From the NCBI GenBank assembly GCA_036489315.1, contig DASXFZ010000040.1:1-64000 (forward strand): DNA of 64,000 nt. The letters run 5' to 3'. Under the pieces are notes generated by a model that saw only the letters and a list, made by a program, of their open reading frames with translations, searched no databases and had not been told where the DNA came from. How positions within the stretch are numbered: position 1 is the first letter of the stretch; every line of letters starts with the position of its first letter. Below are positions 1 to 64,000 of this stretch, piece after piece. The translations under genes and the position numbers were made by a program. The stretch is from Candidatus Cybelea sp. (lineage in GTDB: Bacteria > Vulcanimicrobiota > Vulcanimicrobiia > Vulcanimicrobiales > Vulcanimicrobiaceae).

Positions 1-378
1 AACGGAAACGGTCCGTACAGCGTCCTAGTCTACGCGCATGGCAGCAAGTCGCCGTCAAGAACGATCACTGACGGCGTGACCGCTCCGGTAGGCATTGCCG
101 TCGATGCACATGGTACTCTCTACGTAGCCAATGAAGCCACAGATAATGTCGAGGAGTATCGTTCAGGTCAGAGTCAGCCGTATCAAACGATTACGGGCGA
201 CATGGACCTACCTGCAGGGATAACGGTGAATAAACAAGGTTGGCTTTACGTAGTCGACGCGGGAAGCATGGTGGTCGTCGAGTTTGCACCGGGTTCGACT
301 ATGCCGTCACGCCGTCAAATCAGCAACGCTCTCTATGACCCGTTCGGGACGGCCTATTCACCTCCGCTGCTACCGTAA
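1..378 (+). CDS. NHL/beta-propeller-like lipoprotein, 3' part
   Basis: The frame is open from base 1, so the 5' end lies outside the window. The visible 125 residues hold repeated blade-like units (VLVYAHGSKSP, GIAVDAHGTLYVANEATDNV, GITVNKQGWLYVVDAGSMVV). These resemble NHL-type six-bladed propeller repeats and match the lipoproteins at 51090-52136 and 57441-59320. Such proteins are usually exported and anchored to the envelope, and their ligand is unknown. Internal ATG codons are not real starts. The propeller-like family call is good; the function is unknown. Confidence 0.7.
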   Translation, partial: NGNGPYSVLVYAHGSKSPSRTITDGVTAPVGIAVDAHGTLYVANEATDNVEEYRSGQSQPYQTITGDMDLPAGITVNKQGWLYVVDAGSMVVVEFAPGSTMPSRRQISNALYDPFGTAYSPPLLP

Positions 379-426
379 GCCCCGCCGTTCTGCCCCATTG
401 CACGGCTTCGCGATCGCGGGGCCTTT
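379..426 (+). terminator. Possible intrinsic terminator after the propeller gene
   Basis: GCCCCGC (379-385) pairs with GCGGGGC (416-422) and is followed by CTTTT. The loop is long (about 30 nt) and may fold further. It starts at the end of the upstream stop codon, as expected for a transcription end. Confidence 0.45.
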
Positions 427-491
427 TCGCAATCAGGCTCTTCGCGACTTCCGACGGCTCGCCGGGTGGAGAGCTGACTAGGCTAAAGGGG

Positions 492-594
492 TTGCTTTAC
501 GGCACGACCGGTCGTGGAAGGCGTCTGTAACGGCGGGACGGTCTACAGCATCGCCCTAAGCGGCATCGTAAAGGTGCTGCATATATTCTGCTAA
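492..594 (+). pseudogene. Relic of a GloVer-repeat lipoprotein gene (3' end, frameshifted)
   Basis: One frame reads LLYGTTGRG. After a one-base slip near 521-523 another frame reads GVCNGGTVYSIALSGIVKVLH before a stop at 592-594. Together they rebuild one GloVer unit of the kind seen intact at 16108-17313. No start or upstream repeats are present, so this is a decayed 3' fragment. It places a GloVer relic just left of the mobile element while an intact GloVer gene lies just right of it. Confidence 0.7.
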
Positions 595-664
595 GGGTCA
601 GCGCCCACGCCTGCATCCCCCGATGAAACCCTCGGAAGCAAGCGGCACCGGAACTGCGGCGGCT

Positions 665-679
665 CTTGTGTAGTATCCC
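665..679. repeat. Flank repeat resembling the right end of the casposon
   Basis: CTTGTGTAGTATCCC matches 14 of 15 bases of the outer end of the right terminal repeat (15960-15974, with C in place of the central G). It sits directly before the left target-site copy. With the left inverted repeat it forms a near-perfect 15-bp inverted pair around the 14-bp duplication. It could be the relic of an earlier tandem casposon or the native leader-like flank of the target. Confidence 0.8.
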
Positions 680-693
680 GCGGCATAATCCAG
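680..693. repeat. Left target-site duplication (14 bp)
   Basis: GCGGCATAATCCAG directly abuts the left terminal inverted repeat and is identical to 15975-15988. A 14-bp duplication is within the length range (about 14-15 bp) reported for casposase integration. It is not part of a recognisable tRNA gene. Confidence 0.93.
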
Positions 694-723
694 GGGATAG
701 TACACAAGGGGCCACAACGTCCG
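694..723 (+). repeat. Left terminal inverted repeat of the casposon (30 bp)
   Basis: It begins GGGATAGTACACAAGG and ends CAACGTCCG. The whole 30 bp is the exact reverse complement of 15945-15974. The match stops abruptly on the inner side. The outer side abuts the 14-bp duplication. Confidence 0.95.
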
Positions 724-795
724 CTCTGGATCGCTTGCCTTGCCGTTCGAGGGCGGACGATAGGCACCTAACTCCAAGATTTGGAAGGCATGCCC

Positions 796-1668
796 ATGCC
801 GATCTCACGCTCCCGGAGCGGGTTGTTTGTTTACACAACTCAATCCGGAACTTCCAATCCTAAGTTCAAGTGCAGTTATAGCCTTGACGAACGGATCGAT
901 TCGGAAGTTGCGCAACTCTGCTGGACTCTGCTACGAAGTATACAGCCCTACTTGGGTGACCAGGTAAACATAAGTGTAAGGAATCATCTAGGTGTCGTCC
1001 GCGAGGCGTTTCCCGATCCTGTACAATCCTGGGTCGTGTACTATGCTGCGTTGATCCTTGGGGCTTCGGACGCCGCGCTAACGCTGGCCGTTCATAACCT
1101 TGGCCGGGAGGAAAGGATTCTCGCGCGGCAGATATTTGAATACACATTTAAAGCGCAATACTTTGCCACCCATCCGAGGCAGGCAAAAACGGAGCTTGAA
1201 ACCGAGCCGTTTCGCGAATTATGGCTACTGGAAGACCTCGGCTACGATCGGAGAATGGCGCGATACCGTAGGCTTAAGACGGAGTGCTTGCAACTTGCTC
1301 GGAAACGTCCAGCACTCTACGCGCACGCTAAGAAAACGCGCCGCCGCGAACCCCCGAGCGTCCCAGATTCGATGGGGCGCAAGAGCCGAAAGCGAGGCGC
1401 AACCTACGGCCTCCACTACAGGCTACGGAGTCAGACGATGCATGGAGGGGTCCTCGGAATGCGTGAAGTCTTCACGGCGCAGGGCATCCAGTTCGATAGT
1501 CGAGAGACGGACCCTAACTTTACCCTGGCGGATATCTGCCGATACTTGATAGCCTTCCTAAAGATAATGAACGGCGTGTTTTCGTTAGGCAAGGCTGGAG
1601 AGATCGACGCATTCCTTAATAATGTCACGCGCATTGAAAACAGGTTATTCTCACACCTAAAGAAGTAA
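796..1668 (+). CDS. DUF5677-like (HEPN-type) cargo protein A
   Basis: About 290 residues and mostly helical. The start at ATG 796 is chosen because AAGG lies 7 bases upstream; ATG 790 and TTG 781 are alternatives. A central block around ARQIFEYTFKAQYF is followed by H-P-R-Q-A. A late block RSQTMHGG fits the R-x4-H spacing of HEPN ribonucleases. The next gene shares the same layout, suggesting an old tandem duplication. It lies just inside the left terminal repeat, a usual place for cargo. The DUF5677-like assignment rests on motif memory; a defence or RNase role is inference. Confidence 0.6.
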   Translation: MPISRSRSGLFVYTTQSGTSNPKFKCSYSLDERIDSEVAQLCWTLLRSIQPYLGDQVNISVRNHLGVVREAFPDPVQSWVVYYAALILGASDAALTLAVHNLGREERILARQIFEYTFKAQYFATHPRQAKTELETEPFRELWLLEDLGYDRRMARYRRLKTECLQLARKRPALYAHAKKTRRREPPSVPDSMGRKSRKRGATYGLHYRLRSQTMHGGVLGMREVFTAQGIQFDSRETDPNFTLADICRYLIAFLKIMNGVFSLGKAGEIDAFLNNVTRIENRLFSHLKK

Positions 1669-1705
1669 CGGGTGACCGTCCGAGCGCGGTGAACTATTGT
1701 CGGCC

Positions 1706-2539
1706 ATGAGTGAGCAAAGCAACGCCATAACGGCTCGTGTTAGTTTAGGGCAGGATACGCGTCAACTGCTACCGGAGATTATCAAATCTCTGGAAGCGAA
1801 CATGAAAGCCGAAACTAGCGAACAGCTTAAGTTCGTGTTGCTCTGGCAGCTAACTCTGGCAACTACGGCCTGGGATGTATCAGAGGCCGCGATTATGATT
1901 GGCTCCCAGGGGTCGGTTCGAGCCGCGAGACTACTCAATCGCTGCCTGTCCGAATACGCGTACCGAACCCATCAGTACAGCAGTTCACCAAGACGTGCGG
2001 AGAAGGATGGCTTACAAGCCGGTGCGATGGCTCGTAAGCTCATGGAACCAGCGGCGCTGAACCTCAAGCGCACCATGTCAGACGCGGAGTACGCCGCATT
2101 CAAAGCCTACCTGGATGCTGCACCTCCTGCACTAAGCTTCACGAAGCTTCGCAAGATGATGAACGCCACGCTGACCCGCATGGGCGTCAAAGATACTTCG
2201 CGCGAAGAGTTTCTCGCTTGGTTAGAAGTTGAATACACGCTTGGCAGCGGGATGGTTCACGGCAGCCAGGTTGCGCTATTGGACGCCTTTCGCAAAGCTG
2301 AGAACGACAGCTTCGAACGGGGTGAGCGGTCGCTGCATTTTCAACGTCAGGATGAGCTTATCCGAACTGCTGCAAGCTTAATTCTGCTCATCGCAGCTAT
2401 CGAGTTATATCATGGCGAGGATTTCGGCGGGCGCGCCCTCGTTCAACGGATGGAGCACGAGTTCTTCGGCGAGCATCGGCTCGTCACAGTGTGGCAGCAT
2501 GACGCACTCTTACCGCTCCTCGGCGTGCGGCGGTCTTGA
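1706..2539 (+). CDS. DUF5677-like cargo protein B
   Basis: 277 residues from ATG 1706 (TTG 1697 is in frame but less likely). The block around CLSEYAYRTHQYSSSPRRAE aligns by eye with FEYTFKAQYFATHPRQA in the preceding gene. GSGMVHGS aligns with RSQTMHGG but lacks the arginine, so any HEPN catalytic motif is lost. A hydrophobic helix (ASLILLIAAIELY) lies near the C-terminus. It follows the first gene by 37 bases on the same strand and probably shares its transcript. It may be a non-catalytic partner of protein A; that is inference. Confidence 0.58.
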   Translation: MSEQSNAITARVSLGQDTRQLLPEIIKSLEANMKAETSEQLKFVLLWQLTLATTAWDVSEAAIMIGSQGSVRAARLLNRCLSEYAYRTHQYSSSPRRAEKDGLQAGAMARKLMEPAALNLKRTMSDAEYAAFKAYLDAAPPALSFTKLRKMMNATLTRMGVKDTSREEFLAWLEVEYTLGSGMVHGSQVALLDAFRKAENDSFERGERSLHFQRQDELIRTAASLILLIAAIELYHGEDFGGRALVQRMEHEFFGEHRLVTVWQHDALLPLLGVRRS

Positions 2540-2551
2540 AATGACCTAGAG

Positions 2552-3961
2552 TCAAGCTCGCTTAGGCTCGACGCGGCCTATTCTTCCGTTGGAGTTTAGG
2601 ACAACGGGAACTACCGCAGTTTCCTGAGTCCCAAAGTATTCTTGGGCGTTGCCAGCAAAACCTAAGATCGATAATAGCATCCGATTCGCAAGGGTTCTAA
2701 GCAATCCGCTTTGGCGGAAGATCAACTGCCATTGAGCATTGTCATCGTAGTCGAAAGCGATAAAACCGGGGTGACTCATTGCGTGACGGTGTTGAAGTGC
2801 ATCACGTTCTGCCTTATTGATAGTGATGCCCGTGGCTTTCCAAAGCTGGCGCTGCTTTTCACTTGACGAATCGGTTACTGCTAGCCCCAAGATGTCCCCC
2901 ACGCGTTTACGAAAACCTGACTCTTCCCGAGGAAGTAGCCCTTTGAGAAAGTCGTCAATGGCCTTTCGTACTATGGGAAGGCGCTTTTTTGAGATGAAGC
3001 GCTGGTGTGACGCTTCGAGTAACCGCGATTCAGCGATTGCGTCGATTGCGGAGCACATATCGCGAATCTCTGCCTCCGTTCCGTTATGGGAAGAAAGCAG
3101 GTATTGCATCGCTACATCGATGCGAACAGCATCAGCAAGGAGGCTCTTGCACCGGTCGAGTAGACGCTCAAGCTGGTCGCCGAAAACGCGCATAGCTCCA
3201 GCATGTATGGTACCTATTGCTGGTGTCGGTGGCCGGTTAGTAAAAGTGTTTATCGTGTCCGCTCGTAGCCACGTTAGGCCGCCGTCTCCGTTTGCTCTGT
3301 ATTGAAAGGCCGGTTCAAGCCACGTCCCAACAGCCAAAGAAAGGACGATCCGCAACGCGGCAAGCCATTCCACCTCAGGACATGAGCCGACCCGAGCGAC
3401 AGCAAAGGCGGTCGCTTCTTGTTTGGGAAACTCGGGAACGTCAATCAGCTGTCTTATCAGGGCGGGAGCACCACCAATGTTGCATCGCAGCCCGCGCTCC
3501 ATGAACCAACGGCGAACTACTCCTGGGGGAACGGGAATCCTATCCGGAAATATAACGGCCGTCGGGCCGCCTACGAGTACCCATACCGTTGTGGCCGGTT
3601 CCTCCTCGGAAATGTGGCGCTTCCAGGTACGAAAATCGACCCTAGCATCTTGGTTGCTGAAGCCTCGCAGAAAGCCCCCAGCAAGTTCAATAGCCGGATC
3701 GGACGCTGTGGCTCCAATTACGGGAGCAATGTCGCCGTAGTTCCCCATATCGGTCCGCCGAAAGCTACCGTCGTCTCGGCAAGTAAGTAACGTCTCAAAA
3801 GGGTTATTCTCTTGAGAGATCACCAAACTTTCAAACGTCCGGTCGCCCTCGCTCACTTCAATCGCGCTCAGCTTCGGCAACACCGGATATGGCGGCTGTT
3901 CGGTAGCCCTGATCAGGACCTCGAAGGTCGGGTCAATCAAAGCTCCTTCGGCTGCTGTCAT
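2552..3961 (-). CDS. HEPN-motif protein, possible anti-phage RNase
   Basis: 469 residues. The N-terminal half is unrecognised. The C-terminal third is helical and carries H-RHAMSH-PG near residues 391-399, which fits the HEPN ribonuclease signature R-polar-x3-H (R392, H397). The long N-terminal domain plus C-terminal HEPN recalls abortive-infection proteins such as ApeA-like families, but I cannot name the family. It lies 36 bases downstream of cas1 on the same strand and is probably co-transcribed with it. It may be defence cargo or a regulator of the element. Confidence 0.62.
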   Translation of the reverse strand: MTAAEGALIDPTFEVLIRATEQPPYPVLPKLSAIEVSEGDRTFESLVISQENNPFETLLTCRDDGSFRRTDMGNYGDIAPVIGATASDPAIELAGGFLRGFSNQDARVDFRTWKRHISEEEPATTVWVLVGGPTAVIFPDRIPVPPGVVRRWFMERGLRCNIGGAPALIRQLIDVPEFPKQEATAFAVARVGSCPEVEWLAALRIVLSLAVGTWLEPAFQYRANGDGGLTWLRADTINTFTNRPPTPAIGTIHAGAMRVFGDQLERLLDRCKSLLADAVRIDVAMQYLLSSHNGTEAEIRDMCSAIDAIAESRLLEASHQRFISKKRLPIVRKAIDDFLKGLLPREESGFRKRVGDILGLAVTDSSSEKQRQLWKATGITINKAERDALQHRHAMSHPGFIAFDYDDNAQWQLIFRQSGLLRTLANRMLLSILGFAGNAQEYFGTQETAVVPVVLNSNGRIGRVEPKRA

Positions 3962-3997
3962 CGATACGGCGGGTAATCGGTTCGCGGTTCGATTTGA

Positions 3998-5323
3998 CTA
4001 CTTTTTAGCTGCACGTCGCCCCGTAATACCAAGCCGGTTGTTCTTTGCGAGCGCCGCGCCACGGGCCTTAGCCGCAGTACCGCCATGCCCAGGGTTCAAT
4101 CCCGCTTCGCGCATTTGGTTGAGCTTGGCCCGCGCTTTTTCTATCGGCCTGGCGACCTCGACGCTGTAGCGCAAGTAGCAATCTCGCCCGCAGAACTTTA
4201 AACCTTTGCGCGGTAACGGCTCCTTACAGTACCCGCACTTTGCCCGCTTCCACATCCTTCGTCTCTCCGCTATTGGCTTCGGTGCCTCACGCAGTAATCG
4301 ACGTGGGATCGTGGTTCGGCGCAGCTGCTTTGCATAATCATTCGCTATTCTGAGGGCGGCCTCGGCGAACCGGGGCGCCAGGGCAGACGCGAGAGTTTCG
4401 GTCAGGTCAGGATCGAGCCGGACAACGCCGTCGCGCAGTTCGTGAAACATAGCAGGAACCAGTTTCTGCTTGTGAAGCAGTTCCAGCGCCCAGACATCGG
4501 CCTTGGTCCGCAGAGGCTCCAGCAGATCGTAGATGAACGATTCTCGCAGCCTATCATCAACGTGGAGTAATCCGAGGTCTGGGTCGAGCCCAACCGCTTC
4601 GCAAGCGATTCGCGTCTCCACTTCGAGCAAGGTGTAGCAGTAGTTGAGCACAGCATTGAACGGATCGGTAGCATCCCGAACCCGCTCCCGCAGTCCGTTC
4701 GTACGAGGCGAGATCGCGGCCCAATGTCTCGGGATTCGCTTCAGCGCCCATTCCCGCCACGGCAGAGGCGTAGCGACGAGAAGCTCCCAGTAAACCTGAG
4801 CCGCTCTCCCCTCAAGCGTCAGGAAATCAACTAGCGTCTTGGCCGCCGACAGGGACGCGATGCAAGACTGGATTTGTTCGACGGCTCTCGTTCGCGCGCT
4901 CGCGTTTCCGATATTCAGGCGCGCGAAGTCTCGCTCGATGGCCTCGACCTGCGAATCCATCTTCTTCGTGAGAAGGTAGCGCGCGAGGAGCAATGCGTCA
5001 TCGGTCACTGCGCTGATCGCCTGCGCCCGCTTGACAGGTCCGTCGTGCGGGGCGTCCGGCACCAGGCAGTTGAGCAACGTGCTATCCGAGGCCACGAACG
5101 AAACTGCGATCCCCATGCGGGCACACCAGTCGATAGCCCCCATGGACATTGTTCCTCCTTTAGCCCGCACGATGATGCGCTCGATCTCGCATCGGCCTCG
5201 CGGGAATCGGATTTCTCGGACCTCGCCCTCGCTCGGAAACCCGTCCCGAACCACGAGATGGCCTCGTTCGACGTAAAGACTGGCATCGTAACCGTCAACG
5301 GTAAGAACGCTAGATAGATTCAT
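3998..5323 (-). CDS. cas1: Casposase: Cas1 integrase with C-terminal zinc finger
   Basis: 441 residues. The start at 5323 (MNLSSVLTVDGY) has GGGAAGG about 6 bases upstream; a longer start at 5356 is less likely. An N-terminal beta-rich Cas1 domain runs to about residue 85, then an all-helical domain. Catalytic residues are visible: E171 in LEGRAAQVYW, H254 in LGLLHVDD, D266 in FIYDLLEPLR, with the DPFNAVLNYCYTLLE core. After residue 360 comes CGYC-x11-CGRDC, a likely zinc finger. A basic G/A/R-rich tail follows and resembles NUMOD3-like DNA-binding segments. It overlaps the upstream HTH gene by 14 bases. No cas2 or CRISPR array is nearby. Its setting between matching inverted repeats supports the casposase role: cutting and joining element ends into a 14-bp target. 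Confidence 0.94.
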   Translation of the reverse strand: MNLSSVLTVDGYDASLYVERGHLVVRDGFPSEGEVREIRFPRGRCEIERIIVRAKGGTMSMGAIDWCARMGIAVSFVASDSTLLNCLVPDAPHDGPVKRAQAISAVTDDALLLARYLLTKKMDSQVEAIERDFARLNIGNASARTRAVEQIQSCIASLSAAKTLVDFLTLEGRAAQVYWELLVATPLPWREWALKRIPRHWAAISPRTNGLRERVRDATDPFNAVLNYCYTLLEVETRIACEAVGLDPDLGLLHVDDRLRESFIYDLLEPLRTKADVWALELLHKQKLVPAMFHELRDGVVRLDPDLTETLASALAPRFAEAALRIANDYAKQLRRTTIPRRLLREAPKPIAERRRMWKRAKCGYCKEPLPRKGLKFCGRDCYLRYSVEVARPIEKARAKLNQMREAGLNPGHGGTAAKARGAALAKNNRLGITGRRAAKK

Positions 5324-6341
5324 GTGACACCTTCCCAAATGAAATCGTTCTACCAACTTGGTCGGCCCACTGCTTTACCAACTGGACATCAGCGATGATC
5401 CGTTCCATATTTCCAGCGCGCACTTGTTGCGCCAGTTTCTTCGAATACTCATTATCGCGACAAGTGGCTGTCATGGCACACAGCAGCGGGGCGAGAAATC
5501 GATCAACGACCTGTTTGTCCTTGGGGCCGAGCCAATCAGTATCGGACGCATTCATCCTAGGAAATGCCGAGACTACGGCGGGAAGGGATCGTGCTACAAG
5601 TTCGACCGCCCAGTAGACACTCGTCGGATTTCCCGTGGCAATCTCTCTTACCGCCATCAACATCGCATTTTCGCCGTCCAGTCGTAGCAGTTGTGAGAAC
5701 TCCGAAGTCTCGGAGAGCAGCGTTTGGAGCACCTGTTCGGCTGGTGGATTTGGGTTATTCCCGATTACGACAGCCAATTGCCGCACGTCGCGTGCTATGG
5801 CGCCGAATGGTGGTGACGGCCTCACGGACGTATGCAACACGAGGGCGATCAAAGCTGCCGCGACCTCTCTTGCTAAGGAAGACCGCCCCAAGCTGGGGAT
5901 TACCTTGAGCACGATCTTCCGAGCCAGGTAGCCCCCGAGTTTCTTCGCTGTGCCTAGGATTCCAAGGTGAAACCCTTCGTTTCGCCTGCCGAGACCGTTA
6001 ATTGTGCGAAGCCAGAAGCCCTGAAACAATCGCACTGTTAAATCGAGGTGCTCACAAACGAGCTCTGGACTTATGTCGCGCGCTCCCTCGTAGCAGAGCC
6101 AGAACGCGATCTCGCTACTACGGACCCGTTTAGATTCGAGGCGAGCAAGTATGCGGGCTATCGAGATGAGCCGATCTCGCTGTATCGCGGTGTATCCGTA
6201 GGCGGGCGATCTTCCCGGGCGTGACTCGCAGAGTAGCCCGGCTGAGTGCCAGCGATCTACCTGGTCGTCGCCCGGCACCGAATAGCCCGCACGAGCGATC
6301 TGCTGCAAGACCTCGCGTCGTGGAATGACTTGTTCTTCCAT
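5310..6341 (-). CDS. MerR-like winged-HTH protein upstream of cas1
   Basis: 343 residues from ATG 6341. Residues about 8-75 resemble a MerR-type DNA-binding head (RREVLQQIARAGYSVPGDDQVDRWHSAG, then a wing and FW-x-L-C-Y). The remainder is helical and unrecognised. Helix-turn-helix genes next to cas1 are common in casposons, where they may bind element ends or control expression. The 3' end overlaps cas1 by 14 bases, so the two are translationally coupled. It is transcribed divergently from 6458 across a 116-bp gap. The ribosome site is poor: AAAGG directly abuts the ATG. Confidence 0.65.
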   Translation of the reverse strand: MEEQVIPRREVLQQIARAGYSVPGDDQVDRWHSAGLLCESRPGRSPAYGYTAIQRDRLISIARILARLESKRVRSSEIAFWLCYEGARDISPELVCEHLDLTVRLFQGFWLRTINGLGRRNEGFHLGILGTAKKLGGYLARKIVLKVIPSLGRSSLAREVAAALIALVLHTSVRPSPPFGAIARDVRQLAVVIGNNPNPPAEQVLQTLLSETSEFSQLLRLDGENAMLMAVREIATGNPTSVYWAVELVARSLPAVVSAFPRMNASDTDWLGPKDKQVVDRFLAPLLCAMTATCRDNEYSKKLAQQVRAGNMERIIADVQLVKQWADQVGRTISFGKVSHESI

Positions 6342-6457
6342 CCTTTAGTGTTCGCGCAAGGCGTCCATTTTTCCGCGATTTACTGAGGACAATGCCTCGC
6401 AACCTTGGAGCCATGCTGTAGGCCTCCCACTCCCCGCCCTAAGGAGGTTCTCACACC

Positions 6458-6973
6458 ATGCCAAGGCGCAAAAGACCCAAGAAAGTTAGCAAAATCCACC
6501 TCAAGGCGATGACGAAGCGTCAGAATGACGCGTATCGTCGCAGCCTGGATACGGTCGCGTTGAAGCGCCGCAATCCGCATCTGTCGCTCACGAAAGCGGC
6601 TACATCGAGCGGAACTACTTTGACGACTATTCGTAAATACGTCGGAAGTGCCTTAGACGTGCGCTCTGGCCGGTTTGACGTTAAGCCGACGGACCGGCTG
6701 CCGCGACCCATGCGTATGCTAACGCCAGCAGGCGAGATTTCGGTCCTAACGACCAGCTCGCGAACTGCTTCGCAGATCGGTCATTATAACAACGCCGTGC
6801 GAGCTTTCCTTATAACCGGCGATGAAAGCTCCCTCCAACTGTTCGAGGGCCTGTCGATTCGTAGCGACGGCAAGACGTACGCCTTCGTTACTGACCGAAC
6901 AACACTCAATCGGCTCGCTCGCGCCGGAGCCGTGCATTTCCTTGATATCTACGCGTCGGAGCCAGAATCATGA
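6458..6973 (+). CDS. Conserved-looking casposon protein with basic N-terminus
   Basis: 171 residues, not recognised. ATG 6458 is backed by a perfect AAGGAGG at 6441-6447. The first 25 residues are very basic (MPRRKRPKKVSKIHLKAM). Residues about 40-62 (LTKAATSSGTTLTTIRKYVG) look like a helix-turn-helix. The C-terminal half (DGKTYAFVTDRTTLNRLARAG) looks like a small alpha/beta domain. It overlaps the HNH gene by 4 bases (ATGA) and leads the polymerase operon. A DNA-binding role in replication or transposition is plausible but inferred. Confidence 0.6.
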   Translation: MPRRKRPKKVSKIHLKAMTKRQNDAYRRSLDTVALKRRNPHLSLTKAATSSGTTLTTIRKYVGSALDVRSGRFDVKPTDRLPRPMRMLTPAGEISVLTTSSRTASQIGHYNNAVRAFLITGDESSLQLFEGLSIRSDGKTYAFVTDRTTLNRLARAGAVHFLDIYASEPES

Positions 6974-7608
6974 GCGATTACCCGCACCAGAATCGGCGTG
7001 ATACGCGTATAATTAAAAAGCTAGTTAAGCTGGGCACGGACAACCCGGTTTGTAACTATTGCGGCGCAAGAGACTGCCGATTTCTGATCGTCCTGGGAAC
7101 AACTGGCGAAGAAGCGATCATTTCTTGTCTCAACTGCCGTGCCAAACAAAGGCAGGTCTCCGCGAAAGCGCTCGAACGCAAACGCAAACGGTTCGTCGAG
7201 GCTGGCTATCCATACCCTGCTTGCGTGGTATGCAACGAGTCCGACTTACGGGCGCTCGAACGCGATCATCTCAGTGGCGGTGCAAACAGTTTATTGATTG
7301 AGCCGTTGTGCCTCAATCATCATGCAATAAAATCGGACGAGGCTGAGGATCACTTTCCTGAGTTACGGTTGCGCGACCTAAATCGATCAGCGTTGCTCAA
7401 ACAGGCCGCCTTTGAAATCGGCTTGGCACTAGTGCTCTTGCTTATCGCGTCAGTCCGCGAAGAGGCTGACTCGATGGGCATTTTCTTCGGAATCGTAGCC
7501 TTATCCCTATTTGGCTGGGCCGCGTGGAACGTCAAGGCGGATCGATATTTCGCGGACACGGTGGGAATCGAATACGACCGACACATCTACGCTGAGGTGC
7601 CATCATGA
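6970..7608 (+). CDS. HNH nuclease with C-terminal membrane segments
   Basis: 212 residues. Two Cys pairs near the start (C28-x2-C31, C53-x2-C56) suggest a zinc ribbon. A McrA-like HNH core follows: C85-x2-C88, E97-R-D-H100, N106, then C114-L-N-H-H118. HNH nucleases are frequent casposon genes with an unknown exact role. Unusually, residues about 147-186 form two hydrophobic stretches (IGLALVLLLIA and MGIFFGIVALSLFGWAAW), likely membrane spans. ATGA overlaps join it to both neighbours, so it is co-translated with the polymerase. Confidence 0.8.
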   Translation: MSDYPHQNRRDTRIIKKLVKLGTDNPVCNYCGARDCRFLIVLGTTGEEAIISCLNCRAKQRQVSAKALERKRKRFVEAGYPYPACVVCNESDLRALERDHLSGGANSLLIEPLCLNHHAIKSDEAEDHFPELRLRDLNRSALLKQAAFEIGLALVLLLIASVREEADSMGIFFGIVALSLFGWAAWNVKADRYFADTVGIEYDRHIYAEVPS

Positions 7609-10457
7609 TCGCCGTGGAGACAGCAATCCGCGCTTGGGTCGAACCGAAAACTCACCAACGTAAAACGAAGTCCCGTCGTATTACCTTCAGACCTCAGCCG
7701 TACGGCGAGCGGGTGCTGGTCTTCGACACGGAGACGACTACAGATCATGCACAGCGGCTGCTGTTCGGCTTCTTCAGGCTCTACCAGGATGACTGGCTTA
7801 TTCGGGAAGGTCTGATCGTCGCCGATGTGCTCGCCCATGACGACATGGAAGCGATGAACGTGTATGGAGCCAAGAGCGACGTTCACATCTATAGCCGAGA
7901 AGTTTTCGTGGAAGAGGTATTCTACCCAGAGGTCTACGTGCGAGGCACCCTTTGCGTGGGTTTCAACTTACCTTTTGATCTCGCGAGGATCGCGGTTCAC
8001 GCAGGATGCGGGCGGGGAAAGAATCGCCGGCGCTTTCGCCTCGTTCTTTCCCGTCGTCTACGATGGCCGGACCTTCGGATCGAGAGCGCGTCGGGGCGCG
8101 CGGCATTCATCGAGTTCGTCCCAAAGAGGAAACTCGATCCTTGGGAACTCCCGTTTTTCAAGGGCCGCTTTCTTGATCTTAGCACGCTTACGCGAGCTTT
8201 TACCGGATTTCATCATAGTCTCAAGAGCGCGTGTAAAGCGTTTCATACGCATTCGCGCAAGATGGATATCGACGAACTGGGACAAGTAAATCGACGGACC
8301 TTACTCTATGGGCGCCAGGATGTTCGTGTTACATGGGCGTTATATCGAAAGCTGCGCAACGAATACGGGCAGCATCCCTTCGCAACGTTTGAGAACGAAA
8401 GAGGCAAGCTTAAGCATGTGGCCTACATGGGAGAACTCTATTCCAGCGCCAGCATCGCGAAACAATATCTTCGGCTCCTTGGTTTCCGGCCGCTACTGGA
8501 AGCCCAACCGGACTTCGATCCGGAGCATCTGGGGCATGGCAGCGCTTCTTACTTCGGCGGTCGAGCAGAAGTACGCGTGCGAAGGTCGGAGGTACCAGTA
8601 ACGATACTTGACTTCACGTCAATGTACGCATCTATTTTTATCCTGCAAGACCTGGAGAGCCTGATATCGGGAAGGATTGCTGCCGTCGAAGTCCCTGCGT
8701 CGGAGATTGAGCAACTCCTTAACGAAATGACCGCCGCACATCTGTTCGATAAGGCGGTGTGGCGGCTTTTCAACTGTCTCGTTCTGGTCGAGCCAGGTTC
8801 CGCAATTCTCCCGGTACGAATGCGCTTGGCTAGGAATGAACCCTACACCATAGCGGTGACACCGTTTCAAGCTCCAGAAGGTCGCTGGTGTACGCTGGCG
8901 GACGTGATTGGCTCAAAGTTGCTCGGCGGGAGACTTCCAAAGATTCTTAGGGCTTTCCGATTCATCATGCAGGACAAGGCTCGAAAGCCCAAAGCGGTCT
9001 TGTTTCGAGGACAAGTGTCGCTTGGGGAATGCGGGCCCATATTTAAGACCATCGTAGAAGAACGCCAGAGGGCGAAGAGAACCGCAAAAACACATGGAGA
9101 ACTTCGGGCGCTCGAACTCGGACTTAAGCAAATGGCAGCGAGCGGAGCATACGGTATTTTCGCCGAGGTCAACGTTACGCCCCACAATCTAGGCGACCCG
9201 CTCGCTGGAATGATCTATTCGGACATGACCTACCTCTGCCCGGACGTGCATAACGAGCGCCCAGGGGCTTTCGCGAATCCGATTATCGCAAGCCTTGTAA
9301 CCGGCGGCGCTCGCCTCATGCTCGCATTGCTCGAACAAGAAGTTGCCGCAGGTAATGGGGTTTTCGCATTTTGTGATACGGACAGCCTCGGAATCGTATG
9401 CGGCGAGGAATGCCCAAGCAACGTGGCTTCGCTTCAAAGGCCAAGCATCGGCGAAATCGTGATGAGATTCGATGCGTTGAATCCTTACAATCCTGACACC
9501 GTTCCCCATTTGCTGAAGGTTGAGTACGAGGAGACGCTCGATCTTCGCTGCTTTGCGATATCTGCAAAGCGGTATGTGCTATTCCGGGTTCGACCCGGCG
9601 GGCGGATCGAGATTATTAAGGCCTCCGAAAGTGGCCTCGGTGCAATCATCGGACGTTCACGAGAGGAGACAACGAAGAAGCTAGCACGTCGCGTCTGGCT
9701 TTCGATCCTGCTCCATGAGCTTCCAGGTATTAGCCCTAGGCAGCAGCGTCGGGCTCTGCCACTCATCGCCTTCGATGTTCCGCTGCGGCGCAAGTTTCCC
9801 GTCAGTCAACCGTCTGTCTTGAAGCGCTTCGAGTCCTACAACCGTGGCCGAAGCTACGACTCACGAGTAAAGCCGTTCGGCTTCGTGCAATCCGTGACAC
9901 CAGCATTCCTAACTAGTTCGCACGACGTGCTTCCAATCGCACCATTCGAACGCGAGCTTGCAAAGTCGCGTAACGTGCCGTGGGTTGACTTTCGTACGAG
10001 CCGGAAATTGGTTTTGGATTGGAGCGGAGAGCACCATGCTGGTACGATTCCGGTCCTGCGGATGGACGAATACATTCGGGAGTACCGCTGCCATCCGGAG
10101 GGTAAGGCGGCTGATTTGAACGGCAATCGGGCGGGGTCAGACGCCAGGGGCGTGCTTCGAAGGCTTTCCGTGAGCTCCGTTTACCTCGCGCGTATCGGAA
10201 AGGAAGTGGATCGGCTCGATGAGGACGAAGGTGCCTCGCTCGACGGAGCGGAGCCCCAAGAGTACCTCGGAGCAGTCCGCCAAGACTTGGCGAGCGATAT
10301 CGCCTTCCTCGCTGGTTTTCCGCAAGAACTCACGGCTGTCGATATTGGCTTATCGCCGCGACGCTGGCGCGAAATCGTGAAGGGCCGCGCTCGCCCGCGC
10401 ACTTGCAATGCAAGATCGATTGCGCGAGTTGCAGCACAGTACCGGAGCGTCCGGTAA
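7605..10457 (+). CDS. polB: Family B DNA polymerase of the casposon
   Basis: 950 residues. The 3'-5' exonuclease domain has ExoI D41-T-E43, ExoII N121-LPF-D125 and ExoIII Y235-GRQ-D239. The palm motifs are A: D336-FTSMY, B: K508-QMAASGAYG, and C: D591-T-D593-S. About 190 residues separate motifs A and B, with room for a palm insertion, but I cannot decide between protein-primed and primase-dependent types. The C-terminal 300 residues are unassigned. By family knowledge it replicates the excised element. It overlaps the HNH gene by 4 bases. Confidence 0.93.
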   Translation: MIAVETAIRAWVEPKTHQRKTKSRRITFRPQPYGERVLVFDTETTTDHAQRLLFGFFRLYQDDWLIREGLIVADVLAHDDMEAMNVYGAKSDVHIYSREVFVEEVFYPEVYVRGTLCVGFNLPFDLARIAVHAGCGRGKNRRRFRLVLSRRLRWPDLRIESASGRAAFIEFVPKRKLDPWELPFFKGRFLDLSTLTRAFTGFHHSLKSACKAFHTHSRKMDIDELGQVNRRTLLYGRQDVRVTWALYRKLRNEYGQHPFATFENERGKLKHVAYMGELYSSASIAKQYLRLLGFRPLLEAQPDFDPEHLGHGSASYFGGRAEVRVRRSEVPVTILDFTSMYASIFILQDLESLISGRIAAVEVPASEIEQLLNEMTAAHLFDKAVWRLFNCLVLVEPGSAILPVRMRLARNEPYTIAVTPFQAPEGRWCTLADVIGSKLLGGRLPKILRAFRFIMQDKARKPKAVLFRGQVSLGECGPIFKTIVEERQRAKRTAKTHGELRALELGLKQMAASGAYGIFAEVNVTPHNLGDPLAGMIYSDMTYLCPDVHNERPGAFANPIIASLVTGGARLMLALLEQEVAAGNGVFAFCDTDSLGIVCGEECPSNVASLQRPSIGEIVMRFDALNPYNPDTVPHLLKVEYEETLDLRCFAISAKRYVLFRVRPGGRIEIIKASESGLGAIIGRSREETTKKLARRVWLSILLHELPGISPRQQRRALPLIAFDVPLRRKFPVSQPSVLKRFESYNRGRSYDSRVKPFGFVQSVTPAFLTSSHDVLPIAPFERELAKSRNVPWVDFRTSRKLVLDWSGEHHAGTIPVLRMDEYIREYRCHPEGKAADLNGNRAGSDARGVLRRLSVSSVYLARIGKEVDRLDEDEGASLDGAEPQEYLGAVRQDLASDIAFLAGFPQELTAVDIGLSPRRWREIVKGRARPRTCNARSIARVAAQYRSVR

Positions 10458-10481
10458 GGACCCCAGTCCAGGACCGCTGGT

Positions 10482-13400
10482 TCACCGCGTGGCGCCTTTC
10501 ACTTGACGATAGTTGGCGTCTAGACGCTCACCCATTTCCAGGATCGCGGCTATTCGCCGAGCTATCTGAGTGAACTGTCGCGCTTCATCAATGTCGAGGA
10601 CCCGGTGCAAGGCAGCCTGTTCCCGGTAACTAAGCCACTTCTTGAGCACCTGATAACCCGCTACTGAATACTGCCAAACCTCGCGAGGCACACCTTTGAA
10701 GCACACGTTCTCGTTAATGTAAATGTCAAGAACGATGTTGCCTGCGGCGATTTTGATTTGTTCTTCGTCCTCGGTTTCCACCGCCTTCCCGTCCTCCCAG
10801 ACAACGATTTTGCCCCGTCCTCCGGTAATCCCATTCTTGCTAACACGTCCCCATCCAGCATTTACCAAAAGGTCATCTTCCGTGACGGCATCGCCATTTG
10901 TTTTCGTCAGGGTAGCCACGGAAGACAAGTCCTTGGCTACCTTTCCCCGCGATACGCCGTCAACTTCTTGGTCAAGGTCCGTCATTGTGGCGATCTGTTG
11001 ACCGAGCATGGCGGATGACACAAGCATTTCGCGCGAGCGCGGTAGTGGGAAGCGCGGAGCTTGCACGGCCAAATCGTCGGCGTTTTCGGCCATGTACTGA
11101 GCAGAGTTTGCTATCGCGACAAAATGATACCAAATGAGGTCAGCTTCACCTTTAGCGATCTGGTCGCTCGAATAGCCTAAGGTTTTAAGATATTCTACTG
11201 CCGCATCCGAGAGGTTTGGGTGACTGTCATCGAAGAGTTTAACGTGGCCGCCGCGCTCGTCGCTGGTCGTATACTGCAGTGGGATGAAATAGGCGTCTTT
11301 GTGCATCGCATGTTGGTCGCCGATATCCCTAGATGCGAGCAAAGGTACTCCATCGTTTGGTTCGACCGCGTTTTTGCGATAAACTATGAACACGGTCTGG
11401 TGTCCCAGGGTTCGGACAAGCTGAGGTCGCCATTCGTTCCAAAGCTTATGTCCCGCGACATATGCCCACCGTTTATCGAATGGATGGTACAAGAAGCGAT
11501 GGACGGAGGACACAGAAAATCCCAGGCCTCTCATCGCAGTCTGCACAGATTGGGCGTCAAAACGAGCAGCGTCGCTTAGTAAGCCCGCTCCGCCTAACCT
11601 TCGCAACGTTGCAGCATCGGAGCCTTCAAAATACGCCCTCATGCGCTCAATGAGCGTGTCACGCTGAACGTCCATGAGGGCTCCCTTCCGGTTTTCGTTG
11701 AGGCCGAGGGACGCCGGTAGTTTACAGATATCTTCTATGCTAGGCCACTCTCGATACTCTGGTAATGCAGCGGCTGGCTTGAGGGAATAGTAACGGCTCC
11801 GCTCTGGTTTGACAACCACATATTCGCTATCGGGATTAGAGTCTGACAATGAATGAACCATGTGCTGGCGTCGAGCTTCAGCGCGCGAATCATTGAAGTC
11901 ATCCCGGTAGAGCACAACAGGCTCTTCCAGGTGCTCCCGCGAGCGCTTAAGCCATAGGGAGACGACGACACCCTGGCGGATTCCCCGAGAGAACCCCTCC
12001 AAAGCAAAGATCGTTTCGCTCGATTTACGATCCGGTCCGTACTCGGATATCTGTCGATTTCCGTGGAGATTGTCGATCCAGAACTGGTCGAAATGACTTA
12101 GCAGGCTTTGCCGAACGGGGGCAGCGGTCTTGTGATTTACCCATGAGTAGTTTGATACATAGCAAACGATGCCGCGATATGGCTCATGTTGCGAGATTCG
12201 ATTCTCTGCGATGCGAAAGAAACGAATATAGGGGTCGTCCAGCTTGTTCTTGGTGAAGCCCCATTCTTTTAAGCCCTCTTTGTACGGATCGATAAGGCCC
12301 TGCTCTTCTTCAGGACTTACTCCGGAAAAGCCATCGTAGGGCGGATTGCCAATGATTACGATGATGGGAGTGTCACGCTTGACGCGGTTAGCAGCATCGC
12401 GTTCTTCAGCGAACTGGGGGAACGGAAGAAGAAGTTTCGTGTCGTCTTCGACTCGCCACCCCGTGAGAGCGTTGCTGAGATAGACTTGCGCCCGTTCCTC
12501 CCGGTTGCCACTTTGTTTCAGCGGGGCACCGATAGATTGCAGCAACAAGCCCACTTGAAGATGCGAGACGACAAATGGAGCTGGAATTAGCTCGAAGCCA
12601 AAAATCCTTGTGAGTGCTATTTTCTTGAGCTTCAAGGCTGCCGAAGCATCTTTTCCGACACCTAGATGTTCACCTATTTTGCGCAGGGCAGCTACGAGAA
12701 ACGAGCCGGTACCGGCGCAAGGGTCTAGGAGATAGACGCGCTGGTCCGCCAAGCCGTCAGCTAAGTCTAGCTCCTCACGCAAGACCCGATCTACGCGGGC
12801 TACCATATATTCAACAATTTCAGGAGGCGTAAACCATACACCCATCTTTTTTCGTAGCACCGGATCAAACTTTTGCAGAAACGGCTCGTAAAAGTGCTGG
12901 ACGGTACGGCCTGTATCGAAGGCTTTGAAGAACTGCCTCCGATCAACGCGGTTTAGAGCGTCCGCCACCGCATCAAGAATGGGGGCCATCCGCAGCGGGC
13001 CTAACATAGATGGTGTAGCGATTTGTTCAAAGAGCGAGCGAACCATCGGCACGTGAAGATGCCACGCAGCATCGTGCCATCGAAACTTGTCGCTTGCCTT
13101 GCGTTGCGGGTCCTTTGACCAAAGTACCCACGCGGAGAATACGCCGTAGAACAAAGTCTGTATCAGCGTGGAATGGAAGAAGTGGTCGCCATCCTCGCCT
13201 TTGAACTTCAACCCAAGAGATTTTTCCAAGGCGTCGCGGACCGCGAGAAGGCCCGGTGGGTCTGCCATTGGCATCCGTTCTGCGGCTTCGCGTGCGAATG
13301 ATGCAAGTAGCATTGCAATGTCGTGCGCCTCTCGCAATGGCGCGCCCCGGAGTAGGACCCGGACTAGAAAGTCTTCAAACTGCTCGGCTATTGCCTTATC

Positions 13401-13889
13401 GGATTTTGTCGCTTCGTTGACGAGCTTCCAAAAGGCAGGCTCATCATCCGCGAGTGAGAGAGAATCGACTACCCGACGACCTTCAGCGTCATCAACAACT
13501 AACGCAAATGATCGAAGGTTGGTAAGGAGCACTTGCCCATAACGTTTCGAGTAGCTCTTCGCCTGTTCCGACTTGAAAATGGCGTCAATGTCCTGGCTCG
13601 GACCTTTTACTTCGATTGCGCCGCGCCCCGGGATACTAGATGCAAGAACGTTAGACGACCGACGACGTACCTGGTCGGCTGTAAACAGGCCCCCATCGGG
13701 CAATCCGGCCCCCGTATTGCGTATATTCATTACGGGCTTAACCTGGGGCTCCAGGCGCGAGCCAATCTGTTCGAAAAGCTCAGACAATGCCGGATAGTAG
13801 GAGAGTTCATCAACGGCGTGTCCGGACGCCCGTATATCTGCTACCTTTGCAAGATACCGCTTCAAAGCGGCTCCTCGCGTCGTTGGCAT
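10482..13889 (-). CDS. Single-chain restriction nuclease-methyltransferase (type IIG/ISP-like)
   Basis: 1135 residues from ATG 13889 (MPTTRGAALKRYL, with GGGG upstream); a TTG at 13979 would add 30 residues. The N-terminal nuclease looks like PD-(D/E)XK (PD65, then E93-VK95). After a helical linker comes an N6-adenine methyltransferase with motif I DPCAGTG at 389-395 and IV NPPY at 515-518, plus VWFTPPEIVEYMV typical of type I/ISP enzymes. The C-terminal part should be the target-recognition domain. No helicase motifs are seen between nuclease and methylase, so a type IIL-like enzyme is more likely than true ISP. It probably protects element and host while cutting unmodified DNA. Confidence 0.85.
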   Translation of the reverse strand: MPTTRGAALKRYLAKVADIRASGHAVDELSYYPALSELFEQIGSRLEPQVKPVMNIRNTGAGLPDGGLFTADQVRRRSSNVLASSIPGRGAIEVKGPSQDIDAIFKSEQAKSYSKRYGQVLLTNLRSFALVVDDAEGRRVVDSLSLADDEPAFWKLVNEATKSDKAIAEQFEDFLVRVLLRGAPLREAHDIAMLLASFAREAAERMPMADPPGLLAVRDALEKSLGLKFKGEDGDHFFHSTLIQTLFYGVFSAWVLWSKDPQRKASDKFRWHDAAWHLHVPMVRSLFEQIATPSMLGPLRMAPILDAVADALNRVDRRQFFKAFDTGRTVQHFYEPFLQKFDPVLRKKMGVWFTPPEIVEYMVARVDRVLREELDLADGLADQRVYLLDPCAGTGSFLVAALRKIGEHLGVGKDASAALKLKKIALTRIFGFELIPAPFVVSHLQVGLLLQSIGAPLKQSGNREERAQVYLSNALTGWRVEDDTKLLLPFPQFAEERDAANRVKRDTPIIVIIGNPPYDGFSGVSPEEEQGLIDPYKEGLKEWGFTKNKLDDPYIRFFRIAENRISQHEPYRGIVCYVSNYSWVNHKTAAPVRQSLLSHFDQFWIDNLHGNRQISEYGPDRKSSETIFALEGFSRGIRQGVVVSLWLKRSREHLEEPVVLYRDDFNDSRAEARRQHMVHSLSDSNPDSEYVVVKPERSRYYSLKPAAALPEYREWPSIEDICKLPASLGLNENRKGALMDVQRDTLIERMRAYFEGSDAATLRRLGGAGLLSDAARFDAQSVQTAMRGLGFSVSSVHRFLYHPFDKRWAYVAGHKLWNEWRPQLVRTLGHQTVFIVYRKNAVEPNDGVPLLASRDIGDQHAMHKDAYFIPLQYTTSDERGGHVKLFDDSHPNLSDAAVEYLKTLGYSSDQIAKGEADLIWYHFVAIANSAQYMAENADDLAVQAPRFPLPRSREMLVSSAMLGQQIATMTDLDQEVDGVSRGKVAKDLSSVATLTKTNGDAVTEDDLLVNAGWGRVSKNGITGGRGKIVVWEDGKAVETEDEEQIKIAAGNIVLDIYINENVCFKGVPREVWQYSVAGYQVLKKWLSYREQAALHRVLDIDEARQFTQIARRIAAILEMGERLDANYRQVKGATR

Positions 13890-14088
13890 GCTACCCCGCT
13901 TCACCGCAACCTGGGCGGTTGCCGTACATAATGGCGGCCTACGAAGCCATTTTGCGGACCAGGTTCGCACCGGCTGCAAGGTCTGCCTGCGAATGAGGAA
14001 AGGCTCGGCTATGATACGGCCTTCCGCGAGACCGCAGCGGCGGTTCTGCTATATGAGCGAGTATCGAGGCCCTAGAGGCTTCGCGCGC

Positions 14089-14325
14089 CTAGCCGACGGA
14101 CTTCCGACTCAGGAGCGTCGCAGCATCGCTGCGAAGCGCATCTGCCACTTTGCATAGCGTCGCAATGGTCACGTTGAGCTCTCCGCTTTCGATCTTTTGG
14201 TAGTGTCTCGTAGCGATCCCGAGGCGCTCGGCGACCTCTTCCTGCGAGAGTCCAAGAGCTGAGCGCTGCCGCCGGAGATTGGATCGAAAAGCCTTGATCG
14301 TCGCCGTGTAGCTCTTGCTCGGCAC
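14089..14325 (-). CDS. XRE-family regulator, likely R-M controller protein
   Basis: 78 residues from GTG 14325. It is almost entirely a Cro/C1-type HTH (LRRQRSALGLSQEEVAERLGI, then HYQKIESGELN and LCKVADAL). It lies about 200 bases upstream of the restriction-modification gene on the same strand. Small XRE proteins there usually are C proteins that delay restriction until the DNA is methylated. The palindrome at 14360-14377 is a candidate operator. An alternative is a regulator of the divergent nuclease gene. Confidence 0.85.
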   Translation of the reverse strand: MPSKSYTATIKAFRSNLRRQRSALGLSQEEVAERLGIATRHYQKIESGELNVTIATLCKVADALRSDAATLLSRKSVG

Positions 14326-14359
14326 GAGCCGAGTCTAGACGAAGGCCCAGCCTCTCACC

Positions 14360-14377
14360 ACGCCAATATAATGGCGT
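14360..14377 (+). promoter_or_regulatory. Operator-like palindrome containing a perfect -10 box
   Basis: ACGCCA-ATATAA-TGGCGT has perfect 6-bp arms. TATAAT occupies 14367-14372. Transcription would start about 7 bases on, at the ATG of 14379, giving a leaderless mRNA. The site sits between the XRE gene and the nuclease, so the XRE protein may bind here. No clear -35 box is seen. Confidence 0.55.
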
Positions 14378-14378
14378 C

Positions 14379-15911
14379 ATGTCCACGAAGCGTCGGATCG
14401 CTAAGAAAAGCCGATCAGGCGGCACTCGAGACTCCATGGGGCTCACAGCGAAGCCTTGCTTATCGGCGCGCGACGAACAATGGGTGACCAAAACGGATAT
14501 CATCCGCTTTCGCGCCTGCCCCTATGCATTTTTTCTTGTAGATCGGGGCTATGTTTCGCTTGAGCAGTTAGGTGGAGAGTTTAATAACGAACTTATACAA
14601 GCGGGAAGAGATTTCGAACGAACAGTTAGGGCGTCGGCTGTACCCCTTCCAATACCCTCCGAGTTAACGTACGATGTGCTGCCAACCTTGTTTTCGAAAC
14701 CGTGCGTCCTCTTTGGGTTACCGATGCTCGAAAACGTCAAGCTGAAAATTTATGGTAAACCTGATGGAGTGAAGACAGAAGGTGGGAAACTCATTCCCAT
14801 CGAGATTAAGTCGCATGCAAGTGTTCGCCGCGAAGACCGGCTTGAATTGGCGTTTTACCACACGCTCTTAGAGCCATATCGAACCATGCGCTCGGAGCCG
14901 AGAGGAATGCTCATCCTCCGAACGGCATTCGGTGAAGAGCAGATTGTAATAGAGCTACGCGAGCAAGACTTCGAGGTCGTACGGGGACTAGTGAAAGACG
15001 TTCGGCGTGCTCGTCGCGATGGTGTCACGCCACGTGTTTGCGCATGCGAAGTTTGCGCTACCCGACCAGAAGTCGACGAATACATTAGAGAGCGTAAAGG
15101 GACAACTTTGATCTACGGCGTGCGAGCCTCACGCGCCCGTGCTTTGGCGAACCTTGGCATCTCGTCTTTGGAGCACATTCGAGATTGCGATCCAGAGAGT
15201 GTATCGCGCGATCTTCGGCCACATCGCCACTTCGTGTCTGAATCAACTGTGCGTTCCTGGAAGCACCACGCGGCGAGCTACTTTAGCGAAGGCCCAGTTT
15301 TATTCGGTCAAACACCTCTCGACTTTTCATCTTTCATCGCGGTCGATCTCGAATATATTGCAGCGGAGCCGGGATGGATTTATCTCATCGGACTGTCTCT
15401 AGTCACCGAGAGCAGAACGAACATTCTTCAATGGTGGGGCAATGGCCCAGCGGAGATTAGAGCCAACCTTCGCCGACTAGGCGATCAAATCGCACAACAC
15501 CCGAACCTTCCGGTCGTTACGTGGGCCGGTGGAAGCGCAGAAATTCCGGAGCTCAAAAAGGCCGCCGACAGGTATGGGTTGGACGATGTCTTGCAAGCAT
15601 TCCTTGACCGACACCTGGATATGTTTCACTACGCCGAACGGAACGTCCGTCTCCCGATTCCAACCCTCGATCTTAAGAAGGTTTCGGCTTTCTTTGGCGT
15701 GCCCCGCAGAAGCACGATCAACGGAGGGATGGAGGCAGAGGCGCTCTATCGACGCTTCAAGAGTTCGCGCAGTCGTGCCGCGAGGAGCCGAATTAAGGAA
15801 TCGCTTCTTGAATACAATGGCGACGACTTGCGCGCTGTGTCCGAGATCACTTACCGAATGAGAAAACTGAGCGCCGAGGCGCGCGGTGAGAACGTAGCCA
15901 TTGAACCATAG
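14379..15911 (+). CDS. TM0106-type fusion: Cas4/RecB-like nuclease plus RNase H-fold exonuclease
   Basis: 510 residues. The N-terminal half is Cas4/RecB-like: C47 in FRACPYAF, active-site D129 and E142-I-K144, then C221-A-C223-x2-C226. This four-cysteine pattern fits an iron-sulfur cluster. Residues about 250-270 resemble a helix-hairpin-helix. The C-terminal half has an RNase H-fold exonuclease pattern with D323-L-E325 and a late D482-D483, as in YprB-like proteins. Cas4-like nucleases recur in casposons and may trim ends before Cas1 joining. It is the last gene before the right terminal repeat. Translation from ATG 14379 appears leaderless. Confidence 0.85.
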   Translation: MSTKRRIAKKSRSGGTRDSMGLTAKPCLSARDEQWVTKTDIIRFRACPYAFFLVDRGYVSLEQLGGEFNNELIQAGRDFERTVRASAVPLPIPSELTYDVLPTLFSKPCVLFGLPMLENVKLKIYGKPDGVKTEGGKLIPIEIKSHASVRREDRLELAFYHTLLEPYRTMRSEPRGMLILRTAFGEEQIVIELREQDFEVVRGLVKDVRRARRDGVTPRVCACEVCATRPEVDEYIRERKGTTLIYGVRASRARALANLGISSLEHIRDCDPESVSRDLRPHRHFVSESTVRSWKHHAASYFSEGPVLFGQTPLDFSSFIAVDLEYIAAEPGWIYLIGLSLVTESRTNILQWWGNGPAEIRANLRRLGDQIAQHPNLPVVTWAGGSAEIPELKKAADRYGLDDVLQAFLDRHLDMFHYAERNVRLPIPTLDLKKVSAFFGVPRRSTINGGMEAEALYRRFKSSRSRAARSRIKESLLEYNGDDLRAVSEITYRMRKLSAEARGENVAIEP

Positions 15912-15944
15912 CGATTCAGTTTAGCCAGCCCGCGACCCCTGAAT

Positions 15945-15974
15945 CGGACGTTGTGGCCCCTTGTGTACTATCCC
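15945..15974 (-). repeat. Right terminal inverted repeat of the casposon (30 bp)
   Basis: An exact reverse complement of 694-723, ending ...GTACTATCCC at 15974. It lies 33 bases after the nuclease stop codon. The terminal C abuts the right duplication directly. Confidence 0.95.
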
Positions 15975-15988
15975 GCGGCATAATCCAG
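15975..15988. repeat. Right target-site duplication (14 bp)
   Basis: GCGGCATAATCCAG is identical to 680-693. Together with the last 15 bases of the element, 15960-15988 matches 665-693 at 28 of 29 positions. The following 119 bases up to the next gene hold no feature I recognise. Confidence 0.93.
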
Positions 15989-16107
15989 TGTATTCATCAG
16001 GCATTGAATCATACCGAGTTGCCGGTCGGAAAGGCGCTATGTGCAATTTGCCGACCGAGCCGGGCGTATTGACGATCGTCGTTGGCGCAACGGCTGAGCC
16101 CTTCGAA

Positions 16108-17313
16108 TTAAGGCGTTAGCTTGAATACCGTACCGGCGTTATCGGCGCCGCCGTCGTACGTCGTGCCGTAAAGCGTGGCGTTTGAGTTCGCGAGACCGTC
16201 GTAGGGATGCGCACCGTCGGCCGGGCCGCCTTTAAATGCGTAGACGACGTGCTCGGTGCCGCCGGGCGTGACGCTGTAGACGGTGCCGTTTCGCGGTGTT
16301 CCGCCTTCGTACGTCGTGCCGTACAGAAGGCCGCCCACCTCGACGAGCCCCGCGTACTGCGGATGCGCGCCGTCGGCGTTCGGTTTGAACTTGTGGAGGA
16401 TTGTTTCGGTGCCGCCCGGGGTGACTTTGAAGACGACGCCCCAGCCGGAGCCGATTCCGCCTTGGTAGGTCGTACCGTAGAGCGCGCCGTTGTAGGCGAG
16501 GAGCTTGGCATAGGGATACTGTCCGTCGGGGGCGCCTTTGAAGCTGTAGACGACGTGCTCGCTGCCGCCAGTTGACACTTTGTAGACGGTGCCGTTGCCT
16601 TTGGTGCCGCCCTGCTCCGTCGTGCCATAGAGCATTCCGTTGTAGACGATCAGACCGGCGTAGGGATGCGCGCCGTCGTGCGTGCCGTCGTCGTTGGCTT
16701 TGAAGCGGTAGATCACTGTTTCGGCACCCGAGAGGCTTACGCGAAAGACGATGCCCCAGCCGTAACCGCCGCCGCCCGTATACGTGGTTCCGTAGAGCTG
16801 CCCGCCATCGGCAATGAGGCGCCCGTAGGGATAGACACCGTCGTTTCCGCCCTTAAAGCTGTAGAGAACTTTTTCGACGCCGGTCGTGCTGACTTTGAAG
16901 ACCGTTCCGCTGCCGCTGGTTCCGCCTTGGTACGTGGTGCCGTAGAGCGTGCCGTTGACGCCGGTGAGGCCGGCGTAGGGATGCGCGCCGTCGCTGTTGG
17001 CTTTGAACTTGTAGATGACGTGCTCGGCACCGTCGGGCGCAACTTTGAATACGGTGCCCCAGCCGCCCGACGTGCCGCCGCCGTACGTCGTGCCGTAGAA
17101 CGTGCCATTAATCTCGGTTAACCCGGAGATCGGATTTGCGCCATCGATGCCCGCTTTAAAGCTATAGATCTGCTGGTAACGGTTGCCGGCGAGCGGCTGC
17201 TCCCGCTGCGCGAGTTGTTCGTTCGGATACGGCGTAAAGCCGATGCCGTGCGAGCAGCCGGCGAGAACCCCAAAACAAATAAGAAGACGGAGAAGCGTGG
17301 AGGCGTTCGGCAT
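16108..17313 (-). CDS. GloVer-repeat lipoprotein
   Basis: 401 residues. A lipoprotein signal (LLRLLICFGVLAGC) ends at a lipobox near residue 20. The rest is about seven tandem units of roughly 50 residues with the core LYGTTYQGG, then GTVFKV and VLYSFKGG-DG-PY. This is the GloVer tandem repeat, thought to fold as a beta-propeller. Export to the envelope is expected, and ligand and role are unknown. Close paralogues lie at 20132, 29650 and, as a relic, 492-594. Confidence 0.85.
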   Translation of the reverse strand: MPNASTLLRLLICFGVLAGCSHGIGFTPYPNEQLAQREQPLAGNRYQQIYSFKAGIDGANPISGLTEINGTFYGTTYGGGTSGGWGTVFKVAPDGAEHVIYKFKANSDGAHPYAGLTGVNGTLYGTTYQGGTSGSGTVFKVSTTGVEKVLYSFKGGNDGVYPYGRLIADGGQLYGTTYTGGGGYGWGIVFRVSLSGAETVIYRFKANDDGTHDGAHPYAGLIVYNGMLYGTTEQGGTKGNGTVYKVSTGGSEHVVYSFKGAPDGQYPYAKLLAYNGALYGTTYQGGIGSGWGVVFKVTPGGTETILHKFKPNADGAHPQYAGLVEVGGLLYGTTYEGGTPRNGTVYSVTPGGTEHVVYAFKGGPADGAHPYDGLANSNATLYGTTYDGGADNAGTVFKLTP

Positions 17314-17344
17314 GCTGGGCGGTTTGCGGTTTTTGGTGGGGCAT

Positions 17345-17385
17345 CCTTCGACGGTCCTTCGACAGGCTCAGGATGACACGCGAAA
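17345..17385. repeat. REP-like intergenic repeat (CTTCGACAGGCTCAGGATGACA type)
   Basis: CCTTCGACAGGCTCAGGATG followed by ACAC recurs with changes at 37474-37500 and twice at 42941-43022. All copies lie between genes. It resembles short dispersed elements of many bacterial genomes. Function is unknown. Confidence 0.6.
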
Positions 17386-17397
17386 AGCGATGCGAGG

Positions 17398-18825
17398 CTA
17401 TGCGCTCTTGTGGCGGGTGACGAGGCTGACCAGAATCAAGACGACGACGTTGGCCAGCAATCCGACGAAGCCGCCGTTCATACCCAGTGGAAAAATGTTT
17501 AGGGCGGCGAGCGGAACGGCAATGCCGACGCCGGCGAGGATGCCCAGGCCGACGCCCCACGCGTTCGCGCGCTTCCAGACGAACGCCGCGACGACTCCGG
17601 GAAAGAACTGCGTGACGCCATTGTAGTAGAGCAGCAGCAGTTCGACGACCGTTTTCTGGGCGATCATCCAGATGCCAAGCGCCAGCACCGCGACGACCAC
17701 GACGATGATACGCGTGAGCCGCGTGCGGGCGCGATCGCTGGTCGCGACGCCGAACGCGTCGCCGAAGACGTTCTTGGTGATGACGCTCGAGGCGGCGAGC
17801 AGCAGCGCGGACGCCGGAACCAGTGCCGCGAGCGCGCCGGCGCCGGCCACGAGGCCAAGGATCCACGACGGAAAGTAGCGCTGCACGACCAGCATGAACG
17901 ATTGATCGACATTTGGCCCCGTGAGGCCGGGATTGATCAGTGCCGCCGAAAGCCCGGCGAAGACCATCAGGGCCGCCACGATTTGGTAGAAGGGCAGATA
18001 GATGGCGTTGCGGCGCAGCGCGTCGCCGCTGCGCGCGCTGTAGACGCTATTGAAGGTCTGCGGCCCAACGTAGAAGCCCAACGCCGAGAGCAGCACCGAC
18101 GACGCGTACCACAACGTGCCGTGGAAAGCGCCCGCCGGCGGCATCGTCAGCATCTGCGGATGCGTCTGCAGCACGCGTTCGAAGAGCCCGAGCGGCGAGC
18201 CGAAGAAGTGCATGGGAATGGCGACGCCGGCGAAGAGCACGGCGCCGAGCACGAGGATATCCTTGACGACGCTAGCCCAGGCCGTGCCGCGCAGCCCGGC
18301 GCTGAAGACGAAGAGCGCCATCACCAGGAAGCCGACGATCACCGCGGCGGTGGCGTTGTAGGCGCCGTAGCCCGCGATGCGCAGCAGAATCTGCAAACCG
18401 CTGAGCTGAATCGTCACGTACGGCACTACCATCGCGAAGGACAGCAGCGCGACGCCGACGCCGAGGGCGCGGCTGTTGTAGCGATTTTCGAAAAAGTCGG
18501 CGTTGGTGAGCAGGTTATTATCCTTGCCGACTCGCCAGACGGCGGGCGCCAAGAAGTAGGCGATGATGTAGGCGATCGTCCCGTACGCCACGACGTAGAG
18601 CGCGGGCGCGCCCTGCGAATACGCCAGGCCCGCGACGCCCAAAAAGGTGAAGGTCGTGTAGATTTCGCCGGCTTGCAGTACCCACAGGAAGATCGCCCCG
18701 AAGCTGCGGCCGCCGACGATGTATTGCTCGGGGCTCATCTTCACACCGCGCACGGCTAGCAACGCGAAGGCGATCGTGCCGAAGACGATGACGGCGACGA
18801 TCGCGAGCGCGGTGATGCCGTTCAC
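17398..18825 (-). CDS. Sodium:solute symporter (SSS family)
   Basis: 475 residues from GTG 18825, chosen because it overlaps the upstream stop as GTGA; the longer frame upstream is a shadow. About 13 hydrophobic spans are visible. SSS features include EQYIVGGRSFG near the start, GEIYTTFTFLGVAGLAY, and the inner motif GALAALVPASALLLAASSVITKN. The family uses the sodium gradient to import acids such as pantothenate, acetate or proline. Pairing with a DUF3311 protein is typical of PanF/YhdT-like and related permeases, but the substrate cannot be read here. Confidence 0.88.
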   Translation of the reverse strand: MNGITALAIVAVIVFGTIAFALLAVRGVKMSPEQYIVGGRSFGAIFLWVLQAGEIYTTFTFLGVAGLAYSQGAPALYVVAYGTIAYIIAYFLAPAVWRVGKDNNLLTNADFFENRYNSRALGVGVALLSFAMVVPYVTIQLSGLQILLRIAGYGAYNATAAVIVGFLVMALFVFSAGLRGTAWASVVKDILVLGAVLFAGVAIPMHFFGSPLGLFERVLQTHPQMLTMPPAGAFHGTLWYASSVLLSALGFYVGPQTFNSVYSARSGDALRRNAIYLPFYQIVAALMVFAGLSAALINPGLTGPNVDQSFMLVVQRYFPSWILGLVAGAGALAALVPASALLLAASSVITKNVFGDAFGVATSDRARTRLTRIIVVVVAVLALGIWMIAQKTVVELLLLYYNGVTQFFPGVVAAFVWKRANAWGVGLGILAGVGIAVPLAALNIFPLGMNGGFVGLLANVVVLILVSLVTRHKSA

Positions 18826-19031
18826 CAGCGCCGCTCCACGCGGCCGATCGTCCAGAGGAAGGCCGGCGTGAGCAGCACCCACGCGGCGATCCAGCAGAAG
18901 AGGAAGGGGATACCGAAGAGCCGCGGCTCGACGCGATTGACGAAAAGCACGCCGAACGAGAGCGCAAAAATAGGAATTGCGGCGAGCAAAGCTCGCAATA
19001 AAAGGGCGCCCGAGGAAGGGGCAGGCCGCAT
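18822..19031 (-). CDS. DUF3311 small membrane protein
   Basis: 69 residues from ATG 19031. Two hydrophobic spans enclose the family hallmark FVNRVEPRLFGIPFLFCWIAAW. DUF3311 genes commonly precede SSS permeases and are thought to act as accessory subunits. It overlaps the symporter by 4 bases. Only 19 bases separate it from the divergent lemA, so the two promoters must overlap or lie within the genes. Confidence 0.85.
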   Translation of the reverse strand: MRPAPSSGALLLRALLAAIPIFALSFGVLFVNRVEPRLFGIPFLFCWIAAWVLLTPAFLWTIGRVERRW

Positions 19032-19050
19032 TGCGGCGCATTTGCACGAG

Positions 19051-19668
19051 ATGCAACAACGTCCTTCGTACGCCGGTCCGCTGATCGTCGTGGCGATCGT
19101 CGTGATCGCCGGGCTCTTCATAGCAGGCACCTACAACTCGCTGGTGACGCTAAGCCAGGCGGTCGATGCCCAGTGGGGGCAGGTGCAGAACGTCTACCAG
19201 CGGCGCGCCGACCTGATGCCGAATCTCGTGGCGACCGTCAAAGGCGCAGCGAACTTCGAGAAGAGCACGTACGAAGACGTCGCCAAAGCGCGCGCCAGCG
19301 TCGGGCAGATTCCACCCCAGGTCGTGCAGAACGCGATCAACAATCCGCAAGATTTCCAGAAGTATGCGGCGGCGCAGGATTCTCTCGGGTTGGCGCTCTC
19401 GCGGCTGCTCGCGGTCGTCGAGAACTATCCGCAGCTCAAAGCAACCGAGAACTTCCAGACGCTCCAAGCGCAGCTCGAAGGGACGGAGAACCGCATCGCC
19501 TTCGAACGGCGAAAGTACAACGACACGGCCCGCGCTTTTAACACGAAACGCGACACCTTCCCGACCCTGATGATCGTCGGGATGTTCGGCAGCCGCTTTA
19601 CCGAGAAACCCTACTTCCAGGCGCAGCCGGGCGCGCAGCAGGCCCCGGCCGTCAACTTCAGCCCGTGA
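19051..19668 (+). CDS. lemA: LemA family protein
   Basis: 205 residues from ATG 19051 (MQQRPSYAG). One N-terminal span (PLIVVAIVVIAGLFIAGTYN) is followed by the LemA helical domain: YNSLV-x-LSQAVDAQWGQVQNVYQRRADLMPNLVATVKG and later ENRIAFERRKYND. LemA proteins are membrane-anchored with a coiled helical domain outside; their role is poorly known. It is coupled to the TPM-domain gene by a GTGA overlap, a classic LemA-TPM pairing. Confidence 0.92.
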   Translation: MQQRPSYAGPLIVVAIVVIAGLFIAGTYNSLVTLSQAVDAQWGQVQNVYQRRADLMPNLVATVKGAANFEKSTYEDVAKARASVGQIPPQVVQNAINNPQDFQKYAAAQDSLGLALSRLLAVVENYPQLKATENFQTLQAQLEGTENRIAFERRKYNDTARAFNTKRDTFPTLMIVGMFGSRFTEKPYFQAQPGAQQAPAVNFSP

Positions 19669-20048
19669 CCAAGGCCGATCGCGCGGAGATCGCGCACGCG
19701 ATCGCCCAAGCCGAAGACGGCACGAGCGGCCGCATCGCGGTGCGGGTGATTCCCGATCGCAGCGTCGATGCGTTCGAGCGCGCGAAGCGCGAGTTCGGCG
19801 CGCTCAAGCTGCATCGTTACGAGCCGCGCAACGGTGCGCTGATTTTGGTGGCCCCCAACGCGCGGCAGTTCGCGATCATCGGCGACAAGGAACTGCACGA
19901 GCGTGTCGGCGGCGCGTTCTGGGACGACGTCGTGAAAGAGACGCAGCCGTATTTCGCGAGCGGGGACACGCAGGCGGGAATTCTTTACGCGATCGCGCGA
20001 ATCGGCGAGGCGCTGCGGCAGAACTTCGGCGAACCGGCGACGAGCTAG
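19665..20048 (+). CDS. TPM-domain protein (soluble, single domain)
   Basis: 127 residues from GTG 19665, overlapping lemA by 4 bases. It holds one TPM fold (AIAQAEDGTSGRIAVRVIPD, then RNGALILVAPNARQFAIIGDKELHERVG and a closing helix with IARIGEAL). There is no signal peptide or membrane span, unlike the two TPM proteins at 25947-27570. TPM domains are linked to membrane-protein turnover and phosphatase-like activity, but catalysis is unproven. Confidence 0.85.
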   Translation: MTKADRAEIAHAIAQAEDGTSGRIAVRVIPDRSVDAFERAKREFGALKLHRYEPRNGALILVAPNARQFAIIGDKELHERVGGAFWDDVVKETQPYFASGDTQAGILYAIARIGEALRQNFGEPATS

Positions 20049-20131
20049 CCCCGGTTCGCGGTGGGACTTCGCGCCGCGAACTCGAAGTATTTCCGCGTAA
20101 CGCAATTTTAACGGTGCGAGGAGCTGCAACG

Positions 20132-21406
20132 ATGGTTTTAGACTTCAGAGGCTACGCGCTTAGTGTCGGCGCGGCGGCGGCATTGCTGGCGGGATGCGGG
20201 GGTTCGCAGCGCGCCGTTGTGGGCGGCCGCCCCGACCTTCCGGCTTTAGCCAAACCACTGGTGGGATATAACTCGGTCTATAGTTTTCAAGCGAGCCCGG
20301 ACGGCCAGAATCCCGGTGCACGGGTAATTCCCTTCGACGGTGATCTTTACGGCTCGACGACCGTTGGCGGCGGCGGCGCGGCGTGCGGAGGAAAAGGCTG
20401 CGGCACGGTCTTCAAGGTCACAAAAGAGGGCAGCGAGACCGTCCTTCACCGCTTTGCAGGCCGCCCCGACGGGGCGCAACCAGAAGCAGAGTTGGCAGTA
20501 GTCAATAATTTGCTCTACGGCACCACGTATTACGGGGGAGAGCGGTGCAAGGCCGCCAACCTGCGCGGCTGCGGAATCGTTTTCTCGCTTGCTCCATCTG
20601 GGGGGATGAGCGCGGTCTATGCATTCCAGGGTGGCTACGACGGAGCAAATCCCGAGGGACCGCTGACCCTGGTCAAGCGGACGCTATACGGAACAACGGT
20701 CAACGGCGGCGGAATTCGGTGCCGGGACTCTAAGAAAGGGTGCGGTGTCGTCTACTCGATTAACCCTTCCGGGGAAGAACGAGTGGTCTATCGCTTCAAG
20801 GGCGAGCCAAACGACGGCAGCGCTCCTACCGGCAACCTCGTCAATCTCAACGGTACGCTCTACGGCACGACGATGTATGGCGGCCGGTTCGACGACGGCA
20901 CGATCTTTGCGATCTCTCCGGCAGGAAAAGAGCGCGTTGTTTACTCGGCGGGTCAAGCCTACGACATGAGTACGCCGTCGGGGCTGGTCGCAATGGACGG
21001 GGTACTGTACGGAAGCTCCGAATTCGGCGGCAGGCGCGAAGGTGGAACGGTCTACGCAGTCACTATCTCCGGCAACGAACATGTCGTGCACAGTTTTAGT
21101 CAGAACGAAACGCTTGACGGCTACCGCCCTGTCGGCAGACTGATCGCGGTCAACGGATCACTCTACGGCGCGACCCAGTACGGTGGAAACAAGCACAGTG
21201 GATATGGTGTCGTCTATTCTATGAGCACGTTCGGCTACGTGAAGGTGCTCTATCGCTTCAAAGCGCTGCCGGATGGCGAGTACCCCGCTTCCGGCGTCTC
21301 CGACGACGGGCCGACCCTCTTTGGAACCACCCGTCTGGGAGGATCTGGCTGCTACCACTATGGCTGCCAGGGCGGCTACGGCACCGTCTATCGCCTGCCG
21401 CGATGA
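20132..21406 (+). CDS. GloVer-repeat lipoprotein
   Basis: 424 residues from ATG 20132, with GAGGAG about 10 bases upstream; GTG 20114 is less likely. The signal YALSVGAAAALLAGC leads to a lipobox. About seven repeats follow with LYGTTYYGG, GTVFKVTKEGSETVL and related cores. Some units carry extra cysteine pairs (ACGGKGCGTVF, CRDSKKGCGVVY) not seen in the 16108 paralogue, perhaps disulfides outside the membrane. Function is unknown. Confidence 0.87.
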   Translation: MVLDFRGYALSVGAAAALLAGCGGSQRAVVGGRPDLPALAKPLVGYNSVYSFQASPDGQNPGARVIPFDGDLYGSTTVGGGGAACGGKGCGTVFKVTKEGSETVLHRFAGRPDGAQPEAELAVVNNLLYGTTYYGGERCKAANLRGCGIVFSLAPSGGMSAVYAFQGGYDGANPEGPLTLVKRTLYGTTVNGGGIRCRDSKKGCGVVYSINPSGEERVVYRFKGEPNDGSAPTGNLVNLNGTLYGTTMYGGRFDDGTIFAISPAGKERVVYSAGQAYDMSTPSGLVAMDGVLYGSSEFGGRREGGTVYAVTISGNEHVVHSFSQNETLDGYRPVGRLIAVNGSLYGATQYGGNKHSGYGVVYSMSTFGYVKVLYRFKALPDGEYPASGVSDDGPTLFGTTRLGGSGCYHYGCQGGYGTVYRLPR

Positions 21407-21428
21407 AGCGCGCAGCCAGGACCGCACC

Positions 21429-22991
21429 TTAGACGTTTAACGCGGCTTTGAGGTCGCGCAGCTCGGCGCGCGACGCGGAACTTCCGCCGAGCTTGAGGTT
21501 GAGGTCGAGCGCTCGAAGGTGCAGTAACGGGCCCGCGGTGCCGCGCGAAAACTCAACCGCCGCTTCGCTGCACTCGCGGGCCTCTCGTTCGCGTTTGAGC
21601 CTGGAGAGGGCGGTCGCCTCGGCGAGCTTCGCACGGCCTAAAAGCCGCGGCCAGTTTCCGACGCGATCGCCGAGCGAGTGCGCCATGCCGGCCGCGCGCT
21701 CGGGGTGACCGACGAGGATTAGCGCCTCGGCTTCGGAGATCGCCAGCGCCTGCGTGATCGAAAAGGCGTCGCAGGAGACCGCGCGCGCCAGGCTTATCCA
21801 GCGCAAGGCTTCGTTGCCATTTCGCCGATGGATATCGATGCGCGCGAGGTTCGAAAGCACGATAACTCGATCGAGCGCGCTGCCGAAAAGGTCGATCAGC
21901 GCCCAGGCTTCCAGTGCGAACTGTTTTGCTTCTTCCAAGCGGCCCAACGTCAGCAGATGGGCCGCCATCATCTGCATTCCCAAGCGCAGGCTGCGCACGT
22001 TCCCGCTGCGGCTGCCGGCTTCGACGAGCTCGTTCATTTCGTTCAATGCGTTCGAGACTTGGTCGGCCCGCACCGCACGGATTCCCGACGCGCGTATCGC
22101 GACGTCGACGGCTAAGCGCGAGGCGGTGGAGCGGGCGCGAGCGATAATCGCCGCCGCCTCATCGATCGTCGCCAGGGCGCGCGTGCCCTCGTCGCGCTCG
22201 AACTGGATCGACGCCTCCGCAACGAGCGCCTTGACCAGCGTTTCGGCGTACCGGCGATCGCGCGCGTAATCGCCGCGCAGCCGTTCGATCAGTTGGGCTC
22301 GCGCCGATGCGGCCCCGGGTGTACCCAGACAGTGCGCCGCTTCGAAATCGAGCAGATCGCAGTTGGCGTCGAGCACGCAGCGCATCCCGATGTCGGTGAC
22401 ATCGGCAAGCAGCGCACGGGCTCGTGCGGTCGTCGTCTGCGCGTGCGCGAAGGCGCCGAGCTCGATCTCCAACTCGGCGCGGACGCAGAGCGCTCGACTC
22501 GCCTGCGCGGCGTCATCGCTCTCCTGCGCGAGCGCGGCGGCGACGTCGCGGGCGCGGTCGAACTGGCCGCCGTCACGTAACGCGTCGATGGCGACGAAGC
22601 GCGCGCCTTGCGGAAGGCGCCCGGCGAAACCCAGATCGTCGCCGGCGCGCAGCGCAAGATAGTCTTCCAAGCCTTCGGTGAAACGCGCGCGCGCCTCACG
22701 CAGATCGCGATAGAACTGGCTGCGCGACAGGCTCATCTCGCGCGCGATCGCGATGTGGCTCTCACGTTCGATGTCGCTGCGGCGCAGCACGGCAAACCGG
22801 CGGCGGTGCTGCTCCGATTCCAGACTCAGCTCGTCTAAGAGCGCGGTGACGATCTCCGGCAGCCGGTCGGCAAGCTCGCTGTGCCGATGCGAGGCCTCTT
22901 CGACCAGCGGGTGGCGCAGCAGGGCGCGGCGGTTACGAATGCTGCGCAGGAGCGTTATCGCTGCCCACAGCCGGGTCTCGTCTTTGCGCAT
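21429..22991 (-). CDS. HTH regulator with TPR-like helical body
   Basis: 520 residues from ATG 22991 (MRKDETRLW); the longer frame to 23099 is less likely. Residues about 75-100 (ERESHIAIAREMSLSRSQFYRDLREAR) look like a sigma region 4-type HTH. The remainder is alpha-helical with repeated A/L/R-rich pairs, as in TPR regulators. It converges with the GloVer gene and diverges from the lipoprotein at 23141, which it may control. I do not recognise the exact family. Confidence 0.65.
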   Translation of the reverse strand: MRKDETRLWAAITLLRSIRNRRALLRHPLVEEASHRHSELADRLPEIVTALLDELSLESEQHRRRFAVLRRSDIERESHIAIAREMSLSRSQFYRDLREARARFTEGLEDYLALRAGDDLGFAGRLPQGARFVAIDALRDGGQFDRARDVAAALAQESDDAAQASRALCVRAELEIELGAFAHAQTTTARARALLADVTDIGMRCVLDANCDLLDFEAAHCLGTPGAASARAQLIERLRGDYARDRRYAETLVKALVAEASIQFERDEGTRALATIDEAAAIIARARSTASRLAVDVAIRASGIRAVRADQVSNALNEMNELVEAGSRSGNVRSLRLGMQMMAAHLLTLGRLEEAKQFALEAWALIDLFGSALDRVIVLSNLARIDIHRRNGNEALRWISLARAVSCDAFSITQALAISEAEALILVGHPERAAGMAHSLGDRVGNWPRLLGRAKLAEATALSRLKREREARECSEAAVEFSRGTAGPLLHLRALDLNLKLGGSSASRAELRDLKAALNV

Positions 22992-23140
22992 CGGTAGACG
23001 CCTGTTCTTGCCCGTTGCGGGGCCGACCCGCCGAAGCTTGGGACTAACGTGGGACTCGTGCGGCTGGAATCGGCACGCCGTCTGCATAACGGAAGGCACA
23101 ACGAATCGCCCTTGCCTCTTTTAGGAGAGAAAAACTCATC

Positions 23141-24176
23141 ATGCGTTCCTCAGCCTTCACCGTTGCGCTCGGCGCGGCGGCAACAATCGCGGCGCTCGCA
23201 GCTTGCTCCGGCTATCAGCCAACAACCGGCCCGTCACTCGGGCAGTACCAGCCGATGACCGGAAGCGACGGCGCGCGTTCCGTGCTTCCCGCCGGCTTCA
23301 AACCGCATACCACGCGCCCGAGCTGGATGAAGCCGGCGCCGCCTGGGGCTGACGCGCGAAAACCCTACCACATCGCGGTTGCGCAGTTCGGTGGCTCGAG
23401 CGTGCTGTGGTTTCCTTTGAACGATAAAACGAATAAGCCGCCGACGGTGTGCCAACCGGCCTCGTCGACCAACGGCATCGCGATCGATCGCGGCGGAAAT
23501 CTCTGGGTGCCCGACGGCCGCGCGAATACGACGACCGAGTACGGACCCAACTGCGGCGCCGCCAAACTGACGATCCCCGACACGACGGGTGAACCGGCCG
23601 ACGTTGGATTCTCCGGCAACAAACGCGTCTATATTTTGAATCTCAACAACACGAGCGGCGCGCCGACGGTCGGGGTCTACAACAAGAACAACGGCAAACA
23701 GCTTGGGACGTTGAGCGATCCCTCGTTCGCCGTTTTGTTCGGCATTGGGAGCGACCGCGAAGGGAACGTCTTCGTCTCGAACCTCGAATCGAACAACGTC
23801 GCCAACGTGGTCGAATTTCCAAAGGGGAAGATGCCCGGGCACGCAGCTCTCCGGCGTGAGCCTCGGCCTGCCCGGCGCCCCGACGTTCGATCGCCACAAC
23901 AACCTGATCATCACCGATTGGCTGGCCGAGACGATCGACGTGTTTGCACCGCCCTACAACGGATCGGCGACGACCGCACCGCTGATGGGATCCTCGATTT
24001 GGTGCAAGCTGGACCACAAGGGAAAAGAGCTCTTCTGCGGCGATGCGGATAACGGATCGATCGACGTGTACGCCTATCCCGGCAACGCCTACAAGTTCAG
24101 CTACACGTCGGAGCTCTCGCCGAGCGGACTCGTGACCGGCGTCGCGCCGGCGCCGGTGGCTCCCTACGGACCGTAA
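23141..24176 (+). pseudogene. NHL-like lipoprotein gene split by a frameshift
   Basis: A lipoprotein signal (LGAAATIAALAAC) and propeller-like repeats run in one frame to PKGKMPG at about 23838. The homologous continuation TQLSGVSLGLPGAPTFD is in another frame until a stop at 24176. One extra base in CCCGGG near 23836-23841 explains the split. The repaired protein would have about 344 residues. Both parts keep good coding quality, so a recent mutation or an assembly error is equally possible. Confidence 0.75.
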
Positions 24177-24185
24177 CCTTCGCGA

Positions 24186-25085
24186 CTACGGCTCGGCAAT
24201 GCTGGCCGAGTTTGGGTAGCGGGTCGCCGCCAGGAACTCGCCCGGCGTCAGGCCCGCGAACTCGGCGAAATCGCGATACATGTGCGCCTGATCGTAATAT
24301 CCGGTTTCGGCCGCCGCCGTGATGATGCTCTCGCTGCGCGCGAGCAGCGAGAGCGCGCGGTGAAAGCGCACGATGCGCGCGAAGCGTTTCGGGGTGACGC
24401 CGGTGCGCTCGAGAAATCGTTGTGCGAGGCGGCTTCGCGAGAGCGAGAGCCGCCGCCCGATATCGTCGACGGAGACGATGCCGCGCACGTTGCGAATCGC
24501 CGCCGCCGTCCAGGCGACGGCTGAGTCCGTTTCAGAGGCGGTGCGCCGGGCCAGCCATTGCTGCGCGGCGAGAACGGCCGCGACCGCGTTGCGCGCGGGA
24601 TTCCAGGCAGCCGTCTGCGCGGCGTCGGCACAGCGCTCGCCGAGCTCGGCGGCCGAGCGGCCGATCCCGTCCCGCAGGTCGATCGTTACGTCGACCAAAT
24701 CTTTGGGCGACGCGTGCAAGAGCGAGTAGACTCCGGCCGGATCGAAGCAGATGCCGAGCACGCGGCAGCGGCCTTGCGGTGCGACGACGACCGACGGCCG
24801 GGTGCGAAGCCCGTTGATGCAGACGGCCGGAAACGGATCGAGCGAGTTGGAGTCGCCGTCGCGGTGCGGCCGGTCCAACTGAACGATCAGTTCCGCGAGT
24901 CCGTCGGGGAAGACGCGTTCGCGCGCGAGCGCGAGCGTGCCGTCGAAATACCAGATCTGCTCGACGAGGCCGTGCCAGGCGCAGGCCGGCGGCGGCGACC
25001 AGCGCGCCACCGTCCACGAGCCGAGCGGCGTATCGCGGCTTTCGACCGCAATCCGGGTGAGCTCGTGCGCCGGGGGCGCCGTCAT
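24186..25085 (-). CDS. AraC-family transcriptional regulator
   Basis: 299 residues from ATG 25085 (AAGGG upstream). The N-terminal half resembles the DUF6597 sensor (WYFDGTLALARERVFPDGLAELIVQL, then CVLGICFDPAGVY-like). The C-terminal pair of HTHs is clear: GIVSVDDIGRRLSLSRSRLAQRFLERTGVTPKRFARIVRF, then ETGYYDQAHMYRDFAEFAGLTPGEF. It diverges from the SpoIIE-type phosphatase. The inducer is unknown. Confidence 0.9.
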   Translation of the reverse strand: MTAPPAHELTRIAVESRDTPLGSWTVARWSPPPACAWHGLVEQIWYFDGTLALARERVFPDGLAELIVQLDRPHRDGDSNSLDPFPAVCINGLRTRPSVVVAPQGRCRVLGICFDPAGVYSLLHASPKDLVDVTIDLRDGIGRSAAELGERCADAAQTAAWNPARNAVAAVLAAQQWLARRTASETDSAVAWTAAAIRNVRGIVSVDDIGRRLSLSRSRLAQRFLERTGVTPKRFARIVRFHRALSLLARSESIITAAAETGYYDQAHMYRDFAEFAGLTPGEFLAATRYPNSASIAEP

Positions 25086-25150
25086 TTGCCCGACCCTTCT
25101 CCGGCACATCTGGCACAGGCCTCCGGCAGAGATGGTGCAATCAGGCTGCT

Positions 25151-25942
25151 GTGTGGTCTTCGATCTCCAAGGCGATTAGTGCGTTAACGGCCGGCGAGCA
25201 AGCCGAGCCGTACTACGACATCGCAGCGGAGCGGATCCAAAACGCGCTGCTTAAGATCCAAGTACCCGAGGTCGATGGGCTGGAGTTAGGGGCCCGCGCC
25301 GAGCCGGCTCGCCTGGTCGGCGGCGACTACATCGACGTCTTTCGCAGCGGCGATCACCTGCTGTTCGGCCTGGGCGACGCGTCGGGGAAATCGCTGGGCG
25401 CCGCGATCAACGCGCTGATGCTGCGCTATCTGGTGCGCGGGCTGACGCAGGCGCTGGGGCACGAACGCCTCGAGGCGATCATCGGCCACACGAACCAGGT
25501 CGTGGCCGAGGATCTCGACGACACCGACTACTTCATCACCCTGCTGCTGGGGACGATCAGCGCGACGTCGGGACGGCTGCGCATCGTCAACGCCGGGCAC
25601 GAGCCGGCGCTGATCCTGCGCGCGCAGGCCCAAGAGGTCGAGGTGCTCACGATGCACGGCCTGGTTTTGGGCATCGATCGCAAGACGCCCTACTCCGTGG
25701 AAGAGTGCACCCTCGATTTCGGCGACCGCGCCGTCATCTATACCGACGGTTTAACCGAGGCGAGCAATACCCGCGGAGAGCTGTACACTCTCGAACGCCT
25801 GCGCGAGAACTTCCTCGCGCATCGCGAACTCAACGCACAGGAACTCGCCGACGAGCTTTTCGAGGCGGTCAAGACTTTTTCAAACGGGCAGATGCGCGAT
25901 GACGCGACGATTTTGGTAATTTGCCGGACGCAGCCAAGCTGA
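25151..25942 (+). CDS. SpoIIE-type PP2C protein phosphatase
   Basis: 263 residues from GTG 25151. Single-domain RsbU/SpoIIE phosphatase with metal-binding motifs GGDYIDVF, GDASGKSLGAA, NAGHEPALIL, YTDGLTEASN and RDDATILVI in the right order. No sensor domain is attached. Such enzymes dephosphorylate anti-sigma antagonists in partner-switching stress control. No anti-sigma partner gene is adjacent, so the target is elsewhere. Confidence 0.9.
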   Translation: MWSSISKAISALTAGEQAEPYYDIAAERIQNALLKIQVPEVDGLELGARAEPARLVGGDYIDVFRSGDHLLFGLGDASGKSLGAAINALMLRYLVRGLTQALGHERLEAIIGHTNQVVAEDLDDTDYFITLLLGTISATSGRLRIVNAGHEPALILRAQAQEVEVLTMHGLVLGIDRKTPYSVEECTLDFGDRAVIYTDGLTEASNTRGELYTLERLRENFLAHRELNAQELADELFEAVKTFSNGQMRDDATILVICRTQPS

Positions 25943-25946
25943 AGTA

Positions 25947-26789
25947 TTGAGCAGCGTGCGATCGGCGGGGCGAGCCCTTCCCGTGGTTGCGATGGCGATC
26001 GCGCTCTGGCCGGCGCTGCTGGGCGTGGCGGCAGATTTCAAAGTGCCGCCGACGCCCGATCATTTCGTCACCGACAGCGCCAACGCGCTCTCGAGCGACG
26101 CGCGCGGCTCGATCGAGAACGAGCTGCAAGCCTACGAACACGCCACCGGACATCAGGTGATCGTCTACATCGGCGATACGACCGGCGACGTGCCGCTCGA
26201 AACGTGGACCGGCGACAGTGCGCACCAGTGGCGCATCGGCCGGCGCGGCAAGGACGACGGCGCGATCCTCTTTCTCTTCATGAAGGATCACAAGATCCGC
26301 ATCGAGGTGGGGTACGGACTAGAGAGCTCGCTGACCGATGCCGATTCGTCGCGGGTCATTAACGAGATCATCCGGCCGAAGATGCGCGCGGGCGATACGG
26401 ACGGCGCGGTGAGCGCCGGCGTGGCGGCGATGCTCAAGACGATCACGCCGGCGTACGCAGCAGTGACGGCACCGCCGTCAGCAGAAGAGAGTTCGTCGCC
26501 TTGGTGGGCCGGCGGCATCGCCATCGGATTGTTCTCGATGTTCGCGGTCTTCATGGTGATCGTGATCTACATTATCGTGATGCAGATCGTCGGCAGCATC
26601 CGGTATGGATATCTGGTACTGCGTGAAGGCGCACCGGCGGCGAAGAAGCAGATGAAGAGCTGGCCGACGTGGACCAGCGGCGGCGGTGGATCTTCTTCTG
26701 GTGGAGGGAGCGATGATTTCGGCGGCGGCGGTGATTTCGATGCGGGCGGGGGAGATTTTGGTGGCGGCGGTGCCTCGGGCAGCTGGTAG
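25947..26789 (+). CDS. YgcG-like TPM-domain membrane protein A
   Basis: 280 residues. The TTG start at 25947 is tentative. A signal segment (VVAMAIALWPALLGVAA) is followed by the TPM domain: PDHFVTDSANALSSDARGSIENELQAYEHATGHQVIVYI and KIRIEVGYGLESSLTDA. One C-terminal membrane span (GLFSMFAVFMVIVIYIIVMQIV) and a Gly/Ser-rich tail ending FGGGGASGSW complete the YgcG layout. It is a tandem paralogue of the next gene. Confidence 0.85.
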   Translation: MSSVRSAGRALPVVAMAIALWPALLGVAADFKVPPTPDHFVTDSANALSSDARGSIENELQAYEHATGHQVIVYIGDTTGDVPLETWTGDSAHQWRIGRRGKDDGAILFLFMKDHKIRIEVGYGLESSLTDADSSRVINEIIRPKMRAGDTDGAVSAGVAAMLKTITPAYAAVTAPPSAEESSSPWWAGGIAIGLFSMFAVFMVIVIYIIVMQIVGSIRYGYLVLREGAPAAKKQMKSWPTWTSGGGGSSSGGGSDDFGGGGDFDAGGGDFGGGGASGSW

Positions 26790-27570
26790 AGCGCTGCTCG
26801 CGCTACTCTTTGCGCTGCCGCTGATCGCGGCATCGGCCGGCTTTACGATTCCGCCGGTGCCGGTTCATTTCGTTACGGATAACGCCGGGGCGCTCTCGAG
26901 CGCGACTCGCGCGTCGCTCGAGAGCCAGCTGCGCGCGTACGAAACCTCGACCGGGCACCAGATCATCGTCTGGATCGGGCAGAGCACGGGCGACGTGCCG
27001 CTCGAGACGTGGACCGGCGAGACGGCCGACCACTGGAAGATCGGGCGCAAAAAATACGACGACGGCGCGGTGCTCTTCATCTTCATGGCCGACCACAAGG
27101 TGCGCATCGAGGTCGGTTACGGCTTGGAGGGCAAGCTTCCCGATGCGGACGCCTACCGGATCATCCAAGACGACATCCGGCCGCGCATGCGCGCGGGCGA
27201 TACCGACGGCGCCGTGCAAGCCGGCGTCGCCGTGATGCTGAACACGATCACGCCGAGCGCGGCGAACATGACGCCGCCGCCGATGGTCTCGCACCAGCAT
27301 ACCGGCATTGCTTTGAACTCCGATCTGTGGTTCTTTCTCGCGTTCCTCGTGTTCGTCATCATCGTGCACATCATCCGCAGTTCCTATTACGGATATCTCG
27401 TGCTGCACGAGGGGCGCGCGGCGGCCCGGGCGCAGATGCGGCGCTCGCAGCTTTTCGGCGGGGCGTTCGTCGGCGGCTTCGGCGGCGGGGGTGGATTCGG
27501 GGGCGGCGGAGGCGGTTTTTCCGCGGGCGGCGGCGGCTTCGGCGGCGGAGGCGCATCCGGCGGATGGTGA
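26761..27570 (+). CDS. YgcG-like TPM-domain membrane protein B
   Basis: About 269 residues. GTG 26761 is preferred because GGAG lies 6 bases before it; ATG 26740 and GTG 26770 are in frame. Signal (ALLALLFALPLIAASA), TPM domain (VHFVTDNAGALSSATRASLESQLRAYETSTGHQIIVWI), one span near residue 190, and a long glycine-rich tail. It overlaps protein A by about 29 bases and clearly arose by duplication of it. Low-complexity tails may mediate assembly. Confidence 0.84.
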   Translation: MAAVPRAAGRALLALLFALPLIAASAGFTIPPVPVHFVTDNAGALSSATRASLESQLRAYETSTGHQIIVWIGQSTGDVPLETWTGETADHWKIGRKKYDDGAVLFIFMADHKVRIEVGYGLEGKLPDADAYRIIQDDIRPRMRAGDTDGAVQAGVAVMLNTITPSAANMTPPPMVSHQHTGIALNSDLWFFLAFLVFVIIVHIIRSSYYGYLVLHEGRAAARAQMRRSQLFGGAFVGGFGGGGGFGGGGGGFSAGGGGFGGGGASGGW

Positions 27571-28202
27571 TGCTCCCGCTGCTGCTGGCGGCGGTGATTA
27601 CGAAATACGACGTGCTGATTTCAGCGGGACACGAAGGGCGCCCGGCGAGCTGCGCGCATTTCCCGCAGCACAAGTGTAATCTCGGCGCGGCGGGCGAGCG
27701 GGAGTGGACGCCGGTCGTGGCCGACGAAGCCACAAAGATTTTGCGGGAACGCGGCGTGAGCGTCGCGCGGCTGCCGGCCGACTTCGAGGGAACGTACAAG
27801 GTGAAGGCGGCGCTCTTCATTCATTTCGACGGATCGAATCCGCCCTGCGGGAGCCGCGCTTCGGTCGGATATCCGCCGGCGCAAGGCGATTCGGAAGCCA
27901 AAGCGTGGCGGGCGTTTTACGGCAAGTACTGGCCGTTTGGATTTCAGCCGGACGACTTCACGGCGAGTTTGCGTGAGTACTACGGGTACCGGCAGGTCGA
28001 AGCAACCGGCGGGGCGCTGGTGATCGAACTTGGGGAGATCTCTTGCCCCGTTCAGCGCGCGTGGCTTGCGCCACGATTACGGTGGTTGGGCTCCCTTCTT
28101 GCAGAGTTTGTAGATGGCGTCGCGCACAGTTCGAGAAGTTCTCTTTTGCGGCGGGGTTACGGGACGCTTCATAGGAGCCGGCTCACCAATAACAAAACTT
28201 AA
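27570..28202 (+). CDS. N-acetylmuramoyl-L-alanine amidase-like protein
   Basis: About 210 residues; starts at ATG 27564 or 27570, both overlapping the upstream stop. An early signal-like stretch (MLPLLLAAV) is followed by ISAGHEG, FIHFDGS and VIELGEISCP. These H...H...E sites fit the zinc-dependent Amidase_3 fold, which trims peptides from peptidoglycan. The assignment is by motif layout; overall similarity to known amidases looks low. It closes the TPM operon. Confidence 0.6.
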   Translation: MLPLLLAAVITKYDVLISAGHEGRPASCAHFPQHKCNLGAAGEREWTPVVADEATKILRERGVSVARLPADFEGTYKVKAALFIHFDGSNPPCGSRASVGYPPAQGDSEAKAWRAFYGKYWPFGFQPDDFTASLREYYGYRQVEATGGALVIELGEISCPVQRAWLAPRLRWLGSLLAEFVDGVAHSSRSSLLRRGYGTLHRSRLTNNKT

Positions 28203-28211
28203 AAGGGAAGG

Positions 28212-29627
28212 ATGTCTGCTAAGTCGTTTCTCGTTTTTGCGTTCCTCGGCCTTATCGTACTGGCCGGGTGTTCTTCGTCTGGTAGTCTGCCGGTGGCTTT
28301 GACTCGCGCGCTGCCGCAGAGCGGATCTCCGAGCCAACACATTTCCCACGTCGTCGTCATCATCCAAGAGAACCGCAGCCTTGAAAACTTCTTCACCGGT
28401 TATCCTGGTGCCAACGCGCCGGCATCGGGCTGCGCGATTCCGGAGAAAAACGCGCGACCGGAGATTACCCAACGCGTCGCGCGCCGCGTCTCGGGTTTGC
28501 ATTGTCCCCCCGGAGACATCTCGGTTACGCTCAAACCGATCACCTTCGACTACGTCGACTTAGGGCACGACTGGCAGTCGTCCCAAATTTCTTGGGATAA
28601 GGGGAGGATGGACGGCTTTTCGAAGTTTTGCTGCAAGCGTGGCCCGTATCCGGCGTATTCATACGTCAAGCGGTCGCTGATCAAACCGTACTGGGACATG
28701 GCGCAGCAGTACGTGCTCGCCGATGAGATGTTTCCGACGGAGTGGGGCGGGAGTTTTACCGGGCATTTGACGCTGGTTGCCGGCACCGACGAGATCGATC
28801 AATCGCCGGCTGAGTCCGAGATCGATACCCCACAAAACACACACGATTGCGATGCGCCGCCGGGCACGAAGAGTTCGTACGTGACGTCGCAAGGGAAAGT
28901 GGAGATGTTTAAGGGCCCATATCCCTGTTTCGACCAGTGGAACTCTATCGCCGACGTGCTCGATACTGCCGGGGTTTCGTGGAAGTACTACGCGACCAGA
29001 AGGCTGGACGCGGGGATCTGGGAGCCCTTCGAAGCGATGAAGTACGCACGGTACGGTCGCGATTGGGAGAACGTCATCGCTCCGCAGACGAGGATACTAA
29101 AAGATTCCCTCGGAGGGCACTTGGCATCGGTAAGCTTTGTTACGCCCAGCCTGGGCGACTCCGACCACCCGCCCATCAACGGGGGGAAGGGGAGCGACCG
29201 CGGCCCATCATGGGTGGCATCGGTCGTCAATGCGATCGGGGAGAGCCCGTACTGGAACTCGTCGGCGATCATCGTCTTGTGGGACGATTGGGGGGGCTGG
29301 TACGACAACGCGAAGCCGCCGCAGCTGGACTATCGCGGTCTGGGCTTCCGCGTTCCCTGTCTCATTATCTCGCCCTATGCCAAGATCGGTTACGTCGACC
29401 ACAAGCAATACGAGTTCTCAAGCATCCTGAAGTTCATCGAAGAGGTCTACGGGACCGGGCAGATCGGTCCGGAGGCGGAAGGGTATACCGACCAGCGCGC
29501 AGCGGGTTTGGATGGGGCCTTCGACTTCAGGCAAAAGCCGCGACCCTTTACGGCGATTCCTTCGAAGTATCCGGTCTCGCACTTCCTGAACGAGCCGCCC
29601 TCAAACGAGCCCGTCGATACAGAATAA
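28212..29627 (+). CDS. Phospholipase C/acid phosphatase-like lipoprotein
   Basis: 471 residues. AAAAGGGAAGG precedes the start. The lipoprotein signal LVFAFLGLIVLAGC leads to the phosphoesterase family core: HVVVIIQENRSLENFFTGYPG, GHDW, MFPTEWGGSFTGHLTLVAG, and later IVLWDDWGGWYDNAKPPQ with IISPYAK. These match bacterial phosphoesterase (phospholipase C) proteins of the alkaline phosphatase superfamily. It likely cleaves phosphoesters outside the cell membrane. A degraded second copy of its 3' end lies at 32720-32875. Confidence 0.88.
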   Translation: MSAKSFLVFAFLGLIVLAGCSSSGSLPVALTRALPQSGSPSQHISHVVVIIQENRSLENFFTGYPGANAPASGCAIPEKNARPEITQRVARRVSGLHCPPGDISVTLKPITFDYVDLGHDWQSSQISWDKGRMDGFSKFCCKRGPYPAYSYVKRSLIKPYWDMAQQYVLADEMFPTEWGGSFTGHLTLVAGTDEIDQSPAESEIDTPQNTHDCDAPPGTKSSYVTSQGKVEMFKGPYPCFDQWNSIADVLDTAGVSWKYYATRRLDAGIWEPFEAMKYARYGRDWENVIAPQTRILKDSLGGHLASVSFVTPSLGDSDHPPINGGKGSDRGPSWVASVVNAIGESPYWNSSAIIVLWDDWGGWYDNAKPPQLDYRGLGFRVPCLIISPYAKIGYVDHKQYEFSSILKFIEEVYGTGQIGPEAEGYTDQRAAGLDGAFDFRQKPRPFTAIPSKYPVSHFLNEPPSNEPVDTE

Positions 29628-29649
29628 GAAAGGCGTCAGCGCAGAGGTT

Positions 29650-30888
29650 TCACGGCGATAACGAGTAGACGGCCCCTGCGTTATGCGCGCCGCCGGCAGT
29701 GGTCGTGCCGTAGAGCGTGCCGTTGACATTGATGAGGCCCGCGTACGGGAATCTCCCCTGCCGTAAGGCGTTGAAGTCGTGCAGCACGGTTTCCTCACCG
29801 GAGGTTGTAGACTTGTAAACCGTTCCGCACCCTGCGACGTCGCCGTATCGCAGGCACGAACCCGAACCACCGTTGGAGGTCGTACCGTAGAGCATGCCCT
29901 TGACGTCGAGCAGGCCCCCATAGGGCAACACGCCGTCGCCCGAGCCGCCGAAGCTGTGCAGCACGGTCTCCGCGCCGGAGGTCGTCATCGAGAATATTGT
30001 TCCGCTGCCGTTCGTCCCGCCGCGTTTGGTCGTGCCGTACAGCGTGCCGTTGAGGTTGAGGAGGAGCTCCTGCGTTGGGTAGGTGCCGTCCTTCGGGGCG
30101 CCTTTGAAGCTATACAGCACGGTCTCCGCGCCGGACGGCGCGATCGTATAGACCGTTCCGCAACCGCCGATCGAGCTGCAGTCCGCGCCGCCTTTCGTGG
30201 TCGTGCCGTAGAGCGTGCCATCGACGTTGATGAGGCCCGAGTATGGGTGGGCACCGTCTGGTTTACCGGTGAAGCTGTGGAGCACGCTTTCCGTGCCGGT
30301 GGGCTCGATCGCAAAGACCGTTCCGTCGCCGTGCGCGCCGCCGTTAATGGTCGTGCCGTAGAGCGTACCGTTGATGTCGAGCAGCCCCGCATCGGGGCCA
30401 TAGCCGTCTGGTTCACCGGTGAAGCTGTAGAGCACGCTTTCCGCCCCGGACAGCGTGACCTTGAAGACGGTTCCACAATAGCAGGACGCACTTCCGCCAT
30501 GGACGGTGGTGCCGTAGAGTGTGCCCGCGCCGTCGATGAGATCTGCCCGCGGGTTTTTACCGTCTGCCGAACCAACCTCAAAGCTGTGGAGTATGCTTTC
30601 CTTGCCGGACGTCGTGATCGCAAAGACCGTGCCGCCGAAGCAACGGGCATGGCATAGGCCGCCCCCGTATTCCGTGGTGCCGTAGAGCGTGCCCTTGACC
30701 TTGATGAGCGGACCCGCGTGCGGGTCTCTGCCGTCATCGTGGCCTTTGAAACTGTAGAGCACGCTGAAACCGGAACGCGAGCGCGTTCGCTCTGCCGCAA
30801 CGCCCGCAGACGATGGGCTCAGCGGCGTGCTTCCGCCGCCGCACCCCGCTATCATCACCGCTAGAATCACCGCAGCGACTGTTTTCAC
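29650..30888 (-). CDS. GloVer-repeat lipoprotein
   Basis: 412 residues. Signal MKTVAAVILAVMIAGC with a lipobox at C16. About seven repeats of the LYGTTTKGG/GTVFAI/VLHSFTGKPDG kind follow. Cysteine pairs (CHARCFGG, CYCG) appear in some units, as in the 20132 paralogue. Convergent with the phosphoesterase gene. Function is unknown. Confidence 0.87.
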   Translation of the reverse strand: MKTVAAVILAVMIAGCGGGSTPLSPSSAGVAAERTRSRSGFSVLYSFKGHDDGRDPHAGPLIKVKGTLYGTTEYGGGLCHARCFGGTVFAITTSGKESILHSFEVGSADGKNPRADLIDGAGTLYGTTVHGGSASCYCGTVFKVTLSGAESVLYSFTGEPDGYGPDAGLLDINGTLYGTTINGGAHGDGTVFAIEPTGTESVLHSFTGKPDGAHPYSGLINVDGTLYGTTTKGGADCSSIGGCGTVYTIAPSGAETVLYSFKGAPKDGTYPTQELLLNLNGTLYGTTKRGGTNGSGTIFSMTTSGAETVLHSFGGSGDGVLPYGGLLDVKGMLYGTTSNGGSGSCLRYGDVAGCGTVYKSTTSGEETVLHDFNALRQGRFPYAGLINVNGTLYGTTTAGGAHNAGAVYSLSP

Positions 30889-31008
30889 GTGCCCCTCCTT
30901 TGGAGCCGCATCACTTCGACGGGTTTGGGTCTTCCCCGTCTCAGCTCGGCCGCGCTTCGGGGATCGCCTTGCTGCACGTATGTTGGAAGGCCAACGGTTG
31001 GTTTCCCC

Positions 31009-32286
31009 TTAGGTGATTTCCTGATGCAAAGGCGGGTCGCCCGCTACCCCCGGCGCGCGGTGACCTCCGCCAAAGAGGGGAACCTGCGCAAGCTGCTCGT
31101 CAATCGTTCGCGTAATCGCGGGCAACGGCATCGCATCACGAATCCGTGGCCATCGATCGCGAAAACGATCTACCATATCTATGGCCGCGGTGCGAACGAC
31201 GCTTTTTGAAACAGCGGCGCGATCGGCCAGTCGTTCGAATTCTTCGATCGTTACATTCTGGAAAAAACGTGCAGTTCCAAGGGCCAAGCCAGTTTCGCTG
31301 TGACCCAAGTACGCTTTCGTGCAGACGTAATCGTAGGCTGGCGCGAGTTGAGGCGTACGCCCGTCAGGATAAACAAGCGACCAATTCTTTAAGTGCATGT
31401 CGTTGTTCGCAATTCCGATGTTAAAAACGAGTCGGCGCACAAAGTCAATCAGCGCGTCGTTTCCGATCGCTTGGTAGATAACCCGCGCGAGATCGGCAAA
31501 GGAGTGATTGTCGTATTTTTGCTCAGGCTGCTGCTTGAAAATTTGATTGAAATCTTCGGTGTGAATGCGAATATTCGATGTCAGACGGTCGAAGCGGTCA
31601 ACCGCGAGCGCCTGTCCGTTGAGCCCTTGCGCCTCATCAGGCAGACCGCTTATCCGGCTCAAAGGCACGAGTCGCATCTTGGGGACTCCAATGCCAACGT
31701 CGCAGGCAAACTGCAACATCGCGTACTCGCCCTCGGGAACGAGCGGATAGTGCGTTGAGGGCAGTTTAACGATTTGATCGGTACCCTCGCCCTGAGTTCG
31801 AATCGTCAGGCCGCTGGTTGCCTCATGGAGGGCGCTAAACTTAAGCTGCACGCCGGGTAACGCAAACCGGAAAAGTTCCTTAAGCTCCGGCGGATCTAGC
31901 GGCCCGCCGGCAGCCGGCGGCGGTATGATTCGTCCTTCGGGGTCTTCAATGGTTACGGCTCCCGTTACGTCATCGCCAGTCACCCATAACAAGCCGAAGT
32001 CGTCATCGCGGGCAAGGCCCGCACGGTGGGCGGTGTACTCGCGCAAGTGTCCTTCGGCAAGAAGATTGGCGAAGAATCCGGGTGCGCGCGGGTTGCTGCT
32101 GTAGCGGCGTGCCCGCAGTCGCTTGAAACTGTCGAAGAAGCCCCAGCTAAGAGTTGGGCGGTTTTCGTCTTCCAGGTAGCTTTGACCAAAAGTAAACGTG
32201 ATCGAGCGATCGGGCAAACGGATGAGCGTACCGACTTCGCGATCGCCGAGCCTGACAATCAAGGCATTGGGGCGATCGATCACCAT
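31009..32286 (-). CDS. hipA: HipA-type serine/threonine kinase toxin
   Basis: 425 residues. N-subdomain features (LVVRLGDREVGTL-like, FFANLLAEGHLRE, DDFGLLWVTGDDVTGAV) lead into the couple and kinase domains. Kinase motifs are visible: K174 in QIVKLPS, MLQFACDVGIGVP, then the catalytic N-N-D296-M-H298-L-K-N301 and metal-binding D319 in APAYDYV. HipA kinases phosphorylate tRNA synthetases and induce dormancy. It overlaps the antitoxin gene by 7 bases. Confidence 0.93.
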   Translation of the reverse strand: MVIDRPNALIVRLGDREVGTLIRLPDRSITFTFGQSYLEDENRPTLSWGFFDSFKRLRARRYSSNPRAPGFFANLLAEGHLREYTAHRAGLARDDDFGLLWVTGDDVTGAVTIEDPEGRIIPPPAAGGPLDPPELKELFRFALPGVQLKFSALHEATSGLTIRTQGEGTDQIVKLPSTHYPLVPEGEYAMLQFACDVGIGVPKMRLVPLSRISGLPDEAQGLNGQALAVDRFDRLTSNIRIHTEDFNQIFKQQPEQKYDNHSFADLARVIYQAIGNDALIDFVRRLVFNIGIANNDMHLKNWSLVYPDGRTPQLAPAYDYVCTKAYLGHSETGLALGTARFFQNVTIEEFERLADRAAVSKSVVRTAAIDMVDRFRDRWPRIRDAMPLPAITRTIDEQLAQVPLFGGGHRAPGVAGDPPLHQEIT

Positions 32287-32570
32287 TGCCCACCCGCAAG
32301 CGGTGGCGCCACCTCAGGCTGACCACCGCCGGCCTGGACGATCGCGTCAACGGCCGGGACCCAGCTGCGCGGAATCAGCATGGGCTCGAGTTCGAGCGCG
32401 CGCGCGAAATCAAGGACGGTCTTCCATCGGGGGTCTCGCTTGCCGCCTTCCACGCGGGCAACGTAGGTTTGGTCCCGCCCCATTCGTTTGGCGAGCGCCG
32501 CCTGCGTTAGTCCCTGTCGCTGACGCTCACGAGCTAAGGCCTCTCCGATATGGCGTTTTGGCTGTATCAC
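32280..32570 (-). CDS. hipB: HipB-like XRE antitoxin
   Basis: 96 residues from GTG 32570. Cro/C1-type HTH (ALARERQRQGLTQAALAKRMGRDQTYVARVEGGKRDPRW) with a short tail. It is the upstream gene of hipBA and should bind the kinase and repress their promoter. The start is set by the promoter just upstream, which implies a leaderless mRNA. Confidence 0.92.
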   Translation of the reverse strand: MIQPKRHIGEALARERQRQGLTQAALAKRMGRDQTYVARVEGGKRDPRWKTVLDFARALELEPMLIPRSWVPAVDAIVQAGGGQPEVAPPLAGGQW

Positions 32571-32576
32571 AGCAAG

Positions 32577-32605
32577 ATTATAGCCAATAAGGCATCGAGC
32601 CGCAA
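32577..32605 (-). promoter_or_regulatory. hipBA promoter, leaderless
   Basis: On the minus strand TATAAT (32582-32577) lies 17 bases from TTGCGG (32605-32600). The expected start point falls at or next to the GTG of hipB. No Shine-Dalgarno sequence is present upstream of that GTG. Confidence 0.6.
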
Positions 32606-32719
32606 TATAACGCTCCGCCTTAGTTGAAGATCATAGCGAAGCACACCGGTCTGGAACGGTCACGGAACACAGCCCTTACCTTGAAGTAAAGCAGGGACTT
32701 TCCGCGATCAGCGTCCGGC

Positions 32720-32875
32720 GGGGACGATTGAGCGATTGGTACGACAACGTGAAGCCGCCGCAGCTTGATCGACTGCAATCAGAAGCCGCGAAGCTATGCT
32801 GCGATCCTCTCGAAGTATCCAGTGTCGCACTCCCTGCACGAGCCGCCGTCGAACGAGCCAGGTGATACTGAATGA
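32720..32875 (+). pseudogene. Relic of a phospholipase C-like gene 3' end
   Basis: GGGACGATTG and TGGTACGACAACGTGAAGCC match the WYDNAKPPQLD region of 28212-29627. The sequence then jumps to KPRSYAAILSKYPVSHSLHEPPSNEPGDTE in another frame, matching the last residues of that gene. About 180-200 bases between are missing. No other part remains. The stretch 32571-32719 holds only the hipBA promoter. Confidence 0.75.
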
Positions 32876-32969
32876 GCTACGTCTGTCACGCGATTGGCAT
32901 CTGCGCGGTTCCCAGTCTAAGACGGTTTGGAGACCAGGCCACAAAGAAGCCCCTTTAGAACGTCACGCG

Positions 32970-35573
32970 ATGGTCCGGACGCTTCAAGTCGAGCGGCGGC
33001 AACTGATCGAGCGTCTCGATGCGTCGGCCAACCTTCCTATTACGCTTGTAATTGCACCGGCTGGCTACGGAAAAAGCGTGGCTCTTCGACAGTATATTCG
33101 TACGCTCCGTCAGCCGTGCGTGCGCTTTGCGCTCAGACCGGAGCATACAACGCTGCTGAGTTTCTTGCGCGGCCTGACCGAAGCGCTCGGAGAACATGCA
33201 CCGCACGCGGTTGACACTCTTGCAGGTGCCTATGAGCGAAATCAGTCGTCGGATAAACGAGACCTGGATCTCGCGCACTGGTTAAACGCGCATTTAGAAT
33301 CGTTTGCCGGCGTCATCGCGATCGATGACCTTCACGTGGCTGACGGCGATTCGGAGGTTGCCGGCCTTCTTACTGCCTTGATCGAATGCAGTAAAGAGCG
33401 CGTACGCTGGATTATCGCGTCCCGCTCGACGGCGGGCTTGCCCGTCGGAAGTTGGCTCGCCTATCGCGACGCCGAGCTTCCGGTAGACGAGCGTGAGCTT
33501 CGCTTCAGTCTGGAAGAAGTTGCGCAGGCTGCCCGCGATCTTGGACTCACGATTCGCGACGACGAGCTGCAGGATCTGCTCGACTTGACCGAAGGATGGC
33601 CGGCCGCGCTGACCTTTGCATTGCGTACCTCAACCCGATCCGCCGATCTGCGAAACGTATCGGCCGTCACGCGAGAGATGATTTATCGCTTCTTAGCCGA
33701 GCAAGTGTACGTAGCCCTCGACGACGGAGAGCGGGCCCTGCTCGAGGTGGCAGTAGCTCTGCCATCCATACAGGTAGAGGTATTGGAGCGCGCCGGCTTC
33801 GACCGGGCGCTGCCGATCGTCGAACGGCTTCGAGAACGAACGGCATTTATCTATGAAGAGTCACGCGGCGTCTACCAATGCCACGATCTCTTTCGCGAGT
33901 TCCTGAGGCATCAGAGTGCTCTTGCCGGCAAGCGCGCCCAGCAACACGTCCAGGGGCGGGCGGCGCGGGCGTTAGAAGCGACCGGTGACATGGAGCACGC
34001 GATCGCCGCCTACGCGGCCGCCGCTTCAAGTTCCGATGTGCTGCGCCTGCTCGAGGGGCACGGCTTCAATCTCTTAGAGCGGGCGAGGAGCGACGTCGTT
34101 ATGCGCGGGCTCGAAGCACTCGATGACGTCACCAGGCGCAGCAACTCAACGGCTCTCGCACTCCAAGGTGCGCTGGAATCGGTCGCCGGAAAGTTCAGCC
34201 GCGCAGAATCGCTGCTGGGGCGTGCGCTAAGCGAGGCGAACGGCAACCGAGACCTCATTGCAAACGCGAGCTTACGGCTCGCCGCGTTAATGGCAAACCA
34301 AGCCCGAAACGTCAGCGAAGTACTAAGCGATCTCGCTGAGGACGCCGAGCAAACCTCCGCCTACAGGGCCGAGGCGCTCTCCCTCATCGCCGGTCAACGC
34401 GCCACAAGTGGAGATCTGGCGACGGCGTCTCCTGCCGCATCGCAGGCTGAGAGGTTGCTAGCCGAGGTCGACTCGGAGGTCGTTCGAGCCAAGGTCCTAC
34501 ATCGCATAGGCATTGCTTATCATCATTTGGGAATGGCGGCGAGAGCCTTTGAAGCGTTGACGCAGTCTGCCGAGTTAGCCGATAGCCTGCATTTGTTCGG
34601 CCTTTCGAGCCGGGTAAAGGCCGTTCTTTCGAACTTGGTTCTGCACGAGCGCGATGATGTAGAGCAACAGCTTGCCTATGCTGAATCTGCGGCTACGGCT
34701 GCAACAAAGGCGGGTGACACGTTTGCGCTGCAGACGGCGCTTCTTCAGATGCTGAGTGCCCAAATGCGGAGAGGGCACGTCGAAAAGAGCATCGCGATCG
34801 AGCAGCGGCTCGGATCCGCTAGAGCAACGGAGCTGGCTGGCAAATACCTGCCAATTTTCCGTTCGTCACGGTTGGCATGGGAAGGTCGATTCAGGGAAGC
34901 CCATCGACTGCTGGCTACCTGCTGGAAGCAGATGACCTTCAGCGTCGATCGCTTATACTGCGGCGCTGAGTACGCTCTGTTTCTCGCGGTGGATGGAAAG
35001 CATGATGACGCTGCCGGCCTCACTAGGGAGATTATCGAAGGCCTCAAACTATCGGACGCTGCCACCGGACTGTTTCGCGTGAGGGCACTCGCTATTACAA
35101 GGGCGTTTTGCGCTCTCACCGAGACGATTAATGGAAGGGCATCCTTCGCGGATCGCATCCTTCGGCAGCTTCAGTCCAGCAAAGACGAGGTTATTCGTGC
35201 GGTCTCAGATGCGGCGGCGAGCATCGTGACTCGAATTCGAGGCGGAGGTTCCACCGGCTCGGAGCGAGTTCGAGAATGCACGGAGCGTCTTCGAGCGCTA
35301 GATTACGCAGACGTTGCACAGCTGCTGGCAGCCGTAGACGCGGCGGCGGGGCGTGCCGCGATGGAACGACTCCCAATGAATGGTCTAACGCGGTCTGAGA
35401 TGGAGATCCTTCGAATGCTGGAAGAAGGGTTGACCCCGAAGCAGATCGCGGAGAAGACGTCGCGCAGCCTGAACACCGTACGCGTGCACGTCGCTAATAC
35501 CATCGCAAAGCTCGGCTGCCATGGTCACGCCGAGGCTATTCGAACAGCGCGACGTCTGAGGTTGCTCGGTTGA
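32970..35573 (+). CDS. MalT-like LuxR-family ATP-binding regulator
   Basis: 867 residues from ATG 32970; the upstream extension overlaps the phosphoesterase relic and is not real. A P-loop near residue 28 (VIAPAGYGKSVAL) and Walker B-like VIAIDDLH mark the STAND NTPase. A long TPR-like helical region follows. The C-terminus is a LuxR HTH (LTRSEMEILRMLEEGLTPKQIAEKTSRSLNTVRVHVANTIAKLG). Such proteins bind a ligand and ATP to activate promoters. The target may be the TMEM175 gene or a distant locus. Confidence 0.88.
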   Translation: MVRTLQVERRQLIERLDASANLPITLVIAPAGYGKSVALRQYIRTLRQPCVRFALRPEHTTLLSFLRGLTEALGEHAPHAVDTLAGAYERNQSSDKRDLDLAHWLNAHLESFAGVIAIDDLHVADGDSEVAGLLTALIECSKERVRWIIASRSTAGLPVGSWLAYRDAELPVDERELRFSLEEVAQAARDLGLTIRDDELQDLLDLTEGWPAALTFALRTSTRSADLRNVSAVTREMIYRFLAEQVYVALDDGERALLEVAVALPSIQVEVLERAGFDRALPIVERLRERTAFIYEESRGVYQCHDLFREFLRHQSALAGKRAQQHVQGRAARALEATGDMEHAIAAYAAAASSSDVLRLLEGHGFNLLERARSDVVMRGLEALDDVTRRSNSTALALQGALESVAGKFSRAESLLGRALSEANGNRDLIANASLRLAALMANQARNVSEVLSDLAEDAEQTSAYRAEALSLIAGQRATSGDLATASPAASQAERLLAEVDSEVVRAKVLHRIGIAYHHLGMAARAFEALTQSAELADSLHLFGLSSRVKAVLSNLVLHERDDVEQQLAYAESAATAATKAGDTFALQTALLQMLSAQMRRGHVEKSIAIEQRLGSARATELAGKYLPIFRSSRLAWEGRFREAHRLLATCWKQMTFSVDRLYCGAEYALFLAVDGKHDDAAGLTREIIEGLKLSDAATGLFRVRALAITRAFCALTETINGRASFADRILRQLQSSKDEVIRAVSDAAASIVTRIRGGGSTGSERVRECTERLRALDYADVAQLLAAVDAAAGRAAMERLPMNGLTRSEMEILRMLEEGLTPKQIAEKTSRSLNTVRVHVANTIAKLGCHGHAEAIRTARRLRLLG

Positions 35574-35601
35574 CGTCGAATTTTAGGTTAGCGGCTGCGC
35601 A

Positions 35602-36213
35602 ATGAACAAGGCCAGATTCGAAGCGTTTTCCGACGGCGTCTTTGCGTTCGCGATTACGCTGCTTGCGCTCGGGTTTGTACTGCCGGAGCTGCATAATCCG
35701 ACGAACGGCGAGCTTTCGGTAAACCTTCTACATTTGTGGCCGAACCTGATCGCCTATGCGTTGAGCTTCTCGGTGATCGGGATCATGTGGCAGAATCATC
35801 ACGCGCTGTTTCGCCTGGTGCAGCAGGTCGATCGCAAGACGGTCTTCTGGAACCTGCTGCTGCTCGCGGGGGCGGTGTTGATCCCGTTTGCTACAACGAC
35901 GCTCGGCTCGTATCCCACCTATTCGGCGGCGACCGTTCTCTACGGCCTCGTGCTCTCGACGTGTGCGACCTTTTACAACCTGATGCTGTGGCATCTTGCC
36001 CGCACCAACGCCTTTATGCCGGAGGTCGAGCCGTCGACGATTGCGGCGACCGTCCGCGGCTACAAGACCGGGTGGATCGTGTACGTGGCCGCGACCCTCG
36101 TTGGGCTCGTGCTGCCGGTGGTGAGCTTTGCGCTCTACCTTGCGGTGGTCGTGTACTTCTTTGTGCCGCGCGGCGCCGATTCGGACGTTACTTTGAGCGC
36201 TCGCCGCTGGTAG
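35602..36213 (+). CDS. TMEM175-type potassium channel
   Basis: 203 residues with about six hydrophobic spans. The first helix carries the family signature RFEAFSDGVFAFAITLL, in which the FSD motif sits near the pore. SVIGIMWQNHHALF and FYNLMLWHLAR are also family-typical. Bacterial TMEM175 proteins are tetrameric potassium leak channels. It follows the regulator by 28 bases on the same strand. Confidence 0.9.
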   Translation: MNKARFEAFSDGVFAFAITLLALGFVLPELHNPTNGELSVNLLHLWPNLIAYALSFSVIGIMWQNHHALFRLVQQVDRKTVFWNLLLLAGAVLIPFATTTLGSYPTYSAATVLYGLVLSTCATFYNLMLWHLARTNAFMPEVEPSTIAATVRGYKTGWIVYVAATLVGLVLPVVSFALYLAVVVYFFVPRGADSDVTLSARRW

Positions 36214-36254
36214 GCTGCCAGCCAGGTGGCACTTTGGGGTGCGAAGATGCCACC

Positions 36255-36707
36255 ATGGAAGAGTATCTGATCGGGGCGGGAGCGCTGCTCACAGCCGGAC
36301 CGAGTGCCACGATTCGCGGCGCCACCCTGCACGCGCAGCCTGGTTTCGAGCTGGCGGGACAGGTCTCTGCCGCCGTCGTCGATCTCGAATCGACCGGCCC
36401 GGCGGAGCTGTCGCGCCTGCTGATCGTCGCCGCCGGCTGGAGCGGGGCGCGCTTCCATCGCGAGGTCGTCGGCGAACTCCTTGCCCAGCGGGAGTGCGGG
36501 CTGAACGACGTCATCGAAACCCTGGCCGCCGCCGTCCGAACCGATGAGATCCACCTCTTCGCGCGCTGGCGGCCCGACGCCGCGATGAGCGATGCCTTAC
36601 AAAGGAAGGGCATTCGCCTGATCGCCCATCCGCTCGAAGCCCTCGGGCAAGCCTCGCTGGTTTCCGGCCAGCGAATCGAGCGCTGGCGCCCCGGCCGAGC
36701 CGCGTAA
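36255..36707 (+). CDS. Protein of unknown function
   Basis: 150 residues from ATG 36255; the longer open frame back to 35736 is a shadow of the TMEM175 gene. Neutral alpha/beta composition, no signal peptide and no membrane span. Segments such as LLIVAAGWSGARFHREVVGELL and GIRLIAHPLEALGQASLVSGQRIERW are visible but not diagnostic. Codon use fits the neighbours. Function unknown. Confidence 0.55.
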   Translation: MEEYLIGAGALLTAGPSATIRGATLHAQPGFELAGQVSAAVVDLESTGPAELSRLLIVAAGWSGARFHREVVGELLAQRECGLNDVIETLAAAVRTDEIHLFARWRPDAAMSDALQRKGIRLIAHPLEALGQASLVSGQRIERWRPGRAA

Positions 36708-36781
36708 CGCTGGGCCCGTCGGCGGGGCATTCAGGCGCCTCCAAGGGTGAGAACGCACGATGCAGCGTAGAAATGTTGATT

Positions 36782-37459
36782 ATGCCGAATGCCCGCGTTG
36801 CGGTCATCGACGACGATCGTATGGTCCGGGAGATGCTCGAACTTGGCCTCTCTCGCGAAGGCTACGAGGTTCGGACCGCCACCGACGGCCTGTCCGCGCT
36901 CGAGCTCGTAAAGGTCTTCGACCCCGAACTGATCGTCCTCGACATCATGATGCCGAAGATCGACGGCGTTACGCTGCTGCCCCGCCTGCGCGAAATTACT
37001 CAGGCGCCGATCGTAATGCTCACCGCCAAGGGGGGCACCGAGGATAAGGTTCGCTCGCTCAGTTCCGGCGCCGACGACTACCTCGTCAAACCGTTCGTCT
37101 TCGAGGAACTGATCGCGCGGCTGCAGGCCAAGCTGCGCCGGCCGCAGCTGATCGAGGAGAACGTCCTGCGCTGGCACGACATCTCGATCAACCCCGGCAC
37201 GCGCGAAGCCTGGCGCGGCAAGGAAGCGCTTGAGTTCACGCAGCGCGAGTTCGACCTGCTCGAGGTGTTTCTGCGCGAGCCGCGGCGGGTCTTTAGTAAG
37301 GATCATCTGCTCGAGATCGTCTGGGGCCACGACTTCGAAGGTGGCCCGAACATCGTCGAAACGTACATCTCGTACCTTCGGGCGAAGATCGATCGGCCCG
37401 GCGAGCCGCACTCGTTCATCCGCACGGTCCGAGGGGTAGGGTACGGCTTATCGCAGTAA
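36782..37459 (+). CDS. OmpR/PhoB-type response regulator
   Basis: 225 residues from ATG 36782 (an ATG at 36773 is possible). The receiver domain has DDD near residues 9-11, phosphoacceptor D54 in LIVLDIMMPKIDG, T in VMLTAKGG, and K in YLVKPF. The winged-helix output domain ends with REFDLLEVFLREPRRVFSKDHLLEIVWG and IVETYISYLRAKI, typical of OmpR/PhoB. It pairs with the histidine kinase 47 bases downstream. Confidence 0.93.
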   Translation: MPNARVAVIDDDRMVREMLELGLSREGYEVRTATDGLSALELVKVFDPELIVLDIMMPKIDGVTLLPRLREITQAPIVMLTAKGGTEDKVRSLSSGADDYLVKPFVFEELIARLQAKLRRPQLIEENVLRWHDISINPGTREAWRGKEALEFTQREFDLLEVFLREPRRVFSKDHLLEIVWGHDFEGGPNIVETYISYLRAKIDRPGEPHSFIRTVRGVGYGLSQ

Positions 37460-37473
37460 CCCCACGTTTATGC

Positions 37474-37500
37474 CCTTCGAGACGCTCGGGGTGACACGGT
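37474..37500. repeat. REP-like intergenic repeat
   Basis: CCTTCGAGACGCTCGGGGTG followed by ACACGG lies in the short gap between response regulator and kinase. Same family as 17345-17385 and 42941-43022, with several changes. Confidence 0.5.
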
Positions 37501-37506
37501 AGCAGG

Positions 37507-38943
37507 ATGAAGCTGGCGGCGAGGCTTTCGGCTCTGTACGCGGCGCTTTTGGGCGTCACGGTCCTGGTCGTTATTTTGGCCTCGTCGATCTCGCTCGTAT
37601 TCGAGTTGTGGCGCTTCTCGGGCGACGTGATGATCGCCAAACACGAAGAGGCCCGCATTCTCGTCGATCAATACCGCCGCGAAGGCATGTCGCTCAAGCA
37701 GGCCGCGCCGGAGATCGTCAACGCGCTCGGCGGCATCGGCATGCGCATCACCGTCTACGATCTCAAAGGCAACTTTCTCGCCGGCGATAAGACGCTGCGC
37801 CCGAAAGCGCTCGGCCAGGTGCTCGCCGCCGGCGGGATGTCGCACTTCATTCCGCCGTCGCTGCGCAATCCGCAAGAGGTCGCCGCCCATCCGCCTCGCG
37901 GCGTGCAGGAATTTCGCGTCGGCTATCCGCCGGTGCCGCCCGATCCGACGCGCCTCGAACCGCTCTCGCTCACCTATGTCGAGGGCGGTTACGTCGGCTT
38001 CGCGCCCTCGCTGCTACTGCTGATCATCTCGCTGGTTCCCTACTGGCGGATCGTGCTGACGATCGCGGCAGTGGCGATCGTGATCTCTTGGTTCATCGGG
38101 CGCGTCTTCGCGCAGCAGTCGCTGCGCCCGATCAACGAGGTGAGCGATTCGCTCAAGGCACTCGCCGAAGGCGACTACACGCAGCGCCGCTTCGTGATGG
38201 CCGGGGGCGACGAGATCGCGTCGCTCACCGCGGCCTTCAACGAAGCCGCCGCCAGCGTCGCGACCGCGATCGAGCACCGCCGCAAGGCCGAGCAGCGGAT
38301 GCGCCAGTTCGCCGCCGACGCCGGCCACGAACTGCGCACCCCGCTGACCGTGATCGCCGGCTACATCGACGTGCTGCGCCGCGGGGCGATCGAAGAGCCG
38401 CGCATCGCGCGCACGATCCTCGCCACGATGTCGCTCGAGAAGGAGCACATGCGCGGCCTGATCGACCGCCTGATGCGTCTGGCACGCCTAGATTCCGAAG
38501 CGCCGCCGAACATCGAAGCGGTTAATCTCGCGGACTTGCTGCGCAGCCAGGTCGACGCCGCACGTCGGCTCGACGACCGTCGCATGATCGACTACAGCGT
38601 CGACGGCGTCGAGAGCGTGCAGGCCGATAAGGGCGAGCTGTCCGAAGCGGTGTGGAACGTGATCGAGAACGCGCTCAAATACGCGCCCGACGCGGCGATC
38701 CATCTGCGCGCCGCGCGCACCAACGGCCACGCGACGATCACCGTGAGCGACGAAGGGCCTGGGATGTCGGAGGCCGAGCGCGTGCACGCCTTCGAACGAT
38801 TCTATCGCGGCGATCAGCGCGGCGAGATAACCGGCAGCGGCTTGGGCCTCGCGATTGCCAAGCGCGCCGTCGAACGTTCCGGCGGCGATATCTCGATCGA
38901 CAGCGCGCCCGGACACGGTACCGCAGTTACCATCACCATTTAA
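37507..38943 (+). CDS. Membrane sensor histidine kinase
   Basis: 478 residues. First span about 10-35, periplasmic domain to about 160, second span (LLLLIISLVPYWRIVLTIAAVAIVISWFIG). HAMP segment, then HisKA with phosphorylated H in FAADAGHELRTPLTVIAGYIDVL. The ATPase domain shows N box VWNVIENALKYAP, G1 VSDEGPGMS and G2 GSGLGLAIAKRAV. It is the partner of the preceding regulator. The signal is unknown; the receptor gene downstream may be its target. Confidence 0.93.
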   Translation: MKLAARLSALYAALLGVTVLVVILASSISLVFELWRFSGDVMIAKHEEARILVDQYRREGMSLKQAAPEIVNALGGIGMRITVYDLKGNFLAGDKTLRPKALGQVLAAGGMSHFIPPSLRNPQEVAAHPPRGVQEFRVGYPPVPPDPTRLEPLSLTYVEGGYVGFAPSLLLLIISLVPYWRIVLTIAAVAIVISWFIGRVFAQQSLRPINEVSDSLKALAEGDYTQRRFVMAGGDEIASLTAAFNEAAASVATAIEHRRKAEQRMRQFAADAGHELRTPLTVIAGYIDVLRRGAIEEPRIARTILATMSLEKEHMRGLIDRLMRLARLDSEAPPNIEAVNLADLLRSQVDAARRLDDRRMIDYSVDGVESVQADKGELSEAVWNVIENALKYAPDAAIHLRAARTNGHATITVSDEGPGMSEAERVHAFERFYRGDQRGEITGSGLGLAIAKRAVERSGGDISIDSAPGHGTAVTITI

Positions 38944-38953
38944 CTTGCTCTCA

Positions 38954-38993
38954 GCCCGATTTCAGGCTCGGGCGACGACCGCTCCCCTATAAT
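38954..38993 (+). promoter_or_regulatory. Hairpin and -10 box before the TonB receptor gene
   Basis: GCCCGA (38954-38959) pairs with TCGGGC (38968-38973), just after the kinase stop. A perfect TATAAT follows at 38988-38993, 12 bases before the ATG. The leader would be very short. The hairpin lacks a T-run, so it may be a weak terminator or a regulatory site. Confidence 0.45.
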
Positions 38994-39005
38994 CTGCGCT
39001 TGTAG

Positions 39006-42000
39006 ATGCTCCGACGTTCGCTCGCCGCCGCTTGCGCTTTCCTCATCGCATTCGTTACCTGGGGCGCCAGCCCAGCCGTCGCGCAATCCGATACCGGCGA
39101 GATCGTCATCGTCGTGCAAGACGCGCAGACCAAGCAGCCGATCGATCTGGCACGCGTGCTGCTCGACGGCCCGGTGATCACCTCGGAGATCACGACGAAG
39201 AGCGGCAAGGTCGACTTCACCGACGTTCCCGACGGTATCTATCGCGCGCGCATCATCAAGCGCGGCTACCAGAGCCTCACCTCAAATGCCTTCGAAGTGC
39301 TCGACGGCCGGCTGGTTACCGTGAGCTTCGCGCTTGCGCTCGATACCGGCAATCTCAAAGTAATCGGTACCGTCACCGCCAAGTCGAGCGCGACGATCTC
39401 AAGCACGAGCATCGATGCAAACTCGCCGCAGCGCCGGCTCTCCAACGATCTCGCCGACGCACTCAACAAACTCTCCGGGGTGAGCGTCTCGACCTCGAGC
39501 GACGATTCCGACGCGACGCAGACGATCTCGCTGGAAGGCCACGACGCCAGCCAAACGCAGCTCACGCTCGACGGCATTCCGCTCAATGCGCCGGGTTCGG
39601 CTGGGAATCTCGGCGGCTTCGCGACCGATCTGTTCGGCGGCGCCTCGGTACATCAGGGCGCGTCGCTGGGCGGCCTCGCCGGCTCGGTAAACTTCAGCAC
39701 GCTGCAGCCGACACTCAGCTGGGTGACCTCGCTGCAGCTCTCGACCGGCACCTACGGGCGCTACAACTATTCGGTCGGCGAGACGGGATCGCTGGGCAAG
39801 CTCGGCATCGCGGTGCAGAGCGTCAGCCGCCTCAACCCCAGCCTGGTCGACGGCGATCTCTATACCGATGCGAGCGGGCTGAACTACGTGCACGACGGCG
39901 ACAGCACGATCTCCGGCAACCTGATCACCGCGCGCTACGAGTTCGGCGATTCCAACTCGCTCACCGGACTCTTCATGAACTCGACCCGCAATACCAACGT
40001 CGTCTGCCTGCGCTACAACGGCGATCCGGCGACGACGCTGCCCTGCGGCTACGGCCCCAACAACACCGACGACAGCAACGTGCAGATGTACTCGCTCACC
40101 GATAACGCCCTGCTCGGCGCGACGCAACTGCAGGGTTCGATCTTTTCGCTCGATTCAAGCAGCCTCAACGATCAGTTGGCGCGCTACGTCAACGGGGTGC
40201 CGGCGCCGACCGGCTTCTCCAGCGATACGAAGAGCTCGGGCTACTCGCTCAATGCGACGCTGCCCGGGCAGCAGCGCCATACGATCTCCTTTCAAGCCTA
40301 CGGCGCCGACTCACAGTTCGCGACGACGCCGCTGGTAGAAGAAGCGGTTCCCTACTACAACGGGTACACCACGACGCAGTACAACGTGCTGCAGACGACC
40401 GACACCATTCACTCCAGCGACCGGCTGACGCTGGCGGGCTCGGCGGGCATCTCCACCGCGACCGGCAACAGCGGTCTCTCCGAGCTCGCCAGCGTGGCGG
40501 CGACCTGGAAGCCGACGACGCGCGACACCTACAGCGCGAGCTTTGCACTGGGCGGCGCCGCGGCGACGCAGGGACGGCTGCAGATTCTCTCCGATCCGGC
40601 CTCGGTGCGCTTCGACTGCAACGGCAAGGTAGCATATGGTAACGCGCCGGGAGAGAATCCGCAGAACAGCTCCTCGAACTCGCTGCGCGTCAGCTACACG
40701 CATCAGCTGCACGGCGGCAACCTCTCGCTGACCCTCTACCGCCAGGTGCAAAACGGCGTGCTGCTGCCGGTCTACGTTAACGGCGACGTGCTCACCCAGC
40801 TCGGGCAGCTGCCGCTGGGCTACGTGGCGCAGGTCGCGCAGATCTACAACTCGCCGGCGGGCTGCAACACGCCGTCGTATCAGACTTTCACCGCGCAGCA
40901 GCTCTACTTCACGACGCCGGTCGCGGGCGTGCAGCGGCTCTACCAGGGCGCGGAGCTCACCGGTTTTCTCACCTTCGGCGATCTGGTCGTGCAGCCGTAC
41001 TACAATCTTACCGGCGCGCAGGCGAACTCGTTTTCGTACATCTTCGACAACCCGTTTTCGATCACGATTCCGGGCCAGCAGCTCCCCAACGTGCCGCTGC
41101 AGAAGGCGGGGCTCGTGCTCGACTACAAGGCGCCGCACTCGATTCTCGAGTGGCTGGCCGACGCGCAGCACGTCAGCGCGAACAATCCCAACAATCTGCC
41201 GGCCTACACGACCTACGATGCGGGTGTCACCGCAAATCTCCACATCGGTACGCTGACGCTGGCCGCGACGAACATCACCAACACCTACTCCGGTGTATTC
41301 GCCAGCCCCGCCAACGCGGTGGCCTTTACGACCGCGGGCGGCTACGTGATTCCCAACATCGCACGGCCGCTACAGCCGCGCACCCTTTCGGCGACGTGGT
41401 CGGTAAAATTCGGACCGGGGACGACCTCGACGCAGACCGGCACCGCGTTTCACGCGCGCGGCAGCGGCGGGGGCGGACGATTCCTGGGCGGACCCGGCGG
41501 CGGCCCGGGCGCACCTGGCGGACCCGGCGGTTCGCGCGGCGGGGGCGGTCAGAACGGCGGCGGTTTTCGCCAGCTCTTCTCGCCGCTGCCGCAGACGCCG
41601 CCGGCCGATCCGTTCGCGGCCGGTACGAATCCGGCGACCTGCAGCGCGCAGAACGCGCCGAAGGCGCAGCAGCTCAGCGGCGAACTCAAAGCCTACGTGG
41701 CGCAGATCGAAGCGGCGCGCACCGCGGCGGGCTATCCCGCGACGATGGCGTCGCCCGCGCTCTCCGATGCAACGGTCATCTATCACGGTTTGGGCACCAC
41801 CTACGCGCTCGCGATCACCCCCAAGGGTTCGGGAACGCTGCGCGCGCTCGCGGGCTGCATTCCGCTGCACATCGCGCGCGCCGACGACGTGACGCAGCGC
41901 AAGCTCTACACCGCGTCGAGCCCGCTCTTCTTCGTGCCGCAGCTCACGTTCATGCCGGCGGTCGGGCTCTACATCGTTGCGCGCCAGCAGACGCCGGGGC

Positions 42001-42422
42001 AGGAAGCGTTCCGGGTCTACAAGCTCCCGGTGTCGCCGCCGAAGGCGCCGTTTGAAGTGCGCAGCGCGACCGAGTGCACCGGAGCGGTGAAGAATCTGGC
42101 GACGCAGGCGCTCGAGGAGCTGCGCAAACACTTCGCCGACGGTTCGCCGGCGCCGAGCTGGACGATCACGCCGCACACCGCCAAGAGCGGCACGTGGTAC
42201 GAACTCGATCCGGGCGATCCAACGGTCGTCCCGGCGCTGCTCTTCTGCGGGCACGTCGCGACCGCGACGGCCGACGAGTTGAGCAAACTCGGCTACGACG
42301 GTAAGCTCGTGCCCGAGCTTAACTACGCGCCGGCGCTGGGGATCTACTTACTGCCGCCGGCGCGGCGCAATAACCGCGGCGCGGCCGCCGCTTCGTCGCC
42401 CGGTCCGTCGCCCTCACCCTAG
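39006..42422 (+). CDS. TonB-dependent outer-membrane receptor with N-terminal CarboxypepD-like domain
   Basis: 1138 residues. A signal peptide ends near ASPAVAQ. Residues about 30-110 form a carboxypeptidase-regulatory-like Ig domain (GEIVIVVQDAQTKQPIDLARVLLDG). The plug domain follows (LADALNKLSGVSV, then SLEGHDASQTQLTLDGIPLNAPG) and a beta-barrel with alternating polar/aromatic strands to about residue 810. A Gly/Pro-rich linker (residues about 820-860) and an extra C-terminal domain of about 270 residues are unusual. It likely imports a large ligand; the substrate is unknown. Confidence 0.85.
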   Translation: MLRRSLAAACAFLIAFVTWGASPAVAQSDTGEIVIVVQDAQTKQPIDLARVLLDGPVITSEITTKSGKVDFTDVPDGIYRARIIKRGYQSLTSNAFEVLDGRLVTVSFALALDTGNLKVIGTVTAKSSATISSTSIDANSPQRRLSNDLADALNKLSGVSVSTSSDDSDATQTISLEGHDASQTQLTLDGIPLNAPGSAGNLGGFATDLFGGASVHQGASLGGLAGSVNFSTLQPTLSWVTSLQLSTGTYGRYNYSVGETGSLGKLGIAVQSVSRLNPSLVDGDLYTDASGLNYVHDGDSTISGNLITARYEFGDSNSLTGLFMNSTRNTNVVCLRYNGDPATTLPCGYGPNNTDDSNVQMYSLTDNALLGATQLQGSIFSLDSSSLNDQLARYVNGVPAPTGFSSDTKSSGYSLNATLPGQQRHTISFQAYGADSQFATTPLVEEAVPYYNGYTTTQYNVLQTTDTIHSSDRLTLAGSAGISTATGNSGLSELASVAATWKPTTRDTYSASFALGGAAATQGRLQILSDPASVRFDCNGKVAYGNAPGENPQNSSSNSLRVSYTHQLHGGNLSLTLYRQVQNGVLLPVYVNGDVLTQLGQLPLGYVAQVAQIYNSPAGCNTPSYQTFTAQQLYFTTPVAGVQRLYQGAELTGFLTFGDLVVQPYYNLTGAQANSFSYIFDNPFSITIPGQQLPNVPLQKAGLVLDYKAPHSILEWLADAQHVSANNPNNLPAYTTYDAGVTANLHIGTLTLAATNITNTYSGVFASPANAVAFTTAGGYVIPNIARPLQPRTLSATWSVKFGPGTTSTQTGTAFHARGSGGGGRFLGGPGGGPGAPGGPGGSRGGGGQNGGGFRQLFSPLPQTPPADPFAAGTNPATCSAQNAPKAQQLSGELKAYVAQIEAARTAAGYPATMASPALSDATVIYHGLGTTYALAITPKGSGTLRALAGCIPLHIARADDVTQRKLYTASSPLFFVPQLTFMPAVGLYIVARQQTPGQEAFRVYKLPVSPPKAPFEVRSATECTGAVKNLATQALEELRKHFADGSPAPSWTITPHTAKSGTWYELDPGDPTVVPALLFCGHVATATADELSKLGYDGKLVPELNYAPALGIYLLPPARRNNRGAAAASSPGPSPSP

Positions 42423-42932
42423 GCGTTCGGGCGAGCGGCCCGCTTCACGCGCGCGCTCGACCATCTCGCGCATCCGCGGGTGCATGCCCGGGATCGTAAC
42501 GATCCATTCTTCGAAGCGCGGAACGGGTTCGCCGGTGCGAAAGAGCACGTACCAGACGTTCATCTCGCCCATGAATTTAAAGCGCTTCCTAAAGTCCTTG
42601 GCAAGCTCGGCGTAGGTCGTGAAGGAGCGCAGGTAGTTCTTGAAACCGTAGTCGTGATCGGTCTGCAGTAGGGCGACCGCGTTGCCGATCGTCGCGCGCA
42701 CCTTGCGCGAGGTCCGCATGATGCCGGGGCGCTGCAGAATGCGTTCGACATCGAGCTCGTCGAAGAGCGCGACGCGGCTCGGCTCGAAGCCGGCAAAGGC
42801 CTCCTGGTAGGCGTCCCAGTGCTCGGCAATTTGCTGCCACCGCACACCTGCTTGGAATACCGCGCGCGTCATTACCTCGAGATAGTCGGCGAGCGAGGCG
42901 GGCGTGATGACGTCGGGAATCGTGTCGGCCAC
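42414..42932 (-). CDS. DNA-3-methyladenine glycosylase I-like protein
   Basis: 172 residues from GTG 42932; the upstream frame reads through the REP-like repeats and is spurious. Segments such as VMTRAVFQAGVRWQQIAEHWDAYQEAFAGFEP, DVERILQRPGIMRTSRKVRATIGNA and YLRSFTTYAELAKDF recall the helical Tag/HhH glycosylase family, which removes alkylated adenine. I do not see the full catalytic set, so it may be a divergent relative. The 3' end overlaps the TonB receptor gene by 9 bases, convergently. Confidence 0.6.
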   Translation of the reverse strand: MADTIPDVITPASLADYLEVMTRAVFQAGVRWQQIAEHWDAYQEAFAGFEPSRVALFDELDVERILQRPGIMRTSRKVRATIGNAVALLQTDHDYGFKNYLRSFTTYAELAKDFRKRFKFMGEMNVWYVLFRTGEPVPRFEEWIVTIPGMHPRMREMVERAREAGRSPERLG

Positions 42933-42940
42933 GGAGGGTG

Positions 42941-43022
42941 CTTCGACACGCCCAGGATGACATTTCCTTCGACCGTTCGACAAGCTCAGGGTGACACGGC
43001 AAGTGAGGGCAGGGTGACACGG
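42941..43022. repeat. Two REP-like intergenic repeats in tandem
   Basis: CTTCGACACGCCCAGGATGACA and CGTTCGACAAGCTCAGGGTGACA (shown here as two related copies) are followed by a third partial AGGGTGACACGG. These lie within the 200-bp gap between the glycosylase and zinc-ribbon genes, where nothing else is seen. Confidence 0.6.
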
Positions 43023-43135
43023 TTTGGGGTGGCGAGGCAAGCAGGGACCGGAGCGGCAAGGTCGCAAAAGCGGGGACCATTGCTACTCTCGTTCCGCACC
43101 CGTCGGAAGAGTTACCTAAGGAGTTATCTGGTTCC

Positions 43136-43456
43136 GTGTACGTAGATGAAATGCTCAATTGTGTGGACTGCGGACGCCAGTTCGTCTTCAGTTCGGGCGA
43201 ACAACGTTTTTACGAACAAAAAGGTTTTCAGAACAAACCGAATCGCTGCCCCGATTGCCGTCAGGCGCGCAAGCAGATGCGCACGGCCGGCGGTGGCGGC
43301 GGGGGCGGCGTCGAACGCGGCGCCGGACGTCCGCGCGAGATGTTCACCGCGACGTGCAGTCAGTGCGGCGGCGTAGCCGAGGTGCCGTTCAGTCCGCGCG
43401 GCGATAAGCCGGTCTACTGTCGCGACTGCTTCGCGTCGCGTCCGTCGTATCGCTGA
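43136..43456 (+). CDS. Double zinc-ribbon protein (CxxCx17CxxC type)
   Basis: 106 residues from GTG 43136, with AAGGAG about 12 bases upstream; ATG 43151 is an alternative. First ribbon: C9-V-D-C12 ... RCPDC. A Gly/Arg linker follows. Second ribbon: CSQCGG ... VYCRDCF. Such small proteins occur widely and are thought to bind nucleic acids. It overlaps the oxidoreductase by 4 bases if that gene starts at CTG 43453. Confidence 0.8.
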   Translation: MYVDEMLNCVDCGRQFVFSSGEQRFYEQKGFQNKPNRCPDCRQARKQMRTAGGGGGGGVERGAGRPREMFTATCSQCGGVAEVPFSPRGDKPVYCRDCFASRPSYR

Positions 43457-44988
43457 CCGCTAAGCGCGCCGGCCCTCCGGATCGTTCGTACGACGCCGTC
43501 ATCATCGGCGCCGGGCACAACGGTTTGGCTTGCGCTGCGCTGCTGGCGAAGGCCGGCCGATCGGTCGCCGTTTTCGAAAGCGCCGCCGTTTTAGGCGGCG
43601 CTGCCGTTAGCGACCGCTCTCTGTGGCCCGGCTATACGCTCTCCACGGCGTCGTATGTCTTGAGCCTACTCGACCCGTGGCTGGTCGAATACCTCGACCT
43701 GCGCGCGCACGGGCTCTCGTATTATCGCAAGGATCCTTACGCGTTCACGCCGCTGCCGGACGGGCGTTCGCTGCTGCTGGGCTCCGATCGCGCGGCCAAC
43801 GCGCGCGAGATCTCGGCGTTCGAGCCGCGTGACGTCGAGGGCCTGGAAAAGTTCATCGAACGCACCGATCGGTTGGGGGGCGCGCTCTTCGATTCATTCT
43901 CCGACGACGAGCCGGCCTTCGAGCGCTTCGACGCGCAAATACAGGCCGACTTGCGCGGTTCGGCGGCGGCACTCGTCGAGCAGTACATCTCGACACCGGT
44001 GCTGGCGGCAGAGCTCGTCAACGACGGATTGATCGGCACCTATCGCGGACCGCGCGATCCGGGAACGGGCTACGTGCTCGCGCATCACCTCGCGGGGCGC
44101 GTGCTCGGCGCACAAGGCGCGTGGGCATTCGTGCGCGGCGGGATGGGTTCGGTCTCGCAGGCGCTCGCTTCGGCGGCGCTTGCGCACGGCGCGCATCTCT
44201 TCGTGGGCGACGGCGTCGAGCGCGTGCTGCTCGACGAAGACGGCGCGGCCTACGGTATCGTCGCGGGTGGAGCGACGGTGCGCGCGCGGGCGGTCGCCTC
44301 GAACGCGCACCCGCGCACGACCTTTCTCGATCTGCTCGAGGCAGATGCGCTCGATCCGGCCTTCGTTACGCGTGTTGAGCAGTGGCAGACGGTCGGATGT
44401 TCGTTGAAGCTCAATCTTGCGCTGGGCGAACTGCCGAACTTCACGTGCCGGCCGGGAACCGAGGCTCAGCCGCACCACCGCGCGACGATTCATTTAGCGC
44501 CGACCGTCGACTATCTGCAGAAGGCCTACACCGACGCGCGCGAGCGCGGCGAGAGCGAGGCGCCGCTGGTCGAGTGTTTTTTGCAGACGACGACGGAGCC
44601 GTCGCTCGCGCCGCCGGGCAAACACATTCTCTCAATCTTCGCGCAGTACTATCCGTACGACCGTGCTGACGGCTGGACGGATGCCAAGCGCGACGCGGCG
44701 GCAGATACGATCGTGGCGATGCTGGGCGAGGTTGCGCCGAATCTTCCGGGCGCCGTCGAGCATCGGCAAGTGCTGGCCGCGCCCGATCTCGAGGCGCGCT
44801 TTGGCCTGCGCGGCGGCCACATCTTTCACGGCGAACTCTTACCCGGCCAGATCTACGAGGAGCGGTTTGCAACGCGCACGCCGGTGCCGAACCTCTATCT
44901 CTGCGGTTCGGGCGCGCATCCCGGCGGCTGCGTCAGCGGCTTTCCCGGCAAGCGTGCTGCAAACGCGATACTCCGAGACTTAACCTAG
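43453..44988 (+). CDS. Phytoene desaturase-like FAD oxidoreductase
   Basis: 511 residues. The Rossmann motif DAVIIGAGHNGLACAALLAKAG is the FAD-binding site, with the C-terminal seal GSGAHPGGCVSGFPGKRAAN. This is the layout of PYROXD2/CrtI-like amine-oxidase-fold enzymes. No ATG, GTG or TTG lies in frame before the FAD motif and after a stop at 43405. The best start is CTG 43453, overlapping the previous stop as CTGA; TTG 43525 would delete the FAD loop. Substrate unknown; a carotenoid or lipid is possible. Confidence 0.85.
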   Translation: MTAKRAGPPDRSYDAVIIGAGHNGLACAALLAKAGRSVAVFESAAVLGGAAVSDRSLWPGYTLSTASYVLSLLDPWLVEYLDLRAHGLSYYRKDPYAFTPLPDGRSLLLGSDRAANAREISAFEPRDVEGLEKFIERTDRLGGALFDSFSDDEPAFERFDAQIQADLRGSAAALVEQYISTPVLAAELVNDGLIGTYRGPRDPGTGYVLAHHLAGRVLGAQGAWAFVRGGMGSVSQALASAALAHGAHLFVGDGVERVLLDEDGAAYGIVAGGATVRARAVASNAHPRTTFLDLLEADALDPAFVTRVEQWQTVGCSLKLNLALGELPNFTCRPGTEAQPHHRATIHLAPTVDYLQKAYTDARERGESEAPLVECFLQTTTEPSLAPPGKHILSIFAQYYPYDRADGWTDAKRDAAADTIVAMLGEVAPNLPGAVEHRQVLAAPDLEARFGLRGGHIFHGELLPGQIYEERFATRTPVPNLYLCGSGAHPGGCVSGFPGKRAANAILRDLT

Positions 44989-45042
44989 GCCGCGTCCCCC
45001 TGCGGCGAGTCACCCGGTAGCGACCGCTTCGCCCGCCGGCTG

Positions 45043-45546
45043 TTACGCAGCCGCGGCTGCGTTGACCGCCTTTTTAGCAATTTTCGTTAGGAGTTCGTCC
45101 GTCCGTACTTCCTGTTCGAGCGTTTCCTGAAAGAGGTCGACTGCCTCGGCTAAGGTCATCTGCTTCGCCCAGGCAATCAGCGTTCCGTACCGCGATATCT
45201 CGTAGTGCTCGACGGCCTGGGCGCCTGCGAGAAGGCCGGCATCCAAGGCGGGGTTGCCCTTGAACTCTTCCATGACCCCATTCCCTTCTTCGATAATGCC
45301 GTCGATTGCGTCACAGGTCTTTCCACGAGCAGTCTTGCCGATGAGATCGAAGACGCGCTCGATGCGTTCGACTTGCCCTTCGGTCTCGTCGCGATGGTGC
45401 AGAAAGGCCTCGCGCAACTCGTCGGAGTTCACGGCCCGGGCAAGTTTGGGAAGGGTTCGCAGGATCTTTTTTTCCGCGTAGTACATGTCGCGGAGGGTTT
45501 CGTAAAACAAGTCTTTGAGTGTTTTCAGCAACGATCGGCCTTTCAT
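45043..45546 (-). CDS. DUF892 ferritin-like protein (YciE/YciF)
   Basis: 167 residues. Helical ferritin-like bundle: LFYETLRDMYYAEKKILRTLPKLARAV, FLHHRDETEGQVERIERVF, AVEHYEISRYGTLIAWA, and DLFQETLEQEVRTDELL. Metal-site Glu/His residues recur in each helix (E in YAEK, E-H in AVEHYE). YciF-type proteins are linked to stress, but activity is not established. It ends with an A-rich tail. Confidence 0.9.
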   Translation of the reverse strand: MKGRSLLKTLKDLFYETLRDMYYAEKKILRTLPKLARAVNSDELREAFLHHRDETEGQVERIERVFDLIGKTARGKTCDAIDGIIEEGNGVMEEFKGNPALDAGLLAGAQAVEHYEISRYGTLIAWAKQMTLAEAVDLFQETLEQEVRTDELLTKIAKKAVNAAAAA

Positions 45547-45683
45547 TCGCTATGGGGGTTCGGTGAAGGGTTATAGCCCAAAGGCCTCTGCTTTAAACCG
45601 AAGCGGCCGCGCCCGCGCCGTCAGCTTCGATGAGAGAATACATGAAGGCCCCGGCGATGCCGAGGCCTCTGGTTGGTGACGAG

Positions 45684-45818
45684 CTAGGCACTCCCGGCGT
45701 CGTCCCCGTCATCGGAAGACTCGTCGGTATTATCGTCGTCGTCATCGTCATCGTCGATGCCGGGGTCATCGGCGCCTGGGTCCTGCGACGGGTCGCTTGG
45801 GTTAGGTCCAGTCGACAT
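45684..45818 (-). CDS. Tiny highly acidic protein
   Basis: 44 residues from ATG 45818, with GAGGA about 7 bases upstream. Composition is dominated by Asp, Ser and Pro, with an eight-residue aspartate run. No known family. The ribosome site and clean stop favour a real gene. Nearby 45593-45683 and 45819-46013 show nothing else I recognise. Confidence 0.5.
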   Translation of the reverse strand: MSTGPNPSDPSQDPGADDPGIDDDDDDDDNTDESSDDGDDAGSA

Positions 45819-46013
45819 GCATGTCCTCTTTTGCTGTGTGAAGGTTCCGCGAAAGCGCGCGGCGTCTGCTTGATACCCACTTGTGCCTGAAATGCACCAT
45901 GGCGATTGGGGTAGAAACATGATGAGGCCAGGAGCGGCGTGCCCGTTGCTCCAAACCGGGTCGCCCCAACGCCCGGGGCCTCTTCTCGCAGGCGGCATCG
46001 AAGCGTGCCCCAC

Positions 46014-47900
46014 TTACCACGGCACCTCGATGCAGAGCTTTGCCAGGGCGTCGGGCGGAATCCCGAGAGATGCCGTGATCGAACGCGCGTTACGCTTCAT
46101 TAGGACGAAGAGTCCGCGCCGCGCGGCATTGAACAGCCCGTGGTTTTTCTCGACGATCACGGGCTCCGCCGCAAAGTAGGTCGTGTTCTCTCCCGCGAGC
46201 GGCAGCCCGTGCGCCGAGCAGCCTGCGACGACCGGCGAGATGTCGAGTTTCTCCATGAAGCCGAAGCGCGCGGTGATGCGTACCAGGCCCTCGGAGAGCC
46301 GCTCGGCACGCACGCGCTTCTCTTGGCGCACGTAGGGGTCGGTAACGGGGAGAATCGTCAGCAGCACGATCAGCTCGTCGACGCTGTGCGTGCGCGCGAG
46401 GTGGTGCCGGAGCACGAACGGCACCCCTTCAGGATCGCCGGTGAGAAAGACCGCGGTTCCTTGGTAGGGCACGTTGAGGTGCGGCCTTGCTTCGTGTAAA
46501 AAGCTTTCGACCGATTGCGACTGTTCGAGCTGAACCTGCGCGATGCGGCGGCGTCCAGAGCGCCAGGTGGTTGCGATGATGAAGACGATCAAGCTGATCG
46601 TCAGCGGGAACCAGCCGCCTTCGCGCACTTTGGGCAGGCTGCCGATGACGAAGAGCAGCTCGATGCCCAAAAATGGAATCGTTGCCAGCAGCGCCGCCGG
46701 AAGGCTCCAACCGAACTTCGCCCGCACGACTTCGAAATACGCGACCGACGTGACGACCATCGTTACGGCGACGGCCAAACCGTAGGCATTGGCAAGCGCC
46801 GTCGAGCTACGGAACGTGATGACCAGCGAGATGCAGGCGATCGCCAAGAGCCGGTTGATGAACGGCACGTAGATCTGGCCGCGGTGCAGGATCGAGGTAT
46901 AGACGACGCGCACGCGGGGAATGAAATCCAGACTGATCGCCTGTTTGGTGAGCGTGAAGACGCCGGAGATCAGCGCTTGACTCGCGATGATCGTCGCCAG
47001 CGTTGCGATCGCCACGACCGGATAGAGCATGGCCGGCGGCGCGAGGCGATAGAAGGGATTATCGAGGCTCTGGGGGTTGGCAAGCACGAGCGCGCCTTGG
47101 CCAACGTAGTTGAGCGCGAGCGCGGGGAAGACGACCAGCGTCCAGGCCGTGGCGATCGGCTTGAGGCCGAAGTGCGACATGTCGGCGTAGAGCGCTTCGA
47201 CGCCCGAGACGCAGAGCACAACCGCGCCGAAGATCACGAGCGCCGCCGGACCGTGATGTAAGAAGAAGGCGACGATGTAGTACGGATTGAGCGCCCACAG
47301 CGCGGCGGGATACTGGGCGATGCCGGATATCCCAAGCAGCGCGATCGTGACGAACCAGAGCAGCATAATCGGCCCAAAGACGCTGCCGATTTTTCCGGTG
47401 CCGCGATACTGCACGAGGAAGAGCGCGAGGAGGATCGCGACCGCGATCGGCACGACGAGGTGCTGAGCCTCGGGCGTGGCAACCGAGACGCCTTCGACGG
47501 CCGATAGTACCGAGACGGCCGGGGTGATGATGCCGTCGCCGAGTAACATGCCCGCGCCCAGAATCACCAAGAACGTAAGCCAGGTCGCGGCGGGCAGCAC
47601 GCCGCGCTTTGAGGGCGGCAGCACGAAGGCCAGCAGCGCGAGGATGCCGCCCTCGCCGTCGTGCGCGACGCGCATGATCATCCCGATGTAGCGCACGAAG
47701 ACGATGAGAATCAGCGACCAGAGAATCAGGCTCAAAACGCCGAGGACGTTCTCGTGGGTCGGAGCGATTCGCAACTGGCTGAGGAAGCACTGGCGAAACG
47801 CGTAGAGCGGACTGGTGCCGATATCGCCGAAGACGATGCCCAGCGCGCCCAGGGCCAGTGCAGCATTGACGGCCCGGACTCGTCTGGCGTGCGACATCAC
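46014..47900 (-). CDS. kup: Kup-type potassium uptake transporter
   Basis: 628 residues with about twelve N-terminal spans and a cytosolic C-terminal domain. Family signatures are clear: ALGALGIVFGDIGTSPLYAFRQCF, then YVRIMRVAHDGEGGILALLAF-like, VLSAVEGVSV and LSGVFTLTKQAI-like. Kup proteins import potassium with protons. It diverges from the histone-like gene across about 96 bases. Confidence 0.93.
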   Translation of the reverse strand: MMSHARRVRAVNAALALGALGIVFGDIGTSPLYAFRQCFLSQLRIAPTHENVLGVLSLILWSLILIVFVRYIGMIMRVAHDGEGGILALLAFVLPPSKRGVLPAATWLTFLVILGAGMLLGDGIITPAVSVLSAVEGVSVATPEAQHLVVPIAVAILLALFLVQYRGTGKIGSVFGPIMLLWFVTIALLGISGIAQYPAALWALNPYYIVAFFLHHGPAALVIFGAVVLCVSGVEALYADMSHFGLKPIATAWTLVVFPALALNYVGQGALVLANPQSLDNPFYRLAPPAMLYPVVAIATLATIIASQALISGVFTLTKQAISLDFIPRVRVVYTSILHRGQIYVPFINRLLAIACISLVITFRSSTALANAYGLAVAVTMVVTSVAYFEVVRAKFGWSLPAALLATIPFLGIELLFVIGSLPKVREGGWFPLTISLIVFIIATTWRSGRRRIAQVQLEQSQSVESFLHEARPHLNVPYQGTAVFLTGDPEGVPFVLRHHLARTHSVDELIVLLTILPVTDPYVRQEKRVRAERLSEGLVRITARFGFMEKLDISPVVAGCSAHGLPLAGENTTYFAAEPVIVEKNHGLFNAARRGLFVLMKRNARSITASLGIPPDALAKLCIEVPW

Positions 47901-47996
47901 CGGACTATACCCGGTGCTTTACCCGGCATCCGCCCAGCGGGAGCTTCGTTTAGCATCGCTACCACGACGGTAAGAACTCCGAAAGGGAGGAAGAGG

Positions 47997-48332
47997 ATGC
48001 CAGCAAAGAAGTCGCCGGCGCGCAAGAAGGCTGCCCCGCGCAAGAAAACCGCATCGCGAAAAAAGGCCGCGGCGCCCATCGCCGCTGCGAAGAAGGTCGC
48101 AAAGCGGGCCGCAACCGGCGCGCGCAAGACGTTGGCCAACCCGAAGAAGACGGTTCGCAAGGTTGCCGGGCGTGTCCAGCGGGTCGCGACCCGCGCGCAC
48201 GACGTGGGTGAAGCGGTGACGACCGCGGGTGAGGTCCTCAAACAGACGGCCGACGTCGTCGACGCGCTGGCAAAACGCGCGGGCGCAGCGGCTTCGAAAA
48301 GCGCCGCCGCCGGGAGACGAAAGAAGCGTTAA
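47997..48332 (+). CDS. Histone H1-like Lys/Ala-rich protein
   Basis: 111 residues from ATG 47997 with GGGAGG about 9 bases upstream. The N-terminal half is made of AKK/RKK/AAP repeats (MPAKKSPARKKAAPRKKTA), as in AlgP- and histone H1-like bacterial proteins. The C-terminal half is a helix of about 50 residues (RVATRAHDVGEAVTTAGEVL). Likely a nucleoid-associated DNA-binding protein. Confidence 0.8.
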   Translation: MPAKKSPARKKAAPRKKTASRKKAAAPIAAAKKVAKRAATGARKTLANPKKTVRKVAGRVQRVATRAHDVGEAVTTAGEVLKQTADVVDALAKRAGAAASKSAAAGRRKKR

Positions 48333-48377
48333 CGTTGCGGCGACCTCGCGGCAACGCTAGCGCGATAGGCTCTATCC

Positions 48378-48638
48378 ATGGATGTGACTTGGCGGCCGAT
48401 GCGCGACGGGAGCGACGCGGCCCGCTCCAAGCTTCCCGACAGCGCCTTTGCTTTTCCCCACGAACGCAAGGAGCCGCTGATCGACGCCGGTCACGTGCGC
48501 AGCGCGGTCGCCCGCTTCGGCTCGGTCGACGGCGTCAGCAATACGGAGCGCGCGCAAGCGTTCGAAAACATCAAGGCCGCCGCGGAATATTACGGCATCA
48601 ATCTCCACGCGGGAAGCTGGCACGATCTGGTCGGATAG
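48378..48638 (+). CDS. DUF6582-like small protein
   Basis: 86 residues. The motif LPDSAFAFPHERKEPLIDAGHVRSAVARFGSVDGVS, then AAEYYGIN near the end, matches small proteins found in bacteria and phages that I associate with DUF6582. No catalytic residues are evident. The role is unknown. Confidence 0.7.
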   Translation: MDVTWRPMRDGSDAARSKLPDSAFAFPHERKEPLIDAGHVRSAVARFGSVDGVSNTERAQAFENIKAAAEYYGINLHAGSWHDLVG

Positions 48639-48701
48639 CGAAGGTACGCCGAGCCAACGTTGAATCGTATAAGCGCGTGACTTAGCGCGAAAGGACAACC
48701 T

Positions 48702-48857
48702 GTGAGCGATCGCCTTTCCAATCAGTACGATCACGATACATCGGAGAAAGAGGACGCCAACCGGCGCGATGAGTCGAAGCCGGATTTGGAAACGTTCGAC
48801 GGCCCTCATCCCGAGCGGGTTCCCGCCAACGAAGGCGGCGCGCAAGACGATCGTTAA
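48702..48857 (+). CDS. Small hydrophilic protein of unknown function
   Basis: 51 residues from GTG 48702, with AAAGGA 7 bases upstream. Rich in Asp, Glu and Arg (MSDRLSNQYDHDTSEKEDAN), with a conserved-looking motif DGPHPERVPANEGG near the end. Coding quality and ribosome site support it, although it is too short for easy calls. Convergent with the next gene, 15 bases away. Confidence 0.55.
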   Translation: MSDRLSNQYDHDTSEKEDANRRDESKPDLETFDGPHPERVPANEGGAQDDR

Positions 48858-48872
48858 AAGTCCGTGCTCGAT

Positions 48873-49736
48873 TCACCATAGCTGCACGACGGCGCCAAAG
48901 CCGACGTAGTTGAAACGCAGTGACGGAATGCCGGAGAAGGCGTGGCCGTACTTGAGATCGATTTCGGTTCGGCTGCCGAACAGTTTTTGCACGCCGAAGT
49001 CGGTGAACGCACGGGCTCCCGCATCGGGGCCGGCCTTCGAGACGATCACGTACTCGGCGTAGAACTGATAGTAGTGCGGAATCTGCGTCGTGACGACGAA
49101 CGAGGGCGTCGTCACACCGTACTGCAGATGCCCGCCCGCGGCGTTGGCTCCGGTCGAGGAGACGGCGATCGTGGTGCCCACGCTGGTCGCCGGGCTCAGC
49201 GCGTACGACGCATCGAAGTTTGCGGTGAGGGTTGCGTTTCCGGCGGTGAGCGCGGGCGAACCGTTGGGCCCGATGTAGAGCCCATCAAAGGCCAGCGTCC
49301 AGCGTCCCGCTTGAGGAAGCTCGTATTTTAGCCCGAGGCCCGAGTCGGTAACGCCGTGGGTCGTCGTCCCGTCGCTGCGGGGAGCGTAGCTGCGGATCCC
49401 CTCGTAGTTGGGCCCGATGACGTCGAACTCCAATCGCGTTGCGACCCCGAGACGCAGAAAGTTTTGCGGCACGTCGCTGACGACGGCGCCGGCGTGCGCC
49501 GTACCGCGGACGGTGTTTTGGTAGCCCACTTCAAAAACGGCGGTATCCCTCTTTACCGCGCAGGTACTGTAGCCGACCGTTGGCCGGTCGGCCGTCGCGA
49601 GAAGGCGGCTTGGTCCATCGCACGGATCCGCTGCGGGAGGGCTGGGCGATGGCTGCGGAAGCGACTGCGCCTCGATTCGCAGATTGCCCGTGCCGGCTAA
49701 GACGACCGCCACGCTGAAAAACCATTTGACGGCCAT
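48873..49736 (-). CDS. Outer-membrane beta-barrel-like protein
   Basis: 287 residues. Signal peptide (FFSVAVVLAGTGNLRIEAQ). The body alternates aromatic and small residues as in short barrels (FLRLGVATRLEFDVIGPNYEG, LKYELPQAGRWTLAFDGLYIG, QFYAEYVIVSK) and ends in an aromatic residue after FNYVGFGAVVQLW, typical of outer-membrane export. It resembles the putative MetA-pathway/transporter family. Probably exported to the outer membrane. It sits 9 bases after the NRAMP gene. Confidence 0.7.
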   Translation of the reverse strand: MAVKWFFSVAVVLAGTGNLRIEAQSLPQPSPSPPAADPCDGPSRLLATADRPTVGYSTCAVKRDTAVFEVGYQNTVRGTAHAGAVVSDVPQNFLRLGVATRLEFDVIGPNYEGIRSYAPRSDGTTTHGVTDSGLGLKYELPQAGRWTLAFDGLYIGPNGSPALTAGNATLTANFDASYALSPATSVGTTIAVSSTGANAAGGHLQYGVTTPSFVVTTQIPHYYQFYAEYVIVSKAGPDAGARAFTDFGVQKLFGSRTEIDLKYGHAFSGIPSLRFNYVGFGAVVQLW

Positions 49737-49745
49737 CGTGTGCGG

Positions 49746-51020
49746 CTACGACCCTTTAGCCATGAAGTAAAACATGCCGGCGGTGGTCGCGCCCATCAGC
49801 ACGACGGTCGCCCATCCCCACGCCCGCGCCAGGATCGAGCTGCGCCATTGCCCCATGATCGCCGGACTCGAGGCAAACCAGACGATCACCGCGATCAGCG
49901 GCACGGCCGCCACTCCATTGAGCACCGCCGACCAAAAGAGCGCCCTGATCGCATCGATGTGGAGCAGGTTCATAGCAATGCCGATGATCACTCCGGCGGT
50001 CAGAATGGCGTAGAATCGCGGGGCGCGGTGCGGCGTCTCATTGAGCCCTTCTCGAAAGCCAAACGTCTGTGCGGCGACGTACGCCGAGGAGCCTGCGAGC
50101 ACTGGAACGGCAAGTATGCCGGTCCCGACCATGCCCAGCGTAAACAGGAGCGCGGCGAACTTGCCTGCGAGCGGGGTCAACGCTTGTGCCGCCTCCGCGG
50201 CGGTAGCGATATCGTGCTTTCCGTGAGCGTTGAGCGTGGCCGCCGTCGTCACGATGATAAAAAATGCGACCAGATTGGAAAAAATCATGCCGCTGTTGAC
50301 GTCGGTGTGCATGTTGCGAATGGAAGTTTCATCGGTTCCGCGCCGGGAGGCCGTCGTCGTTTTCCCGGATTCCTTCTCTTCTTCGATCATCAGCGAGGCT
50401 TGCCAGAAGAAGAGATAGGGAGTGATCGTCGTACCCAGCACGCCGACGATCGTCGAGAGAAAGCGCGCGTTCCACTCGACGTGCGGGACGACGAAGTGCC
50501 GAAGAACCTCTCCCCACGGGGGATGGACGACGAACGCCGTAACGACGTAGGCAAAGAGCGACAGCGTCAGCCATTTGAAGATGCGCGCGATCGTCGGATA
50601 CGATAACCAGGTCTGTGCCGCGATCAGGCCGACCCCGAAGAAGAAGACCCAGGCGTCGGCCGGCAGCGGCGCCACCAGGTGCGCGGCGTCCGCCATGCCG
50701 CCGAGATCGGCGCCAAGGTTGAACGTATTGGCCACGATGACGAGCGCGGCCAGCGAATACGAGAGCAGCCGCGGAAGTCGCTTGCGCATCACGGCGGCGA
50801 GGCCCTCGCCGCTGACCATGGCGATGCGGGCGCACATCCCCTGAATCACCGCCATCATCGGCGTTGAGATGAGCGTGAGCCAGAGCATCGAGAAACCGGT
50901 CGCGGCGCCCGCAACCGAGTAGGTTGAGATTCCCGACGGGTCGTCGTCGGCCGCGCCCGTAATTAGGCCCGGCCCCAGCACACGAAAGAAGCCGGTAATG
51001 CGCCGCCGCAATTCCATCAA
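49746..51020 (-). CDS. NRAMP-family divalent metal transporter
   Basis: 424 residues with about eleven spans. TM1 carries the metal-site DDDPSGISTYSVAGAATGFSMLW (core D-P-S/G) and the TM6 region MVGTGILAVPVLAGSSAYV. These fit NRAMP proton-coupled Mn2+/Fe2+ importers, though the DPS rather than DPG core is a variant of this subgroup. GGAG lies close to the ATG. It precedes the outer-membrane gene in the same direction. Confidence 0.88.
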   Translation of the reverse strand: MMELRRRITGFFRVLGPGLITGAADDDPSGISTYSVAGAATGFSMLWLTLISTPMMAVIQGMCARIAMVSGEGLAAVMRKRLPRLLSYSLAALVIVANTFNLGADLGGMADAAHLVAPLPADAWVFFFGVGLIAAQTWLSYPTIARIFKWLTLSLFAYVVTAFVVHPPWGEVLRHFVVPHVEWNARFLSTIVGVLGTTITPYLFFWQASLMIEEEKESGKTTTASRRGTDETSIRNMHTDVNSGMIFSNLVAFFIIVTTAATLNAHGKHDIATAAEAAQALTPLAGKFAALLFTLGMVGTGILAVPVLAGSSAYVAAQTFGFREGLNETPHRAPRFYAILTAGVIIGIAMNLLHIDAIRALFWSAVLNGVAAVPLIAVIVWFASSPAIMGQWRSSILARAWGWATVVLMGATTAGMFYFMAKGS

Positions 51021-51042
51021 GTCTCCATCAAAAGAGTCATCG

Positions 51043-51066
51043 CCCGCGGGGTTCTTCCCCCGCGGG
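51043..51066 (-). terminator. GC-rich hairpin between lipoprotein and NRAMP genes
   Basis: CCCGCGGGG (51043-51051) pairs with CCCCGCGGG (51058-51066), and the minus strand runs into CTTTT about 14 bases later. It probably ends the lipoprotein transcript, although a metal-dependent leader of the NRAMP gene cannot be excluded. Confidence 0.5.
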
Positions 51067-51089
51067 TGGCTCTTGAACCGAAACGCGCG

Positions 51090-52136
51090 TTACTTCTTGA
51101 CGCTCAACGCCGCGCCGTCGGGTTGCGTCAATCCGGTGATCGTTTTCGTGGCAGCACCGCCGGCCGGATAGTTCCAATAACCGGCTTCGGTGTTGCCGGC
51201 GCCGTAGGTCGGCGCGATTACGCGCAGTTTCTTCGGCGCTTTCTTACCGCCGGAGACCTTCGTGATCCAGAACTGCCAAACCGAGCCCGCGCCGCTGAGC
51301 GAGGTCGAGCCCGCGACGCTTCCAGTCGATCCGGAGAGTTTGATTTGGTAGAGCGTCGGCCCGGCGCCGGCGCCAAACGCGACGTCGGTGCCGTCCCACT
51401 GGAGCGAACCGGCCGTCAAACCGCCGGCGCCGCTCACCGCGATGCTCGTTACGTTCGAACTCCCATGCGGGAGCTCGAAGAGGGCGAAAGTTCCGTCACT
51501 TCCATAGGCGTCACAATAGAGGTTTCCGTGACTGTCGTAGCCGCAGCCGGGAATTCCGTTCTGCCCCGAGGGCGTGTAGGTCGTCGGGGTTCCCTGCGCC
51601 TTGGTGAAGACCGCAATGCAATCTCCGCAGCTGCCGGCGAGCGCGCCGAGCGCCAGATTTCCGGTCGTCGGGTCGACGCTGCAGTTCAACTCGGGATAAC
51701 CTGGGAGATTGAGGACCCGAAGCGGCGAGGTGCCGCCGTGCGCGTAGACGTCGACGGTCATGCCGCCTCCGTTGAGAATGAAGACGTCGCCGCGTTTGTT
51801 CGAACAGATCCCCGCTGGAATATCGAATCCGGTCAGCGTACCCTTGAGCTTACCGGCGGGGTACGAATAGACGTAGACGTCGTTCGTTGCCTCGTCCGCG
51901 ACGTAGAGCAGGCCTTTCAATCGTTTCGCGTCGGGCGTCATCCACGAACCTTCGCGGCTCGAAGCGCGCGCTCGCAGTGGGTGCACGAGGCCGGCCGTGC
52001 CGAGGGCGCGCAGCTGCGCCGGACTGGCCGCCCCGGCCGCACTCGGCTGCGCCGGCGACATTCCGCCGCCGCATCCTGCGAGCAACGCGGCCATCGCCGT
52101 CGCGAAAACAGTTCGATTTTTAAATTCCAAACGCAT
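51090..52136 (-). CDS. NHL-like lipoprotein
   Basis: 348 residues. Signal FATAMAALLAGC with a lipobox near residue 22. Propeller-like repeats follow (LLYVADEATNDVYVYSYP, GICSNKRGDVFILNGGGMTVDVYAHG, GCGYDSHGNLYCDAYG). Paralogous to 57441-59320 and the partial gene at 1-378. The last 30 residues include a WNYPAGG motif shared by all copies. Role unknown. Confidence 0.82.
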   Translation of the reverse strand: MRLEFKNRTVFATAMAALLAGCGGGMSPAQPSAAGAASPAQLRALGTAGLVHPLRARASSREGSWMTPDAKRLKGLLYVADEATNDVYVYSYPAGKLKGTLTGFDIPAGICSNKRGDVFILNGGGMTVDVYAHGGTSPLRVLNLPGYPELNCSVDPTTGNLALGALAGSCGDCIAVFTKAQGTPTTYTPSGQNGIPGCGYDSHGNLYCDAYGSDGTFALFELPHGSSNVTSIAVSGAGGLTAGSLQWDGTDVAFGAGAGPTLYQIKLSGSTGSVAGSTSLSGAGSVWQFWITKVSGGKKAPKKLRVIAPTYGAGNTEAGYWNYPAGGAATKTITGLTQPDGAALSVKK

Positions 52137-52210
52137 AGTTACATCTCGCTCCTTTTCTTGTCGGCACGGTTCGGCACGATCCGCGGTTCTCCGTGCCGGT
52201 GCTCTTGTGG

Positions 52211-52732
52211 TTAGAGCAGGTCGGCGAAGGCTTCGACGAGATCGAACTGCAGCCGCGGCGCGGCCTCGTGCCGAAACGCATCACCGGTGCGGAAAGTTAC
52301 GCTGCGTTCCTTTGTGTGGGCGTGGATTGTGCTTTGGCCGGGCAGGACGTCGAGCACGAGCGCGGCTCCTGCATCAAGATAAGCGCGCAGCTTCCATTCG
52401 CGGTCGTCTGCTCGATCGTTCGGGGAGCGCACTTCGACCACGAGGTCGGGTGCGAACGGGGGAGAGTCGCGCCGCACATCAGAGAGATCCATCAGCCGGC
52501 TCGTCGCGATTGCTGCCACGTCGGGAACGAGCAGCGTCTTCGTGCCAAGCGCCTCGGAGAGATCGCACTGCCATTCCGTGCCTACGCGGTACGCCGAACC
52601 GGCGCAGCGCCGCAGGATCACGAGCAGCGCGCCTTGCACGAGCGCGTGCTTCGTCCGCGGGCTCACCTTGCGGACCGGGCGGCCCGCGTGATATTCGAGG
52701 TACGGCTTCTCGTCGTTAAGCTGCATTTGCAT
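52211..52732 (-). CDS. Uma2-family (DUF820) PD-(D/E)XK endonuclease-like protein
   Basis: 173 residues. The fold is shown by LEYHAGRPVRKVSPRTKHALVQ, LLVPDVAAIAT (active D), PPFAPDLVVEVRSPNDR (D...EV-x-S) and KLRAYLDAGAALVLDVLP. This is the PD-(D/E)XK core with E/V-R in place of a final lysine, usual for Uma2 proteins. Function in bacteria is unclear; often multicopy in cyanobacteria and Eremiobacterota-like genomes. Confidence 0.87.
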   Translation of the reverse strand: MQMQLNDEKPYLEYHAGRPVRKVSPRTKHALVQGALLVILRRCAGSAYRVGTEWQCDLSEALGTKTLLVPDVAAIATSRLMDLSDVRRDSPPFAPDLVVEVRSPNDRADDREWKLRAYLDAGAALVLDVLPGQSTIHAHTKERSVTFRTGDAFRHEAAPRLQFDLVEAFADLL

Positions 52733-52866
52733 GAGTCACTGCCTCTCACGGCAGAGCATATCACGCCGGCCAGCGGTTCTGTCTATCAGTATAGGATATT
52801 CCGGCGGGACGACTCGCGACGGTGTCGCACCCCGGCGTGCCGCGATAAAGCCTCGGCGGGCGCGCT

Positions 52867-53460
52867 TTAGTCCGCGAAGAGTTCGGCGAGGCCGCCGGCG
52901 GAGATGACGTCGGCTTGACGCGGAAAGACCTGCTGTGTCAGCGCTTCGTGCACGGTTGCGTTCGGATCGGCGCAGGCGTCGGCAATGACGAAGAGCCGGT
53001 AGTCGCGGTCGGCCGCGTCGCGCAGCGTCGAGAGAACGACGCCGCTCGTGCTCACGCCGGCCAAGATCAGCGTGTCGACGTCGCGGGCTCGCAACTGCTC
53101 GAGGAGATCGGTCGTGGAGAACGCGCCGACGCGGCGCTTGCGCACGACGATATCGCCTTCGCGCGGCGCGATGCGTTCGTCGATTTGCGTTTCGGGCGCG
53201 TCGTGCCAGAGCGCGCGGCCGGCCGATTTGGCCGCGGCAAAACCTTTGTTGGTGTCGGGTACGGCCGCGAGCTCGTCGGGCGTGAGGGCAACGCGCACGT
53301 AGCCGATGTGACCGCCGCGTTCGCGGACCGTTTCGATGGCGCGCTTCGCCCGCTCGACGAGCGCGTCGGAATCTTCGATCATGCCGAGAATGCCGCGCTG
53401 GTAATCCATAATCAGCAGCGCGGTGCGGCGCGGGTCGATCTTCGGTGTGGTTTCAGGCAA
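52867..53460 (-). CDS. Isochorismatase-family cysteine hydrolase
   Basis: 197 residues. Family motifs: TALLIMDYQRGIL (catalytic D), VRKRRVGAFSTTDLLEQLRA (K), and TLILAGVSTSGVVLSTLRDAAD, where S rather than the usual Cys occupies the position before GVV in GVSTSGVV, so the nucleophile is uncertain. The family cleaves isochorismate, nicotinamide or similar amides. It overlaps the MFS gene by 8 bases and probably forms an operon with it. Confidence 0.8.
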   Translation of the reverse strand: MPETTPKIDPRRTALLIMDYQRGILGMIEDSDALVERAKRAIETVRERGGHIGYVRVALTPDELAAVPDTNKGFAAAKSAGRALWHDAPETQIDERIAPREGDIVVRKRRVGAFSTTDLLEQLRARDVDTLILAGVSTSGVVLSTLRDAADRDYRLFVIADACADPNATVHEALTQQVFPRQADVISAGGLAELFAD

Positions 53461-55141
53461 CGTCGGTTCTCCTTAGCGTTTGGGGTGGCGAAAGCGCGGC
53501 GCGCGGGCCGCGCATGAACGAAGCGGCAGCGCCGAGCAGCGAGAGCAGCGTGCCCGCAGCGAAGACGGCGATCAGCCCGCGATGGAACGGCGCGGCGATG
53601 AGGTTGGGAAAAAAGTTCGTCCCCGTCAGCGTAGCGCGCTGGATCGCCGAGAGCGAGGCGAGCACGCCGCTGGGTCGCAGCAGCTGCTCCAATGGATTCA
53701 TGCCGAGAAAGGCCGCGAAGAGCGACGAGACCGGCGGCAGCGCGGCGACCTGGCGCGCAATCGTGTGCGGTACGCCTTCGTGCACGAGGCCGCCGATCAT
53801 CGCCGGCGGCAGCGCGTGCGAGAGCACGACAATCATCAGCGAGAACGAGAGGCCGATCGACAAGAGATTGCCGGCGTTCTGCAGCGTCGAGCGCATTCCC
53901 GAGGCCACGCCACGCTGCGGCGCGGGTACGCTGCTCATGACGGCAGCGGTATTCGGTGCGGCGAACATGCCGGTGCCCACGCCGGTGCCGGCGATGCACA
54001 GTGCAAAGGCCCAGTACGTGAAGTCGACGGGAAGCAACGCGAGACCGACGAGGCTCGCGGCGAAGACCAGCAGCCCGGCCGTCGAAAAGCGGCGCGCGCC
54101 GAAGCGATCGGAGAGATGGCCCGAGAGCGGCCCCGCCACCATGAAGCCGCAGGAGAACGGCAACAGAAAGATGCCGGCCCAGAGCGGCGTTTGTGCATAG
54201 GGAAAGCCGTGCAGCGGCAGCCAGATGCCTTGCAGCCAGATCACCAGCATGAACTGCAGGCCGCCGCGCGCGATCGAGGATGCCAAGACGGCGAAGATGC
54301 CGGCGGCGAAGCCGCGAATGCGCAGCAGCTGCAGATCGAGCATCGGTTCGGCGGCGCGCCGTTCGATCGGCACGAAAACGACGAGCAACGCGATACCCCC
54401 GAGCAACGTGAGCAGCGTTGCGGGATTCGTCCAGCCCATCGCGTGGCCGCCGTACGGATGAATGCCGAAGGTCACGGCGACGAGCAGTGCGCCGAGGCCA
54501 AGCGCGAAGGTGACGTTGCCCCACCAATCGATGCGGCCCGCGCGATGCTGGCCGATTTCGCGTAAACTGCGAAAGGCCCAGAGCGTACCGAAGATGCCGA
54601 CCGGCACGTTCACCCAGAAGACGGCGCGCCAATCGAGGATCGCTAAGATACCGCCGGCGACCAGGCCGAGAAACTGCCCGCCGAGGCCGGCGATCTGATT
54701 GATGCCCAGCGCGAAGCCGCGCTGGTTGGAAGGGAACGCATCGGTGAGGATCGCGGCGGAGTTGGCGGTGAGCATCGAGCCGCCCATTGCCTGCAGCAGA
54801 CGCCAGCCGATCAGCCAGAGCGCGCCGCGTTCGGCGGAAAACGGATCGAACGAGAGCAGCACCGAGGCGAGGGTAAAGACGACGAAGCCGAGGTTGTAGA
54901 TTCGCACGCGCCCCAGCATGTCGCCCAGGCGGCCAAGCGTCACGACGAAGACGGCCTGCACGAGCAGATAGCCCATGATCATCCAGAGCAGGTAGCCGAA
55001 CGTCCCCGAGGCGAGCGGATCCATGTGAATGCCGCGAAAGATCGCGGGCAGCGCGATGATGACGATCGAACCGTCGAGCGCCGACATAAAGATCGCGAGC
55101 GTCGTGTTCGAGAGCGCGATCCAGCGGTAGCGACGCGGCAC
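53453..55141 (-). CDS. DHA2-type MFS drug efflux transporter
   Basis: 562 residues from GTG 55141, placed directly after the marR stop. About fourteen spans. Motif A-like LGRLGDMLGRVRIYNLGFVVF and the antiporter motif C region GWRLLQAMGGSMLTANSAA are visible. DHA2 pumps expel drugs or toxic compounds with protons. Operon with marR upstream and isochorismatase downstream suggests an inducible detoxification unit. Confidence 0.9.
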   Translation of the reverse strand: MPRRYRWIALSNTTLAIFMSALDGSIVIIALPAIFRGIHMDPLASGTFGYLLWMIMGYLLVQAVFVVTLGRLGDMLGRVRIYNLGFVVFTLASVLLSFDPFSAERGALWLIGWRLLQAMGGSMLTANSAAILTDAFPSNQRGFALGINQIAGLGGQFLGLVAGGILAILDWRAVFWVNVPVGIFGTLWAFRSLREIGQHRAGRIDWWGNVTFALGLGALLVAVTFGIHPYGGHAMGWTNPATLLTLLGGIALLVVFVPIERRAAEPMLDLQLLRIRGFAAGIFAVLASSIARGGLQFMLVIWLQGIWLPLHGFPYAQTPLWAGIFLLPFSCGFMVAGPLSGHLSDRFGARRFSTAGLLVFAASLVGLALLPVDFTYWAFALCIAGTGVGTGMFAAPNTAAVMSSVPAPQRGVASGMRSTLQNAGNLLSIGLSFSLMIVVLSHALPPAMIGGLVHEGVPHTIARQVAALPPVSSLFAAFLGMNPLEQLLRPSGVLASLSAIQRATLTGTNFFPNLIAAPFHRGLIAVFAAGTLLSLLGAAASFMRGPRAALSPPQTLRRTDVA

Positions 55142-55142
55142 T

Positions 55143-55571
55143 CTAGAGGGCACCGGCGAGGCGTTCGAGCAACGGCGCGGCGTCGCGCAGCGTCTGCAGT
55201 TCCTGGGCGTCGAAGTTTCCGGCGAGCGCTTTGGCGAGCTGGGCGGCACGGCCGCTGCGCCGTCCGCGCAGCGTCGACCGGCCGGCTTCGGTAATCGAGA
55301 CGACGCTCTGCCGGCCGTCCTGCGGATCGGCGCGGCGCGCGACGAGCGACCGTGATTCGAGCGCCGCGAGCGTCGCGCCCAGCGACTGGGCACTGATCCG
55401 CTCCTCTTTCGCGAGCACGGTGAGCGTGGCGGGAGCGCTGGACTCCAGGCGAAGCAGCGCAGAGATCTCGGGCACCGAGAGCGTGTCGTCACGTGTCTGG
55501 CGCAGCCGCCGAACCAATACGGCGAGCGCGAGGTAGAGCGATTCGGCGAGCGCGGCGCGGAGACGGGCCAT
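55143..55571 (-). CDS. MarR-family repressor
   Basis: 142 residues from ATG 55571. Winged HTH: LSVPEISALLRLESSAPATLTVLAKEERISAQSLGATLAALESRSLVARRADPQDGRQSVVSITEAGRSTL. The dimer helices flank it. MarR proteins repress nearby pump genes until they bind an aromatic ligand. It ends 1 base before the MFS start. The repeats just upstream are candidate operators. Confidence 0.92.
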   Translation of the reverse strand: MARLRAALAESLYLALAVLVRRLRQTRDDTLSVPEISALLRLESSAPATLTVLAKEERISAQSLGATLAALESRSLVARRADPQDGRQSVVSITEAGRSTLRGRRSGRAAQLAKALAGNFDAQELQTLRDAAPLLERLAGAL

Positions 55572-55572
55572 A

Positions 55573-55593
55573 TACTAAGTTTACCCTACTAAG
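55573..55593. promoter_or_regulatory. Putative MarR operator: two direct repeats
   Basis: TACTAAG occurs at 55573-55579 and 55587-55593, 14 bases apart. The site overlaps the marR start region and faces the divergent gene at 55672. The AT-rich block stands out from its GC-rich surroundings. No binding has been shown. Confidence 0.4.
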
Positions 55594-55671
55594 GCTAGAC
55601 TTAACAACTGCTTTGGTCCGCGGGGCGGAATGCGATGGAACCGAGCGGGCCGGGCCGAAGCAAGCACGGCG

Positions 55672-57444
55672 ATGAATCCCCGTAACCACTGGCGCGAGGT
55701 TCTGCTGGCGCTTTGCGCGCTGACCGGCATCGCGTTGCTCGTGCTGCTGGTGGACGAGGCCGGCCTCGGCGCGCCGCCGTGGTTTGGGCTGTGGGGCGCG
55801 CAGTTTGCCGCCTCGGGTACGCCGTACGCCGTAACCGTGGAGGCAATCGATCCGCATGGCGCGGCGGCGAAAGGCGGACTGCAGCGCAACGACGCGATCG
55901 ATCTGCGCGACGCCTCGCTGCTCGAACGCTTCGCGATCCTTTCGCAGCCGGTTTCAGAACGGCCGATTGCGCTGACGGTCAAGCGCGCTTCGGGTACCGT
56001 GCGGCTTACAGTGGTTCCGAGTGCCCTGACGATCGAGCGCGCCGACATTCCGATCAGCACCGCCGGCACGCTATTGCTAGTGCTCTTCGCGGGCCTCATT
56101 CTGATGCGCCGCGCGTTTGTTCCCGGCAACCTGCTCCTCTCGGCGACGCTGTTGTGCTTGGCAATCGGTACCGCCGTCGGCGCACCGACGGTCGGATTCG
56201 GCGCGCCGTGGGTGTGGCCGTACGTGCTGGCGGGAATCTGCGCGCCGGCCGGGGCGATTTCGGTCGCGCTGTGGGCGAAGTTTGCAAATGGGTTTGCTGC
56301 CGGAGAGCTCGGAGGCGTGCGGCAGTTCGCGCTCTGGGCCTGTTATGCGTGCTGCGCGGCTGCCGTGGCGATCGATCTGGCATTCGTCGCCGGCATCACG
56401 ACCTTACGGCTCGATCCAGCGCCGCTCGTGCTCTCGCCGGTGTGGGGGCTGCCGTTCGATCTCGCGGTCGTGGCGGCGATCGCGTGCAGCGTCCTGGCGA
56501 TCGCGGCAACCGGCACGACCGAGCGCCAGCGAGCGGCGTGGTCGCTGCTGCCGATCGCGATACTCTTCGCGCTCTACGGCACGTACAGCGCGCTGGTCGT
56601 CTTTCAGACGGATTATGGGGTGGCGACCGAGCTCGCCATCGTGCTCAACCTCGCGTACGTTATCGTGCCGATCGTGCTGACCTACGTCGCGTTGAGCCGG
56701 CGGATGATCGACATCGGCTTCGTGCTCAATAAGGCGACGGTGTTCGCGATCGTCTCGGGCTTCGTGATCGGCGTGTTCATTTTGATCGAGTGGGCGGCCA
56801 ACGACTGGCTGACGCACGAAAGCCATACGACCAGCGCCATCGTCGGGATGGTCATTGCGCTGGGCCTGGGACTCTCGATGCGCTACATCCACGGCGTCGC
56901 GGACCATCTCGTCGATCGGGTCTTCTTTCGCAAGCGGCACGAGGATGAAAAGGCGCTGCGAGACTTCGCGCACGAGGCATCGTTCATCACGAGTCCGCAG
57001 ATTTTGCTGGAGCGGGCCGCGGGCGAGGTAAAGGAGCACACCGCCGCCGACAGCGTGGCGATCTACGTTAGCAACGGCTCCGCGCAGTATGCTTCGTCGA
57101 ACGGCTCACGGCGAGTCGTGGACGAAAACGATCCTGGTATCGTTGCACTGCGTGCATGGGGGAAGCCGGTCAACCTGCACGACCTTTCCGCCTCCCAGCT
57201 GGAGGGAGAGCTCGCCTTTCCGATGATTTCGCGCGGACGGCTCGTCGGGACGCTCGTCTGCGGGCCCAAGCGCGACGGCGACGCCTACGCACCCGACGAA
57301 TACGAGGCATTGGTCGAACTCACGCACGGCGTCGGCACCACGTTCGACACGCTCTCCAGCGTCCGCTCCGATCTCGCTGCGGAAACGGAAGAGAAGCTCG
57401 ACCTGATTCTCGCGAAGCTGGCGACACTCGGAGGTGGAAAGTGA
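55672..57444 (+). CDS. PDZ, multi-span membrane and GAF-like sensor without kinase
   Basis: 590 residues from ATG 55672. A first span is followed by a PDZ-like segment (YAVTVEAIDPHGAAAKGGLQRNDAIDL). About eight spans then extend to residue 400. The C-terminal 150 residues resemble a GAF domain (ADSVAIYVSN ... ELAFPMISRGRLVGTLVCGPKRDG). A seven/eight-span plus GAF layout is typical of sensor kinases, but no HisKA or ATPase domain follows. The GTGA overlap with the next lipoprotein implies co-translation. Confidence 0.65.
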   Translation: MNPRNHWREVLLALCALTGIALLVLLVDEAGLGAPPWFGLWGAQFAASGTPYAVTVEAIDPHGAAAKGGLQRNDAIDLRDASLLERFAILSQPVSERPIALTVKRASGTVRLTVVPSALTIERADIPISTAGTLLLVLFAGLILMRRAFVPGNLLLSATLLCLAIGTAVGAPTVGFGAPWVWPYVLAGICAPAGAISVALWAKFANGFAAGELGGVRQFALWACYACCAAAVAIDLAFVAGITTLRLDPAPLVLSPVWGLPFDLAVVAAIACSVLAIAATGTTERQRAAWSLLPIAILFALYGTYSALVVFQTDYGVATELAIVLNLAYVIVPIVLTYVALSRRMIDIGFVLNKATVFAIVSGFVIGVFILIEWAANDWLTHESHTTSAIVGMVIALGLGLSMRYIHGVADHLVDRVFFRKRHEDEKALRDFAHEASFITSPQILLERAAGEVKEHTAADSVAIYVSNGSAQYASSNGSRRVVDENDPGIVALRAWGKPVNLHDLSASQLEGELAFPMISRGRLVGTLVCGPKRDGDAYAPDEYEALVELTHGVGTTFDTLSSVRSDLAAETEEKLDLILAKLATLGGGK

Positions 57445-58367
57445 GAGCCGCGCCGTTCTGCTTTCTGGCCGCGGGCATGCTTTCGTGGCTTCCAGGATGC
57501 GCCGGATCGACGGCGATTGGGGAAGCCCGCGCGGCAGATAACCGCGCTTCAATGCAGTCACAGATGAAGGGTACCGATTTGCTCTATGTCGCCACCGGCG
57601 ACAACGTGTACGTGCTCACCTATCCGAAGGGTAGGGTCGTCGGCAGCTTAGGTGTCAGCGGCAACGATCTGTGTGCCGATGCGCGCGGAGACGTCTTCGT
57701 GCCGAGCGGCTACGTCATCTTGGAGTACGCGCACGGCAGCGCGTACCCTTCGCAGACGCTCAACGGCGGCGACATCCCGTTGGGGTGTGCGGTCGATCCG
57801 CGCACGGGAGACTTGGCGGTGACACAGGAGGCTTCGGGCGCGGGCGAAGTCGCGATCTTTCCCAACGCGCAGCAGCCGTCAACGTGGTATCGCGATCCCG
57901 ATATCACCACGTTTGGCCTCTGCGGATACGACGACCGCGGCAACCTCTTCGTCGACGGAGCAGGTTCGGGAAACAACCTGGCCGAGCTTCCGCGTCGAAG
58001 CGGAACATTCAGGAATTATCCCTTAGGGAGCAAGTTTGCTGCGTTCGGCGATATTGCGTGGGACGGCAAACACATCACGCTTTCAAACCCGACGACCGGT
58101 TTTCTTTATCGGCTACGGTTTGCGCGGAGATCGTTAAAAGCGGTCGGAGCGACACGAATCAGGGGCTGGCAGAACAGCTACTCGGGGCATTGGCCCTACG
58201 TCCAGACGTTGCTGCAAGATGGAACGTTCGTAGCGCAGTCGAGCGAGGCGGCAACGCTGGGCGTATGGCGTTACCCGGCCGGCGGCCGCGCCGGCGCGGT
58301 ACTTGGACCTTTCGCGGGCGGCAGCGTGAACGTTTACGGAGTGGCCCTCAGCCGTGCGCTCCGATGA
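57441..58367 (+). CDS. NHL-like lipoprotein
   Basis: 308 residues from GTG 57441, overlapping the previous gene by 4 bases; the longer frame back to 57156 is a shadow. Signal FCFLAAGMLSWLPGC with a lipobox. Repeats such as LLYVATGDNVYVLTYPKG, CADARGDVFVPSGYVILEYAHG and CGYDDRGNLFVDG follow. Paralogue of the next gene and of 51090-52136. Role unknown. Confidence 0.82.
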   Translation: MRAAPFCFLAAGMLSWLPGCAGSTAIGEARAADNRASMQSQMKGTDLLYVATGDNVYVLTYPKGRVVGSLGVSGNDLCADARGDVFVPSGYVILEYAHGSAYPSQTLNGGDIPLGCAVDPRTGDLAVTQEASGAGEVAIFPNAQQPSTWYRDPDITTFGLCGYDDRGNLFVDGAGSGNNLAELPRRSGTFRNYPLGSKFAAFGDIAWDGKHITLSNPTTGFLYRLRFARRSLKAVGATRIRGWQNSYSGHWPYVQTLLQDGTFVAQSSEAATLGVWRYPAGGRAGAVLGPFAGGSVNVYGVALSRALR

Positions 58368-59320
58368 GGGGGCTGTGCGCCGGTGTCCTTGCGGCATTTC
58401 TGGCGGGGTGTGGCGGATCTAAGGCGCCATTTGTGCCCGCTGCTGCCTCTCACGCGCGCGAGCTCGCCCCCGACTCGAGCGGTGACTTGCTCTATGTTGC
58501 CGAGGCCGATGCAAATTTCGCGTATGTCTATACCTATCCGCAGGGACGGCTCGTAACCAAGATCACGAGCGGCATTTCGGGAGCGGTGGGCATGTGCACC
58601 GACACGGCCGGCAACATCTACATAACAAGCACGTTGACCCCCGCGGTCGTCGAGTACGCGCACGGAGCCACGAGCCCGTTGACAACCTTCTATGAGGATC
58701 TCGGAAAGGGAGGGCAGCCGAACGGCTGCAGCGTCGACGCGCGGACCGGAAATCTGGCGGTCGTCAACGGAATCGGGCATCTGGTCGGCGTTTTCAGCAA
58801 CCCCAATTACGTGGGGACTTACTACACGGTCTCCGGCATGAGCGTCGCCCGCTTCTGCGGTTACGACGACAAAGGAAATTTGTTTATTGACGGTCCGCGC
58901 ACCTCGTCGGGAAAGGGATTTGTGCTCGCGGAGCTGCCGGCCGGCGGCAAAGCGCTGAAGAAGATCAAGCTCGACAGACGGATCAAGAGTCCCGGCGCGA
59001 TTCAGTGGGACGGCCGTTACGTAACCGTCGCGGCGATCGATACGGCGAGCAGCACCCTCTATCGAGTGGTTGTCTCCGGAACTGACGCGAGCGTCGTGGG
59101 GACGACGCCGCTGGGCGGCGAGAAAACGATCGCGCAGTCGGTGATCTTCGATTCGAGAGTGATTGCGCCATACGCAGTCAACGGCGTCTACCGCAAACAG
59201 GTAGGCGCATGGAGCTATCCGCGCGGCGGCGCAGTGACGCGGCTCGTGCAGCGTGCCGGCAACCTTTTTTACGGATTGGCGATAAGCCCCCGAAGAGGCA
59301 TCGTGCGACAACACCTTTAG
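58364..59320 (+). CDS. NHL-like lipoprotein
   Basis: 318 residues from ATG 58364, overlapping the previous gene as ATGA. Signal LCAGVLAAFLAGC. Repeats LLYVAEADANFAYVYTYPQG, CTDTAGNIYITSTLTPAVVEYAHG and CGYDDKGNLFIDG mirror those of the preceding gene, so the pair arose by tandem duplication. Convergent with the catalase gene. Confidence 0.83.
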   Translation: MRGLCAGVLAAFLAGCGGSKAPFVPAAASHARELAPDSSGDLLYVAEADANFAYVYTYPQGRLVTKITSGISGAVGMCTDTAGNIYITSTLTPAVVEYAHGATSPLTTFYEDLGKGGQPNGCSVDARTGNLAVVNGIGHLVGVFSNPNYVGTYYTVSGMSVARFCGYDDKGNLFIDGPRTSSGKGFVLAELPAGGKALKKIKLDRRIKSPGAIQWDGRYVTVAAIDTASSTLYRVVVSGTDASVVGTTPLGGEKTIAQSVIFDSRVIAPYAVNGVYRKQVGAWSYPRGGAVTRLVQRAGNLFYGLAISPRRGIVRQHL

Positions 59321-59334
59321 TAACGCGGTTCCGG

Positions 59335-61401
<2,067 letters not shown>

Positions 61402-61551
61402 TTGCGTGGAACTCCTCTACGGCGGCGTCGGTGAGGGAGAGATATTCCCGCAACGCGCGACCTTAAGCGGAGCCGATAGGAAAAACTCGCAGTGGCGGCG
61501 CGCCCCGCGGCAGCGAACGAGGCGCCCGGGTCGAAGGAGGCGAGCAACATC

Positions 61552-62028
61552 ATGCTTGGCGACGGCGAGCAGCGTTCCGTGAAGGTCATTGAGGTGGGCA
61601 CCGATGCGCAGGTACGCCTTGCCGCGCCGCTCTTCGACCAGTACCGTGTCTTCTACGGGCAGAAGGCGGATCTCCAAGCGTCGTACGAGTTCCTGCGCGA
61701 GCGCTGGATAGCGCGCGAATCGGTTCTCTTCCTGGCGATCGCGGACAGCGGCGAAGCGAGCGGCTTCGTGCAGCTCTTCCCGTTCTTTCTTACGGGTCCG
61801 ATGAGGCGCTTCTGGGTGCTGAACGATTTGTACGTGAAGCCAAGCGGGCGGCGAAAGGGTACGGCACGGGCGCTGATGCGGCGCGCGGAACGGTACGCTT
61901 CGGAAACGGGTTCCGCCGGGCTCACGCTCAGTACGGCCATCGACAACGTAAATGCGCAAGCGCTCTACGAGTCGGAAGGCTACGTGCGCGATTCGCTGTT
62001 CTTCTATTACAACCGGTTTCTCCCATGA
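61552..62028 (+). CDS. GNAT-family N-acetyltransferase
   Basis: 158 residues from ATG 61552, with AAGGAGG about 11 bases upstream; GTG 61492 adds 20 residues. The acetyl-CoA site (NDLYVKPSGRRKGTARALMRRAERYA) follows the usual V-x-P-x-x-R-x-x-G pattern, with LTLSTAIDNVNAQALYESEGYV in motif B. Substrate unknown. ATGA overlap couples it to the next gene. Confidence 0.88.
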   Translation: MLGDGEQRSVKVIEVGTDAQVRLAAPLFDQYRVFYGQKADLQASYEFLRERWIARESVLFLAIADSGEASGFVQLFPFFLTGPMRRFWVLNDLYVKPSGRRKGTARALMRRAERYASETGSAGLTLSTAIDNVNAQALYESEGYVRDSLFFYYNRFLP

Positions 62029-62264
62029 ATACCGGGTTCAAGCTCATCGCGATCGTAGCGCTGACGTACTTCGTGCTGACGGCGATCTGGGGCGTTGCGC
62101 TGGGCCATCAAATCTACGTCGCTAAGAAGAATCCGCTGGTGGGCATCGGCTCAGAGATGGTCGGCAGAGACGCAACCGAAGCATTTGCGATCCATCGGCT
62201 GAACGTCCCGGAGTTCGTAACGAAGTCGCCAACCTTCTGGGCGGCACTTCGAATATCAGAGTAG
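62025..62264 (+). CDS. Small single-span membrane protein
   Basis: 79 residues from ATG 62025, overlapping the GNAT stop. One span (KLIAIVALTYFVLTAIWGVALGH) then a soluble tail. Not recognised. Co-translation with GNAT is likely. Confidence 0.6.
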   Translation: MNTGFKLIAIVALTYFVLTAIWGVALGHQIYVAKKNPLVGIGSEMVGRDATEAFAIHRLNVPEFVTKSPTFWAALRISE

Positions 62265-62475
62265 GCGTGGGAGCTTGCCTCGGAACTTTCCGGAGTCCGC
62301 TCGCCGGACCGCTTAACCTTCCTTAAAGTCTGCGGCGTCTCACCGGTAGCGCAGTCCGATGCGTGTCTGATGCACACCTACTAGAGACGGCCTTAGCGGC
62401 TGCGGCGGACAGGCATACGGCGGTTTGGCGCGTATAAAGCCGAACCCACACCGCGCGAATCAAAAGGAGCCTGTG

Positions 62476-63480
62476 ATGTCGAATCATTTTACCGGCTTGA
62501 GCCTCGGGCCGCCGCTGGGCGATCAGCGGCTCGACCTCTGCGATCTGTATGCGTTCCAGTCGCCCAAGGATCCGACGAGGACGGTGCTCATCCTCAATGC
62601 CAATCCGTCCGCCAACGCGCTCCATCCCGACGCGATCTACCGGCTTGCCATCGATAACGACGGCGATCTTCTGAACGACATAGCGTTCAGCTTTGTCTAC
62701 TCGGAGCCGCAAAATGGCCGGCAGACCGTCAGCGTATTCATGGCGACGGGCGACGACGCGCGCTCGATCGAAGCGGCCGGCACCAAGATCTTCCAAGACG
62801 TCGACGTGTCGTTCGGTCCCGTTCCCAACATCGTAAAGTCCGGAGAGTATACGTTTTTTGCCGGCGTTCGGAGCGACGCGTTCCTTTTTGACTACGACGG
62901 CATCAAAAATCTCTTTGATACGAGCGGTGGAAGAAATTTTACGGCGCCGCACTTGGGCGGAAAGTCGCCGTGGACCGGTAAGGATTCGAACACGGAGGCA
63001 AATATATTTTCGATGGTTCTCGAGCTGCCGACCAGTGAAGTCGGTGCGAACCCCAGCGTGCGCATCTGGGGACGATGCAGCGTGCGCGGCAAGGAGGGCG
63101 TGCTGCTTCACGTCGATCGCGCCGGCCACCCGTCGGTCAGCAGCTTCTTCAATACCGACGACACGAAGCTGGAATACAATGCGAGCGAGCCGATTAGCGA
63201 TCGAGCGCGGTGGACGGATCTGTTCGTCCATTTGATGGGGCACACCGGAGACTACACTCGAGAAGAAGCGCTCGCGGCCATCGATGCCCATGGCTTACTG
63301 CCGGATATGCTGAGCTACGACCCGTCGAAACCCGCGGCCTATCCCAACGGGCGCGTCTTTACCGACGACGTCATCAATCACCGGCTGGCCTTTCTATCGA
63401 AGGGCGATATCCCGCCCGACGGGCTGAGCCCTCATACCGACGTGCTCGAGGAGTTTCCGTATTTGGGGACGCCGCACTAG
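62476..63480 (+). CDS. DUF4331 protein
   Basis: 334 residues from ATG 62476, with AAGGAG about 8 bases upstream. Family features are HFTGLSLGPPLGDQRLDLCDLYAFQSP, LILNANPSANALHPDAIY and YTFFAGVRSDAFLFDYDGI. DUF4331 proteins often occur near metal- and stress-linked genes, and the role is unknown. There is no signal peptide. The stop overlaps the convergent small gene. Confidence 0.88.
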   Translation: MSNHFTGLSLGPPLGDQRLDLCDLYAFQSPKDPTRTVLILNANPSANALHPDAIYRLAIDNDGDLLNDIAFSFVYSEPQNGRQTVSVFMATGDDARSIEAAGTKIFQDVDVSFGPVPNIVKSGEYTFFAGVRSDAFLFDYDGIKNLFDTSGGRNFTAPHLGGKSPWTGKDSNTEANIFSMVLELPTSEVGANPSVRIWGRCSVRGKEGVLLHVDRAGHPSVSSFFNTDDTKLEYNASEPISDRARWTDLFVHLMGHTGDYTREEALAAIDAHGLLPDMLSYDPSKPAAYPNGRVFTDDVINHRLAFLSKGDIPPDGLSPHTDVLEEFPYLGTPH

Positions 63481-63695
63481 GCAGGCTCTTCCGGCCGGCC
63501 CGGCGTGGGCCGAGCCCCGGTAAGTTGGGTGTCAATCACGACGACGGCGTCGCCATCGCGAGTGATGCAGCCGACGAGCGGACTCGCGAGATAGTCGAGT
63601 GCGGCGCGGACATCTTCGCGGGAGCAGGTAGCGCTGCTCCCCTGCGCCGCGAGATCCTGATCGACGAGGACCCTTAGCTCCGAGTCGGGTGACAC
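63477..63695 (-). CDS. Small hypothetical protein
   Basis: 72 residues. No family recognised. SREDVRAALDYLASPLVGCITRDGDAVVVID could be a small alpha/beta domain. Overlap of 4 bases with the DUF4331 stop and host-like codon use support it only moderately. Confidence 0.4.
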   Translation of the reverse strand: MSPDSELRVLVDQDLAAQGSSATCSREDVRAALDYLASPLVGCITRDGDAVVVIDTQLTGARPTPGRPEEPA

Positions 63696-63735
63696 ACACA
63701 GTCACCCGCGTTACGTAAGAAGATTTAGCTCGAGC

Positions 63736-64000
63736 TCATTTGAGTTCGACGAATATGACATCTGTGTCGGACGTACCCGTATTTTCGCCGACGTGCGTCT
63801 GCGCCGAGTTCCAGATAACTTTATGAGGCGATGTCTCAACGTCTACAGTGCGGTCTCCCACGGTGAGTCGTCGCCGGAAATTACTGAGAGTGATGAGGAC
63901 GCTATCCGGATGCTGGTGAGGCTTAGTTCTGTCACCAGGTCTATCAGTATATTGCAGGACGCGCACTCGGTCGTTCTCGAAGAGAACTTTGTACAGTTGC
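63736..64000 (-). CDS. Cupin-domain protein, 5' end cut by window
   Basis: The frame runs off the right edge. Visible residues LYKVLFENDRVRVLQYTD, KPHQHPDSVLITLSNFRRRL and VGENTGTSDTDVIFVELK show a small cupin barrel, with H-x-H of the metal site. No enzyme class can be assigned. Confidence 0.75.
   Translation of the reverse strand, partial: QLYKVLFENDRVRVLQYTDRPGDRTKPHQHPDSVLITLSNFRRRLTVGDRTVDVETSPHKVIWNSAQTHVGENTGTSDTDVIFVELK

Follow-up and report, generated by a model that had tools for sequence, protein, structure and literature searches.

The adaptation machinery of CRISPR systems is thought to have descended from casposons. Family 1 of these elements is characterised by a protein-primed family B DNA polymerase (PolB) and a compact Cas1, family 2 by an HTH domain fused to the C-terminus of Cas1 and by archaeal hosts; a HEAT-type protein is also known from family 2. 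To our knowledge, few bacterial casposons have been described so far. Family 3 comprises bacterial elements from Nitrosomonas, Henriciella, Streptomyces and Acetothermum, and Cas4-like genes are known in some casposons (PMC4046053). Casposons in tandem have been described in Methanosarcina (PMC4046053, PMC9939771) and produced in vivo (PMC10359463), and the role of a leader at the integration site has been mapped in vitro for the casposase of Aciduliprofundum boonei (PMC6614799).

How does a casposon of Candidatus Cybelea sp. compare with these systems? The DNA analysed, referred to as the window, is a stretch of 64,000 nucleotides (GenBank assembly GCA_036489315.1, here G000; contig DASXFZ010000040.1). 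An earlier note had proposed an Eremiobacterota-type host, and same-genus genomes are indeed named Candidatus Eremiobacterota. It had also described an intact casposon with Cas1, PolB, HNH and HTH proteins between perfect 30-bp inverted repeats, with an exact 14-bp target duplication and without a CRISPR array, a description that is confirmed here. The complete casposon of about 15 kb spans 694-15974, is bounded by terminal inverted repeats (TIRs) and a target site duplication (TSD), and contains the core genes. The left TIR (694-723, plus strand) is complementary to the right TIR (15945-15974, minus strand) at 30/30 positions (100%), and the 14-bp TSD, GCGGCATAATCCAG, reads with the same letters on both flanks, copy 1 at 680-693 matching exactly the leader-proximal copy 2 at 15975-15988 (both plus strand). 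One TIR-plus-TSD structure was found in the window versus none in 40 dinucleotide shuffles, and the GC content is about 52-60% within the casposon versus 61-69% on the right flank up to 28 kb. No CRISPR array lies at the casposon, and an Rfam search of positions 1-20000 returned no match.

The casposase gene cas1 (3998-5356, minus strand, probable start at 5323) encodes a protein with a C-terminal CxxC...C motif and a NUMOD3-like tail, matching Cas1 profiles in Pfam (7e-39) and NCBIfam (4e-31). It is overlapped by g5 (5310-6341, minus strand), which encodes a putative N-terminal HTH plus helical protein and occupies the same place in all elements of group A, the lineage to which the window casposon belongs; a fold search with g5 gave no match, so that a HEAT-type identity is not confirmed. 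On the plus strand follow g6 (6458-6973), a conserved putative HTH protein at 52-57% to its relatives, the HNH nuclease (6970-7608), with a conserved LExDH...N.H motif, conserved zinc-binding Cys residues and a C-terminal hydrophobic segment, and PolB (7605-10457), with a C-terminal HTH. PolB was assigned to family B by profile and motifs; its profile matches Pol alpha and the C-terminal HTH, and the window PolB alone matches DNA_pol_B_2, weakly. The order cas1-g5 / g6-HNH-PolB is constant in group A.

Relatives were surveyed in 149 genomes of the phylum with a Cas1 match cut-off of E<=1e-15. Matches occur in 25 genomes; the one in G093 belongs to a CRISPR system, leaving about 24 genomes with casposase-type genes or fragments, in two lineages (groups A and B). 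Some units lack cas1, among them a 4.0-kb unit in G101 with TIRs and an exact TSD in a protease gene but neither cas1 nor polB. The nearest PolB (81%) and HNH (83%) are those of G052:C159; this element (L232 and L235, from position 6954 onward) is the closest relative of the window casposon, with a very similar TIR, and is preceded by a TIR-14N-TIR junction, and no cas1 was found there. The same genome has seven group B type Cas1 matches (L079-L081, L089, L090, L094), an unusual casposon copy number. An assembly artefact, a concern of the earlier note, is unlikely, because independent same-genus and same-family assemblies share the core gene order, the TIR type, the TSD length and the tandem junctions. 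Could the element nevertheless be dead or domesticated, no longer mobile and retained for its restriction-modification (R-M) and nuclease cargo? Its own genome has one copy, neither a second intact copy nor excision products having been seen there, and many relatives are fragments (G051, G130, G020); however, the TIRs are perfect, the TSD is exact, the core genes are open, and the existence of related elements with other cargo and at other sites implies that the group has moved recently, so that we regard this as an unlikely explanation. Very probably, the window holds an apparently intact, autonomous group A casposon that integrates at a protease motif and occupies the leader-proximal place in a polarised array.

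The target sequence surrounds the codon for the active-site Cys of a C11-like protease with a single-copy gene, and insertion usually splits that gene. The name "C11-like" rests on the motif (His, NQC) only; naming the target gene after Peptidase_C11 (PF03415) was rejected, as its own family has no matches to that profile apart from a weak one in G035. The canonical target, about 30 bp long, comprises the leader and the first part of the TSD and normally encodes NQCLM.T/MGFAD. In G108, G019, G129, G043 and G113 the 401-aa protease gene is split five codons past NQC, and the 4.0-kb unit of G101 splits it at the same codon; the target motif does not apply to the main G101 element. In the window, the leader half lies at 15989-16018 (minus strand) and reads, together with the TSD, ..QCLMNT/LDYAA on that strand. 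With a target matrix built from 30 intact protease genes, the window's right junction ranks 1 of 127,912 positions, scoring 11.9 against -3.0 for the runner-up and about 67 for intact genes; the junction in G038 ranks 1 of 79,912. The leader therefore corresponds to the right side. Since the likeness to the canonical target is limited to about 30 bp and is a partial match, and since the canonical gene of the same genome is seemingly split elsewhere, the window site is taken as secondary or decayed. At G000:C57:1-1712 (L161) a distinct TIR-like end (GGGTTAATAAAGAGGGGC) is immediately followed by the 3' half of the protease gene, so that in this genome another element appears to occupy the canonical site. 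Other insertions were noted as well. An element of a different kind, with other ends, seemingly interrupts the protease gene in L163-L166, L172 and L173 (G027, G020, G099), about 15 codons downstream of the casposon site, and the gene resembles a general hot spot for insertions. By eye, the group B casposons L085-L086 and L083 (G038, G083) adjoin sequence resembling the SEC-C end of secA, and that of G107 (L096) lies at an apparent tRNA gene. The protease gene was found in about 100 of the 149 genomes, nearly always once and mostly intact, which offers many natural empty sites.

Directly outside the left TSD stands a third, inverted copy of the TIR (665-679), part of a 50-bp terminal repeat (630-679, minus strand) that ends ...TAGTATCCC at 679 and matches G051:C9 at 94% over 50 nt and G051:C1 at 90%. 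As this is the end of another, presumably older casposon-type unit, the window element belongs to a tandem array, and the earlier picture of an intact casposon holds in its intactness but is incomplete as a lone insertion. The presumed interior of the leader-distal neighbour (1-629) is cut by the contig end, has a low GC content like the casposon and contains an NHL-repeat ORF (76-378) and, at about 490-594, the C-terminal part of a truncated GloVer-type gene; lipoprotein genes resembling this content occur in units of relatives. Because of this truncation, the array in the window is deduced from one TIR together with the relatives. Among these, G108 has two complete casposons with one TSD between them, its three TSDs being identical; in G038:C18, three identical TSDs flank an autonomous unit of 14.9 kb and a cas1-less one of 8.7 kb, beyond which a further casposon end is seen; and G038:C20 contains a pair of group B units. 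Of the 149 genomes, 7 show TIR-14N-TIR junctions, and a reversed-pattern control gave none. Alternatively, the casposon might be single and the copy at 665-679 might belong to the site that is recognised instead of to a second element. This copy abuts the TSD exactly and the window contains one TSD pair only; but the likeness extends 50 bp into the TIR of another element, the motif common to intact target genes lies on the opposite side, G108 and G038:C18 hold a whole further unit and a third TSD at that position, and G019 and G129 have an intact protease half there and no TIR. Such target mimicry, the first reading of the TIR copy, was dropped given the full neighbour units and the target motif opposite, and we consider it highly improbable. 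Returning to the tandem array, mutated neighbour ends are always leader-distal where the leader side is known (window, G038:C18, G108, G116), so that units seem to be stacked at the leader end, like CRISPR spacers. This pattern fits such stacking; in the order of insertion that we infer from it, the window casposon would be the leader-proximal and newest unit. Stacking itself is not new, given the tandem casposons of Methanosarcina and those made in vivo.

Is the Cas1 of this element a casposase? The top PDB match, by sequence and by fold, is 6OPM, the Methanosarcina mazei casposase, the predicted model used being of low confidence (pLDDT 69). The catalytic residues E171, H254 and E269 do not vary across groups A and B. 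A tree was calculated from 63 sequences, namely 10 of group A (window included), 11 of group B from the same phylum, 6OPM, and 41 CRISPR Cas1s, many of them likewise from this phylum. Groups A and B together with 6OPM split from the 41 CRISPR Cas1s with a branch support of 99/95, although the exact position of 6OPM is unsure on account of long branches. The earlier concern that the window Cas1 might branch within the CRISPR Cas1s was thus not borne out by the tree, which supports its placement as a casposase-side protein outside the CRISPR clade. Deltaproteobacterial matches (L006-L028) were rejected as casposons: they have no TIR or TSD, several come with CRISPR arrays, and they were therefore taken as CRISPR outgroup. 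Two Cas1 scans of viral contigs found no relatives, and the plasmid matches to the window Cas1 are CRISPR Cas1s. Its own genome has two Cas1 matches only, on contigs C40 and C63; the second (G000:C63:9796-10560, L073) is of group B type and 33% identical, and near it lie sequence resembling the left-end TIR of the window and a GloVer fragment. That a CRISPR adaptation Cas1 was caught by chance between repeats, or that the locus is an assembly chimera, deserves next to no credence: Cas1 and a Cas4-like gene do stand together as in CRISPR loci, but the Cas1 tree, the lack of Cas2 in the genome and of an array at the locus, and the identical core order in separate assemblies all argue against it.

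The cargo flanks the core genes on both sides. On the left lie g1 (781-1668, plus strand), DUF5677-like with a below-cut-off Pfam match (8.7e-5), and two ORFs of unknown function without family match, g2 (1697-2539, plus strand) and g3 (2552-3961, minus strand). A group B casposon in G038 contains a counterpart of g1 with 67% identity, which suggests exchange of cargo between group A and group B casposons. On the right follow a type IIG restriction-methylation enzyme (10482-13979, minus strand), an XRE-type HTH regulator (14089-14325, minus strand; HTH_3 match 5e-13), possibly the control protein of the R-M enzyme, and the Cas4-like nuclease reported earlier between the TIRs (14379-15911, plus strand), a TM0106-type RecB/Cas4 PD-(D/E)XK nuclease with an RNase H domain. 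The earlier claim of defence cargo holds for the type IIG enzyme and, more broadly, for the relatives, whose cargo differs from element to element and is often defence-like: G038 has SIR2-HerA (1e-122 and 8e-155), G107 a ThsB-like TIR protein, G108 OLD-type and AAA/SIR2 proteins, G019 a protein of nuclease-STAND type, G083 a methyltransferase and G101, like the window casposon, a type IIG enzyme. Outside the right end, at 16108-17313, lies a GloVer-type lipoprotein gene with internal repeats of about 150 bp, and GloVer-type and NHL-repeat genes recur in and beside casposon units of this phylum.

The TIRs, TSD, gene set, casposase clade, target motif and tandem junctions of relatives can be read from the DNA itself, and from them a course of events may be proposed. 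Binding of the casposase to the ...ATCCC-3' ends would lead to insertion of the element at the target motif of about 30 bp formed by leader and TSD start, staggered attack giving rise to the 14-bp duplication; transposition would be driven by Cas1. PolB, with the HNH and HTH proteins, would replicate the element or fill gaps. Since leader plus TSD are regenerated, later elements could enter at the same leader edge and displace older ones outward, producing a polarised tandem array. The type IIG R-M enzyme and other cargo would protect the host, which probably favours retention of the casposon.

In the open-access literature, no papers joining casposons or Cas1-solo with Eremiobacterota were found. 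Casposons as such are already known, and so are tandem ones; what seems not to have been described before is the host phylum, the target, the non-autonomous units and the scale. It could be imagined, and we put this forward tentatively as a possibility rather than a probability, that the casposases of Eremiobacterota assemble autonomous elements and cas1-less cassettes, carrying defence and surface-protein genes, into polarised arrays at a single protease locus. If true, such arrays would stand as a natural link between transposition and the ordered acquisition seen in CRISPR, and would in effect be integron-like cassette arrays operated by a Cas1. With its two casposase lineages, many copies, natural target already mapped, dozens of genomes with empty sites, and arrays, the phylum makes leader and repeat recognition by Cas1, ordered insertion and the travel of casposons with immune genes directly testable on natural material.

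The locus shares the features of the casposon superfamily: a stand-alone Cas1 outside CRISPR, a family B PolB, and TIRs with a TSD of 14-15 bp. From a CRISPR adaptation module it differs in the absence of a Cas2 partner in the genome and of an array, and in a Cas1 outside the CRISPR clade. Tn7-type tandem islands are similar in repeated insertion at one attachment site and in varied, often defence-related, cargo, but use an unrelated DDE transposase and spare the target gene, whereas window-type casposons split the protease gene. As to family 1, the window Cas1 is not compact, and PolB shows both the Pol alpha profile match and the weak DNA_pol_B_2 match given above. Family 2 does not fit, as group A Cas1s lack the C-terminal HTH seen in group B and the host is bacterial. 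The site of the A. boonei casposon is similarly composed of an upstream leader motif and the first TSD bases, with a TSD of 14-15 bp, but this archaeal family 2 element targets the 3' end of tRNA-Pro (PMC6614799). The M. mazei element MetMaz (6OPM) has in common with the window casposon the 14-bp TSD, the ...ATCCC-3' ends and tandem integration beside an existing copy (PMC6977970, PMC10359463), and the two Cas1s, about 20-30% identical, lie on the same side of the tree; unlike the window casposon, MetMaz is archaeal, targets a tRNA and has neither R-M nor such a Cas4-RNase H protein. By description, the window casposon is closest to family 3, with which it shares a bacterial host, the set of Cas1, PolB, HNH and HTH proteins, the zinc-binding Cys motif of Cas1, and TIR and TSD of about 15 bp (PMC4046053), and from which it is set apart by another phylum, by insertion into the middle part of a protease gene, and by tandem arrays, cas1-less units and rich defence cargo.
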